From Capitulum mitella (lineage: Eukaryota > Arthropoda > Thecostraca > Pollicipedomorpha > Pollicipedidae), in assembly GCA_030062745.1 (NCBI GenBank), contig CP099839.1, positions 37,955,316 to 38,019,315 on the forward strand: a DNA stretch of 64,000 nt, in the 5' to 3' direction. The notes below the pieces were generated by a model. That model had not been told where the DNA came from. It saw nothing but the letters and a program-made list of their open reading frames with translations, and made no database searches. The position numbers and the translations under genes are program-made. Shown here piece by piece: positions 1-64,000 of the stretch. Numbering within the stretch: the first letter of the stretch is position 1; every line of letters begins with the position of its first letter.

Positions 1-439
1 CAAGATTTCGTTGATCGCGATCACAGCTGTATTAATCTCGTAGTGCCTTGACTGTACCAAACAACAATCGTCGTTGGAGTACACTGGCGTATGCATTACG
101 ATGACGTCTAATGCATGCACATACGTACACCCGGACACGTAGCCAGGATTTTCCTCACGGGGGGGGGGGCAAATGTGAAATTTCGTCACATGCCACCATC
201 ATATGGCGAAATGTATTGGCAAAACAGCAATTTTATGTAACTTACCTCGTATTTAACGCACAGGAAAACATACAATATTTGCTGTTGCAACATATATATA
301 ATCACTATTTTGTATTCGTGCGAAACCGCCGTATATTTAGTGAGGACCGCTTAGCTCAGGGGGGCCATGGCCCCCATGGCCCCCCCCTCTCATTGGCTAC
401 GTCCCTGCGTACACCACACAATTTAGTTTTGTGTCGTAC
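1..439. other. P5CS intron 9 (partial), with a MITE
   Basis: No coding exon is visible between the exon 9 donor and the window edge. The interior is occupied by a MITE-like element at 137-402. Confidence 0.6.
137..402. mobile_element. MITE-like element with ACGTAGCC terminal inverted repeats
   Basis: The left end reads ACGTAGCCAGGATTTTC followed by a G run. The right end, reverse-complemented, starts ACGTAGCCAATGAGAGG followed by a G run. The AT-rich centre has no coding capacity. Related ends occur near 11737, 41915 and 44030. Confidence 0.6.
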
Positions 440-635
440 CGATCTGCATGGCCTTCTCCATGTCGGCATCCTTGTCGATGTAAACGTGACAGACTCCTTC
501 GCTATGTCCGAGCACGGGGATGTGCCGGCTCTGGCTCTGAATGTGGCGCACCAGCTCGCCGCTGCCGCGCGGGATCACCAGGTCGATGCAGTCGTCCATC
601 TGCAGCAGGTCACTGATCTCCTCCCTGCCGCTGAC
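440..635 (-). CDS. P5CS (ALDH18A1): P5CS exon 9: reductase segment
   Basis: 196 nt, 65 codons plus one base. Acceptor GATCCCAG, donor ATCG|GTACGA. Encodes [33 protein letters not shown] and [20 protein letters not shown]. The next exon is outside the window. Confidence 0.95.
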
Positions 636-3600
636 CTGGGATCAAACCGGCGTTGTCAGGTACAGCCATCTCCGACAGGTCATTGATCTCCTCCCGGCCG
701 CTATCCTGGGGTCAGAGAGGGGTTATCATGAGGCCTTCTCCATGTCTGAAGCACGGCACCGGTTACCTGCTGAGGACTCGCTGATACCTGCTGAGAGATA
801 CCAGCCCGCCATCACTGACTGCAAACCCACGGACACGGCGACAGATCTCCAGCTTAAACAAATGATCGCACAAGAAAAGCAGACACGGGCTCTGCCGGCC
901 TCAGGACGCCGTCGCCGTCCGCGGAGCAGACGAAGCAGATATGCGGCGGCGGTACGTACCAGACCGACGGCGCTGGTGGCTCCGACGGTGGACAGCGCCT
1001 CCTTGACCAGGGTCATCAGGAACTCGTTGCTGTGCCTGGCTTCCCGGCCTCCCTTCAGCAGCAGACCGTTGCCGGTGCTGATGGCCAGTGAAGCCACCTG
1101 CCGGATGGCGCGGCTGCAGTGTCACCGCCGTCCAACAATTCAGTACGATGGTCCGTCTGTGTGCCGTTCTTACAACACTTCCATTACGACCAAATGTGAT
1201 CTGAGGCTCTCAGAATCGATCATTGCTCGGCGCAAATAAAGGATAACTGAGGCACTAATCATCACAGCTTAACATGTTTCTTCGCACTGCGCTACGGCAA
1301 AATGAACTCTGAGCTTCTCAGAATGCAGTTCACAGTACTACTCAAGGCTAACAGGGCGACTAGTGACAATCGCTCAGGGCTTTTTCTCGAAAGCGGCTGA
1401 CAATACAACAATGCATTTGGACTGGCTGGCCTGCAAAATCCAAAACCTCCAGATATTCCCTCAGCCGCCCGGCGGCCGGTTCGTCCACGCCCACCGAGCG
1501 GCGGCGGCGGCGGCCGGGCGCTCACCTGCGGCAGACAGTCGGGCCGCGACTCAAAGATGACCATCAGCACGCCCAGCGGCACGGTCACCTGGCGCAGCTC
1601 CATGCCGGCCGCCAGCTGGGTGCGGCGCAGCACGCGGCCCAGCTGGCGGCGGCCGTCGGCCGCGATCTGACGCAGCCCGCTGGCCAGGTCGGCCAGCTTC
1701 TCGGGCGTCAGCCGCAGCCGCGACTGCAGCGCCGGCGGCAGCCGCTCCTTGGCCGCCTCGCGCAGGTCCTTGTCGTTGGCGGCCAGGATGTCCTGGCAGC
1801 GGGTCTCCAGCAGGCCGGCCAGCGTGGTGATGACGCCGGCGCGCTCCTGCCAGCTCAGCGACTGCAGCACCCGGCTGCCGCGCCGCGCTGCCGGCCACAC
1901 GGGCCCGTCAGACGGCCGCCCAGACGGCTGGACGTGACGTCACAACAGTCGGAGCGGCACACAATCGAACCGAAACCAGAAAAACCCTCTCTCTCTGATG
2001 AGGACGGCTAACCAGTTTTGACGTTTCTTGAGTTTCGACAAGGTCTGGTGCGGAAGATCAGCTGGAGAAGGGCAGAGCTCCCAGCACAAAAAAAAATCAA
2101 CGGCCTACTTTTGTGGCAACCTCATCAATCGTTTTCAGTGCACCTCTGTACAGGCGTAATTTTACCAACAAATGGGCACAAAACAGCGAGCGCGACTATC
2201 ACCGGACGGCGCATGCCATAAAGACACTGACGAAAAACTCACCGCCCTTGGCCAGAACCTCGACGGCCGCGCCTCCGGGGTTCTGCTTGGCGATGAAGGT
2301 GCCGACGCGGCGGCCGGCCACGATATCCTTGATGGCCTTGTCCTGCAGGCCGTTGCAGATGACGACCGAGACGCCGTGGTCCAGCGCCCAGGTGGCCGCC
2401 TTCGCCTTGGAGTCCATGCCGCCGGTGCCGACACGCGACTTGCCGCCGAACTGCACCTCGTCGCCGGCGACGCTGGGCACGTAGGTGTCGATGAGGCGGG
2501 CGCCGTCCTGGTCCGGCGGGCGCGTGTACAGGCCGTCCACGTCCGTCATCAGGATCAGCAGGTCGGCGTGGATGTGCGCCGCCAGCCGCGCCGCCAGGCT
2601 GTCGTTGTCCTTGACGCTGATCACCTGGAACGCAGGGCCCTGTCAGTCGACCTGAACTGTGTGTGGGGGGGAGCATTGAGAATGCTCCTTAGCAACGGGA
2701 GAGCTTGCGGGTATCATCGGGCGTGGAAAGCCAATAGTGTGTCTGTTATTTGGCATGAATGTTGTTCAAATGTGATGCAGAGCATCTGGTCCAGGCATTC
2801 GGCATGCACTGATTTCATGGCGATGAAAGTTATGGTAATATATTTTTCGGTTAATACTGTTGGCCGCGAGGAAGTTTGTTCATCTTAAGGGAGGCGCCAA
2901 TAAAATGCCGCTATGTTCACCATCAGTGACAATCTTGATAAAATAAAAGGAAGAATAGATACCTTGGAGGTGTTGTCTGGTGATGTGGCAAGTAAAAAGA
3001 TCATGTACAGCACAGAGGGAAAGCGAAGGTCGCGCATGCTGACACTGAAATTGCATGTTAAATGCATGTTGGATACAGACTATAGAAGAACGTCGGGCTC
3101 GTTAGGTCACATAATGAGGCTGTCGGCTGCTGCTGCTGCTATCGCTGTAAACAAGAAGGGCGCATACTTCCGTCACCCATGCTGATCTAGACACAAGACT
3201 GCAGTTCAAACCGCCACCACCGAGTAAACCTAGTCTATATTCAGGAGAATGTGAAACTGTCGCGAAAATACAACATCATTATCACGCCAGCACTGGGGAC
3301 CACAATTTTGCAGAGTAGTCACCAATGACCAAGCGATGAATTTGAACGCCAAAACGAAACGTACTTAATAGCACTATATTTAACATTGCTATGTTTTTCC
3401 TCATAGCGGAACTGAGCAAGGCTTGTACTACGCGTGGCTAAGAAATCCGGATACGATTTCCTCAGCCCGGCACTGTGATGGCGCTAATGAATCCGGCGTT
3501 AGTTCGGGTGCAGTAAGGTTTGCGTTATAACCACAAACAGGTGGGAACCATAACCATTCATTAGAGAGGAAGCCACAATAATACAGCCGGTGAGCGTTCG

Positions 3601-6600
3601 GATGTGTTTTGGGACTGCGTCCATTTAATACATTTGTTTACGTATGTTCATGAGACTATTTAATCTCGTGAGAACTTTGGGGCACATTAGGGTCCTTTTT
3701 TCGCACCACGCGCCATTTCCAAAATCCTAGCTCCATGCTTGCATTGCAGCACCATGGTTATCAGTCAGCTGCAAGGAAACAACAGTCACTAGAGCGGGCC
3801 TTCAGAGTTTTGCCGTAATATTACTCGACAGAGGGATAATCTAAACATCCGAACGTCAGGTCAGAACGCCTTCACCGCTCCCTTTCTACGTCTCCCGGCA
3901 TGCCTCTTTATTTTAAGGTTATATGGCAACAGATAATATGAGGCCCAAGGATCCATTGATGAAGGTTCCTATTCAACGGATTCGTGGAATATACTGCCCC
4001 TGTCATGCATGTCCTAACTATGTCTCGTAAACAGCCGATGGAGGCATAAACCAGCATTCTAACGCCAGGTCGAACGGCCACCACCACGCATCTTCTGCGC
4101 TCCCGAACATGCCTCCTGCTCTAAGGGTCCAAGACTGCGGTTAGGGGGGCTCGAACACAAGACTGGAACTGATGTCGCCGCCTGCACTCACTGGGCCCTT
4201 GTTTTGGTGCAGATGGTGACGCTGAAAAGAGAATACGGTAAACAGCGACTGCCTCGGCAGTCTGGACCTCAGGAGCTCGCCAAACGACATAGTCGCATGC
4301 GGATCAGCAAACAAACCGACTTCTAGTCTCGACGTCATGTACGACCAGGCGTGGAAACACAACGGAACTGGTGAATAAAACAACGCAAGAAAACGGGACT
4401 GCACAACCGCACAAAGTTTCTGATGGGAGACATTTTCCTCGCATTATCAAAGTAATCTGTAAAAGCGTTGGCGCTCCAGAGCCATCAGCAGAAAAGTTAT
4501 GAGGAGTAACCAAAGCAAAATACGAACCTGACGTGCGGCAAATGACCTGGTGCGATGGGCTCATAAAGTACCTGCTCTACGGTATTCCTTACGGGTTTCA
4601 CACACACTCAAATAATCTAAGTGGATCTCGCATGCAAAGCCTGAGTACGGGCAGTAAGTGCTGACCTGAGCCCCTCACTCTCGTGAGAACCCCAGGGGTC
4701 AGGGCCGGAGACGGCGGTCGGGGAAGGAAACAGAGGGGGACTCACGCCGGCCAGGTCCTCGTCAATCTGGGGCGGCGGGGCCACCGCGTCGTTGGTGTTG
4801 ACGATCGGCACGATATTGAGCGAGATCAGCTCCGACATGGTCTCAAACAGGTTCTGTTTGATCTCTTCCGAGTAAAAGTCGGACCGCGTGATCAGGATCT
4901 GCAACAGACGGGGACGACACATTATGCGAAATGCGCTGTCTTTTGCACACGCAGTCTTCGGCACAGGAGTGCGTTCTGTGTGTCCAAAACATCCAGCATA
5001 CAGCTCATAAATAAATTCCAGAAAGCGATTAAATCAAGTGTTCAAGAAATGTTTGCACTCTAAACCAGATATGCTGATGGGCTACGAAAGAATAACCAGA
5101 ATAATTCTTAGCCTAGATTTCTTCGCCTTCTGCAAACTAAAACATCGTGGTCATCAACGAATGTTCCACATTGTGATTTCATACGCTTGAAAATCCCCTA
5201 GTCGGAAACCCGTAGAACGCGCAAAAAATAGGACATGTTTGTCATCACTGTTTTCAGCACGGTGGGCTGTTTGCGTGTAGCCTTCCCATAGTGCGCAAGC
5301 CGCCTACCCGCGTACTATCTCAGACAACATTTCAGTCTGAAGGCCGCCCTGGCCAGGATGGCAGCGGAATCGTCAAGGCCGACGCGTTTCGGACCGCCTT
5401 CTGCAGCGGCCGAGTGGGCCGCACCGGCTCGGCCGCTCCACATCAGACGTCACGTCACAGCCGTCAGCACTCGGCCGCTCCAGATCACAGGTCACAGCCG
5501 TCACCACTCGACCACTCCAGATCACAGGTCACAGCCGTCACCACTCGGCCGCTCCAGATCACACGTCACAGCCGTCACCACTCGGCCGCTCCAGATCACA
5601 CGTCACAGCCGTCACCACTCGGCCGCTCCAGATCACACGTCACAGCCGTCACCACTCGGCCGCTCCAGATCACACGTCACAGCCGTCACCACTCGGCCGC
5701 TCCAGATCACACGTCACAGCCGTCACCACTACGAGAAGGCGGCGACAACGTCTGATCATCATTTCGGTTAGCGCAGCGGGGCTTTACTACCCTTGCCCCC
5801 TCCAACTTACGATATGCAAGCTGCCGGGCACATCATAACGACATACCTGTGTGGTACATATAAGCTGCTACACGAGCATTCCCAGTTCCACCATACTCCA
5901 CCGTCGACGTTTTCTTTTTTTAAGAACTGCAGGCAATCACTGAACTACAGGCAACTACAGGCTATCACTGAACTATATTAAGAACTGCAGGCAATCGCTG
6001 CGTTAATCTGAAGCCGATAACACACCGAAAGCCATTTTAATAAACTGGCGCCGAAAAAGCATATATCAACGAGACCTATGCCTCTGAGCAGCGGCAAGGA
6101 GTGCGAGCCCTGCGACGGGCGTATGCAGAATCACGGCCCGTGACCCAGTCCGCCCGGCGCCGTGTTACGTCAGATACCGGCTGCGGCGCGCGTTACAACA
6201 CGGACGCAGGTTACGACGCCGCCGGCCGGCGCGCTGGCCGTGGGCGTGGCCGCCCCGCGAACGCGGCCGTCTGAAGGGTTCGGGCCGAGGGCCGGCCGTG
6301 GCCGTGACGCGGGCCCCGGCCGCCGGCCTCACCTGGGCTATCCGGACGCCGTACTGGGCGAACATGGCGTCGTAGAGCGACATGAGGCCCGACTGGCCCA
6401 CGGCGGCCGCCGCTCTCGGCTCCAGCGTGTGGATGCCGCTCTTCTGAAAGCGTACACCGACTCGCTTTATGGCGAGCTTGCTTTTGTTCAAGCCATGCGA
6501 GTGGATCAACGGCACCAAAATATCATTAAAAGAAAGTTCTCGTGTATGGAACTTCTCTCACGCGGGACACTGGCGTGTGTTTTAATCTCACGGGCAATTC

Positions 6601-9600
6601 TACGTAGATGAGATATCATGGGCTGTCCAAATGTTCTCCAAAAGATATAAAATTGGGATTTCTTTAACGATATAAAGCAACCGAAAGTCTTGGCACGCTG
6701 ACATAGTTCAACAAAATCTCACCTTCATGGCCATCAGTTATAACCTCCTACCGACGAATTTAAGGAAATAGAAAAATAGTTTGTTAGTAACAGCAGTACC
6801 AGTCACTGCGATCAAGTCAAAACAGTGTGATGACGCAAGCGTGAAGCGTAAGCACCGTTCATCGTTTCTACCTTGGCTTTAATCTGGTTGTTGCCCGATA
6901 TGGTCTCCCTCATGCTGAGGAGACATAATGAGCTCTTCTGTCAGCTTCTGCTTGCCGAACGCTACCGAGCCTGACGTCACCATCAGGCATTCGCGGCCTT
7001 CATTCTGCAGTTCCGCCACCTGTCGTAAGGCCACATCAGCCGAACATCAGTGCTCTTACGAGGAACGGACACCGATCTCAAGCGTTACGACTATTGCAAT
7101 ACGCCATCGCGTAGTCAGTCGTTACACACGGATAGTTAATTACGTTTATGACTAAGAGGCAAACGAAAAACAGTGCTGCCTACCTTTGGATGTGGCCGTA
7201 GGTCAGGCAGACGTGTCCTGAACAATAGCGGAACAGAACGTTTTTCTTCCGAATCAGCAGTACGCCTACAAAAGAGCCGAGAACATTGCTATTCCGGTCG
7301 GGCAGGTTCGATTGGCCGCTGAGAACGTATGCGACAGATCTCCGACCAAATCTCTGTCGAATCACTGCGCACCGGCGTCCCACTCGACCCAATGGCGAGG
7401 GACGCCGCGCGTCGTGAGGCCCGCCCGCAGCCGGACCGCGCCGTCCCACCTGTTCCACGATGGAGGCCAGCCGCCCCAGCGCCAGACCACACTCGTCCTC
7501 GCGCGTGATGACGGCAGAGCCCATCTTGACGACGATCCGGCGCGAGTTCTTCAGCTGGCTGCGCTCTTTGAAGGGGACCAGGCTGGAGTCCGAGGTCAGG
7601 ATTGTCCGGCCGCCCGGCTGACCGCCATTCTGCAGGAAATCCTTCGTATCAGCACCAGCAGCGCATCATGGCCCATCAGCCGAGACTGCACATATCACTA
7701 ATGAGGTTTGCAATAGCAAGCCACACGTTGACCGCATTGATTTCAGTGGACTCTGCCACCTGTCCGATGGCCGGGTGTCGATTTTTTGGTTTCTTATGTG
7801 GCAACCACAGGTGTAATGTCCAATTCACCTTCCGCCATGAGGCCGAGCCCTGTCCATCCATGCATCCCTTCAGCAGTCATATGAGTTATAGAAGAATCGT
7901 GTATCTCCTGGCCGGTCATCTGTGTATAAACCTTTTTGTCTGCTACATTTCTAATGATGCTAACGATTGAAATTAATTGCCATAAAGCACCATTGTTGAA
8001 TATTTTCATCCCCAGCGTATTAAAAACGATCATTTTGAGCTCACAATTATCACAGAGATCAGGGGCTCACGGACCCGTTTGATGTCGCCCCTAAAATGTA
8101 AAAAACCGCCCAATCAAGTGACTGCACGAAAAGTCTGTTTCAATGTCACCAATCTTTTTCTACCCGGCAAAAACTGCGGAACTTCATTATGGTGCAGTCA
8201 AGAGGTAAAGCGGGCCTGGACCCATCTGAACTTATTTGGGAATCTCCTTGCAGAAACGTAACCGAGATCTCCGGCCCGCACTGCCCACGGCCTCCACTGA
8301 GCGGCGTGACCGAAGTCGGCTCAGGCCGATCGCAGCTCCGGACAGTAAGTTAAAGCCAACCGTCCGGCCGTCACGGCCGCCACGGCCGCGGCCGGACAGC
8401 TCACCTGTCACGGCTGACGGCTGAGCCGGGGTGAGGGAGACCGCACCCCCCCGCCCCCGACACCGGCCGGCCAAGCAGCGTCCCGGACCGCGGCGCGCCC
8501 CGGCAGGTGAAGCCAAGGGTGTGGCGCGCAACTGACCTTACCGAGTAACGGTCACATGAACGATGAGCTCAAGGAGGCAGGAGACTGTCCGACTGCAGGG
8601 CGTCTTAGTGCTGTACGCAAAATGTATTTAACCGGGAGAAACAAACGATGGGCGTCAAGGATCTCCCCGCCTCCTATGTCGATTACCTTAAGCTATCATA
8701 ACGACAAATTTTTAATCATGCATTCCCAACATTATAACAGTTACAATACGGTTCGCGTTATTTCTGCTATTAGTCCCAGTTCCATGCCTTCAGACCCAGT
8801 TCTGATCACGCTCTGTGCACGTGAATCAGCGCGCCACCTGAACTAATGGCGTCAAAACTGAACCTCATGGCGCGCGCCCTGCAGTCGCAGCTCTAACACA
8901 GAATAACGACTGGATTTCAGGGCGGCCTTGGGCTTCCCCTCACACTTTCACAGCTGTTGCTGGGGAAAAGCCGTCGGCACTCGCACACCGCAGCGCCGGT
9001 TCATGACGGCCTTGTTGCGAAACGCAGTTTGAACTGAGAGAAGGGATTTTATGAGCGATCTGATGCGTATGGGTAACCGAATGGGCTGGTAAACCGGCGT
9101 CTGTCCACGGAGCAAGTCTGACTAGATGAGTACCGCATTACGACGAGATAATGATCCCTGTATTCCTTCCTAACCTTACATTTCCCGATCATTCCGGCTG
9201 GAGAAGGGACCGGAAACTGAATGCCGTCTGCCGCGGCCGGTCGACTGTGGGACTGTCGGAACCTGCAGCCTTATTTGGCCGGCGTGGCCACGTGGCGCCG
9301 ACGCCGGTCCCCCGGCCCCGGCCCACAGGCGGTACATCGGCCGCTGGCAGCCGTTCCCACGCACAACCCTGCGGCCAAAAATACCCACCGACCCCGGCCG
9401 CGTGAGACGAGCGCAGCCAAGGTCTGCAGGTATGTGGGCCACGCGGTGCCGGGTCGGGCCGTTGGGGATTGAGGCAGGAGTACTGCGGCGGCCGCCGCCG
9501 GCTGAACCGGTCGATACAAGTGCGCGCGCCCGCCATGCACGTCACGGCCGCCGGTGCCGCGGCCGGCTAGCGGCTCACACACGCCCAATACCGGCCCGCG

Positions 9601-10538
9601 GCCAGGTCCGCGGCAGTCAGGAGGCTCTATTGACCGGCGTGCACCGGTTCCGACCCGACCTGGAGCAGAGGACCTGGAGAGGCTGGCACGCGGCTGGAGA
9701 AAGTTCCGGGCATGGCACGAGCAACTGGCGCCCTTGGAAGCCACATGCGAAACGTGCCGAAGTACTTCATAGAACTGTAATGAGGTGAGATCGATCAGGA
9801 ACGTGACCGCCGCGAGGAATAGTAATAATGCAGCGGCTGGGCGCGAATGAAGTCGACTTCTGCAAACACCGGCAACGACTCGAAACTTGGGACGATGCAA
9901 CAGCTGTTCATGGCCTCCATGTCGCTGCCTCCTAGCGTTCCAAAGAAAAAGACTGCCCGGCGGTCGACCTTTTCGTAGTAGACGTGACGAAACGTTTTAA
10001 GTCAATCCAATGTACACGAATGCCCACAACGTCCACTGTCAGCAAGCAAGTGCCTGAAATACTCTCCACCAGTCATCCAGCACTATGTGTACTGACAAAC
10101 TGCTCAGCCAAGAAGCCCGAAACCAATGCAACGTGCTCATGACCATTGGACAATTAATCGATCAATGCGGTTAAATGCAATGCCGATGCAAGTTCGATTT
10201 CGAGCAGATGGATGCACCAGACGCGTCTCTCATTCAAGCGAAAAGGCGACTAATGACCCAACAAACAACACACCACATCCATGGCTACATACCTTTTTCC
10301 AGGAGGCGGTCGAGAAGAGCCGGACGCCGGCGCCGATCCGCGTCGCCGCCATGTGGGCGGGGACGGGGGCGGGGGCGGTGTGCAGGACGCCGCCGCCGGC
10401 CTGGCGGGCGCGGGGCCGGCCGGGCCGCGCCCGCTGGGCCAGCGCCAGCAGCTGGTTGACGCGGCCGGCCGGCGCCGGCTGGCCGGGGCGGCCCAGCAGG
10501 CCGGCGGAGGGGCTGCGCAGGCGGGCTGCTGCCGACAT
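440..10538 (-). CDS. P5CS (ALDH18A1): Delta-1-pyrroline-5-carboxylate synthase (P5CS), 5' nine exons, truncated by window edge
   Basis: Bifunctional mitochondrial enzyme of proline/ornithine synthesis: glutamate 5-kinase followed by gamma-glutamyl phosphate reductase. Nine exons join in phase: 10293-10538, 7450-7629, 6872-7019, 6333-6443, 4746-4898, 2243-2624, 1526-1887, 960-1097 and 440-635, about 638 residues. The reductase C-terminus, with its catalytic Cys region, lies beyond the left edge; the family is about 790 residues long. Visible motifs: an Arg/Ala-rich leader ending near [89 protein letters not shown] and [12 protein letters not shown]. Exon 3 carries one extra base that breaks the frame. 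The exon 5/6 junction ([12 protein letters not shown]) lacks the two-residue insert found in the long mammalian isoform; that comparison is from family knowledge. Identity is certain; whether the locus is functional depends on the frameshift. Confidence 0.95.
668..760 (-). repeat. Decayed duplicate of P5CS exon 9 acceptor and exon start
   Basis: Positions 675-713 repeat 605-643 at about 85% identity, including the acceptor-like CCCCAG and the first codons ([10 protein letters not shown] against [10 protein letters not shown]). At 725-755 a further stretch resembles a later part of exon 9. Splicing at this copy would run out of frame into a stop before the true exon is completed. Confidence 0.65.
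960..1097 (-). CDS. P5CS (ALDH18A1): P5CS exon 8: reductase NADPH-fold segment
   Basis: 138 nt, 46 codons, phase 0. Acceptor ATCCGGCAG, donor CTG|GTACGT. Encodes [26 protein letters not shown] and [12 protein letters not shown]. Confidence 0.95.
1526..1887 (-). CDS. P5CS (ALDH18A1): P5CS exon 7: start of glutamyl-phosphate reductase domain
   Basis: 362 nt, completing the split codon of exon 6 and adding 120 codons. Acceptor GGCCGGCAG, donor CAG|GTGAGC. Encodes the aldehyde-dehydrogenase-like N-terminal part, with [20 protein letters not shown] and [16 protein letters not shown]. Very GC-rich. Confidence 0.95.
2243..2624 (-). CDS. P5CS (ALDH18A1): P5CS exon 6: kinase ATP/Mg region and link to reductase
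   Basis: 382 nt, 127 codons plus one base. Acceptor GCGTTCCAG, donor GGCG|GTGAGT. Encodes [31 protein letters not shown], the glutamate kinase signature [17 protein letters not shown] and [10 protein letters not shown]. Confidence 0.96.
2625..4745 (-). other. P5CS intron 5
   Basis: About 2.1 kb between exons 5 and 6. I see no conserved coding sequence or obvious repeat structure in it. Confidence 0.6.
4746..4898 (-). CDS. P5CS (ALDH18A1): P5CS exon 5: kinase domain
   Basis: 153 nt, 51 codons, phase 0. Acceptor CTGTTGCAG, donor GGC|GTGAGT. Encodes [18 protein letters not shown] and [15 protein letters not shown], ending DEDLAG. No second donor is seen six bases downstream, so the mammalian-style two-residue alternative insert is not evident here. 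Confidence 0.95.
5429..5729. repeat. 37-bp minisatellite, about 8 copies, in P5CS intron 4
   Basis: Near-identical units built on TCGGCCGCTCCAGATCACAC plus GTCACAGCCGTCACCAC. The first two units diverge most and the last five are almost identical. As 37 is not a multiple of 3, all three frames stay open and produce spurious 137-154 residue ORFs. Confidence 0.92.
6333..6443 (-). CDS. P5CS (ALDH18A1): P5CS exon 4: kinase domain
   Basis: 111 nt, 37 codons, phase 0. Acceptor GCTTTCAG, donor CAG|GTGAGG. Encodes [20 protein letters not shown] and QYGVRIAQ, the conserved substrate-region helix of the glutamate kinase. Confidence 0.95.
6872..7019 (-). CDS. P5CS (ALDH18A1): P5CS exon 3 with a one-base insertion (frameshift)
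   Basis: Flanked by acceptor ACGACAG and donor AAG|GTAGAA. Neighbouring introns are phase 0, so a multiple of 3 is required, but the exon is 148 nt. The first part reads [20 protein letters not shown] then [13 protein letters not shown]. The family sequence resumes one frame over as [16 protein letters not shown]. Removing one base near 6919-6920 gives exactly 49 codons. Either a real disabling mutation or a sequencing or assembly indel. Confidence 0.9.
7450..7629 (-). CDS. P5CS (ALDH18A1): P5CS exon 2: N-terminus of glutamate 5-kinase
   Basis: 180 nt, 60 codons, phase 0 at both ends. Acceptor TTTCCTGCAG before 7629, donor CAG|GTGGGA. Encodes [19 protein letters not shown] and [10 protein letters not shown], the phosphate-binding start of the amino-acid kinase fold. 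Confidence 0.93.
7630..10292 (-). other. P5CS intron 1
   Basis: About 2.7 kb separates the leader exon from the kinase start. GC-rich islands at about 8260-8500 and 9190-9760 give long open frames on both strands, but none resembles a known protein. An alternative first exon cannot be excluded. Confidence 0.5.
10293..10538 (-). CDS. P5CS (ALDH18A1): P5CS exon 1: start codon and mitochondrial presequence
   Basis: Encodes residues 1-82, rich in Ala, Arg, Gly and Pro with no acidic residues, ending in [11 protein letters not shown]. This resembles a matrix-targeting presequence with an R-2/R-3 type cleavage site. ATG at 10538 is the first Met in this open frame. Donor AAG|GTATGT at 10292, phase 0, fits exon 2. 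Assignment rests on position, phase and leader character rather than on conserved residues. Confidence 0.7.
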
Positions 10539-10799
10539 TGCTGCTGCGGCCGCGGCTCGGCTCCGAGTGAACGTCGGCGCCGTGCGTCGGCAGTCAGCTG
10601 GCGGCCGGCTGCGCGCGCGCCGCCGAGGATGACGTAAGGCGGTCGCGAACGCGGTCAGACGGCTCGACGGCGGCCGACGGCGGCGGCGCGGCGGACCACG
10701 GACTGATTCGCCGTCGGGGAACGGCGGCAGGAGGATGTCGGAGATGCCCTGCGCGAGGCCGCCTGGGCGCAGAGCGCTCTGTTTGGCGGTGTCGGATGG

Positions 10800-11195
10800 A
10801 TGTCTGCGGCAGAGGCAGTCTGGCGGACGGCTGTCTGAGTCTGAGACAGTCTGTTGGTCGGCTGTCTGAGACAGAGGAAGTTAGTTGGACGACTGTCTGA
10901 GGAAAAGGAAGTTTGTTGGAAGGCTGTCCGAGGAAGAGGAAGTCTGCTGGACAGCTGTCTGAGGCAGAGGAAGTATGTAAGTCGGCTATCAAAGACAGAG
11001 GAAGTCGGTTGGACAGCTGTCTCAGGTACAGGCAGTCAGTTTGATGGCAGTCTGAGACAGAGACTGCTGCTGGGCAGCCGTCTGAACAGAGATGGTCCGC
11101 CGGGCGGCTGTCTGCGGCAGAGGTTGTCTGTCGATTGTCTGCAGCAGACTGTCGGGGCTGTCGGTGACAGAGACGGTCCGTCGACCACTGTCTCC
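10800..11195. repeat. Degenerate ~31-bp minisatellite upstream of P5CS
   Basis: Units follow the pattern GAAGTCTGCTGGACAGCTGT then CTGAGGCAGAG, with substitutions and small indels. About a dozen units lie 260-650 bp upstream of the P5CS start codon. Several contain AGAGGAAGT. Confidence 0.8.
10873..11005. promoter_or_regulatory. Cluster of AGAGGAAGT (ETS/PU.1-like) motifs
   Basis: AGAGGAAGT occurs at 10873-10881, 10935-10943, 10966-10974 and 10997-11005, and a variant AAAGGAAGT lies between the first two. All are in the same orientation. The match to the ETS-family core is by motif only; activity on P5CS is inference. Confidence 0.35.
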
Positions 11196-11736
11196 GTGAG
11201 CGGTGTCTGAGCTGGTCCCGGCTATAGGCGATCCATTTGCTGACCGGCACGCGCTCGGCTATCCCAGGTCGAAGTTGTCCTGTCGCCGCCCTAGCGTGGA
11301 GTGTCCCGGTGAGGCGCTGGCGCTGCCGACGCTGAGGATTCCAGGCATGGGAGGATCGTCGGACGATGCGGCTGCTGGAGCTGCTGCTGCCGTAGCGCGG
11401 GCCGTACTGAGCACCTGCTGCCGCTGCGCCTGCAGGTAAGGCGTCGGATCCTGCCCTGGGGGCAGGCGACGCATCCTACCCGTACTTTTCCATCAGCTGC
11501 AAGCGTCTCTTTCCGTACCTTTCCGCAGAAGGTAATCCGTTTCCCAGGCAGTGGTTTTCAACTAGTTGGACAAGTCGACTCGGGATCCCGGGATGCCATC
11601 TGTTTGCCGATGTGCAGCTCGGATCGGGCGAAGAAAACGAAGTTTGCTGTTATCTTTTGAGACAAGGTTTTCTTTTCAATTCCAAGCAGACCATGCGCAA
11701 AAATTTCAAACGCCGATAACCGTCGTCATTGTCAAG

Positions 11737-12237
11737 GGACGCAGCCAGGATTTTCTTAGGGTGGGGGGAGCCGGATCTCAGTGAGTACTAAAGTCATACG
11801 AAAACCACCTGCTGAAAAGACGATGTGCGATGGGATTCACTTAAAAAAAATGCGGGCCTAAGGATGGGGGTAGCCCCCTGGCTGGGCCGGTGCCACTGTC
11901 TTACGGTCCAGACTCCTATTTTCTCCTATTTTCTTTCCTCGGTAACTTTTCATGCCTGATTTTATACGAAAGCGGAAGTGAAAGCTCACCGTCGCGTACA
12001 AGAATGTTGGGATTTGCATAGTCAGTCTTATACTATGTAAGCAGTCCTCCTCAAAATGTGGCAACCTATGCCTTGCACCAGAGGCGCAGCCAGGGGGCCC
12101 CGGCCCCCCCCCCCCCACCTAGGCTCGCATTTTTTTGTAGAAACCATTGCACATCGTCTTCCCGGCAGGAGGTTTCTGCATGATTTCAATTCACACTGAG
12201 CTGCGCCCCCCCTTAAGAAAATCCTGGCTGCGCCCCT
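11737..12237. mobile_element. MITE-like element with GCAGCCAGGATTTTCTTA inverted ends, containing a second element
   Basis: The left end GACGCAGCCAGGATTTTCTT is matched in inverted orientation by AAGAAAATCCTGGCTGCGCC at the right end. Inside, about 11868-12105, is another inverted pair around GCCCCCTGGCTG, which looks like a nested insertion of a related element. Confidence 0.75.
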
Positions 12238-14170
12238 GCCTTGCACTGTTTTCTGAAGTGAAAGAGCAGTCGCCCTCTCGAGTCGATCAGCCTTTGCAGG
12301 GGCCGCGACAGCCCAGTCAATTTGAGAACCACTGTTTTACGTGATTACGCGTGGGCTAAAAAGGCACACGGAGGAACGACGGCTTAGTAAGAAATACCAA
12401 GAAAAATCCTAGGCGAGGATCTTGGAGGCTATAGACCCCACCCTGCACGTTTCCAAAAACTCGCATTATGCCTTGGACGATGACTGAAAAAATGCGTGGA
12501 ATCCTATTACGAGGCCCCAATAATTTTTGGAAGCTATCAGCTGTGATCAGGGTAGCAGTTGCAAGGCAAGGAAGCCGGGCGGTTATGGCAGACTCACTTC
12601 CACGGCACCGCACAGACTCATTTTTAGTGCACTAGGCGCCGCAAAAGGACCAGCTCCACAGAGGCCTTATGACCCTTTTGCAATGAAACCTCACCATTCG
12701 CCTGACAGGAAGAAAATTATACCTACGCCCTTGGAACAGCGCTCCTTTCTCAAACTTCCCGAATATGATGTACGATCCGAACAGCTGGCAGCGAACCCAT
12801 TGCTGATGTAAGAAACTGTAAAAGTTACAAAATGAGTAACAACTCGCTCAGGTTTTCGGTGTTTTCGAAGTCCCACGACTTACATGGAACGTGTAGAATC
12901 CCGAAATGTAAAACTTTTTGTTCGACTTTCAAATTCCTACTTTTGCTTTCATCTGGCTAAACGTCAGACAAGCGTGGTGGTTATGGACATTTGTCCGGAT
13001 TCATGAAGGGTTTAATTAAGCGAAAAACCTGAGCTTGTTTAACAGCAACATCCCAACTGACCGCAAACTGCAACGGTAGCATACGTTTAACATAAGTATG
13101 TCAAGATAACCTGTAACAATGCACGTTGAGAACACAACAAAACAGCTGTGCAACAATCAGGACATCGTCTTGTATTCTTTTAATACGGCCACCAATGCAG
13201 GTCTTAGCCCAGCCAATACGGATTTGTGCACCAACTATACAGTTGCCTAAAATGACTTGACAACATTTCTAAAGTGTGACTGACAGCGTTTTAGGAAAAA
13301 CGTTTTTGGGCGTACACTTTAAAGAAAAACTGCTCCTTAGTTGAAACAATGAATACGTTCACCAAGCAAAACAGACTGATTCAGAATCAGCCGAGAAATT
13401 TGTATCTGGACACTAGGGAGGAGATGTATGTTGTCCGGCAGCATCTTTGGACACAAATGGTTTTCACAAAAATGGTATTATCGATAAGGTAGCAAACCAT
13501 CTATGTGACTTAATAACGAGCGATAAATGCAGCGATGGAGACAAAATGAAACTGCCCTTGTTGCATCAGCGTCAAAAGGTTAGCCACAGATTTAGACAAC
13601 TCCCGACCAGCGCGTACAAGAAAAGCCCTGAAACCTGTTTTTCTAGTTGAAAAGATCCGCGTAGCAACCAGTTAATGCAGCGGCCTTAAAATTCGACGCA
13701 TCGTTACAAGCCTTGTATATCACTGGTGATTGGAAAATACGAATAGCAGGAACCATGACAAATTCAAGCTTTCGCTGGACTGAAATATCACCAAATGCCA
13801 GTCTGAAAAACTGATTTGACGCCTGTTGTAAGATTTACGTGTAATCCGTAATATGATATATAATGTGTATAGCTAAACGATGTCTTTAATTCAGACAGGT
13901 CTAAATAATTAGCTATATCTTTGAAGCCGCGAGCAACTCACGTACCGCGTGCGGCGTCCAAATCATCGTCGCCTCCTGGGGACGTCCTGCATTACTGCAG
14001 TCGGATATCATACGCGTGGGATGACGTCATCTGCCGGCAGCGTGGCAACAGCCGGTACGGGTCAGATGTCAGCACGAGCGCGGAGTGGTTCTGTGAGAAA
14101 CACTGGGCTGAGTTTTGTCGCGTGGGACCGGGAACTGGCCGGAAGTCAAGACGAATCTTGTAGTGAGGCG
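12238..14170. other. Intergenic, nothing recognised
   Basis: Only short non-conserved open frames. No RNA gene or structured repeat was identified by reading. Confidence 0.5.
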
Positions 14171-14171
14171 C

Positions 14172-14340
14172 TTGCAAGGGCGCGGGAAGAGGGGGGCTCA
14201 GGTGGGTCGCGGCCCCCCAACTTTTTGAAATTTAACAGTGGCCCTTATGGGTGTTGATTGGAAAGAATCGACCCAAACTGCTTCCTTGCCCCCTTCTCCC
14301 AACTGAGGAGGAGTTCCGCGCCCCTGGGCGCATGTCGCGT
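14172..14340. mobile_element. Short G/C-ended MITE-like remnant
   Basis: Begins with GCAAGGGCGCGGGAAGAGGG and ends with inverted-like GCGCCCCTGGGCGC around an AT-rich core. Ends are imperfect. Confidence 0.35.
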
Positions 14341-14794
14341 GTCGTGAATTCCCTAGAAAAGTGACTGAAATAGTGACTTGACACATATCGTCAACTTCGT
14401 AAGAGTTCATTCACATTACGTAAATTTACACACATACATTTGCGTCAGACGTGTGCCAAGATCCCAATAAAATGCGGGTTATCCTCGTTCTATGTTGGAT
14501 TCGAAGCTGAGCAGGGTAAGTGTTGCGTCACCCAGGCATCGGTGTGTTCCGGAGGGACATGACCTTTCCGAAATGAAGCAATGACCCGTCCAGGTCAACG
14601 AAATGTTGCATAAAACACGAGGATAATCTGTATTCCGTTGGCATCCCAGGACGTCTCATTTGACTTGCGTAGGCAGAATGACACCTCCGCACGTTTGGAA
14701 TCCCTGCAGTGGTATTTTCGTTTGTATGAAGTTGCCCTAGGCACACGAACGCAGAGCAATTTCAAAAAGCAAAAAGCAGGGCCCGAGACAGAGG

Positions 14795-15062
14795 AAGGGG
14801 GGGGGAGGAAGGTCCCTCACCTCTCCGGAAATTTGCCATTAGCCTTATGGGGCAAAATGATTTTGGCCCCGCCCACCAGAAGTCTTGATTTGCATTCTTT
14901 TGAGAGGGTCCTGGCCCTCTCCATGTTGGCTTGGGGCCACCCCAATGCGTGTTTAGGCCCCAGAATATTTTCTGCCGACTCCGACAGCAATAGATAAGAG
15001 ATTGGCAGAAATCACAGACAAATCATAAAGTGATGTATATATGTTTCTTTCTTCCACATATA

Positions 15063-15117
<55 letters not shown>

Positions 15118-15300
15118 TGCCTACATCCTCACGTATATATGGAGATATATGCAATTTTCATTCGATAAACAGTAACAAAAAACTTTTAAATTCCCGTTGA
15201 TTAAAATAAACAGGGTTAAATCCGTTTCAACCCACATTAGGACAGGTTAGGTTGTCGGGCCCTCGGTTCGGTCCCTCGGTCATTTACAAAAATCGGCGCC
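14795..15300. mobile_element. Dispersed element with internal (TA)n, copy A
   Basis: Shares a diverged stretch of several hundred bases with 45635-46150: GGCCCT with Cs, AATATTYTCTGCCG, AATAGATA.GAGAT.GGCAGAA, a long TA tract, then TAGTAACAAAAAA and AAATAAACRGG. Boundaries are approximate. Confidence 0.6.
15069..15110. repeat. (TA)n microsatellite inside element copy A
   Basis: About 21 TA dinucleotides. Confidence 0.95.
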
Positions 15301-15335
15301 CCTGCCGCCCATTTTTTGGATGCTCCTATGCTTCT

Positions 15336-15336
<1 letters not shown>

Positions 15337-15380
<44 letters not shown>

Positions 15381-15452
15381 GCATATATAATATATATGTA
15401 TATATACGTATATGTATATATGTATAATGTATATATACACATATATATATAT

Positions 15453-15510
<58 letters not shown>
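15337..15510. repeat. (TA)n / TATG-rich microsatellite cluster
   Basis: Two long TA tracts separated by degenerate TATATG and TACA units. Source of spurious Ile/Tyr-rich ORFs on both strands. Confidence 0.95.
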
Positions 15511-15636
15511 CACATATAGAAACCAGTTTTCGTGACAACTCCTCCAAGATCCTCATAGTGCTGAAGCTAAAATCCGCCAGCCCGCTGCAGCCCAACTGTC
15601 CAATGTCCTGTTAAACCAATGCACGAAAGTGCATTT

Positions 15637-15639
<3 letters not shown>

Positions 15640-15712
<73 letters not shown>
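15640..15712. repeat. (TA)n microsatellite
   Basis: TA tract interrupted once by CATA. Confidence 0.95.
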
Positions 15713-15714
<2 letters not shown>

Positions 15715-15844
15715 AACTTTAAGGGTAGGCCTACCCTCCACTTCAAGTTTTCTTTTTCGAGCTGTTCCCGCACTGCCGCGGGGAGTACGACAATCAGCGC
15801 CCCTAGTGGCGACTTTTGGAAGACTTTTGGACAGAAATTCTGTC

Positions 15845-16114
15845 ATGGGCAAGCGAGGGAAACGGAAGAAAAGTGACACTGACTCTATGGGCTCTAACTC
15901 GGACTCTGACTTTCGCCCCTCTGCAGACATCGACAATGGTGTTTGCATAGGCGTAACGGACAGGACGATTCAGACACAGAAAGAAGATGTCCACGGCTTC
16001 AACCCGGGACAGACCTCTACACACGAACACACTTCGTCTGACACGATATCGGACAAAGATATCGTGTTGTGCTGTTATTGTACCAAAAATATCATTGTTT
16101 ATACTACATCATAA
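15845..16114 (+). CDS. Small unrecognised ORF, 89 residues, Ser/Asp/Thr-rich
   Basis: From the ATG at 15845: a basic start (MGKRGKRKK), an acidic and Ser-rich middle, and a Cys pair (CCYC) near the C-terminus. I do not recognise it. It lies just after a TA microsatellite and could be the start of a retroelement ORF1 or chance. A DNA palindrome around GATATC near its end argues for caution. Confidence 0.15.
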   Translation: MGKRGKRKKSDTDSMGSNSDSDFRPSADIDNGVCIGVTDRTIQTQKEDVHGFNPGQTSTHEHTSSDTISDKDIVLCCYCTKNIIVYTTS

Positions 16115-16163
16115 AGAAAATGTTTGGCCGGTTGCCAGCTGACCCGCAGACCAAATATCGAGC

Positions 16164-16206
16164 GCCGAAGCGACTCGAACCCGTTTTTCCAGGACGGGTT
16201 CGAGTA
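16164..16206. repeat. Short inverted repeat
   Basis: CGACTCGAACCCGT and ACGGGTTCGAGTA face each other across about 9 nt. The arms resemble a tRNA T-arm/box B (GGTTCGA), possibly a SINE fragment. Confidence 0.45.
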
Positions 16207-16321
16207 CCCTTTGCGTTTACATTCAGAATGTAACGTTTTTACAAGCCAACAATGAAATCGAATAAAAATCTCTGGAGCTCCAAAATAAAGTGGCCGAAAA
16301 CCGAGGAGTTTCCAGTTTTAA

Positions 16322-16525
16322 GAGAGGCGGTGGTAAGGCCGCTGGTTTCGTCCTGGACCTCTCATTGGAGAAGTCTTGGATATGTCGCTATAAGCCCAAA
16401 CACTAATCGGGCGCAACGTGGAAGAGAGGCGGTGGTAAGGCCGCTAGTTTCCTCCTGGACCTCTCATTGGAGAAGTCTGGGATATGTCGCTATAAGCCCA
16501 AGCACTACTGGGGCGCAACGTGGTC
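16322..16525. repeat. 102-bp tandem duplication
   Basis: Two copies beginning GAGAGGCGGTGGTAAGGCCG at 16322 and 16424, with a few substitutions. Confidence 0.92.
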
Positions 16526-17513
16526 CGGCGGGGAGGAGCACCGGCTACTTTTCGAGCCATTTCTTTCCATGCAGCGCCACACAGAGCATGATGCATTCGT
16601 ACCTCCCCCATGTCCCGCCGCCTGTGAGCTCATACCTGGTCGGTACGTCCATGCCCAGATACCTTTCGTCATTGGGTTAATATGGTGTAATACAATGGAT
16701 AATTTTCTGTTCTTTCTAAAATATTGATGCCAGATCTAAAATACACTATTTTGTCACATGCGTCAGTTTCACTAGCAAAGCAGGATTTTTGATGTACGCG
16801 TCGTACTTGCTGTGGTAGTCTCCACCTTGTGTTGTTATGCATTGGTAATAAGTGCCCAAAATAGAATTTTTGGTCCTTTTTTGCCGCTGGCTTGACTTAA
16901 GGATTCCCTGAACCGGGACCACGTCTAAAAGGCTCACATTACTTTTGCTCTTTCAAGAAAGATGTTGAGGCTTTTTTACGGATGAAAAGCGTCTTCTGCC
17001 TGCTTACTACTTGAAAAAGTAGTAAACCAGTTAGGTGTGTGTCGCTGCGGCTAACAGATTTCTGTATATCTCTTTTATTTATCTGTAAATGTTAGTGAAG
17101 TAACCTGCTAGTTTCTTTTACATAATATGCACATAGTGTCCTGATTTCTGGTCATCCTCATGCTTGCAAGAGCACTCCAATCTGTATTGTGTTGTATATA
17201 TAAAGGGACTGATGGCATTATGTGGGGTAGAAGGAGAATTATTGTACCAAACATTGCAATTTTTGCTCTTAAATCAGGAAAGATTTTTTATTTCCATTTC
17301 ATGACACTTTTTGCTATATATTGCTGCAGGAGTTTCCTGGTTGTGATATTGTTGAAGGGCTGATGGCTTATTGTCATGTAAGATATCATGTATTCATCAC
17401 CTATTTGCTTTTAATTTATGTTAATGGCCTTGCACAGTATAACAAATTAAGAGCTGTGAGGTTGATATACAGGCAGTTATCTTCTCTGATATCTGTGATA
17501 AAAGCAAAAGGAC

Positions 17514-17868
17514 ATATTATGGGTAATCCTTTAGAAGCGCGCGCCATAAACCAAGCACACTGGATGACACATACACGGCGCATGTGGCAAAAGGAGACAT
17601 CAGCTGTTGCAAGAAACAACAACATTATGCACTGGAGCTCCAGGGTCGTGGATCACCTCCTATTCGCTAACCTAACCTAACCTAACCTAACCTAACCTAC
17701 TGTGTAAAACAAGAGCGAATAGTAGGTGATCTATGACCCCGGAGCTCCAGTGCATAATGTTGTTGTTTCTTGCAACAGCTGACGTCCCCTTTTGCCACGC
17801 GCGCCGTATATGTGCCATCCAGTGTGCTTGGTTTATGGCGTGCGCTTCTAAAGGATTGCCCATATTAT
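17514..17868. repeat. Long inverted repeat (~155-bp arms) around a telomere-type core
   Basis: The left arm 17514-17668 matches the reverse complement of 17714-17868 over its full length without an obvious indel, at roughly 90% identity. Differences are almost all transitions. The loop holds (CCTAA)n. Both arms stay open in the same peptide frame, but most differences change the amino acid, so it is probably non-coding. Confidence 0.9.
17667..17699. repeat. Interstitial telomere-type repeat (CCTAA)n
   Basis: Five full CCTAA units with partial units at both ends, equal to TTAGG on the minus strand, the usual arthropod telomere repeat. Lies exactly in the loop of the inverted repeat. Confidence 0.9.
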
Positions 17869-18559
17869 GCATAGGAATCATGTCTTGAGGTTAAATGTAA
17901 ATAAAACATCATTCTAAGCACAGGCTTTTCACTGCTCACAATTCTAGAAATCCACTTAATTATTATAATAACTAGTACCAAAACGTACTATTCAAAAAAT
18001 TACCCAGTTGGAGGCATTTAGTGCCTTGTCATCATCACAACTCCCCAAAATAGTCCCCTAAAGTGATCCAGCCATCCATGGCTGCAACAACTAGCACAGC
18101 GACAAAGTGGAACTTCTCCATCAGACAGATTAACACAAACTTTTAAGGGTTGATGGATGATGCAAGTGTGAAGGTGCCAGTTCACAAAAATGCCTGAAAT
18201 ATGATGTCAGTGAAGGACCTATCAAAATATAGCACTCTCAAACACAGGGTTGGAACTTTGGCATTTGTTCTTGGTGTCTGAGTATCATTTTTGTTTTTGG
18301 AGTACACAATTTTGCAAACAGCAACTTTGGTTTAACTTCACATTCTTGGCATAAGTCAGTTAGGACATCATATGTTCTTTATACTGCATTGAGATGGTCG
18401 TTTGCTTGCAGAGTTAGGAATTTGTCAACATGGTTTAATGTGGCTTTTTGATGAAGGCACAAGCTCAGTGTTTGGAGCATAAAATGTTTGTGGAGCACAT
18501 ATTTTCCATTGTTCTTCAACACCAGAAAACAACACCTTTTCCAACCTCCCTTGAGCCTC

Positions 18560-18753
18560 AAAGAAGCTGAAACACTATTGGAATGGGACAGGGAGGTGGA
18601 TTGGGAGTGAACAAGGACAGACATGAGTGCCTGGAAGAGAACATAGACAGAGAAGGGAAATTGGAATAGCACAGAAATATGGAGGAGGACCTGGATGGGT
18701 CAGGAGAGAGATGAGGGATAATGGAATAGGCATGGAAAGATATTGGAACAGAA
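18560..18753. repeat. Purine-rich degenerate minisatellite, left part
   Basis: Irregular GGGACAGG / GGAACAG / GGAATAGG units on the plus strand. Resumes at 19434-19520 after an inserted element; a pyrimidine-rich counterpart follows at 19670-19950. Confidence 0.6.
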
Positions 18754-19433
18754 TAGGGTTGGGAACTAATAACAGTTTTAATTTTGTATTTGCAGGTAAA
18801 CAATATGATTTCATCCTGTTTATCAATTACCGATAAATTTATTGATAATTTCATACTTATTAGTGGGTTTGGGATTCAGGACAGGTGGGGGGATGAACAG
18901 GGCATGTGAAGAACTTATAAATAATTGCATCCTTTCAGTTGGCCAGATTTACAATACAAGTCAGATGCATTCTAATGCTATTTTAAGGAAAAAAGATTTG
19001 ATGTTCTATCATTTATTTGAAGTGATCTTTCAAGGCACATATTATGTCCAGAATGCTGTCACTCATCCATTTCTTTTCTTTCCTTTCAGCGTTTGGTTTA
19101 TTAGAAATGTTTCTGTCTTTGGCTGACTTATGCGTATGACTGTAAAATAGAAAAGGCTCACGTGTCCGGTTTTTATGCCATGTCTTCAATCCATAAGATG
19201 TGGGGGAGGGGGAGCACCTCCCCTTGGATGCGCATCTGGATTGTTACAGAGCTGTTATATTCATAGTTCAACTGTAATCTTTCTGGAAAATTGGGATCTG
19301 TCGGCGACTTCGTAAACGGTATATTTGGTTAAGAAAAACATGATTTGTGTCGATAATTGGTAGTTTTTTATCGATAAGCGATAAGGGAAGTGAAAACAGT
19401 TATCGGTAAGACTTATCGATATTCCCAACCCTA
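18754..19433. mobile_element. Non-autonomous hAT-like DNA transposon
   Basis: 680 bp bounded by the perfect 12-bp inverted repeat TAGGGTTGGGAA. Flanking 8-bp direct repeats are GAACAGAA (18746-18753) and GGACAGAA (19434-19441), one mismatch, which fits the 8-bp target duplication of hAT elements. Several ATCGATAA-like motifs lie near the ends. No transposase is visible. Confidence 0.8.
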
Positions 19434-19960
19434 GGACAGAATGGTGAAAAGGGACTGGGCCGGATCGGGCCGGGGAAGAAACAGTCAGGGGATGGGGACG
19501 GGACAGGAACAGGTAAGGGGACAGGGCTATCAGTTGCCATTTGAATGATCTGGAGCTAGACAGGGCCGCTGAATTGAAGACCCCCCACTCAGTGTGAGGT
19601 AGTGACGTACTCCAGTCAGTCCTGGGTTTACAGTCTCTTCCGATAACTCATAATTGCGCCAGTCCCGTTTCAGCCTGTCTTTGCTGCTATCTCGTCCTTG
19701 TCCCTCCTTTCTGTCTCTCGTTCTCCTGATCCCACCCCAGTCTAATTCTTCTCCCTGTCCCGTTACAGTCCCTCTTGCTCGTTCCTGTTCCATCTTGTTC
19801 CCCTGCCTTTCACGTTCCTCTCGGTCTCAGTCCTGTTCCTTACTGTTACACTTCCTGTTACTTGACCCTGTTCCGTCTCCATCCCGTAGCTCGTCCATTT
19901 CTCGTCCCAGTCATTTTTCACCATACTGTTCCACCTTTCCATGCTCGTCCGGTCGTCAAC
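19434..19960. repeat. Purine-rich then pyrimidine-rich low-complexity arms
   Basis: 19434-19520 continues the GGGACAGG-type purine repeat. 19670-19950 is its complement-like CTGTTCC/CCTGTCC-rich counterpart, giving a degenerate large inverted structure. Confidence 0.55.
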
Positions 19961-20534
19961 TTGAAATTTCGAGTTTCGAGACTGCTGCGTTTTAATGAGT
20001 CTTTCAGGGACGTCGTATTTCACGACATTTTTGCGAACCTTCGATCCTAAAAAGAGCGCGTTGATCTGTCTTGCGGAGATGCCCCGTGCTTCAGGCTCGT
20101 GCTAGTTGTTGAGGCGATGGGTGACATGATCACTTCAGAAGATTATTTTGGGGAAGTTGTATTGTTGAAAAGGCACACCGTTGATTGCACTGTTTTTTTT
20201 TTTCACTGCGTATCTTTTGGTGCCAATATGGTTTGTGGACGACGTGGATTTCTGGAGTTATGAGAAGTGGGAGGCTTGAGCCTACAGTACCATTAAAAAC
20301 TACCAAAATTTACGTTCATGAAATGGTGTGAAAGTTCATTTGACCATTTTTGACTTTGGACAGATAAACCATCTCTTGAATGGCAGCACTCATGGCGATT
20401 GCTGCATACATTCCACTTGCTTACCAAAAATCAGGATGGCACATGATTTTGTATTTCAGATATTTTGTATATCCCATCTTAATCTGATGACAGAGACTTA
20501 AACTGTGTCTTGTGTATATTGCAGATAAGCTGCC

Positions 20535-20677
20535 ATGGCAGTGAACAAGAAGCCAGGCCCAGAGTGCGACGCCAGCTGGCCGGATTCCGCTGACTGTGTG
20601 ACGCTCGACTTTGGGCCCTTTGAAACGGTGCACCGCTGGCGAAGAATGCCAGAACTGTATAAATTTGTCGGCGACAG
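20535..20677 (+). CDS. LZTR1: LZTR1 exon 1
   Basis: Residues 1-47 plus two bases. Contains the family hallmark [17 protein letters not shown] and FVGD. Donor AG|GTTAGT. Start chosen as the only Met upstream of the conserved block. Confidence 0.95.
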
Positions 20678-23600
20678 GTTAGTCTTGTCTTGTTACTGGA
20701 CTGAACTGGTGTTCTTTTAGTTTAGACGAAATGTGTTGAAGTGGGTGTCATTGGGATCAGAGTTCATGCTAAGCTGAGCGTGCTGGACCCGAACTCCGCC
20801 ACCCAGGTGTTCCCAAATATGGAGTAATTTTGTCCCAGGCGCCGAGTCAGATGGCGCCGTGCAACTCCGCGACACGGCCGCCCTGTGCCTAGCTGACCCT
20901 TCAAGTCTCGGGCCAAATACAGGTGCCCGTTTTGGGACTCGAACCCAGTGCCTACCACGCACCGGATCTGTTGTCCAGTTCCTTATCCATGAGGCCACTG
21001 AGACGGCGCCTGGTGTCAAGGAACTTGCAAAAATAAAGGAAATTTTGGTCTTTTTTCCGTGCTGCCTTGCCATACTTGCAGTTGTAAAGTAAAATGCAAT
21101 TAAGTAGGCGTCACGAGGGCATTTCATGGTTTGTGTAGAGGAAGCCTGTATGCATACTGGCACCGCATGCAGATCCATAACGTTAAAAGCCTTTGGTTTT
21201 CCTGTATATCTCATTTGGCTATTTGTTAATCAGGGCTTATGTGTGATGTCATAACCAGGCACAGGTCAATGAATGCTTTTGTTCATTGACCCGGGCAGGC
21301 CCATATTTCATCTCATTAGCAAATGTCTGCAAAATTAAGCGGTTGAAGAATTACGTTTTCTTAAGCTTTTAAATAAAACTTAGTATCAGAGACTTTGTAC
21401 TCAGATTTTTAAAGTGAATCATTTTGGTTTCACTACTGCTGACCCAGAATATGCTACGATCCCAGACGGAGCAAACACACGGTGGTGGCCTACAAGGACG
21501 GCATCTACGTGTTTGGGGGCGACAACGGGCGCACCATGCTGAACGACCTGCTGCGCTTCGACGTGAAGGAGAAATCGTGGGCCAAGTGCGCGTCCAACGG
21601 GACTCCGCCAGCGTGCCGGTACCACCACTCGGCCGTGGTGCGTAATTGGGTCTCGCCCGGCCGAGGTCCCAGCCGCCGACTGGGAGCAGGGATAACCGAT
21701 GGTAGGCGGCAGTCTTCCTTGTGGTTCTCTTCACGTACCTCGTACAAATGGTCTGCGTTGCGTTTTTCGGAGCAGCTTGCGAAAGTGCGCTCATTTTTTG
21801 AACCCTTTTGAAAGCGAACTATAAATGAGGTCCCGTTGTTGCCGTGTTTTTTTCAGCCCATCTTTGCTGTTCATTAAGTGCTGTCTACATTAGACTGAAC
21901 TTTTGTGACCGTTTTCAGCTTTTCGGCTCCTCCATGATCATTTTTGGAGGGTACACTGGAGACATCCACTCCAATTCCAATTTGAGAAATCGGAACGACT
22001 TGTACGAGTATAAATTCTCCACGGAGCAATGGGTTGAATGGAAGTTTACTGGAAGGTAAGACTCGTGTGATTTCACACTTGTGGCCCTGTCATCTGCTGT
22101 CACGTCATATAACTTTGATGTTTATTCTTGGTCAAGGCGAGCGTTTTTTAGGGGTTCTTTCCTTTTGGTAAATTACAAGCACGAATGTGCGGGATTTTTG
22201 TTCTACGATTGATTGGTGCTTTGCTCATCCCACGCTTTCATTCGTCGCTTGTTGTTTCCCTGAGGCCGTCTGCGCCTGCTGACCAGTGCTGCTGACGGTG
22301 TCCACACCCCACAGGGCGCCGGTGGCTCGGCCATCCCACGGGGCCTGCTGACCGGCTCTGCTGACGGTGTCCACACCTTCCACAGGGCGCCGGTGGCTCG
22401 GCCATCCCTCGGTGCCTGTTGACCGGCGCTGCTGACGGTGTCCACACCCCACAAGGCGCTGGTGGCTCGGCCATCCCACGGGGCCTGCTGACCGGTGCTG
22501 CTGACGGTGTCCACACCCCACAGGGCACCGGTGGCGCGGTCGGCCCACGGTGCGGCCGTGTACGACAACAAGCTGTGGATTTTCGCCGGGTACGACGGCA
22601 ACGCCCGACTCGACGACATGTGGACCATGTCGCTCACGGTAAGGAACAGGTGGGCTTGCGATGCCATCGTCCACTGGTAGAGGAAGACAAGAAAAAATAT
22701 GATTAGTACAGAGGAAGGTGCACATAAGAAGAGCGAAATGACCCAAGTTAAGGGCTTGTGGTTAGTGTCGGTCATAACGAAAAAAGAAATGTGTCAGAGA
22801 TTGGGTCTGTCCTAGTTTAGACAGTCAGGAAGAAGGTACAAACACGTCATGCTTCTAATCTTGACGTCCTTAATTATTGTTTCATATGCATTCAACCAGT
22901 TCTGGGCCTGGTCAGGTGAAATGATGTGGTTGGAACGGCGATAACTGTGGGGACAATTTTAAAAGCTAATATAATAATAAGATACAAAATGGGGACAGTA
23001 GAAAAGGTTTTGAGCTTGCCTTCTCTTTGGCATCACCCTGTGACGGTGCCCCCTCCCCCCACCCCTCCCCGTTTGGCCGCGCCCGTCCAGTGACGCCGCC
23101 TGCAGGGCGACACGCACGTCTGGGAGGAGATCCAGCAGAAGGGTGACTGTCCGCCCACCTGCTGCAACTTCCCCATGGCCGTCGCCAGGGACTCCATGTT
23201 CGTCTTCAGCGGCCACTCGGGCGCCAGGATCACAAACTCGCTCTTCCAGTTCAACCTCATTGATCAGGTGTAAGTAGGATGGTGCGGGATACGAGAGATG
23301 CGCGTCTGACGAAATACTGCTGCGTTTTTGCATCTGGTGCTGGGCTTTTGGCTCTGACAAGCAAGCATTGGACAAGTTTACGACAAATATTACATGTATC
23401 TTTGAAGTACTGGAGGTTTGTTTTTGGGTGAAAGGTGTAATTTCACATTCCTCACTTGTTCGAAATCTGGTCTCCAAAGACAAAGAAATGTACCTCGATT
23501 GACATTGTTTCAGGGGAGACGATTTAAGGCTTTTTGGTCTTACTTCCAATCCTTGGGAGGGGCTGAAGAAGATTTCGCTCCGCCCGGGCCGTCACGTAGT

Positions 23601-26600
23601 CGATACAACGGGCATCCCCCTGCCTGATGCCGGTCATATGCCTGTTGCAGCTGGAGCCGGATCTCGACAGACCACATCCTGCGTGGCGCTCCGCCGGCGC
23701 CCACGCGCCGCTACGGCCACACCATGGTGGCCTACGACCGGCACCTGTACGTGGTGGGCGGCGCTGCCGACTCCACCCTGCCCAACGACCTGCACTGGTC
23801 AGTAGGGACGGCCGGCCGCCGCCCGGCCCGTCCTCAGGGACGTGTGCGTGCGTCCGTGCGTATGTGTATGGTGTGTGTGTTTGTGCTCGTAGGTCACGCC
23901 AGTATAAGTCATTTAGCGCCCATGAAACGATGGCTGTGAGCATCGTTAGTCGGTGCTGGTATAGTCTGTGGTTCTAGGCATTTCGTTTAAGTCTACACTT
24001 GACGGCAGAGAATGTACTGAACACGGATAAAAGGCCTAGACGTAGCTGTAATAGTCACACTAATAGTAACAGCCCGGCCTAATGCGTCGCCGGTGTGAAG
24101 GCTAAATGAGAAGCCGGTTCGTAACGGCGCGGAGATGCCCAGCGGCACTGGCTGTCATTGGTGTGTGGCGAGGACAAGGATGCCGTGCCGGTCGGACGCC
24201 GCCCCCCGGCCGCTTACCGTCCGTCCCTCCGTCCGTCGCAGTTTCGACCTGGACACGCAGACGTGGTCGACGATCGTGCCGTCGGCCGACTCGCAGCTGC
24301 CGTCCGGCCGGCTCTTCCACGCGTCGGCCGTCGTCCACGACGCCATGTACATCTTCGGCGGCACGGTGGACAACAACGTGCGCAGCGGCGAGATGTACCG
24401 GTTCCAGGTGGGCCGCCGACTGCGCCGTCCGTGGCCGGGCGCTACGCCGCCAGGGAGATGGGTCCGCGGTCGCCGTGCAGTATCGGGCCGACTCGCCAGA
24501 TCTCGGCCGTCGTAAATTGCAGCTCGTCCTGTGTTTTGTCTGTGTACGCAGCCACTGCGGTGAAGCAGCTGAATGGCTGCCAGTGCTTTTGTTGCCAGGC
24601 AGAGATTCCGTTGATTATCTTGGCACATGTGGATCATGCATTTCATCTGACTGTCGGCTCAAGCTCCTGTTACTTCATACACACTATTTTACAAACCTGA
24701 ACGGGTGTTGGACTGAGTAGGCCACTCTGAAGCCGTTCTGTCGTGGCCCGACCGTAACGCGACCTGCCTTCGCCGCCAGTTCTCGTCATACCCCAAGTGC
24801 ACGCTGCACGACGACTTCGGCAAGCTGCTGGAGTCGCGTCAGCTCTGCGACGTCGAGTTCGTGGTGGGGCCGCAGGAGTCGCGTGTGCCGGCGCACGTGG
24901 CGATCGTGGCGGCGCGCTCGCACCACCTGCGCGCCAAGGTGCGCCAGGCGGCAGAGGCGCGCGCCAGGCACCTGGAGCAGGTACGTCCGGCGACCGGCCG
25001 TCTATAGGTACCTGGAGCAGGTACGTCCGGCGACTGACCGTCTATAGGCACCTGGAGCAGGTACGTCCGGCGACTGACCGTCTGCAGACACCTGGAGCAG
25101 GTACGTCCGGCGACCAGCCGTCTGGAGACACTGAACAGGTACGTCCGGCGACCGGCCGTCTGCAGACACCTGGAGCAGGTACGTCCGGCGACCGGCCGTC
25201 TGCAGACACCTGGAGCAGGTACGTCCGGCGACTGACCGTCTGCAGACACCTGGAGCAGGTACGTCCGGCGACCTGTTGCCCGCAGACACCTGGAGCAGGT
25301 ACGTCCGGCGACTGACCGTCTGTAGGCACCTGGAGCAGGTACGTCCGGCGACTGACCGTCTGTAGGCATCTGGAGCACGTACGTCCGGCGACCGGCCGTC
25401 TATAGGTACCTGGAGCAGGTACGTCCGGCGACTGACCGTCTATAGGCACCTGGAGCAGGTACGTCCGGCGACCGGCCGTCTGCAGACACCTGGAGCAGGT
25501 ACGTCCGACGACTGACCGTCTGCAGACACCAGGAGTAGGTACGTCCGGCGACTGGCCGTCTGTAGGCACTTGGAACAGGTACATCCGACGACCGGCCGTC
25601 TGCAGACACCTGGAGCAGGTACGTCCGACGACCGGCCGTCTGCAGACACGAGGAGTAGGTACGTCCGGCGACTGACCGTCTGTAGGCACCTGGAGCAGGT
25701 ACATCCGACGACCGGCCGTCTGCAGACACCAGAAGCAGGTACGCCCGACGACCGGCCGTCTGCAGACACCTGGAGCAGGTACGTCCGGCGACTGGCCGTC
25801 TGTAGGCACTTGGAACAGGTACATCCGACGACCGGCCGTCTGCAGACACCTGGAGCAGGTACGTCCGGCGACTGACCGTCTGTAGGCACCTGGAGCAGGT
25901 ACGTCCGGCGACTGACCGTCTGTAGGCATCTGGAGCAGGTACGTCCGGCGACCGGCCGTCTATAGGTACCTGGAGCAGGTACGTCCGGCGACTGACCGTC
26001 TATAGGCACCTGGAGCAGGTACGTCCGGCGACCGGCCGTCTGCAGACACCTGGAGCAGGTACGTCCGACGACTGACCGTCTGCAGACACCAGGAGTAGGT
26101 ACGTCCGGCGACTGGCCGTCTGTAGGCACTTGGAACAGGTACATCCGACGACCGGCCGTCTGCAGACACCTGGAGCAGGTACGTCCGACGACCGGCCGTC
26201 TGCAGACACGAGGAGTAGGTACGTCCGGCGACTGACCGTCTGTAGGCACCTGGAGCAGGTACATCCGACGACCGGCCGTCTGCAGACACCAGAAGCAGGT
26301 ACGTCCGACGACCGGCCGTCTGCAGACACCTGGAGCAGGTACGTCCGGCGACCGGCCGTCTGCAGACACCTGGAGCAGGTACGTCCGGCTGCCCGCAGGT
26401 CGCAGAGCTGTGGTGGCGGCGGGTGAGGCCTCTCCGCGCCGCTTTGTATCAAAGGAGGAGGCTCAGGAAGATGATTGGTGGGAAATTTCAAGATCGGACA
26501 CTTTTTACCTTGAAGATGTCGTTTGCTATGGGTTTAGCCGAGAGCGTCCGCCTTGCGCGCTTCGGCCATGGATTTCTGAAATCCATTTGGGAGATGCAGT

Positions 26601-29600
26601 GTAATTCCTGTGATTTGATGCATTTTTCGGTAACATGCGGTATGCAGACAACGCCTCTTGCGGTGGCGTCGTTCAGGGCGAATTTCAGGGCACAGTGCCG
26701 AGGACAGCCTCCGGCGCCCGGCGCCGGTACGGGTCGCCTCTGACACCCCGCCGCCGCCGCGGCTGCCTCCAGGTGTTCGGCCCGGCGACCATCCCGTACC
26801 GGGACACCCCGCTGCTGGAGGTGCGGCTGCCGGACGCGGCGCCCGAGCCCTTCCAGCTGGTGCTCGACTACATCTACACGGACCAGATCGACCCGACCAA
26901 GCGCACGCACGGCGACCGCATGAGCGCGCGCATCGTGCCAACCATGATGGACGTGTACCGCCTGGCTCTGCAGGTACGTGGCCTGGGGCCGCCAGATCGC
27001 TGGCTGGGCTCCAGCACGGCTCTGCGGTTTCGCTGGAATTACACCAGATGAATCTGATTCGACGAAAGGCTTTGCCTTTTGACATGGCTGTGCAGTGATG
27101 CCTGTCAGTATCCGTTTCGTGGGGTCGCTGACGGCTAACCTGTGCACAGTTCGACATGTGCCGCCTGGAGCAACTTTGCGTGCAGTACCTGGAGGCGGCC
27201 ATCAACCAGCGGAACGTGCTGGTGGCTCTCGAGAATGCCAGCACCCTCCAGCTCAACTACATCAAGGAGTTCTGCCTGAGGTCAGTCGGTCCGGGCGGTG
27301 GCAGACTGCTGGTGGGGTAGCGGCAGACACCTGGTGGACGTAGCAGCCCGTCACGCCTGGTGGCGGCAGGCAGCTGGTGGGGGTATCGGGGGCATTCATT
27401 CCCTGTGAGATCGACCAGGGGTAACACACCATAGTCTCAAAGTGTAATGAAATATTGTCTGGGGGGTTATCTGTTTCCCAGCCACCGTAGCTTGACTGGG
27501 ATATCAAATTTTCACTTCTCAGCTCGGTCTGGCGCGCAGTTTTTGCACTAGAGCAATCTCAAGTTTTTAAATTTGTCGATTTTTGGCCAGACCTCTGCTG
27601 AGATAATGTGTATTGCTTCAGTAATTGATGACCACATTTTCATAAACTAAACGTTGCTGTGATGAAGACGAAATGCTGCGATGCTCTTCGGTTTGCATTG
27701 TCTAAAAATTCTTGTGGTTTCTATTTGACCTTGGAAAGTATTTTCAAGGTCAGATTTTGAGGGTGTGCGCAGTGATTCTGATTAAAACTGCGAACAGGCA
27801 AAATACTGTTTGAAGGGCTTTGATTCATTTTAAATCGTGAACATTTCCCCATTTTTGTGTTTAACACTGCGTACACCTGTAATTTACGGCAATGGCCGAA
27901 AGTATCCTCGTTGGGCATTTCCTCGCTCGTTACCGGCGGGAAATGGCATTAGAATCACGAGTATAAATGGTTTATGGTGTGCGCGTAAGTTAATCACGTG
28001 ATGCTGTTATGAACAAACAATGAATAGAAATACAGGTGCAACAAACACACGGTGTCGTTCGCGACAGAATCGACCGTAAAGTTGAAAAAAGATCCAAGTT
28101 TTTAATCGATGCCGTCGCAGCCTGGGCAATGGGCAGGCGGTGCGGCGAATCCAGTCGTGTTGAGGGCCAAAATGGACGAAAAAGTACGGAAATGAGACTA
28201 TTTGATATGCTTGTCACCATATCATCATTGAAATATTCTTCATGGACTAATATGATGACTGTGGTCAGCACCGGTGGCCATTTGTTTCGAAAATACTGCG
28301 GGCAACGCAGATTAAGCTGTGGGCAACTTCTGACTCAGTATGGCATTAAATAATTTCCACGGCATGTGGAAATGCCTGAAAACCTGCCAAAAAAACTGTT
28401 TCTGACCCATGTCAGAAACAGTTTTGACTGCCATAACATTAACAAATTCATAGATATCAAATTGTATTTTGTTACATGACCTTATATTGCCAGTGGCCTT
28501 GAAACGTTTATCGGGTTAAGTCAGTAGCCTGAGGTCAATGGAAGGTTTAGTTACTTTCTGCAGAATTTGCTTTCTGTTTTTTTTCCTTCTTTAAAAATTG
28601 TGTTTTGGAAATAAAAAGTAACAGCACAGGATCATGAGCATACGTGAAAAAAGCTGGTTGATCCCAGTCTATCACTAGAGGTCAGGTAGAAGACAAAGTT
28701 ATTTTCCGTTTTTCAAGTCGCTTCTGTTTTTAATGCGGGAATTTTGGGCCATTTTTCCAGGCTTTATGATATGAATTGTCTCACCAACTAGCCCTGTGTT
28801 CCACTTATTGCACACTAGGGAATCAAGGTCACTTGAAGTCATTGAAGATTCGCAGACCTCTTTGAGCTTAAAAAGTAGTCTGGTTAGAAAAAAAGAACGT
28901 GAAATGTTTTATTTAACATTTTGGCATATTTTGACATAAATTTACAAATTACGGGGTGATAGTGTGCGCTCCAAGCGCCACCCATTACAGAGGATATGTC
29001 ACATAAAAAGCCGTCGTGTCTTCTTGCAAATTATGTTTGTAACTATGTTTTATGGAACAAAGAAGGCGGTATGCTGTCTGTCTCCTCCTCTGCTAGTACG
29101 GCTGAGCTGACAGGGTGGGACAGCAGGCAGACTTCGCCTGCTACTGCGTGGCGCGGACGGAAGAGTGTGTTTTAAAACCACAAACTTTTATTTGCGACTG
29201 ACAGTGAGATTTTGCTGTTTAATTCATTTGTTTTGCATGATGTAATCTCTGCTTTTACGCCGTTTTTGTTTTTGTTTTCCTATGGCTGCGATTCGCGAGT
29301 TGAGAGAGGGAAGGGTGTTCAGACACCCTCCTGATACGTCAAAGGTGAATCTGACGACTGATACGGGGCGGGTTAAAAGAAGCACAGAATCTTCCCAACC
29401 GATCCAGTGGACAGTCTCGCACCTCAAAGCAGAAGTCAGCAAACGAAACTGCGGGGTATGATCAGCTGAACGCAGTCAGCTGACTGCATTTTCGGTCGAG
29501 TCCGTCTAGGTGTCACCATCGAAATCTGGGTGGCGTCATTCCATTCGTCCGTCGAGTCAGCGTTGGTCGAGTCCGTGACGGATTACCGCCTGCGTAAACT

Positions 29601-32600
29601 GAGCTTTAGCGCTTTACCGTCCCCCGCCACGGACTTCCCTGTCGCGTGTAATGTGGACAGAGGCCATGCGGCACGGCCATCTGTGTTTTGGAGAAAAATA
29701 TAACCATCTCCGCAGCGGGCGATAGATGACAATAAATATGATGAGACTACGGGATTTTTGGCGTGTACATGAAAGAAGGCAATGGCCTGGGGTGTTCAGA
29801 ACTTATTTCGCCGGTCGTTCATACTACTTTTTGCCGGTTCAGATCAGCAATTCCTGACAAGGACGTTTTTGGTGAAAGCATCGCGGATTTGAAGTGCAAT
29901 TTATGACATCAAAAATTAGAATCAGTAAATTAGAATGGGGACCTTTTCTCGATTTAAAACAAATGGAAATTGTCTGGAGGACATTTTACTTGTCAAAGGT
30001 TTCAGTCGTAATCACTGGTCACACCTTCAAAATTTGGCCTTGGAAATAGGCTTCAGAGTCAAATAAGAAGCAAAAAATACTTTGAAAAATGGGAACGGCA
30101 AAAGGATGCAGCATTTTGTCCTCATCACAAGGATACCCAGTTTTAGAAAACCTGTTCATTGGTTACTAAAATCATATACGTTATTTCACGAAGGGTTTGG
30201 CCAAAAATCATCAGATCTAAGATTCCAAGTCGCTCTAGCAAAAAACGTCCTGCCCGACCGAGCTGAGAAGTCAAAATATGAAATCTCAGCCACAGATTAC
30301 CCATCAGACCAAACTTCAACAAAGTCTGAGACTACGGTGTGTTCATTTTGGTCGGTGCCTGGTCGGTTTGTCCTGGAACGCCCCAGCGGCCGGTCGGTTC
30401 GGGCTGCGCGACCGATGACGGTGCCCCGCCGTCTCCAAACAATCAGCACTGGAAGCGCGCACGTCACTCGGCACCAGTGGCGCCGCCTGGCGGCAGTGGT
30501 CGATTCTCACGAGGAGGTTCGGCGTTTGGTGTCGTTTGCGTTGTTCTGTGCGTCTCAGGCCGATCATCGTGGCGACATCTCCGAGTACTTCGCCACTCAG
30601 GACTCTGCTGCACGACCATTGATATTGTTGGCCAGAGGAATCTTTGTGTTTTATTACCTGAGTTCCAAAATCACCGGGTTGGGGTGAGAAATGACACCGA
30701 AACAGGAATATTTTTGTATTCTAACCACCTCCTTTCATGATGCAATTTTCCGTTCCAAAATGAAGTATGTTGGTCGTTGAATATGAATCTAAAGTACTAA
30801 AATCATGCGCTATTTCAACACTGAGCATGAAGACAATTTGCCTGTTTTTTTTTCTTCCCTGTTCACAGTGAACTTATAAAAAACTGAGGCAACACTATAT
30901 TTCCGTACGCTTCTATGACTGCCTGGATCCCGCCGATGAATGAAGATGGTGCCATCCTGCCCATCCTGATCCAGCCACCAGCCAGTGCAACACCTGCCAG
31001 CAATCCACTCAAGACGACATAAGTGATGTCGATGCGTAACACATACTGGTTTGTTGTGAGTTATGAATCAACATGTTTAAACCTGTCCTAGGATGTCGAT
31101 AAGAAATATTTCTACTTACCTTTCACCAAGGACTTTCTGCCGATACTGTGTCGCATAAACCTCCTAACAAGTTTTGAATGCAAAGAATTGAATGCAGTTA
31201 TCTTGTTACATTACTAACAAGCAAGCTTGCTTATTTATTAATTTATGCAACTAAGATTATAACCCCAGCCACACCACAGTGGAAATGGTGTCCGTGAAGG
31301 TTCTCTGTGGTGGGAATCGATCTCGGGACATTCCATTCACGAGTCCGACGCCTTTACCGTTTGATCATGAACGTTCGTGCATGTACAGGTAGGTAAGTAT
31401 GAGAGGTGCAGAAACTGGGAAAAATTTGGTGCCAGCGCCATAATGGCATCAGCTGACATGTGACGGTGATGTACAGCAGTATACTCGGTGCAGGCCAGCA
31501 TATCCCGGTATTGACAAAACAACGTCATTGCCAGCACGAGCACCGGTCCATTACAGTTGGCATTGATTCAGCACAAGCTGCTGTTACCGCAGTACCAAAA
31601 TTTGTTGTCTTGTATGTATCATGCATATGGCAAGAAATAGTAATGCGGGACAAAAAGGTCAGTTGTTGTGATCTTCCACATGAATGCGTGACCTCCGGCT
31701 CCATGAATGGTACAACGAAAATGAAGCGTTGTCTGGATAAGTATCAACCTTCTGCATACCTTTGAGTATTTAAATTTACTTTTTATTCTTTATTGTCTTC
31801 ATTTCCTGCGTATTATTATTTGAATTATCTGTATTTAATTCATACCATTATGTTAATATTCTACTTAGTTTAGTGTGTATAATCATATTGGTTTTAAAAT
31901 AAATAAATCATTATAGCAATAAGAGTGTCATTTAATTTATAATTATACAAAATTACTTGCTTATTACAGAATAATGTACCCCAGTTTTTCCATGTCTTAA
32001 GTAGGCACGTCACTGCCCGCTCGCCCATGAGCCGGTTCAGCGATGGAAACACGACCGACTGTGGCGATCGCTCAGGCTTGACCGCGCTTAATGTCTTAAT
32101 CTGTTTCAAAAATTTTTTTTTGCCCGGATACATGTTATGAGCTGGTGCCCGATTGATACAGTATATTTGGAGGGGACGCGCTTACCCGTCACCCCATCTT
32201 TCCGCAAATTTCCAGTCTGTTAAGCCTGTCGCTTGTCAAAGGCAACAGGCTACACCGGTTGTTCAGTGGAATGATTTGGGCTGCGTCCCCCCCCCCTCTC
32301 CGATTTAACAATTTGCGTACGCCCTGCCTTATATTAAGACCCGTACCTGCATTGAACCGGACGACCATGAACCGTGTTAGGGCCTGCGACGGCTCTGCGG
32401 CGGGCCAAAAGTTTCGAGGGAAGTTTGGGTTTTGAGCAAACATGGAAGTTTTGCAGTTCCTTTCCATGCAACACCCATATGCACAACAATGAAGTTTGGA
32501 AAAGTTGGGGGGCATGTCCGCCATTGCTGTCAGTCCCCTGCCTCCTCCCTACATTTCCCCACAGTTCTCTCCACATTTATGTGAAGTGAAACTTGGTGAG

Positions 32601-35600
32601 GGTTTTTCTTCGCGGCGCTGGGTCAGCACTCGGGAACGGCTGTAAAATGCTTGTCTTATGTCTGCCGTAGAAGCCAACACAATTTATCCAGAAAATACTT
32701 CAGGACTCAACCACCGCTCTCCAAAAGATCGGATCTGTTGTTAAAGAACTCATGCCCAGCACATGTGTAACAAAAACGACCGTATCGATATTGTTAGTTA
32801 TTTACTCAAAGATGTGCTGTATGTTAACCTAGGCGAATGGGGACGCCACAGGGAAATGGAAAATTGAACATTTTGGCGATAGCTCTTTGGCTGATCAGTT
32901 TCAGTTTTTCATGCGTAGGTTTAAAGGTTTTATTAATATGACTGAATACTGTTGATTACAGCCACTGATTTGCTCCTTCTAGGTAATAATCTACATAACT
33001 CTAAGATTCACTGAAGCTTTCATTTCGTGAGCAATTCACGACAGTGCTTTAGTCCTGAACACATTCAGTGTTGTCTACTACCATGACTTGTGCACAAGTC
33101 ATGCTGGTAAGAGTAAAATCGTTTCAACATTTTCTACGGAATATAATATTTTTGGTCGAAATATTAATCCACTCACAACATCCAAGATAACAAGCAAAAA
33201 TTGATTATCATGATACATTGCGTGAATAGGGATCATAGTTGCACCTATGAACAGAAAAGGGAGCAAATACAATGACAAACAAAAAGCTCACGACGTACTT
33301 GTTACATCACAAGTAGGTGTAACAGTGAAGTGACCGACATGCATTAGTTTATAATCCCATAACAATTATGGCCAGGTATTGTATGGCATTACCTTTTTGC
33401 CAGTGAATGTTAATTTCCGGGTAAAAACCGACTGATGCCACTAACATGCAAGACTGGTTTTTGCTGGCCTTTTGCCAACCTTGGCCGAAACGAACTCGTA
33501 CGTTTTCGGCCGTGATGTACTCGTACGGTGTTGAGTTTCCCGTGCCGGGACCTAATTGAACCGGCGCTTGTTTTATCATAGGAACGAAAGGTTACGTAGA
33601 ATTTCAGTAGGTGTTTACTCAGTGACGTTGCTCTCACAAGGAATTACCCCGCGGCCCCCGCTTTCGCCGTCTATGACTCACGCAACATTTCGTGCAGTTT
33701 AAGGATACGTTCGCAGCGACCCGGACGACAAAGATGTCCCGTCGTCAGCGTCACCTGTGGCGTCATATCCTGAAGTTTCTGTGCGTTTTGGTGTCCGCAG
33801 CGACCGGGACGACAAAGATTCTACTTGACGCCACGTAGAATCTTTGCCGGACGCGGAAATTATTTCTCCATTATTTGGTCAAAGTTAGACAGAAATGGCA
33901 CATCGGGTTCATTTATAACTTGGTTTGAGTTACTCTCAGTTCCAAGGGGTTACGGCGCATGCAGAGTACAAACGGACTAAGACCATTAAATAATAGTGCG
34001 GATCAGGCAGCGGTAGTGACTAATTGTTATTATTGTGACTTATTGACTTATTGTGAGGGCGACGTTGCCAGTGCCTGGAGGGACCTGCCAGGGAAAACAG
34101 GAATCGAAGGGGACATATTATAATATTGCCTCGTCCCGCACTAACCGCGTTTGAACAATGTAAGCTCTGAACTCTTTGTCTGTCAGAACTCGTGAAATAC
34201 AGTGGGTTCGTAAGCGATTCACTGCTGATTCACAACGCCTGTTGCCCGTTGACAACCGACAACGGCGTTGTCAGATACTGACAGATACGGTGATATCTTG
34301 CATGCGCGGTTATTGTCATCAGCGTAACACAATTGTGAACAAAGAAGGGGCACGCTGCGAACACGTCCGGGAAAGATTCTATGTGACGTCAAGCAGAATA
34401 GAATGTTCTATGCGCGCTGCGAATACACCCTAAATTCCTCACTGTTTCGATGTACGAGCCTCAGAACACGCTCCGTGCCACCCGTCACCACGATAAGACG
34501 GTGCTGAAAGGAGATTCTTTGACAGGCAAAATCGGGCTCAGTGGCGTTTGCGTGGAGAATGGTATGAGTGATGCTCTCCACGGTCAGTCATTTGTCCTTA
34601 CTGGCGTCCCGTCGTCGTTCGTACGTTCGAGCGATATGAAACACGGTAAAAAAGGTTATCGTGTATTCCGACGTCAGATACCGGATTTATGAAACAAATA
34701 CACGTCCATAAAATCAAAGTGTATGCTGTCGCTATGAGAAAAGCACACAAATATCGTGACATTTGCTTACGCCACGCTTGACTTCATATATCAATGGGTA
34801 AAACTAATAAAAATAGCCACAACACTCAGAACATCACAAACGCGCAACGCGCAACACAGAACTTTGGCTGAGCCCATTCGTGGGCCGAAATGCAGGTCAA
34901 TTCTTGGACTGGGAGAAGCGTAAATCCGGCGTGCTAACGCTCTGTTGCAGCTGGGCTTAAGCAAGTTCAAATCACAGTAATCACCCGTTTGAACACGAGA
35001 TCATTCATCGAACGAATCATTCATCGGACGATCAACGAACGCTGGCGGCCCGACAACGGTCGGCGGCCGCGCGGCGGGCGGCGGTCGCCACCGCGTTACT
35101 CCGCGGCGGTCCCACCGCTCACCACTGGAACATCTTCCTGATGGCCCGGCCGGCCGGGGCGGGCGCGGGGGCGGGCGGCAGCAGCGGTGGCGGCGGCCCG
35201 CCGGCCAGCGTCGGCTCCCGCAGCGGACAGTACTTGATCGTGTGTGCGTGGTCACCGGATGCGCCGCACGTGGGGCACGTGTAGGCGCGCAGGATCGGGC
35301 AGCGGATCAGGCCGTTCGAGTCCTGAAACAAAGCCAACGGAAGGGCTCAAGTCAGCACTGAAACCAGCGGGTCAGGAAACTTAGGGTTTTCGTGGTATAT
35401 TTTGCGCACGATGAAAGCATGGTCGTTGTCAACAAATTTGAGTCCAGGGTAAGACTGGTTAAGTCCACTGTGAATTGGTGGAAACGCTATCGTACCGTGA
35501 GGGGAAAAGTTATCGTTAAATAAAGGATACGATGAAGGTCGCACAGTTACGGTCGAGATCGAGTCGTACATTGCCGTCCTTGACATGACCTCGGTTAGGC

Positions 35601-38600
35601 GGCAGACAGTTTCAACCCATATATGGACAGAAGTTTTCAGACGTGGAATAGCTTGAGGAGTCTTGATATGGAAAAGAAACATAAGTTAACTTGTAGATTA
35701 TGCAAGAAATGTCAGAAATGCATCATGAAAAGACAAAAATATATGTTATACTTAGTTAACTTCAGCAATTGTGACGGACGACCCAAATATAGGCCGCTGT
35801 GGCATATGGCACCCAAAACGAAACTAACGTCAAAGAAGAGACTGTGCGGTGGAAAAGTGGGGGCTACATAATATCAACGACGTCCATAGCATGCCAAGCA
35901 AGCTCCTGACATTTAATCGATTTACCTCCAAATTCGATGTTTGGGCCGCGTTTTTAGATAATCTAAGTCTCATTCAAAGTTTTCCAAGAAGTTGGGCAAT
36001 GCAACGGAACAAAGCCAGGTATTTCGAGCCTCTCATTCACCCTTATGTGCAATATGCAAGCGAACCAGTGGGGCGACAATGTGCTTTAACATGCTGGTGA
36101 ATGAAAAGTGTAAACAAAGCACCAACTCGTGGAAACGGTATTTGGGAGCAGAATTATGACAGTGAATGGACCGAAACTTGCACATCAGTTAATAAATGCA
36201 CTACATCGGTTCGACTTCAGATGGTACATTGTAAAATATTCCCGAAAATCGTTGCGACAAACAGCCTGCTGCAGCGTATGGGCATAACAGAACGTAACAC
36301 GTGTGATATGCAGTGGAGGTAGGGACGCAATCATTCCACAGGTTCTGGAAATGTGACCATGCTAGACATTTTTGGAACATTCGCGAATGGTTAAGTAGAC
36401 TAGCTGAAGTCAACAGGCTTTCGTTTCACAGGAGGGGGAGGTGTTTAGGCTCGGCGATGTTAGTCAGTTAGTTTATCATGTTACATACATACATGAAAAG
36501 TTTGTTAATCATGTCACTTTTATTGCTAACTATTGGTCACTATTATTGGTATTACTGGTACGAATATTATCAACAGCAATAATCATTTAAATACTGAGCA
36601 CTTCATGGCACGCGTCCAGACTGAAAGAAATACGGAGGAAATCACTGCAAAACGGAACAACGCTTTCAAGGACTTCAACATCAAATGCGGGACACTAGGG
36701 CAAGCTATCCATGGACCACGGCAGTAGTGGAATGTAAGGGTCAAATAAAACGTTACGCCATCTTGCGAAACAACCTTGTCTTTTGCGGTGAGCGAAGTGT
36801 GGGAGTGGAAGGTTGAAAGGTTTTTCTAAAAGTGTGAATTAAGGTGTCAACTAAAAGCACTGAAACCAGTGGATCCATTCGGGAGACCTACCGAATGCCG
36901 GTTGCCGGCGCAGGCTTTTCCACCATGGGATGAGACCCGGCAAAGCGGAATTGCGAGAATTGACCGGAACATGAAACGTAAGTGTCACCCTGTTTGACTG
37001 ATCGACCTCGTGAGTCCAACATCGTCAACGTTAGCAGCGCCCAGAATAGTCGCGTTCATACCAGTCAAAGTCAACCTACACGACTGTCACCGGTTCTCGG
37101 ACTATCCACCGTACATCGCCGGACGACATGATCGGAGACGACCAAAGGGCCATGCAATGCTCACCTTAAGCACGTGGTCGCGGTACACACAGGGCAGCTC
37201 ATTGTTATTCTTGCAAAAGACGCAGTGGTTGGGCACCTTGGACCTGCGCCGCGCCGCCGACCTCGAAGCTCGCGGCGGCGGCAGGCTCCTCTTCCGGTCC
37301 AGGTCAGGCGCCGTCTGGGTGCTGGACGGGTACGGGTTCACCGCAGTCCAATGACAGAGCCAGTCCAGGTCCAGGGTGGTCCGCCGGTACAACTGGCCCT
37401 GGTCCGGGGTAGTCCGCCCGAAAAACCGGCCCTGGTCCGGGGTGGTCCGTCCGTACAACTGGCTCAGGTCCGAGGTGGTCCGCCCATGAAACTGGCCCTG
37501 GTCCGGGGTGGTCCGTCCGTAGAATTGGCCCTGGTCCGGGGTGGTCCGTCCGTAGAACTGGCCCTGGTCCGGGGTGGTCCGTCCGTAAAACTGGTCCTGG
37601 TCCAGGATGGTCCGTCCGTAGAACTGGCCCTGGTCCGGGGTGGTCCGTCCGCAGAACTGGCCCTGGTCCGGGGTGGTCCGTCCGTAGAACTGGCCCTGGT
37701 CCGGGTCGGTCCGGCCGAGGTAGCGGTCCAGCTGGACGGTCGTCTGCGGACCGCAGCGGAGGCCGCCCTCTCCGGCCACCGGTCGGAGGAGCGGGCGTAG
37801 GCCGGCCGCGGTCGCCGCGATCTGCCCCGCGGGCCGCGCCATCGCCAGCTCCAGCTCACTGTCCCGGCCGTTACTGCGGAACTCGGCCAGCACCCGGCCG
37901 AAATCGTCCGCCGCTGCAGCCGAGCACAGAGCGGCGGTCAGAGGGGCGTGGTGGGGTCCCCGTCCCCGCCCCGGTCCCCGGCCCCGTGTCCCGCCTCCCA
38001 GACAACAGGAGCTTACCCCGCTCACAAAATTACATTAGGAGGAACAGAAGCCAAGCCAAGCTTGACGGGCTACTCATGATACGACTTTTAGAAGCAATGT
38101 CACAACTAAGAAAAAAACAATGTTATTGCAAAACATGATTATTTTCCCACTCGCGATCATTTAATTCTGCATCGAGAGCCGCTAACAACACAGTAATCGC
38201 ACAAAAACCGTAGCGTCGCCCGAAATACATCCGACTGGCCCGACCGCCCGCGGCGTCGGCTCAAGGCTGGGCCGGCTGCCGGCGGGCGTTGGCGGGCCGC
38301 ACGGCTCAGCGCCGCTTCTGTTCGCCGAGCTATTTATCAGCAATACGAGACGAAGGATCGTGTCGCGCGGTACGCATGCTACCGTAAATTAAAACAGCAC
38401 AACGAGAGGGAGAGGGGTGAACTTGAGTAACAAAGAGGCTAGGAATACGATACCAAGGTTCGTGCAGACGATCTCAGCGACACATCTAGTCGTAACTTGA
38501 CGATCGGAAGTTGAAACTTCCCCCCGGGATAGCTCTTACTGATTCATGACATACCAGATGCTTCTAACTGTGATCTTTTGTTTGACATCAATTTCAAAGT

Positions 38601-41600
38601 TGTCACTCAACTTCAAGACCACGACCAACCTTCAGGACCAAGATCCCGACCAACTTACTTATAGTGAAGTGCAGGTACGGGGGGACTGACAGACTACCAG
38701 TTGAATGGACCAGATAGGGGAGAACCGGGCAACACCGGACGGCAGCTTGCAGCGGACACCGGGATTTCTACGTCATACGGTGATGGACAGAAAAACATAT
38801 TTTCAAGAAAGATAGCGTCGGGGCTCCTTTCTGCCCTGAACTGACAGGCTGTGTGAAAGTTAAGTCTGCTAAAATCATTTTTCCCGTGCTCCAATTTTCA
38901 CGTTTAAAAGGCCTCCACTACGGATTGCCTGTTTGACACGGCGCATGCTGTCGCGTACAAGACAGCATGTTTTTTGTTTGAAGTACGATAGACATTTCAA
39001 TCACTGATTTCTCACCATCAAGCGAAATTTCGGGCGCTGAGATCGTGCATCAGTTGATCAAGGTACCCTTACGGGGCGGACACGTCGAGGAAAACCAGAC
39101 TTTGTCACCTCTTCAATTTGCATTCAGGAGGAAACACCTCACGTACACCCACATGCCTATATCGTCCTTAGCTGGTGAGATTCCTAAGCCGTGCCATGAA
39201 AAGCAAGTTATACTTAACATATACCTGGATCTGGAAAGAGCATTTGACCCCGTAAGAATCCCAGTATTACTGGAAAAACTGGAAAAGATTGGTGTCATTG
39301 GTTCACTGAAATCATTTTTACATAACAAAAATCGAAAACGAAAGTATATAGCAAAGCTTCCGATGAGTAGGAACAAAAAATGAGCACTTCCGGGCTTCAT
39401 TTTACGGCCACTGTTATGAATAACATACACTTATGATACTTCTCTTGTTGATAGCTGAACTAACCCGGCCGCAACTGGCGGGTGACCGCTTCCCTAAGTT
39501 TTTCAAGCATTATGTAAAAAGTAACAAACGCAGCGCCATGAAATCTTGTGCACAATTGCTTAGTGTTTGTTATACCTTATGATAAAGTCTTTACCTCAGG
39601 TCGAATCAGATTTCTGACCTAGGTCAGGTCAAGTGGACCATGGCCCAAAAAATTAAGTAAGCACCCTGTAGCTTTTTTCGAGAAACAACATGTCGCACCA
39701 AAATTTCCAGGAATCAGAGACTTTGATGGATGCTACAAGTCTGTTCCCAGTTTTTGCGGAAACTTCCGGCTCACTGACATTCTCACGACATTTCGTTATT
39801 TCGGAAAATCACATCATTCTTTAAAAATATTTTGAGTGGGACGTGATGCATACATCCACTGATCGTCAATAGGCAAGGTATCAATGACCTCCAACGACTG
39901 ACCTGCGGTCAGGTCACCAATAACTGTTATAAGTAAAAATGCACCGCCGTCAAAATCGGTGATGAATGAGTTAGAACGGACAGAAAACGGCAAAGCTTGC
40001 TCTCGCACTTGCCATTGGTACCAAGATGTTAAAGAAGTCTGAAAAATGCATATATTAGGAATGAACGGACATTCCCTAACAAAACTCCCCCTTATACAAA
40101 TTGCTAAGTAATGTATTGTAAAATGAAATGTATAATATAACGCTAGCATAAATAAGAACAAAAAAATTGCAAAATCAGAAAATGGGGTAAGGACTACTGA
40201 CCACAAACCTTATTGACATCCATGAAACAATCTATTCATAAAACGTTCATTACTTCAATTGTCTTACATTCTTAACGAACAAAATAAGACAATTTTTGTT
40301 TAGGATTATTAAACCACACCCCGCATCCTCCCGTGACTTCAATCATTTGATTGCATGGCAAACCAACCATCCGCAGAGAACAAACCTACTTTCATAATCC
40401 CACATCTCCCATAAACTACAAGCTCTCTACCAACTTCGGCCCCTAAAACATGCAATGAAATAATTGGCAACATACTTCCTAGAATTTCATGTGTTCAGAG
40501 AAACATCCTTCAAGAGTTAAAAAATGGATAAATTCAGAACTCAGTCATAAAAGCGGCGTAAAACGTGGCTGTTCAAGCCAGCCAACTTAAATACGTCGAA
40601 ACTGTGCTGGATATGTTCTGCTTATACATTTTCATTTCAAATTCAATTTATTTTGAACTGACCCCAGTTCATACTCAGTCGCGGTTCGTAACCTCGCGAA
40701 CACCTGAAGCACAGCGCAAGTTTAGCAACAAACTGTCCTTTATACTGCTGTCTGTCTTACGTTTTCTTACTTCTAAACGGTTAATGATATCCGAGCCTTT
40801 TCAGATCGACGTAAATATAAAAGAAACGAAATACTACATGACGCATCACTTTCGCTGTTTTGTCGGTTATGGTCAAAGAAAGTTAGAGCAAACCAGAAAT
40901 CCACTCGAACCCACACAACGAAAATCAACGAAAATCAAATCAGAATACTCTGATTATTTTCGTCTGATAATAATCGTCCAGGGCCCCAAGTGGGCGGTTC
41001 TCTTACGTATCAAGAACGGATAAATGATTGTCACTCCTGGGAACATAGTCACTGAATGATTTCTGCACAGTTCAAAAACATATATCTACGTTTTAAATTC
41101 ATACGAAATGTAAGTGTTACATTTCAATCAACAGTTGCCCTACAAACCAGGATGGACGTGGGAGATGCCTCCCCTTCAACCATCTGGTTGGGGGGGATTA
41201 CACCTTCCAATAATTGCCGACGGTAGGCTCCAATATGTATACGCGAAAACCCTAAGCAGCATTTGTCGGGTGTTGCAAGGAAAAACACCTACTGCATTTG
41301 GAGTTTTCCTTCCTGCAGTTGCATCTGACACCATAATGATATTTAAAAATGGTGACATACGAGGCAGAACTGCGCATGGGCACCAGCATACTAGCGCTTG
41401 TGCGACGGCTACAGGATCAGAATGGATATAAGAGATGTCTTCGATATAAGAGATGTCAGAATGAATAATAACGTTTTCATATTTTGAGTGTTATCCAGTA
41501 TTAATAAAGTGGTGCAAAACACGGAAGTTTGTGTCCTTATTTTTACATTGTTTGCTAAAATGGAACAGGAAGGCACTGGCGGAGCCAAGTGGCAGGTTTC

Positions 41601-44600
41601 AGGGTAAACTACGAGTTGGCATCATCTCACCATTCGAGGTCATTGCCCGTGATGGTGGCACCACAAGTACCGACGGCGCAACCAGTGTTGCACAGAACTA
41701 CAGTAAACTCGTCTTGGCGGACAAACCGTCCTCATTTTTCAAAACGAAAGTTTAGCTGTCGTAAAACTTCAGCGTAGGGGCAGGAATAGGTATAGCAGTA
41801 GATACGGGGCAGGTTAAGTTAGTCAGATAAGGTATTACTAAATTTGAATATGAATTCTGTCGTTGGCAGCGCCACCATCACGTGACGTTTTCCTTTTCTG
41901 AGATGAAGCCAGGCACGTAGCCAGGATTTTCCTCGGGGGGGGGGAGGCAAACATCAAACTTTGTCATATGCACTGGCACATGACAAACCACTCCATGTTT
42001 GATAATATAGACATATCTGATTATATATACACACACCCATTAAGTTCCAGATCTCGAGCGCTATATATGATACTTAGCTCAACGGAAGCGACATTGCATC
42101 TTTGTCGAAATATACACGCATTTCGTCCATATCATACTGTAAAAACGACTTTCAGCCTGTAAAACTACAGATCCAATGAGATAAGGCCGAAATTCTATAC
42201 TTTTCTAGTTTGCTATATTGGTTTCAGGGGCCACTGGCAGATCCACAGGGGACCACCTCGGCCGCGCCCCCCCCCCCTCCAACCACGATAGGAATTGGTA
42301 TCGTTTGCAGTAGAATATATTACGCCATACTATATATATATAAACGATTAAAAAATAGCCGTTTGCCCCCCCATGGCTATTACTACGTAACCAGAGTAAG
42401 AAGTCTCTGGACTCTTCGAGTCCACGGCCAGCGTCTTCCAACCCACGCACCTTCCTTCCCTTGGTCGCTGACTCGCTGACTTACCATCCATACCCAGCAA
42501 AGTCCGGTTTGGCTCCCTCCAAACCATGCCGCTGGATCCGCCCCTGTCTGGGGCCACATTTGCCATTCCCCCCAACCAAAATGCCGTGGCGAAGCCCCTG
42601 GCAGCGGGGATGCGGATACGGTGAGGCGTGGGGCATCTTTGAGGGCATGTTCCCAACTATCCTGATAAATGCGGAATCAAAAGGAGCACATTCCAGATTA
42701 ATCCTGCATTCAGTTTATTAACGGTTTTATCATCCACACATTACTTATGGTTTTCATTACATATTTTCCAATAGTTCTGGTGAGATATTGCCTTAGCTTG
42801 CTCTACTGATCAGCTGCCGCTGTTCGTATCCGAGCATGGCATTCCCCGCGATCCGGGTGGCGTTGCTAGCCTGCTGCTACCTGCCTGCTCGGTTCGCGGG
42901 ACTCATCACTACCTAACATCTGTGGTGGGAATATATTTAGAAAACAGGGAGAACTGGGATTGGTGTGAACCAAAGTGATACTAGAAGTGTAGAAAGCATA
43001 ACATTAAACAAAGTTCGGTCACACGGGAATGGACACGTACTGCTGCCAATCCTTTTAGGGACAGGGGGATAAAAAACTGTTGTGTGGAAAAAATTCAAAC
43101 ACTACCATACAGTAGTTTGATCTGAAGTGATAGAAAGTAGTATAGAAACCATGGTGTTGAACGTAACTGGACGAAACGGGCATGGAAGGGTACTTGTATT
43201 AATCTATTGCAAACAAGGGAGATAAAAAACCAGCTTTAGTGAGAAAACGAAATTAAAACAATACCAAATGACTACTGGTGACAATGGAACTTTTCTGAGC
43301 TGGAAGAAAACCCTTTTCCTTCATGTCCCTCCACCGGACACCATCGCTGTCACTGTCACAGAGTCCCCTGGTGTTCATAATTCGTACTCGCCGAATGAGC
43401 GGGAATGCTACGTCATGAATATGCGTTTGAGGCCACAAAACTAAGTACTGGATCGCAGTTGATTCCCAGCACGCACTAGGCATCGGAACTCGTTTTTGCA
43501 GAGACTCAAAACAATCTCCCGGGTCCCACTGCCAGCTGTCGCTACGTTACTTACAGGCGCAGACTGACCGTTCGCCAAGATTCGGATTATGTTGCGATTG
43601 GATCGCGTCTTAATAGTTTTTTACTCCTATGTTACACTTCTGGGCATTCCTCAGAAAACTTGTGATGAAAACGTTACCAATGCCATTTTCAGGACCCGTC
43701 GAAATCTATTCGGAAAAGTTCACTGTGGTGCAACACACTGTTACAATATTCTTTAGTCACGAATCACCCCGCGCAGTGACAGCTACCGCCTGAAGGCTCG
43801 CGACAGGCGACCGGAACACTCACCCGTTCTGTGATCCATGCTGAGACGCTCCCCGCACAACACGTCAGCGCCCAACACGCCCCACCCGCACCGCATGGCT
43901 ACCAACGCGCGACTGACGCACCGAACGCACCACGAGGATGGGAACGATTGCTTTCCCACGCTCCCTCGAGTCGCGGCCAGCCAATCAGCAGTCGACGTCC
44001 GCTGCACGTGCCAGCCATGGACAGTAGCGTGGCCAGGATTTTCGTACTGGGGACGGGATCAAGGGTAAATGAAACCACTTCATGCCATGCATGCCATTTT
44101 ATTGGAAGCATGGGGAAAACAGCCGTGACAGTGAACGCGCCTGGAATTTTTAAAACTAGAATTTTTTTGTAGGCAAACAAATGATTTGCCGTTAAAAGCC
44201 TAGTTTTGAAAAATCTATGACCATAAATCAAAGGTAGTTGACGTCTCTGAGTCCACATTGCCTACGCAACTGGCTATTGGTCATCGCTTCATCGGTATCA
44301 TCCCCGCTTACTCCGGGCTGTAAAAGGATTGGTGCTAGCGGAATCGGGGAGGTCGTGTCATCCATCACTGCGTATGAGTTCATGCATTTCGATACACAGA
44401 AATCTGTTCATGGCGGTTTCAGCCTCTGGGTCCCGCAAGAAATCTTGATGAGGTATGGACGGCAGCCATCCTTAGCCGTGAATCTATAAAACTTAGGAGA
44501 GGATGGATTGAGGGCCATCGCCATGCTTCGGAATCTGTCGTAAGGAAACAGCATTCGCATCGATTTCTCATTAACATTGCGGCGTTTTGAGAACTGCTCG

Positions 44601-45919
44601 TCACAAAACAGAACAAGCCGGCCGCGTCAGCGTCTCTTGGGGCCTCCGGAGCACGCACGCGGCGCAACACGGGCACGGAGATGCTCTGCGCGCCGTCCGT
44701 CAAACACGGATCCAGAGGGGAACCCGGGGCCATGTAAGCTGAGCTTGTCGTCGGTGTGTCGAGTGCCATCGAAATCATGCGTCGGCGCCGATCAGCCCCA
44801 GGTGGACGGCGTTCGCGTGGGACGCGTGTTTTCACGTGATGGTGCAACGTCAGCCGGCGGGGAGTGGAGAGGTTTCGGGTCCAGCCGACGCTCGCGTTAG
44901 TCAGTTAACGTTAGTCAGCGGGAACATGTCGAGTCCCGCACGTCGCCGGTGGACGCGGACCGGAGAACTAAGCAACGTTGCGAAACGTTTTTGTAAGCGA
45001 CATTTGTGTACTTGCATTTCGCTTTGCTCGTCGGCTGTTCCACAACAGCGGTTATCAAGTTGGGGGATTTCTGCATCTGACATTCGCCTGCCATTCAGTT
45101 ACTCACGAAACGGTACTGATTTGCCCGGCTTCGATCCGATTTTGGGCCCTGAACTCTTATACAAAAAATTGCGCTCCATGTTTAACGTGCTCATTTATCA
45201 GGCTTTCTTTCATAGCCGCTGAATTTTAGTCTCGTAGGTAAATTTATGTACGACGCCTATAAAGCTGGAGATGCAGGTAAGAGCCAACTTCCGGAAAATG
45301 ACGATGCGCCTATGGCTTTGAGTCACTGGAATGCGGTTCAAGTGGACATATGCTTCCTCAATACTTCCGAAAAATCCTTGCTTTTGGGCTCGTTCGTTAA
45401 TTCGGGCCGGAATTTTTCAAGCATCGAACACCCTTGAATCTGCATTTAGCCGTGAGATGGGGACGAAGCTCCTGTTAGTCCTAGCAGTATATGTGCACTT
45501 TGCTGACTATGTCATGTCATGTCTATGTCAGGGAGAAACACTGTCGCAATTTCGTGATGCACGGTCCGCAAGGACTAGTAAGCCTTTGTTCAGTCACGGC
45601 ATTGATATGAACCACTGAAATACTGTCGTGCGAGTACTGGCGGATCCAGGCGGATCCATGGCCCCCCCCAACCGCGATTAGGGGGGACCAAATGGCAGGG
45701 GCGCTGATTTGTATTCTTTTCAGAGGGCCCTGGTCCACCCAATGATGATTTGCCCCCTCCCCCATGTTGGTTTTGCCTCGCCCAATATATTCTGCCGGTT
45801 TTTCAAGAGAAATGAATAATAATAACGGAACGAACGGCCGCAATAGATAGGAGATAGGCAGAAAGTAAGGAATCAAGTCTAAAGCAATGCATCTATCTTT
45901 CTATCCTGTATCTGTCTAT

Positions 45920-45973
<54 letters not shown>

Positions 45974-48900
45974 CGGTATACATGGGGATAAATGCAAATT
46001 TTTGTTTAATAGATAGTAACAAAAAAACTTATAAATTTCCGTTGGTCAAAATAAACGGGCTAAGTCCATTGAGAAACCCACATTTGAGAGGGGGTTAGGA
46101 TGTCGGACCCTCGGCTCGTCCCTCCCAACCATTTACAGAAATCGACGCCTCTGTCAAATGGCCATTTCCCCCCCCCCCCCGCCAAAGACATGGGTATTTC
46201 CACTCAACCAGAGTTTGGAGTTGCTGGAACTCCGAATTCAACCTGTGGCCAGGGTCTCTCCCCCTCCCCCCGGTCAATGACTTACTTTTCATACCCAGCC
46301 GCTGAAGTACGTACTTGGAACCTACGGCCAGCGTTTTCCACCCTACTCACCCCCCCCCCTCCCCCCGTCCCCCGGTCAACGACTCCGATGGCCTACCATT
46401 CAGACACAGGAAATTCTGGTTTGCTCCTTCCCCCGAACGGAGCCGCTGGATCCGCTCCTGCGTGCGACGTGTACGTAAGAATATGAAAAGAAGAATTTTC
46501 TCATCAGCACTGGTGTGACGGTGCGTATAACAAAGTATGACGCAACTCTCCCGGCCGCGATGACGTAGCAACAGTGTGTCGCAACTGTGCGACGTCACGC
46601 GAAGGTTAGCACGCCACTCGACGCCCAGCCTGAACCTGAGTCCGCCTCCCGTCTTTCCAAAACCGCCTTCATGTGATGAATTTCGCTTGGAATTCATCAC
46701 CTGCGGGGGGGGGAGGGGTGAGGGTGAGCCACTTCATAAATTGACTTCACGCGGGGGAAGGGCCAGCCACTCCCCATAATCTCCTGATCTACTGGACCAG
46801 TGTCGACGAAACACGGCTGCAGCGACAACTTGTGATTTGAACCAGCCTTTCATATATGCCACACAAGCAAAGCGCGTCAGAGGCGTCTTCAACAAACAAA
46901 CAGGGGATGAACGCACTATCTATAAGGGGCCTCAATCGCGGCTCCAGGAAGCCAAAACAGGGGTGACTGCAATGAGCTGAGAGTGGCAGTGTTGTGTTGA
47001 TAAAACCAAACCATCCTTCCCGTTTTTTTCTCGGCTTAAGTTTTCCTGGATACGCTCCTGCTAACTTGTATATTTCACGCGTGCTCTGTCCATAAATGTC
47101 ATTGTTGGACTGAAATCAGTGATGTAAACCACTGATCAAATTTTACGAAGATAACCATTGTGTTTCAAAGCCTAAGTCCTGCAAAGTTCTGTACCTGACT
47201 CCGCCTTTGATCTTTATGCATGCTTCCTGTATAAAATGACTGCCATATCGAGACGGTATTTTGCATCGGTATTTTATACGCTCCCTTCATGAAATATATC
47301 CTCGTCAGTATTGCGGTATGTATAAGCCTTTACTTATCGAGCCGTACGTTTTTCAGAGCGCATAACCTGCATCATATGGCTTCCATTGCCCCTTATGATA
47401 TCCACTGCATCCATTTTTGGATGTTTTGTAGGTGATGTGGATAGTTATGATCCTTTCATGCGATTCCATCCTGGTGTTGCTAAATATTGGTCTACCGCAC
47501 CGATATGTAAATGAGCGTAGTCACAAAACGTCCTGACGTGTCTCTATGAATGTCGCCCGGAGCCGTCTTGGTCCACGCTGGACGCGGAAATTTTGGTGCG
47601 ACATATAAAAAGTGTGCGCAAGAAGTCACCGAATTTCAGCCCAGCAGCGTGAATTGTTTGGCTTTTGTGCCGGAATAAATGCATGGCAATGGAGTTCACC
47701 CGACCCGCATACCCATAGACCCCTGCCAAGGCATGACATTTGTTTCGCACATGCATCTTCCCTTTGCGGAAATGAAGCGCCATGTAAACGCGGTTCCGTT
47801 ATCCCACAGCCCAGAACGACCAGGACTGGTCGAGAGAGCCCTAACGAGCGGCCGACAGCCGGCCGGGACCTGGGGCCGGAACGGGGCGCCGAGCGACTGA
47901 CCGCCGCCCGGCGCCGCCAGGTTCATCGTCAAGGAGATCAACTACACCGAGATCGTGATGAGCAGCGAGTTCGAGATGCTGGAGCAGAGCCTGATGGTGG
48001 AGATCGTGCGCCGCCGCCAGGTGCCGGCCGCCCGGCCGCTGGCCGATCCCCAGTTCGACACCTCCGGCAAATGTAGGTCGCTGCCGAACGACGCGCCCTC
48101 TGCGGCCGAGTGCGCCGCCCCGCGCGTCCGGCTGCGCCATTCTGCGCCGCGTCACGCCATGTCCGGTGTTCCACTGTTTGTGTTCGGAAACCGGCGCGGG
48201 GCGGGCTCGACACAGCGCGGCGGGGATTGCCCCAGGGCGGTCTGACTGGGCGCCCGGCTCCTCCGGCGCCGGGGGGGGGGAGTGGGGGGTCGGCGTCCGG
48301 TGTCCGCTGCCCGACCGCGCTCAAGCTGATCCGGATGATGAGTCATCGTGTCGTTATGCTGCCATACGGTCTGCTCGGGTCACGGTGGCGGGTTCACTTG
48401 CAGAACCGGAGACGTGTTTGACATCAGGCTGTGTTAGTCCAGTACTGAAGTGCTCGCTTCAGGCGATACATGGATGGGAAGAAGCACCCTTATCTATGAT
48501 TTAGTTGTTTTTCCCTGTAAAACATCGCATTGATTTCTAACATTGATTATGGCTGTTCGTAATTCATTGGCCAAACACGTTACGGTAAAATAGCCTCGGT
48601 GTCCACGTGCGGAAGTTGCTAGCCTAGATAACCGGAATCGCCGGATGAATGGGCAGGCACCACGCTACTGCAAGACATGGAGACGTTCCTGCGGACGTCG
48701 GGAGCCGAGTTCTGCGACCTGACGCTGGTGCTGGACGGCGAGCTGATCCCGGCGCACAAGCCGATCTTGGCGGCGCGCTGCTCCTACTTCGAGGCCATGT
48801 TCCGCTCCTTCATGCCGGAGGACGGCGTGGTTCAGGTGAGCGGGCGCGCCACTCCTTTGTCCCGTACGGACCCGTCGGAGCTGGACGGGAGGTGGACTGT

Positions 48901-51900
48901 TCTCCACGCTGTCCCGCTTGGACGGGGAGCTTAGTGGTATGGAATGGGAGAATGTCTCGCTGGCTGGCTGTTCAGAAACGCAGAATAAGCTGAATGTTGT
49001 ATGTATCTTGTGGGTCGGTGCTGGTGAGATGTGATTCATTTTCCGTCCTAACGTGTTGACAAGACATTTGCTGTATTTCCACATGTGCTCTTGGTTGGAC
49101 ATTGGTCTTGTTTGAGGGCACCCGCAGGGCAGCTCTGAAGTAATAATCTTTGTGTCTCCATTGACGCCGACATATATTCAGAATAACTGAAAATGCCGGA
49201 TGCCTTCCGTGCATTCTTTCATTCATACTGGAATCGTATGAACGGCATATGCCTTTCGGTGTCATCGTTGTTTTCGCCTGTACTGAGTAGCGGGGTCATT
49301 ATCCGATAACGGCAGTCCCGTCAGTTTCCCGCAACCCCCTGGTCTCTTCACCAAGGTCGGAGGATCAAAGCTGCCGCCAGTTGTGACCGCCCCCCAGCTC
49401 CCCTCCCCTCCCCGGCGGGTCTCCCCCCCGCTGTCGGCCGAGCTGGTCAAACAAGGTGCCGACAAGGCGCTAATTACCCCTTCCGGCCGTCTGGAGTAAC
49501 AGCGGGCGACGGTCGCCGGCGCGGCCGAGCCGTCTGGGCGGCCGGCAGCAGGGCCGTCATGCAGGATAACAGTCGGCAGGCTGATGGGCTGGTAACCAGC
49601 GTATCCCTCCCACCGGTCCTGAAACGCCGAATCTCTGCCTGGGCCTTCTTGGGCGCCCCGCTCAGGGCTTGGTCCGGCCCTGCTGGTGGTGAGCCGCACT
49701 GGCCGTTCAAAATCACTATGGTTGCTTCCTCGAAACAGTGCCAAGCAAGATGTCCCATCGACATTTACACGAATGCGTGAACAGTACACTGCTGCCTGTG
49801 TCACGGCTGAGAAGCCGACCCCGAGCTCATCAATTTCAGCTCATCACACGACCATGATGTCGGGCGATTTGCGTAGGCGTGCCTTCAAGCACAAAAAACA
49901 GTGCTGTAGAGAACTGAACAGGCAATAGAACGGTTCGACTGCTTTGTCATACCTAGGATAACATTTAGCGGCACGAGGCCATTATCTTGAAAGTCTAAAT
50001 GTTTTACGATTTCTGAAAGCTTTGTCTCGAATGAGATCTTATGGAGTCATGGAATATCTTTATTTTCCGGCTACGACATTATTGTTCACCTCTGCATCTG
50101 GAGGCGTCTTAACCACTGTAATACAACAGAGCTGTGTTATTTTTGGACCTGACCCGATATAGATTGAACGGACCGACCGGCTCTCCGGGCTTCGTCGGCC
50201 GCTCGGCTTCCGCCCGGCGCTGGCAGGTGGCGTCGGTTGAGCCCTACCTTATCGAGCCTGTTCGCCAGTCTATTTATTAGCGATGCGAGACAAAAGTTCG
50301 TGTCTCGCGATATGCGTGTGACCGCCATTTGAAACAGTGCAAGGAGAGAAGATGTAAAATTTGATTACGAAAGAGAGGCCGGAAATAAGATTACGTTAAT
50401 AGCGTCTGGCCACCACTGTCGCACTGGCGGGAACTTCCAGACCGTAAGTTGCAAAACTTTCCTGGGCTAATCTAGGATAGCTTTCGTCGTGTTTATCGCA
50501 TCGGTGAAGACACGCCAAACTTTGATCTTCCATTTGACATCAGTTTCATCGTGGTCACTCAACTGATATACTCTTACTTCAGCTTAATACAAGTGTCGCG
50601 CATTTTTTCAACTATCGGTTCTGACGTTGATGAGGCCGTTAACGTTGCCTGTCAGCACAGGAGATCAAGGGTTAAGGTGTTTATCCTGAGATGAGAAAAA
50701 TGCGCCCTGTTCATTGCCGTTGGAATCATGTAGATCGGACTCTTCGTGCCTGAAATACGAGGGGTCCGTTTTGTCCCTCCCCCCTTCTTTTGCGGATGGC
50801 GAAAAACCTAAAGCGGTGCAGGGTTATGTGAGCTGGGCCCGTTATAGGCGAAATACATCTTAACCCGGCGCCGCCTGGCGTTTGGGGATGTCAGGAAAAG
50901 TTATCTCCGTTATCTCAGGATCTAACCGTCTGATCAGAACCGGTCTACCACCAATCGATAACCCTAAGCCTTGCGATTCAGAAAATTTCATGTCAGGCCA
51001 AGTCACATGAAACGCATGTAATGTGGCCTGGTCAGACATGTCAACGGGCAGCAAACGATGTCACTGGTTACGTGAAACGCATAACACGACGCCGGAAAAC
51101 TGACACCGGTTCGTACATCATATCATCGGCAATACTGGTTTGAAAGCCTTCAGCTACGTGTCAAACGAAAGATAACGATCTCCTGCATTAGAAGCATGTC
51201 ATAATTTTAAGAAACGTGGAGTCAAGGTCAACCTGGATCCAGAGACTGGCAGCCGTTTTGGTCCACGTCACAAAAAGGATGGAAGTGAAACCTATTCGTG
51301 ATTAGTTTCTCATTACTTGTTTTTCGTCCAGTCAAGGTCAGTCTAGGTGAGGCCAGATAAGGTTCCGTTACGCTTTCTGCCAAAGAGGCAATAATTTTTA
51401 ACAGGAATTCTTAACTGCGCCAAGGACAGAACTGAAATGACATCTCGTGATTATCAAATGTGCTTTCTCCGCTCTTTATCGGGTCAAAGTCGAGGCAGGT
51501 GAGGACATGGTTGAATTTTTCAGACGGATCTCAAAGTTCGGCATCCGCTATCCGTCGCGCAGCTTACGTAACCCGTGTCACGCGTGGTTTTACATTTGAT
51601 GGGTATCGTGTGCAAAATGTCGTGTGACGGAGTCCATCTTTCGTGTTTGGAATGTGGACACAACGCCCGCTTTAGTCGTTTTTATAAACCGTTTTTTCTT
51701 AATTAAAGATAATATGTATGATAAGAGTCTCCTTGTCATGTTATCATTTCTGTGCAGTTCACGTCTAGGGAATTACCATGTTTCTTTTCTACAAAAATGA
51801 CTGAAAATTGGATCAATTTTCAATGAGATGATAATTTTGGGGCTTTTACCACCATGACAGGATGCGCTTTAGAGAAGGGTACCGTTAGCTCCTTTTGTAC

Positions 51901-54900
51901 TCGAAATAATGCCTAGGCAGATGTAAACGGCTTCTTTGAGGTGAGTCGAAAAGCTGTTTCCTGACTATTTACATCTCGCACGTTTATTCCTGCATTTACC
52001 AATCTGTTAATTTGCCCGCTCCGTTGTATCGCGCCCCTGCCGGCCGGGCGTGCGGAACGCTGCAGACGGCTGACGGCGCCCTGCTGCGTCCGTTCCAGAT
52101 CTGCATCGGCGACTGCGTACCGTCTCGGCAGGCGTTCGACTCTCTGCTACGCTACATCTACTACGGCGAGACGAGCATGCCGCCCGAGGACTCGCTCTAC
52201 CTCTTCTCGGCGCCCTGCTTCTACGGCTTCACCAACAACAGGCTGCAGGTACGCCCGCCGGCCCGGCCGACTGTTGCCGGAAGAAGGGCCGTTAAACCAC
52301 ATGACCATTCTCCGACGTCCTCTGGAAGGCCGGCCGTAAACTTACATGGCCCCTCTTCGATACTCTCCTGCTGCTGGTCGACTGCGTTGGAGGGGTAACT
52401 AGGGAATCCGCTTGGGAAGCAGTTCGTCGAACTGAGAAATGGCGCGTTGGCTCAACCCATCCTGCACTGAAACGCTTGGTCCCATCGTTATATCCTCCAA
52501 GCGTAAGTTGCACGTAACAGGGATCAGTAAGCACAGTAAAGAAATTTATATTCATGCTGTCTCCGCAAGCGCGCAGTCATGCCCTAGCGGGGCACGCCGA
52601 GCGCGGGGACTGCGGAGTGGGGGAGTCCGCTGCTGTTCCCCTCGCCGGGTGTTTCATCGTTCGCGTCCTGTCACGTCTGGGTCGGCCACGGTCGGAGCGC
52701 GGCGCCGCGCCGCTGTCGGGCTCCGACCGCCGTCTCCCCCCCCCCCCTGCCGCCTCCACCGGCGGGGTCGGTTCGTTCGCCACCCCCGGTCATGTGAGAG
52801 GATCTCTGTGCCGTCGTAAACGGGCCGTGTGGTGACCGCCTGGCGCCGGCGACCGTCAGCCTCCGGCACGCTCTTCCGGCGGCGGGCCGTGCGCCGCCCG
52901 CTCGGCGCAGGGAGACGAGAGCTGGCCGGGGATCGTGTCACGGGGTGGCGGTGACGTCAGCTCTGCGGCGAGCGTCACGGCACGTCCGTGCGGTGTGGGG
53001 CGACCCAGAGACCGTCACACCGCGTGACGGTTTTGAGGCCTTTAACCCTGTTCCCGGAGGGCTACACGGTATGGCCGATACCCGGCAGGGGGGCCGATTT
53101 GGCCCCCCTGAGATTTTGAGAACTAGACATCTGATTTCACTGCAACAAATGGCAATGGATTTACCATGACGTACTACGATTTTAAAAAAGGAGTTTCCAA
53201 AATTTTAAAAGAGGTGGATACGGTGGCAAAAATATCAAAATGTTGGAATACTTTTGGACTTCTTATAATTCCGTTCGTTATGGACCGATTTCGACGAAAT
53301 TAGCATGAATCGAGAGTTCATGGACAGAACTTTTACCATTGGTACACACAATTGAATTTTTGGGAAAATTCTTAGGCTTTCACAGGCTTTCAAAAATACG
53401 ATTAGTTTTTCAAAAACTGCATGAATAAAAAAGGTAAAAACGCTTTTTTGGCCTCTGCTAGTCATGTGGTGCTAAAGAAGTACGAATCGTATTTCATTGT
53501 TTGTTTAGCGTTAGCATAGACGGTGCTAGGGACATGAAAAAGGGGAACTGTCATGGTCACATGCTCTTCGGATCAGCTTGTGACCTTTAACCTTAAATGA
53601 TTTCCAGTGACCTTGAGGCCACTTGGAATGATCTCGTGTGCATTTAGTGTTATCGTTTTCGTTTTCATTGTAAACGTTTTCAATCATTTGAATTCACTCT
53701 GTTTCAAAAATTCCATGTTAAGGCTATTGTGATATGGGGTACGCGCACTGACACTTTAGGTCGTAGCTCCGTGACCCAATCTGATATCAACCTGAAACGT
53801 AATACACAAGTAGAGGGCACCCTTCTACGTCATATATGTTCCGGGTTTGGCATTTCAAAGAGTAGCAACGAAATTATTACTATAGAACAAAATTTCGAAT
53901 TTTGACCTTGACCAAGCCTTGCAAAGTGACCTGAGAAAAACAAAACTGTATTTGCACGTTGCCCAGCTATTAAGCTATACATCCATATGAAGTTTTAAGT
54001 CCTATCTTAAAAACGCTACTTTTGGCAGTCATTTTCCTTTTACCCCCAACAGGGCCAAAAATGGCCTGAGGTGCCTCCCAAAAACGTTGCCTGGCTCCGC
54101 CCCTGAGCAGAACAGAATTTCGAAATTCTGTCACAGTACGTAGAAAGAATAGCTAAGAAAAGTCGTCATTAAGTTTCATGAAGCTGCGTCAAAAACCCTG
54201 GAACGGGCAAGTAAAAAACCCGAAAGGGGGTGGCCAATTGAGCCCCCCTGCCGGGAATAGGGTTAAAGACTGGCTTCTGTTGAAATCCCCGAAACCACTG
54301 GCAATACCGGGGTCTGGTGATTCATAGACCAAGCAGCGGATATAACGCAGCTAATTCTTTTAAGTTTCTGGTAGCCCGTACGAAACGTGGCAAGGTTCTC
54401 TAGAACAATTACATTTTGTGGCTTGACCCAGTTAACCACAGCCAATACGTAATAGAAAGTATGAAAGCAACTTTAAGTTTGCTGATTAAATGGATATGCT
54501 TGACATTTCTGAGAACCAAAATTTGCGGCCTTTTCGATAACTGAACTGAAATTTAGTCGCGTGACCGAACAATATCGAGCCAGTTCACCGGCCAAGAGGC
54601 CTGCTCTCACTGGCCAGCTGTCTCGCTCCAGGCGTTCTGCAAGCAGAATCTGGAAATGAACGTCACGTCGGACAACGTGATCCAGATCCTGGAGGCGGCC
54701 GACCGGATCCAGGCGCTGGATATGAAGAAATACGCGCTCAGCCTGATCGTCCACCGCTTCAGCAAGGTGGGGCGAGGCTGCTGGCTGGCCGCCCGGGGCG
54801 CCGGGCTCCGTGGACCTGTGGCGTCCCGGCGGCCGCGGCCGCGTGCCGCCGGTGTCATACGCCGCGCCGCGCCACGCTTGCTCCCTGCACGGGAGAGACG

Positions 54901-55226
54901 GCTTCGTGTAGAGCGTTTGCTGCCGAAGAAGCGGAAGTTATTGGACTGTGAGAGTCATTTCTGGCTGAGTACTGTTGCCACGCGTTAGCCCGCCGTCGCT
55001 CTGACAGAACGCTGCAATCGCGTACCTGGATCAGTGCATGCGTCATCTATGTAGTTTTGCGGTTACGTACGGTTGTGGCGGCGCTCGACAGGTGGCGCGG
55101 CTGCCGCGGATGCGCACGCTCAGCCGGGAGCTGCTGCTGGAGATTCTGGACGCGCTGGCGGAGGAGATGCCCGAAGGCCGGCTGTGCCAGGACCTGTCCG
55201 GCGCCAGTATCGCCAGCGACGACTAG
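20535..55226 (+). CDS. LZTR1: Leucine-zipper-like transcriptional regulator 1 (LZTR1), complete, 15 exons
   Basis: Substrate adaptor of a CUL3 RING ubiquitin ligase that acts on RAS-family GTPases (family knowledge). Exons: 20535-20677, 21466-21637, 21919-22055, 22524-22638, 23106-23269, 23651-23797, 24242-24407, 24780-24980, 26773-26973, 27150-27280, 47921-48072, 48657-48835, 52099-52248, 54632-54766 and 55092-55226. They sum to 2328 nt, 775 residues plus TAG; the human protein is about 840. Order: N-terminal kelch repeats (about 48-345), BTB1 split across exons 8-9, BACK1 (about 483-570), BTB2 (about 580-686) and a second BACK (687-775). All 14 introns are GT-AG with matching phases. The start sits in GCCATGG, and a TTGCAG just upstream hints at a spliced 5' UTR. 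Intron 10 contains nanos. Introns 3 and 8 contain repeats of the splice sites themselves. Confidence 0.97.
20790..21015 (-). mobile_element. tRNA-derived SINE-like sequence in LZTR1 intron 1
   Basis: The minus strand contains GGCCTCATGGATAAGG (box A-like) and GGGTTCGAGTCCC (box B) at tRNA spacing, followed by an unrelated tail. Confidence 0.55.
21466..21637 (+). CDS. LZTR1: LZTR1 exon 2, kelch 1
   Basis: Acceptor GATCCCAG, donor GTG|GTGCGT, ends phase 0. Encodes [34 protein letters not shown] and RYHHSAV. Confidence 0.96.
21919..22055 (+). CDS. LZTR1: LZTR1 exon 3, kelch 2
   Basis: Acceptor CGTTTTCAG, donor AG|GTAAGA. Encodes [30 protein letters not shown] and FTGR. Confidence 0.96.
22275..22545 (+). 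repeat. ~70-bp tandem repeat spanning the LZTR1 exon 4 splice acceptor, 4 copies
   Basis: The acceptor AG and the exon-like GGCGCCGGTGGCTCGGCC recur, with the CAG or CAA at 22312, 22383, 22452 and 22521 (spacings 71, 69, 69). The last copy is the real exon 4 start. Earlier copies preserve about 24 nt of exon-like sequence (APVARPSHG against the true APVARSAHG) and then reach TGA. Confidence 0.92.
22524..22638 (+). CDS. LZTR1: LZTR1 exon 4, kelch 3
   Basis: Acceptor ACCCCACAG, the last of four repeated copies. Donor ACG|GTAAGG. Encodes [20 protein letters not shown] and [15 protein letters not shown]. Confidence 0.95.
23106..23269 (+). CDS. LZTR1: LZTR1 exon 5, kelch 4
   Basis: Acceptor GCCTGCAG, donor GT|GTAAGT. 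The GT just before was rejected as donor because only this site keeps the frame into exon 6. Encodes [35 protein letters not shown]. Confidence 0.95.
23651..23797 (+). CDS. LZTR1: LZTR1 exon 6, kelch 5
   Basis: Acceptor CTGTTGCAG, donor TG|GTCAGT. Encodes [40 protein letters not shown] and LPNDLHC. Confidence 0.95.
24242..24407 (+). CDS. LZTR1: LZTR1 exon 7, kelch 6
   Basis: Acceptor GTCCGTCGCAG, donor CAG|GTGGGC. Encodes [40 protein letters not shown] and SGEMYRFQ. The human protein has an extra insert before this segment, which is absent here. Confidence 0.95.
24780..24980 (+). CDS. LZTR1: LZTR1 exon 8, start of BTB1
   Basis: Acceptor CGCCGCCAG; donor CAG|GTACGT at 24981. Encodes [30 protein letters not shown] and [12 protein letters not shown]. 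The last 12-13 nt and the donor are the founding unit of the 40-bp array that follows. This is the only donor in the array that keeps the frame open. Confidence 0.93.
24968..26392 (+). repeat. 40-bp minisatellite carrying the LZTR1 exon 8 splice donor, about 36 copies
   Basis: The unit starts CACCTGGAGCAGGTACGTCC and continues GGCGACCGGCCGTCTGCAGA. Each unit holds a strong donor-like CAG|GTACGT (some GTACAT or GTACGC), and many also hold TCTGCAG, an acceptor-like end. A 14-unit block (560 bp) is duplicated: 25380-25800 matches 25940-26360. The array fills most of intron 8. Open frames of up to about 300 codons here come from repeat length, not coding. Confidence 0.97.
26773..26973 (+). CDS. 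LZTR1: LZTR1 exon 9, end of BTB1
   Basis: Acceptor GCTGCCTCCAG, donor CAG|GTACGT. Encodes [30 protein letters not shown] and [12 protein letters not shown]. Confidence 0.95.
27150..27280 (+). CDS. LZTR1: LZTR1 exon 10, BACK1
   Basis: Acceptor TGTGCACAG, donor AG|GTCAGT. Encodes [31 protein letters not shown] and YIKEFCL. Confidence 0.95.
28393..28424. repeat. Perfect 14-bp inverted repeat, 4-nt loop
   Basis: AAACTGTTTCTGAC, loop CCAT, then GTCAGAAACAGTTT. A perfect small hairpin in LZTR1 intron 10; too short to argue for a microRNA precursor. Confidence 0.9.
31275..31390 (-). mobile_element. tRNA-derived SINE-like sequence
   Basis: The minus strand reads GGTAAAGGCGTCGGACTCGT then CCCGAGATCGATTCCCACC, resembling the D-arm/anticodon region and box B of a tRNA, with a decayed acceptor stem. 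Better explained as a SINE than a functional tRNA. Confidence 0.5.
33814..33845. repeat. Perfect 11-bp inverted repeat
   Basis: AAAGATTCTAC and GTAGAATCTTT across 10 nt, immediately after a near-duplicated motif (CCGCAGCGACC.GGACGACAAAGAT, also at about 33710-33735). Confidence 0.85.
35119..35322 (-). CDS. nanos: Nanos terminal exon, most of the zinc-finger module
   Basis: Acceptor TTTGTTTCAG. 67 codons plus TGA. Encodes [20 protein letters not shown] and [11 protein letters not shown], then a Pro/Ala-rich tail. Confidence 0.95.
35119..37913 (-). CDS. nanos: Nanos-family RNA-binding protein, nested in LZTR1 intron 10; 5' end uncertain
   Basis: Nanos proteins repress translation with Pumilio and recruit the CCR4-NOT deadenylase, mainly in germline and embryo (family knowledge). 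Two exons, 37165-37913 and 35119-35322, are separated by a phase-0 intron of 1842 nt. The C-terminal zinc-finger module is intact: C-x2-C-x12-H-x10-C starting CVFCKNNNE, then C-x2-C-x7-H-x4-C in [17 protein letters not shown], with the linker PILRAYT. The intron splits the first finger after HVLK. The tail is Pro/Ala-rich and ends RKMFQW. The N-terminal part has eleven 11-residue repeats. The 5' end is open: an acceptor-like TCGGCTGCAG precedes 37913, implying an upstream exon, while the first in-frame Met is at 37842 (about 293 residues). Confidence 0.92.
35850..36440 (+). pseudogene. Non-LTR retrotransposon 3' fragment (post-RT region with zf-RVT-like motif)
   Basis: Encodes [20 protein letters not shown] and [15 protein letters not shown], then [20 protein letters not shown] with RNTCDMQW, and in a shifted frame [16 protein letters not shown]. 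This series matches the C-terminal region of L1/Tx1-type LINE ORF2 proteins. Stops and frameshifts show it is dead. Confidence 0.75.
37165..37913 (-). CDS. nanos: Nanos upstream exon, disordered region and first zinc-finger half
   Basis: Donor AAG|GTGAGC at 37164. Contains [20 protein letters not shown], the tandem repeats, then [18 protein letters not shown] and YRDHVLK. The 5' boundary is a candidate acceptor (CAG at 37914-37916). The open frame continues to 38025 without an ATG. Confidence 0.75.
37351..37713 (-). repeat. 33-bp in-frame coding minisatellite in nanos (11 x 11 residues)
   Basis: Eleven consecutive units with consensus [11 protein letters not shown]. Central units are nearly identical and outer ones diverge ([11 protein letters not shown] at the C-terminal end). 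Unit length is a multiple of 3, so copy change keeps the frame. Confidence 0.95.
38230..38640. repeat. Dispersed repeat, copy 1 (upstream of nanos)
   Basis: Diverged match to 50150-50600: TATTTATCAGCAATACGAGA against TATTTATTAGCGATGCGAGA, then TCGTGTC.CGCG, later TTTGACATCA.TTTCA and GTCACTCAACT. GC-rich at the left. Not a nanos exon as far as I can tell. Confidence 0.65.
39045..39383 (+). pseudogene. LINE reverse-transcriptase fragment
   Basis: Reads [18 protein letters not shown], then [16 protein letters not shown] with the catalytic-block motif DLERAFD, then [20 protein letters not shown], an RT-core arrangement typical of non-LTR elements. Ends at a stop before the FADD box. Isolated remnant. 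Confidence 0.8.
39460..40215 (-). mobile_element. AGGTCA-rich DNA element, copy on minus strand
   Basis: The reverse complement matches 62400-63064 over several blocks, such as TCACCGATTTTGACGG, AACAGTTATT.GTGACCTGAC and TGACCTAGGTCAG. The terminal motif resembles TTAACCCG next to a C/G-rich end. Confidence 0.65.
41915..42180. mobile_element. MITE-like element with ACGTAGCCAGGATTTTC start
   Basis: Left end ACGTAGCCAGGATTTTCCTC plus a G run, followed by sequence similar to the 137-402 element (CAAA..TTTGTCA.ATGC). The right end is unclear. Confidence 0.5.
42228..42548. mobile_element. MITE with GGATCC-type inverted ends
   Basis: Left ACTGGCAGATCCACAGGGG and right GCTGGATCCGCCCCTG are inverted matches. 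Lies directly beside the previous element. Same terminal family as 45635-46462. Confidence 0.6.
44026..44165. mobile_element. Fragment with GTGGCCAGGATTTTC start
   Basis: Begins GTAGCGTGGCCAGGATTTTC with a diverged interior. Related to the GTAGCCAGGATTTTC family. Confidence 0.35.
45635..46462. mobile_element. Dispersed element with internal (TA)n, copy B, GGATCC-type ends
   Basis: Left TACTGGCGGATCCAGG, right CCGCTGGATCCGCTCCTGC (inverted). The interior shares several hundred diverged bases with 14795-15300, including the TA tract position. Confidence 0.7.
45927..45971. repeat. (TA)n microsatellite inside element copy B
   Basis: About 22 TA dinucleotides, at the same relative place as in copy A. 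Confidence 0.95.
46465..47900 (+). other. Distal LZTR1 intron 10, no gene
   Basis: Short non-conserved ORFs. Around 47470-47530 is a short match to 61320-61400 (TGGTGTTGC.AAATATTGGT), a further dispersed repeat. Confidence 0.5.
47921..48072 (+). CDS. LZTR1: LZTR1 exon 11, end of BACK1
   Basis: Acceptor GGCGCCGCCAG, donor AAAT|GTAGGT (phase 1). Encodes [20 protein letters not shown] and [15 protein letters not shown]. Confidence 0.93.
48657..48835 (+). CDS. LZTR1: LZTR1 exon 12, start of BTB2
   Basis: Acceptor ATGGGCAG, donor CAG|GTGAGC. Encodes [40 protein letters not shown] and [14 protein letters not shown], a BTB hallmark. Confidence 0.94.
48836..52098 (+). other. LZTR1 intron 12
   Basis: 3.3 kb. 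Contains repeat copy 2 (50150-50600) and two TCAAGGTCA motifs (51222-51230, 51332-51340). No gene seen. Confidence 0.6.
50150..50600. repeat. Dispersed repeat, copy 2 (LZTR1 intron 12)
   Basis: Same orientation and order of blocks as 38230-38640. No coding capacity seen. Confidence 0.65.
52099..52248 (+). CDS. LZTR1: LZTR1 exon 13, end of BTB2
   Basis: Acceptor CCGTTCCAG, donor CAG|GTACGC. 50 codons: [34 protein letters not shown] and NNRLQ. Confidence 0.95.
53038..54268. mobile_element. ~1.2-kb non-autonomous DNA element with TTTAACCCT...CCCGGCAGGGGGG ends
   Basis: The left end TTTAACCCTGTTCCCGG is the inverse of CCGGGAATAGGGTTAAA at the right end, and both sides carry CCCGGCAGGGGGG with an adjoining GGCC-rich block. 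Sits in LZTR1 intron 13. Holds two TGACCTTGA motifs. Confidence 0.8.
54632..54766 (+). CDS. LZTR1: LZTR1 exon 14, second BACK
   Basis: Acceptor CTCGCTCCAG, donor AAG|GTGGGG. 45 codons: [36 protein letters not shown] and HRFSK. Confidence 0.95.
55092..55226 (+). CDS. LZTR1: LZTR1 exon 15, C-terminus
   Basis: Acceptor GCTCGACAG. 44 codons then TAG at 55224: [28 protein letters not shown] and ending SIASDD. No clear AATAAA in the following kilobase. Confidence 0.93.
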   Translation: MARLPRMRTLSRELLLEILDALAEEMPEGRLCQDLSGASIASDD

Positions 55227-55419
55227 GCTTCTGCCGCTGGAGGACCGCCGGCCGTCCGGCCCGCCGCCGCGACGTCCTACTCACGCGACCCGGCAACGTG
55301 CTGGCCGGGATTGTATTCCCCGTCTTCAGCACGTTCAGCGACGTCGTTCATTTCGTCGTGCTCCCCTCTTCGTGCTTCCTACCGCCGTGCTGCCCACCGG
55401 CGTGGTATCCGCCATCGTA

Positions 55420-55735
55420 TTCATGCCATCACTCTCCCTGCTATCGCCCTCGCTGTTGTCGTGCTCCCTGTCATCGTGCTCCTTTCATCATGCTCCCTGC
55501 CATCATGCTCCTACCACCATACAGTCTCTGCCATCATACGCTCTCTGTCATCGAGCCCTGTATCACTGTATTTCCCGCCATCCTGCTCGCCGCCGTCGTG
55601 CTCCCTGCTATCTCGCTCCTACCACCATACAGTCTCTGCCATCATACGCTCTCTGTCATCGTGCCCTGTATCACTGTATTCCCGCCATCCTGCTCGCCGC
55701 CGTCGTGCTCCCTGCTAATACACTCCTGGACGTCC
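55420..55735 (+). repeat. CATCGTGCTCCCTGC-type minisatellite with a ~107-bp duplication, 3' of LZTR1
   Basis: About 15-bp units (CATCRTGCTCCCTGC and variants). A block starting CCACCATACAGTCTCTGCCA occurs at about 55514 and again about 107 bp later. Probably in the LZTR1 3' UTR or just downstream. All ORFs here are repeat-driven. Confidence 0.85.
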
Positions 55736-55739
55736 CATC

Positions 55740-57840
55740 ATTGTGCTCCCCTCTATCCGACTGACAGCTTACAGTGGCGGCCAGACGCCGGAGCAGGCTG
55801 TGGCGCTGCACAGGGCGGCTGAATGTTGTAATAGACGGCGGCCGTGTGTGTTCTGGCCCTCGTTGCATTCTGCGTCTCTTGCGCTTGCATTTTATGTATT
55901 GCGCCGCGTTTCGTTTTCACTGGATGAGCTGGCTGTGAACACCAGTTGGGTATGAGTTGGGCATGGGAGCTGCCGAGCATCAGCTGTCGTGCGGATCCTC
56001 CGCCGAGGCTGAGCGCCAAGCCGTGCGTGTTCTGCCATGCGGTGTCTGTGTTCGGACTCTGCGGACGGGAGGTACCTGCCGCAGTCAGTCCCATGCCACA
56101 CCGGCCCCTCGTGGCAGCTCGGCCCGCTCTTCCCGGGCGGCTCGGGCCACGTGCTGTTCGGCCGGCGGCCAGCGTCAGCTGCGTCGGTCCGCGGTGGAGA
56201 CCTTGTCCGCCGGCGGCGACAGCGTCGAGGCCGGCCTCGCTTCAGGAGCCGTCTTCTCCGGACGTGCGTGACGTTCGGCGCTCGCCGCGGTAGCCGGCGG
56301 GCTAAAATCGAGCGATTTGTGGAACGCTCCGGAGCTGGTGAACCGTATGTGTCGGTGTTTGTTGTGTAGGATTGCGAGGGCTTTCGAGAATGCGCGCGAG
56401 GTGTTTCGCTTTGGCTAAAGAAAACGGAAGGAAATCATGCGGCGCTCTTTTGCCTGCTTCATAAATCTTTTGTCGTGCTTCGTCGCTTGGCTCAGGTGCT
56501 GGCGATGTCTTATGGTAATCTTTCGTATTCTTAGAGAACTATTTTTCGAAGAGATGTTAGGGAAGGTTGCCGTTCAGTATCACCGCTAGTCGATGTTGGC
56601 ATTTGCCGTTCTCATTCATTTGTGCAGCTGTAGCCATCGTACCATTCAAATATACTGTGATGTTCGCTGGTATGTGACGGAAGTCGTCCACGCATTGGTA
56701 AACTAAGCCTGCATTCTGATGCATGTCGGTTTTCTATGTCCAATGTCATTGCAGACCAAGCCATCTTATGGTACATTTTTAGACACTCCAGGGGAGCTAC
56801 TGATGAGTGAGCATTGTTGTGACCCGTCCGCAAGCTGATAACCCATTTTCGCTGACAGGGAACCATGACGGTAGACAAATGTCTGCTGCGATCTGCGGAC
56901 ATCAAATGCCAAGGATGTGCTGATGCAAAATGGACGCTGAAACGAGGCGTTGTCGTGCTCTGTTTCTGCCAGACATCTACTGAAGAATATTCTAAGCTAA
57001 CTGTCACCCCTCGCTTCAGATACCTGCAGTTATGATTTCCCGACTTTGCGGAACTGAGTAAACACTCACTAATTAAAAAAGTTGAGCGTGCCCGGAATCT
57101 AAAAAACAAAAACTGCTTGCACATGCCTTATCTTTGGGGTTCCAAAACGTGGGTGCCGACTCGATGTCGTCGCATGTTAAATTCGTAAATCTTTGTACGT
57201 GAACGGCGCAGCGATTCGTTGTCCGTCTTATTGCTGTCCGCCGTGAACGTGGACCGCCGAACGCCGACGGCAATGGTCTGTTGTCTCATTACCGTGCAGA
57301 TCCGCTGCCGTAATTTATCCGCTCTCCGGCGCCGCCGCGTTTGATTTGACGTCATTAGGCTGCGTGGCCTCTGAGAGTCGTGTCGAGAGGCTTAACTCGG
57401 CGTCTCAGTCTCAGCCGGCAGCCAGTTCAAATTTCGGCTCTCACATATGAAGTTGGAGCCCGTCGAGAGGGCCGACTCCCGCGGCTTCCGAATGGATTCG
57501 CCGGAACGGTGACACCCCCGCCGACCCCGGCTGTTCGATCGACGACAGCTGCGCCCTTCCGCGAACAGACGGCGGCTGTCCGCGCTCGGACGCCGTTTAC
57601 GATTTCAGCGCTCACAGTTTTAGGGTGAAATGACGAACGAAGAGCTGTACTCATTCGTGAAGAACAAAAACAAATGTTTCCACAACTTCGAGGGTTCGCT
57701 GCTAAGAACGCTCGTAAACCATCAGTGGTATGTGGGAACGTTCATGATTTTGCAGCCGTTATCAGCATGTGGCTGTAATGAGAGCGATAAGCATCACCCG
57801 AGAGAGCCTTCATTGCGAAGCAGCTCCAACTGATGCCGTC
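55740..57840. other. Downstream of LZTR1, no gene recognised
   Basis: Open frames of up to 170 codons on both strands, none with recognisable motifs. Confidence 0.45.
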
Positions 57841-60460
57841 TGAGGCATAACGGGCGAGCTGGTAAACACGTTGGATGACGTTGTCCTGCTTACAGAACTC
57901 CCAGCAGCAGAAGACCGGCACTCCAACAGTCGGCCTGTGACCACAGTTAACTGCGAGTGTTGATGCTGCCAGAATAAGAGACACATGAAGTACAACTGCC
58001 GGAAGCTCAAACGAGCAAGAAGAGGCGTCCAAGCAGATTAACCGGGAAAACGGAAGCAGGCCGGATTCAGACAAAGCAAGACACCACCGAAGAGTGCCAA
58101 AGAAGCCCAGGGGACCTTGCTGGTCGTCAGCAGTCATCAGCGGCACGGAAGACGGTCTCTGTGTCAGTTGGTTGATGGAAGGAGTCCCTGCCAGCATGCT
58201 GATCGGCAGTGGAGCAGTGATGGCGGTGACCAGCCCGCAAGTGTTTTCCAAAGTCACGGATATGCCGAGGAAGAAGTTGGAGCTGACCAAGTGATGCATC
58301 AAGCCAGCAGCTGGGGTCGACATCCCCGTAAAAGAACAGCTAAACCCGCGGCTGAAGACAGCACAGCACGATTGGCCTTTGACGCCACTGGTAGCTTATG
58401 TCCAAGAAGATGACATTTTTAGGATGGACTTCCTGGGGGAGGCAGTGGTCAGGCGCAAAAGACGCTCCCCGTCGACCAACTGTACAAGCATAAACTCTGT
58501 TGGGAGGCACGCCAAGAAATCTCAGAAGACTTGCTTCTGTGTTCATGTCGACAAGACCAGTCGGATTCCCGAACGACGGAATGTTCAGGTCTGCGGGGCC
58601 GTCGACCACAGGAAAAAGCTGGCCAGGAAGAAGCCGGACAACTCGGGACCTGTCATAGGAGTCGGCGTAGTTCCGGGCTCACCAGGGACGGATAAGAAGA
58701 ATTCCAAGATTGACTGGCCACACTGTCCACAAACAATGAGTAGAAGACTTCACCATGTAGGTGAGGTCCTGAAACACGTCGGTGATCATGATAAGGAATA
58801 ACATCAGTGAACTGACACTTCTTTGTGGCAGGCCCTGGTTCTGTGCTGCATTGCTGGAGGTGCTGTTGCCGCGTCTGACCTTGACTATTCTGTCTCGACA
58901 GGAGTTCAATAAAAAGTGTGGTAGGTGTCCGCGAAGACCTACTTTGTGTCGTTTGAGTGCAAGTGCAGACTTCTGTGCTGGGCGTGGTGCTTGGGTGACC
59001 AGGCTGTGTATGTCGTCAAATGCGACTATGATATCTAAGTATGCGACTGCTATGGTGCGTTGTAGTTGAGACCGTGTTAAATGTGCAAGACGCGAATGAG
59101 TGTGTTTGAAATGTACTTGCGTTTTCTGAAGGTGCATTGATGCTTTACGAGCAGGTTTCGCTTTCAAGAAAGTAATGGAGGCGTGCATGTGATCGACGAG
59201 TTGACTAGTACAATTTGTGAGTGGAATTTGCCTATAGCCTTTTGGTCGAGTGTGGTCCTCGTTTGGTTTTGCTAATGGGATGATAATGATCCCCCATTAA
59301 TTTCGCGAAAAAATTCGTTAATTTGGTTAATTAATTGATTAATTAAGTGCAGATCGTTTATAGCCGTCAGGAGCCACGTTAACGAGACTTAACTTGTATA
59401 TGTCATCCAACCCAACCACCGTTTTCCCGCACTTGCTGGTGATAAGGCTTAGTTCGTGCAATGTGAATGGTTTGTTGTGGACTTCCGTGTTGGTGGAATG
59501 AAAGTTTGTAACCGTTGCGAGTGAGTGTAATGAGTTTGTCAGCGCTGCGGCGTAGGTTTGGTTAGCTGCCACGTTATTTACTTTGAAGTATTCTACAACA
59601 TCGGCAGGCTCTGTTACGCGCCGGTTGTGTACCGTCAGCTGTGGGAACAGGCCTGGTGGTGGGCGTTTCAGGAGGAAGCGCTTCATAAATCTCCAGATGA
59701 TATTTATGAATGTGAATCGGTTGAATGTGGGTGCATACTCTTGCCAAGATGCTCTCCTCGCTGCATATACGTATGGAAGAGCGGCAGAATCCTTTTGTTC
59801 GGTGGTACTCTACGGGTGCGCTTCGCACATCACCCTTTTGCGCCGCTCGTGTGCTCGGCGTCGCTGCACGATCGCCTGGTGACAAACCGGGGTCCACCAA
59901 GGCGCTGATGCACCTTTTCTAGCTTGCTTACTTTTAGGGACGGCGGCGCAGTCTCGCGAATTTGCTAGTTCGAGGTCCACCACAGCCTCTTACTTTGGCT
60001 AGTCAGCCCTTTTCAAGTTCCAAGTTAGTACGAGGAGTTCTTTGTGGTGGATTGCGCCGGAGCTGAACTCAATTTGGATCGGTCAGTGTTCGCTCAGTCC
60101 GAGGTCGTCCTCTACAGACCATTCAAACAAGTGGCTGACACGTGGGAGGCAGCACGAGATGTGTATAGCACTGTCGAGACCCTACTCTTGGGTTGTGTCT
60201 GGTGGCGCCGCTGTTGCTGAGCAGCGCGAGATTTTGATGTGCACTGAATGAGCTTATAGTGTGACCTCTGGTGTTGGTTCTGTGCCTCCCCCGGCTGTGG
60301 TGGTGTGCGCTAGTGTTGCCCAGGAGGACTGGTCGTGGTACCTGGTTGACCAGACCTGTTGAGTCTTGGGGCGTGGCTTTCGGGTCTGAGGGTGGAATGT
60401 GGATTGAAGTGATACTAGACTGAACGTGATTAATTTTGGCTCGTGCTGCAACGCGATTCA
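57840..60460 (-). pseudogene. Decayed non-LTR retrotransposon (endonuclease/RT remnants)
   Basis: Read on the minus strand: an endonuclease-like DDLGLSEH with PIQIEF near 60060-60110; a linker with LHELSLITSKCGKTVVGLDD near 59430; an RT block with VAYLDIIVAFDDIHSL, GLRGHLPHFLLNSCRDR and QGLPQRSVSSLMLFLIMI near 58770-59045; then a decayed continuation to about 57850 (GRRGASFAPDHC at about 58450). Order and spacing fit a Jockey/R1-like LINE. Multiple frameshifts and stops; the catalytic YADD box is not intact. Confidence 0.75.
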
Positions 60461-60899
60461 TGGTGCTGCAGTCAACGACGCAGTGATTTGCGTTGCGGCC
60501 AAGCCCGGTGTCCGTTTACGGCGTTCTCGGCCGTGTCGTGGCGGTCGCTTCGGTGAGACCTGGCCGCCGCTATGCTGCGCCTCGGTCGCCGTTGAGGGCC
60601 TGCTGGCCGGCCGCGCCCGACTATCGGTGCGGGGCCGCCGCCCGGCGCGGGCTGGCCGGCCTCGGAGCGGCGTCGCCGGGGCGACCTGCGGAGAGGCAGA
60701 CTGGATTTCCCACGAAATGGTGCACTCAGAAACCAAATGAAAACCACGGTTTTCGTTTTCTTGCTTCTCCCCATCAGTTTTTCTCGGTCCGCCTCATGCC
60801 ACTGCATGTGTATTTGCCACATATGCATTTTCTGTAAATGCCATTACTGAGATGAAATCAGGGATGAAAACCATCGCCAGATGCAGTGGCAGCACCCCC

Positions 60900-60934
60900 G
60901 GAGGAGGGGTGGGGTAGGGGGTTTGGGAGGGGAG
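60900..60934 (+). other. Potential G-quadruplex tract
   Basis: Runs GGGG, GGGG, GGGGG, GGG and GGGG are separated by loops of 1-3 nt, which fits the canonical four-run pattern. Function unknown. Confidence 0.55.
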
Positions 60935-62399
60935 TGGCGGTGAGATAGTTTCCCCCTATCTGAGGAAAATTGGACATTATGCTAATGGCGATGCCAAGAA
61001 GAGAGGACTCGAAAGTGTTGTTTCACCCTGTCCTGAGTATGTGGTGCGTCCACTAGGCACATGTGAACTCTGAACCTCCAATTTTTTGTGCCTCGCTCCA
61101 CCCATAACCTTTATTACTGTTACCTCTACGACATATGTCCTTTGTATTAATATGCATATGAAAACATTTACTTTTCGAGCCATGCATTGTTTTTCACACA
61201 TAGGTAGTTAGATAAAAAGACATACGTGGCATTGCATTCCCGGCTATGATACCGCCCCTGACAATCTCTCGATATTTTTTAGACTCCATGTGAATGGTCA
61301 ATTATCATAAAATGCGTGTGTAAATCATGGTGTTGCCAAATATTGGTTTACAGCACCACATCTAACGAAGTGAGTGATCATCTGAAAGGACCGCAGAATG
61401 ACCTAAGTTGCTTTGTGTTAAAATAATGCGTAACCAACGCGGTCAAATTTCAGCGCCATCAGCGCTATGGCCGAAACGGTTTGGTTTTGGCGTCATAGAA
61501 ACCATGGAGGGGGAGGCTGGTAGGGGGCATCGCATGAAAATGGGACTTAACATGAACGTCGACAAAATCTTGTTTTGCTATCGAGCCCGCAGGCAAAACT
61601 CCACCTGACACTGCCAGCCATCACCCTCCCGCTCTTCCTAAAGGCCTCCACCATCTGCACGACCGCTCAATGTGTCCCCCCAAGGAAGCGAACAAAAGGA
61701 CAAGCGCAGCGCCGATCGTTTCCTGAGAACACCGTCCGGCGTGGGAGCCAACACCAGGGGCTGATTCACGTGCACCTGTCGATCGGTGCAGGGACGTGGC
61801 AGCTTTCTTCCGGCTTGCCCGAACACGGACCGTCGAGCGACTTTAAGCCGCGCACGACCGTCGGTCGGCCACGATCACGCTCGACTGGTGGGGGCAGTTG
61901 GCAGCTCCCTCTAACTCACGAACGGTTGGTCGCACGATAAAAATAAGCATACCGTTGGAAAGCTTGTGACGAGTAGAGCTCGAAACTGGTCTCATTTTTT
62001 AGTTTTAGATAATGTGTAAGCAGTTTACGTCCTATATATGTTTTCTCACAGCCGACCACATGAGACCAAGAAACGGCCTGAATCTCAAGGGCTGTGACTA
62101 ATAGCGCATAGGTAAAGGCACCAGCGCACAAGTAAAGGTTTGCAAATGCCAATACACATCTAATTTCTCGGATTTGTTCAATAGATACGCCGAAACGTTG
62201 AGTTAAAGACACGGCAATTTTCGCGCCGGCTGTCGGCGTCCGCCGCAGCCGTACGCAGCAAAATATTGACGGGAACTGATTTTAGCGTTCCTTTATTTTC
62301 GCGAAAAAAGCCTATCCATGTAAATTGTATTGATCTTAGTGGTTCTTGTGATGGTTTTTCATGCTTAAATTTTGGAAAAATTCATTAGTTATCAGTCTA
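60935..62399. other. Intergenic, nothing recognised
   Basis: Short unsupported ORFs; one short stretch matching 47470-47530. Confidence 0.45.
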
Positions 62400-63064
62400 A
62401 ACAATTGGCGGTGCTTCATTCTTGAGAGCCTGTTTATTTCCAAACTATGCAATTTTTTTTAAAACTTTTTGAGGTTCGTGGTATTACTTACGTCTGTGCA
62501 AGCCAGTTCTGCCATTTTCTACCCATTCTGAGTAATTCATCGCCGATTTTGACGGTGATACATTTTGGCTCACAACAGTTATTCGTGACCTGACCTCAGG
62601 TCAATGGCTGGAAGTCATTGATACTTTGACCAATGACGGTCGCTAGATGTCTGCTTCATTCCACACTAAAAATGTTACGAAGAACTCCGTCAATTTCCGA
62701 AAAAACGGCGACATGTGTTAAAAATGGGCCTGACCTTAGGTCAATTTCCCAGAAAATTCCAAAAAATCTGAGATAGTTCATTTGTTGCATCTATCAAGAT
62801 CACTAGTCCCGGAAAGTAATGTTGTGATATCTTGTTTTGCGAAAAAGTTACAGGGCGCTAAATTTTTTTGGACATCGGTCGGTTTGTCCTGACCTAGGTC
62901 AGGCACTTGACTTGGCTTGAGGTCAAAACTTTGACACAAGGTGTAAAAATGATCAAGCAAATGGTACACGAATTTTCGTGGCTCTGTGTTTGTTCGTTCC
63001 CTAGCAATCCTAGAAAAACCTCAGGTGGCGGTCAACTGTCCCCCCCAGTCGGGGGCGGGTTAAT
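62400..63064 (+). mobile_element. AGGTCA-rich DNA element, copy on plus strand
   Basis: Ends in CCCCCCCAGTCGGGGGCGGG followed by TTAAT. Contains palindromic CTGACCTCAGGTCA (about 62588) and CTGACCTAGGTCAG (about 62889). No intact ORF. Confidence 0.65.
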
Positions 63065-64000
63065 CGACCTTTGATCTGTGTGAGTGGGAAGGGACTGCGC
63101 GCAGGCGAGCGTCTTAGAACGCATTAGTGGAGATTTCAGGAGTGCTTTCCGGCTTCAAGCACCATCTTTTCTGTTTTCGGCAGCGGCTTTAGCGCCGATA
63201 ACGCTATCATTTACCGGTGTCGCAGGAACGATTGGTAAAGAACAGACCAAAAAACTAAAACTGATGTAATATATCCCAACATATTAATTCACCACGGCAC
63301 ACATTTTGAAGAGGACCTGTTGTGGAGGTGTAGACGCACGCATTATCTGTCTCTTTCAGGGCATCTACATGTTTTAATATTCAAATCTTAATAAGATGTT
63401 CATTATGTGGGATCTACACCCAAAGGCTCAATCCCTTTTAGTTTCATTTCGACAAATAACAAGAAATACAGAAGCTTAGTGGTCGCATCAGGCCCTCTGT
63501 AAAGCACTAATGTACCGTTTTACAGTTGCTAAAATGTTCAGCTTCCCCTCGTTGTGTCGGGCGATATTATACTATGTGCTCTGTAGTTCGAAGTTTCTTA
63601 CATGAAGGCTTCTTAAGCTTGGCAAAGCAAGCTATGGCAAACTGCGCGAGATTTTCACTAGGTTTTACCGGTAGCGATGCTGTCGGTTGAGGGTTGTCTA
63701 GCAGTCTTCCCAAGAGGTTACTGGAAATATCAGCAGCAATGTCAAAGGCAAAAACAATTAACCCTCGCGCCCTCGAGCGTCCGAATCGCCCCTCGCTTAC
63801 ATAGGGGGGGGGGGGTCTGGAGAAGCCCTCCCATTGGTCTCGTGAACTAAGAGAACTACGGAAGATGAGAGTAGGACCAATCGAAAGCTCGTCATATTTT
63901 GTGAAGAATGAACGCATATTTATTGACTCCGACTTAGTATTTTAGGATTAAGAGGTCAAAAAAGTAATGTTGTAGCGTACAGTGTGCGGACGATAAAACA
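63065..64000. other. Intergenic, nothing recognised
   Basis: No conserved ORF. A G run at about 63805-63817 may mark another element end. Confidence 0.45.

Follow-up and report, generated by a model that had tools for sequence, protein, structure and literature searches.

The LZTR1 gene of Capitulum mitella carries, at the boundary between exon 8 and intron 8, a 40-bp minisatellite in which the splice donor of this exon is repeated, giving 36 donor-like sites in a row. The array lies on the forward strand at positions 24965 to 26389 of the window, the whole stretch of 64,000 nucleotides that was analyzed. We consider it likely that the array is a mirage, a tandemly duplicated donor segment of which mainly the first donor is used, while the others are tolerated as decoys without a dedicated function. 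It would then most likely be a by-product, one tolerated by the splicing apparatus.

The exon 8 junction and its 36 copies

The gene was identified as LZTR1 based on matches of the joined exons to the Pfam family Beta-prop_ATRN-LZTR1 (3.7e-56), to Kelch families and to BTB (4.2e-24); the protein used for this profile scan was joined with slight errors at the 5' ends of exons 2 and 3, which leaves exons 8 and 9 unaffected. Exon 8 (24780 to 24980, plus strand, 201 nt) was delimited by frame and BTB profile. It encodes the first half of the first BTB domain and its last codons read H L E Q. With short flanks (24720 to 25004) it matches positions 1 to 51 of the BTB profile. Exon 9 (26773 to 26973, plus strand), placed by frame, starts in phase 0 behind the acceptor CTCCAG|GTGTTC, and its own donor is likewise CAG|GTACGT. 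The joined protein matches positions 1 to 107 of the 110 in the BTB profile at residues 364 to 500, and the exon 8/9 junction falls after residue 418, inside this match. When exons 1 to 10 are joined via the first donor, they give 525 codons without a stop. Because frame and domain continue across the join to 26773, exon 8 most likely ends at 24980, and the array would be intronic from 24981 onward, save for the 16 exon bases of its first unit. Searched against solved structures, exons 8 to 11 matched one BTB chain (1.8e-4), and no relative of exon 8 was found among the viral contigs searched. The last exons of the gene (47921 to 55223) were placed by frame only.

Tandem Repeats Finder reports the array with a period of 40, 35.7 copies, 87% matches and a score of 2017, the highest among the 20 repeats listed. 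Its first unit consists of the last 16 nt of exon 8 and the first 24 nt of intron 8. The donor sites were anchored on GTAC[GA][TC]CCG, which gives 36 sites spaced by 40 bp in 34 of the 35 intervals and by 38 bp in the remaining one. GTACGT is present in 30 of the 36 and the exact CAG|GTACGT in 25; the other donors are CAG|GTACAT (five sites), TAG|GTACGT (four), CAC|GTACGT (one) and CAG|GTACGC (one). Frame and domain continuity point to the CAG|GTACGT with its intronic bases at 24981 to 24986 (plus strand) as the real exon 8 donor. The initial annotation had described a splice donor amplified about 36 times, and its coordinates proved right to a few bases; its proposal that the minisatellite derives from the LZTR1 exon 8/intron 8 junction, with the real donor first, agrees with the frame and the BTB profile. 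It had also read the intron from the first donor as VRPATGRL followed by TAG, with a stop for transcripts from any later donor. This reading holds as well: the in-frame TAG lies at 25005 to 25007 (plus strand), and all 35 transcripts made by joining donors 2 to 36 to the acceptor at 26773 include it. The minus strand of the array (25440 to 26462) is open over long stretches, up to 340 aa, with no sign of a gene, and this openness probably results from the 40-bp period and the GC-rich unit.

Sorted by sequence, the 36 units represent 21 types, which follow one another as ABCDEFGHGCIBJKLMNOPQRMGCSBJKLMNOPTFU. In this string, units 9 to 20 (25283 to 25762, plus strand) and units 23 to 34 (25843 to 26322, plus strand) are two copies of a 12-unit higher-order block that differ by only 2 substitutions in 480 bp (types I/S and Q/T). 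The near identity of these two stretches indicates that a block of about 14 units, corresponding to a lag of 560 bp, was probably duplicated recently. The two differences, at 25379 and 25739 versus 25939 and 26299, affect the donor at positions -1 (G to C) and +6 (T to C), and both changes lie in the exon-proximal block copy; these are two events only. Among 17 distinct unit types, taken from 32 of the 36 units (units 1, 5, 8 and 36 were left out), 10 of the 16 exon-derived columns are variable, compared to 7 of the 24 intron-derived ones. Unit 1 agrees with the exon, and among the copies the copied CTG codon is variable at its middle base. Greater variation in the exon-derived columns would be expected if the array encodes protein through its first copy only. 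The end of unit 8, TGCCCGCAG, is similar to the sequence directly after the last unit and may be left over from where the intron originally began.

Taken in order, the events may have been as follows. A 40-bp segment over the exon 8 donor, with 16 nt of exon and 24 nt of intron, would have been tandemly duplicated, and the array would have grown by slippage or unequal exchange, with the block duplication as its latest growth. The first copy would be held by selection on the protein, and the other 35 copies would drift as intron. Splicing would proceed mainly from the first donor, the remainder being removed in a single intron of about 1.8 kb, and the later donors would be tolerated decoys that have no dedicated function.

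A second junction array and known relatives

A second junction-spanning minisatellite is present in the same gene at 22274 to 22550 (plus strand). Its 69-bp unit occurs 4.0 times and copies the acceptor of exon 4 together with about 28 nt of this exon, which lies at 22524 to 22638 (plus strand), with 22524 as the putative real acceptor. The AG of the copied acceptor is kept at 22315 and 22386 and is lost at 22455 (CACAA). Either intact copy would lead to an early stop if it were used. Unlike the exon 8 donor array, these acceptor copies have a branch-point-like CTGAC upstream.

When 24 LZTR1 junctions were scanned (a set that omits the 3' ends of exons 11 and 14 and the 5' ends of exons 12 and 15), near copies within 2.5 kb were found for two of them, the exon 8 donor and the exon 4 acceptor. 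In a random control, copies were found at 27 of 400 centres, 26 of these inside the tandem arrays listed, and none of nine candidate P5CS junction sites at the edges of five fragments had a copy. Random placement of five minisatellites in the window put at least two across LZTR1 exon edges in about 0.3% of the runs, and placement of two arrays only in 20536 to 27280 put both across edges in 1.3%; in these runs an edge overlap means within 40 nt, and two exon starts are slightly off. The five arrays were chosen by hand (unit above 20 bp, about four copies or more), leaving out two-copy arrays, short-unit arrays and microsatellites. These values are suggestive only, as GC-rich exons may favour minisatellites.

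Structures of this kind are already known. In amphioxus, minisatellite-like tandem duplications of exon-intron boundaries, called mirages, are described for globin genes and Adh3 in the accessible part of PMC3087553. According to this source they occur at the 5' or the 3' boundary, their units measure 10 to 160 bp, many of them containing AG/GT signals, and the arrays vary in length. Further cases are reported in TnC and PGBD5 (PMC3902484, as far as its accessible text goes). Reported units measure 10 to 72 bp in Adh3, 150 to 160 bp in the globin genes BflGb6 and BflGb9, and 60 and 108 bp in PGBD5 (PMC3087553, PMC3902484). In LZTR1, the unit at the edge of the donor array spans a real exon-intron boundary, as set by frame and BTB profile, and the copied splice signal GTACGT recurs in 30 of the 36 units. 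Judged by their anatomy as read from the DNA, both LZTR1 arrays belong to the mirage kind, of which they are added members. They differ from the amphioxus cases in that a donor mirage and an acceptor mirage occur in one gene and that the host is not a cephalochordate. The donor array has 36 copies, whereas the BflGb6 haplotypes are reported with six and three repeat units. In a literature search of partial coverage we met no earlier report of a boundary minisatellite in LZTR1 and no title on crustacean boundary arrays.

The human IFI6 gene (6-16) contains a minisatellite with a unit that is reportedly 12 bp. This minisatellite is said to create multiple donor sites (Turri et al. 1995, as cited in the accessible part of PMC4526556). 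Two of its downstream units are reported there to be used for isoforms, whereas any later donor in LZTR1 brings in a stop. Human paralogs have been described with variable internal tandem repeats that reach exon-intron boundaries and have units averaging about 30 bp (PMC2812944, in the text available). Those repeats lie within exons, and their authors inferred novel introns; in LZTR1 the copies are intronic and no new intron is seen. In a potato RdRp gene, a tandem duplication over an intron-exon boundary is reported to have copied the splice signals and formed a new intron (PMC4974935, likewise in the text available). LZTR1 differs from this case too, as it shows no new intron and its array AGs have no branch-point motif in range. 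The donor array, together with the acceptor array four exons earlier in the gene, suggests that minisatellites spanning such boundaries may be more frequent than one would think from the few cases published; they may also supply material from which new introns arise. The LZTR1 donor array in itself is probably a harmless by-product.

Choice of donor and competing explanations

The array sets out in nature what a classic splicing experiment builds: behind one exon stand 36 donors, of which 25 agree in all nine bases, and the rule by which a donor is chosen among the 36 sites can be read from ordinary cDNA. Predicted pairing with U1 comes to -7.9 for 24 of the copies as well as for the real donor, and to -7.1 for six copies, -6.3 for four and -1.5 for one. 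The word "decoy" used in the initial annotation is thus a fair one, the real donor being among the 25 of 36 sites with the same predicted pairing. Among the 10 LZTR1 donors scored in this way, that of exon 8 ranks 8th. With equal pairing at so many sites, why the first donor would win is a real question, and this equality together with the low rank of the exon 8 donor means that the donor itself does not mark the first site. In constructs with duplicated donors, the one closer to the acceptor is often preferred, which counts against the first donor.

Two candidate answers were dropped. Hiding of the later donors by RNA structure is not indicated, as the first donor has a predicted opening of 6e-4, between the extremes seen across the array (1.4e-5 to 2.4e-2). 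Exon length disfavours only the far donors: the last one would give an exon of 1599 nt, but donors 2 to 5 give exons of an ordinary 241 to 359 nt, and the argument was given up for this reason. Recursive splicing at CAG|GTACGT, a separate idea, was also set aside; the mean upstream pyrimidine fraction there is 0.48. The likeliest answer is that the first donor would owe its advantage to its earlier synthesis and to signals inside exon 8. Either the first donor wins for these reasons, as the published mirages suggest, or LZTR1 loses some of its transcripts here.

The second outcome would amount to noisy or copy-number-dependent splicing, in which later donors are used, the stop at 25005 is included, the mRNA is degraded and LZTR1 output falls as the array lengthens, with no evolved control. 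We regard this as unlikely. In its favour are the donors that share all nine bases with the real one, the stop reached from each of the 35 later donors and the ordinary length of the exons from donors 2 to 5. The reported use of downstream repeat units as splice donors in IFI6 (PMC4526556, in its accessible part) also speaks for it and, together with the remark in the available text of PMC3087553 that cryptic use is possible, counts against the by-product reading. However, according to PMC3087553 and PMC3902484 (both as far as accessible), the mirages of amphioxus leave regular splicing undisturbed, which the former bases on the Adh3 data and on RT-PCR. We give still less credence to the full picture of a non-cephalochordate gene with donor and acceptor mirages in which U1 binds later ones of the 36 donors, the stop at 25005 is reached and a longer array means less LZTR1.

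The initial annotation had gone further and proposed that each unit could act as a 13-nt microexon or that the array could serve as a poison-exon style control of LZTR1 dose, which would imply that the array is maintained by selection. In favour of such control are the stop reached from every later donor and the composition of the units, as the "many" units said to carry TCTGCAG before ACACCTGGAGCAG|GTACGT are exactly 12 of the 36, in each of which TCTGCAG and then 13 nt precede CAG|GTACGT. An AG stands 13 nt upstream of 35 of the 36 donor sites; one of these AGs is exonic, and the count for the intronic ones is 34 of 35. The motif yTnAy at -15 to -45 was found at none of the 35 array AGs (one of them exonic), compared to 9 of the 12 real LZTR1 acceptors and 735 of 2000 random positions in 20600 to 48000; this is a motif test only, in which 3 of the 12 real acceptors fail likewise. 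A functional acceptor 5' of each 13-nt unit is thus not indicated by the branch-point motif, and the microexon claim was not borne out. The pyrimidine content in front of the array AGs (mean 0.56) overlaps that of the real acceptors (0.44 to 0.81), which counts against a simple dismissal of the microexon idea.

Selection on the copied donors was rejected as well. Four of the nine donor columns are variable, and when 9-column windows are moved around the circular unit, 8 of the 40, counting that of the donor, have as few or fewer minor alleles, so the donor columns are not distinctly conserved. The block repeat, with only two changes in 480 bp, suggests that the present length is recent and unstable, and both changes lie in donor positions. 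With the copied codons free to change, and with the published mirages said not to disturb splicing (PMC3087553, PMC3902484, in the text accessible), evolved control of dose finds no support here, and we hold it to be very improbable. An assembly artefact, with the array or the 12-unit block repeat inflated or collapsed, seems to us slightly more improbable again. The closeness of the block copies, with 2 of 480 bases different, would fit such an error, and one amphioxus mirage was apparently misassembled in the draft genome (PMC3087553, accessible part). Against it, the 21 distinct unit types form an ordered string and the flanks join two real exons; the copy number may be wrong, but this kind of structure would be hard to invent. 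The array as a by-product, spliced mainly from its first donor, is the reading that we retain.

Other features of the window

The adjoining gene on the minus strand encodes delta-1-pyrroline-5-carboxylate synthase (P5CS; best structure match 7f5t, 3.4e-96), with exons at about 1526 to 7548. A 37-bp minisatellite with 7.6 copies and 97% matches (5451 to 5730) lies in this region, away from the exon edges found. Another minisatellite, of 33 bp and 10.6 copies (37368 to 37717), lies in the 20-kb LZTR1 intron after exon 10 and is open in several frames; a 309-aa frame on its minus strand gave only Pfam matches below the curated cut-off. In LZTR1 intron 1, a stretch at about 20778 to 21020 looks by eye like a minus-strand SINE of tRNA origin. 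ARAGORN found no tRNA in the window, this stretch included, and the window has no Rfam family at the gathering threshold. TTAGG is the usual telomere repeat of arthropods, and two features of the window weakly fit an arthropod host. No run of three TTAGGG units is present in the window, and an interstitial (CCTAA)6.6 tract of 33 bp lies at 17667 to 17699.
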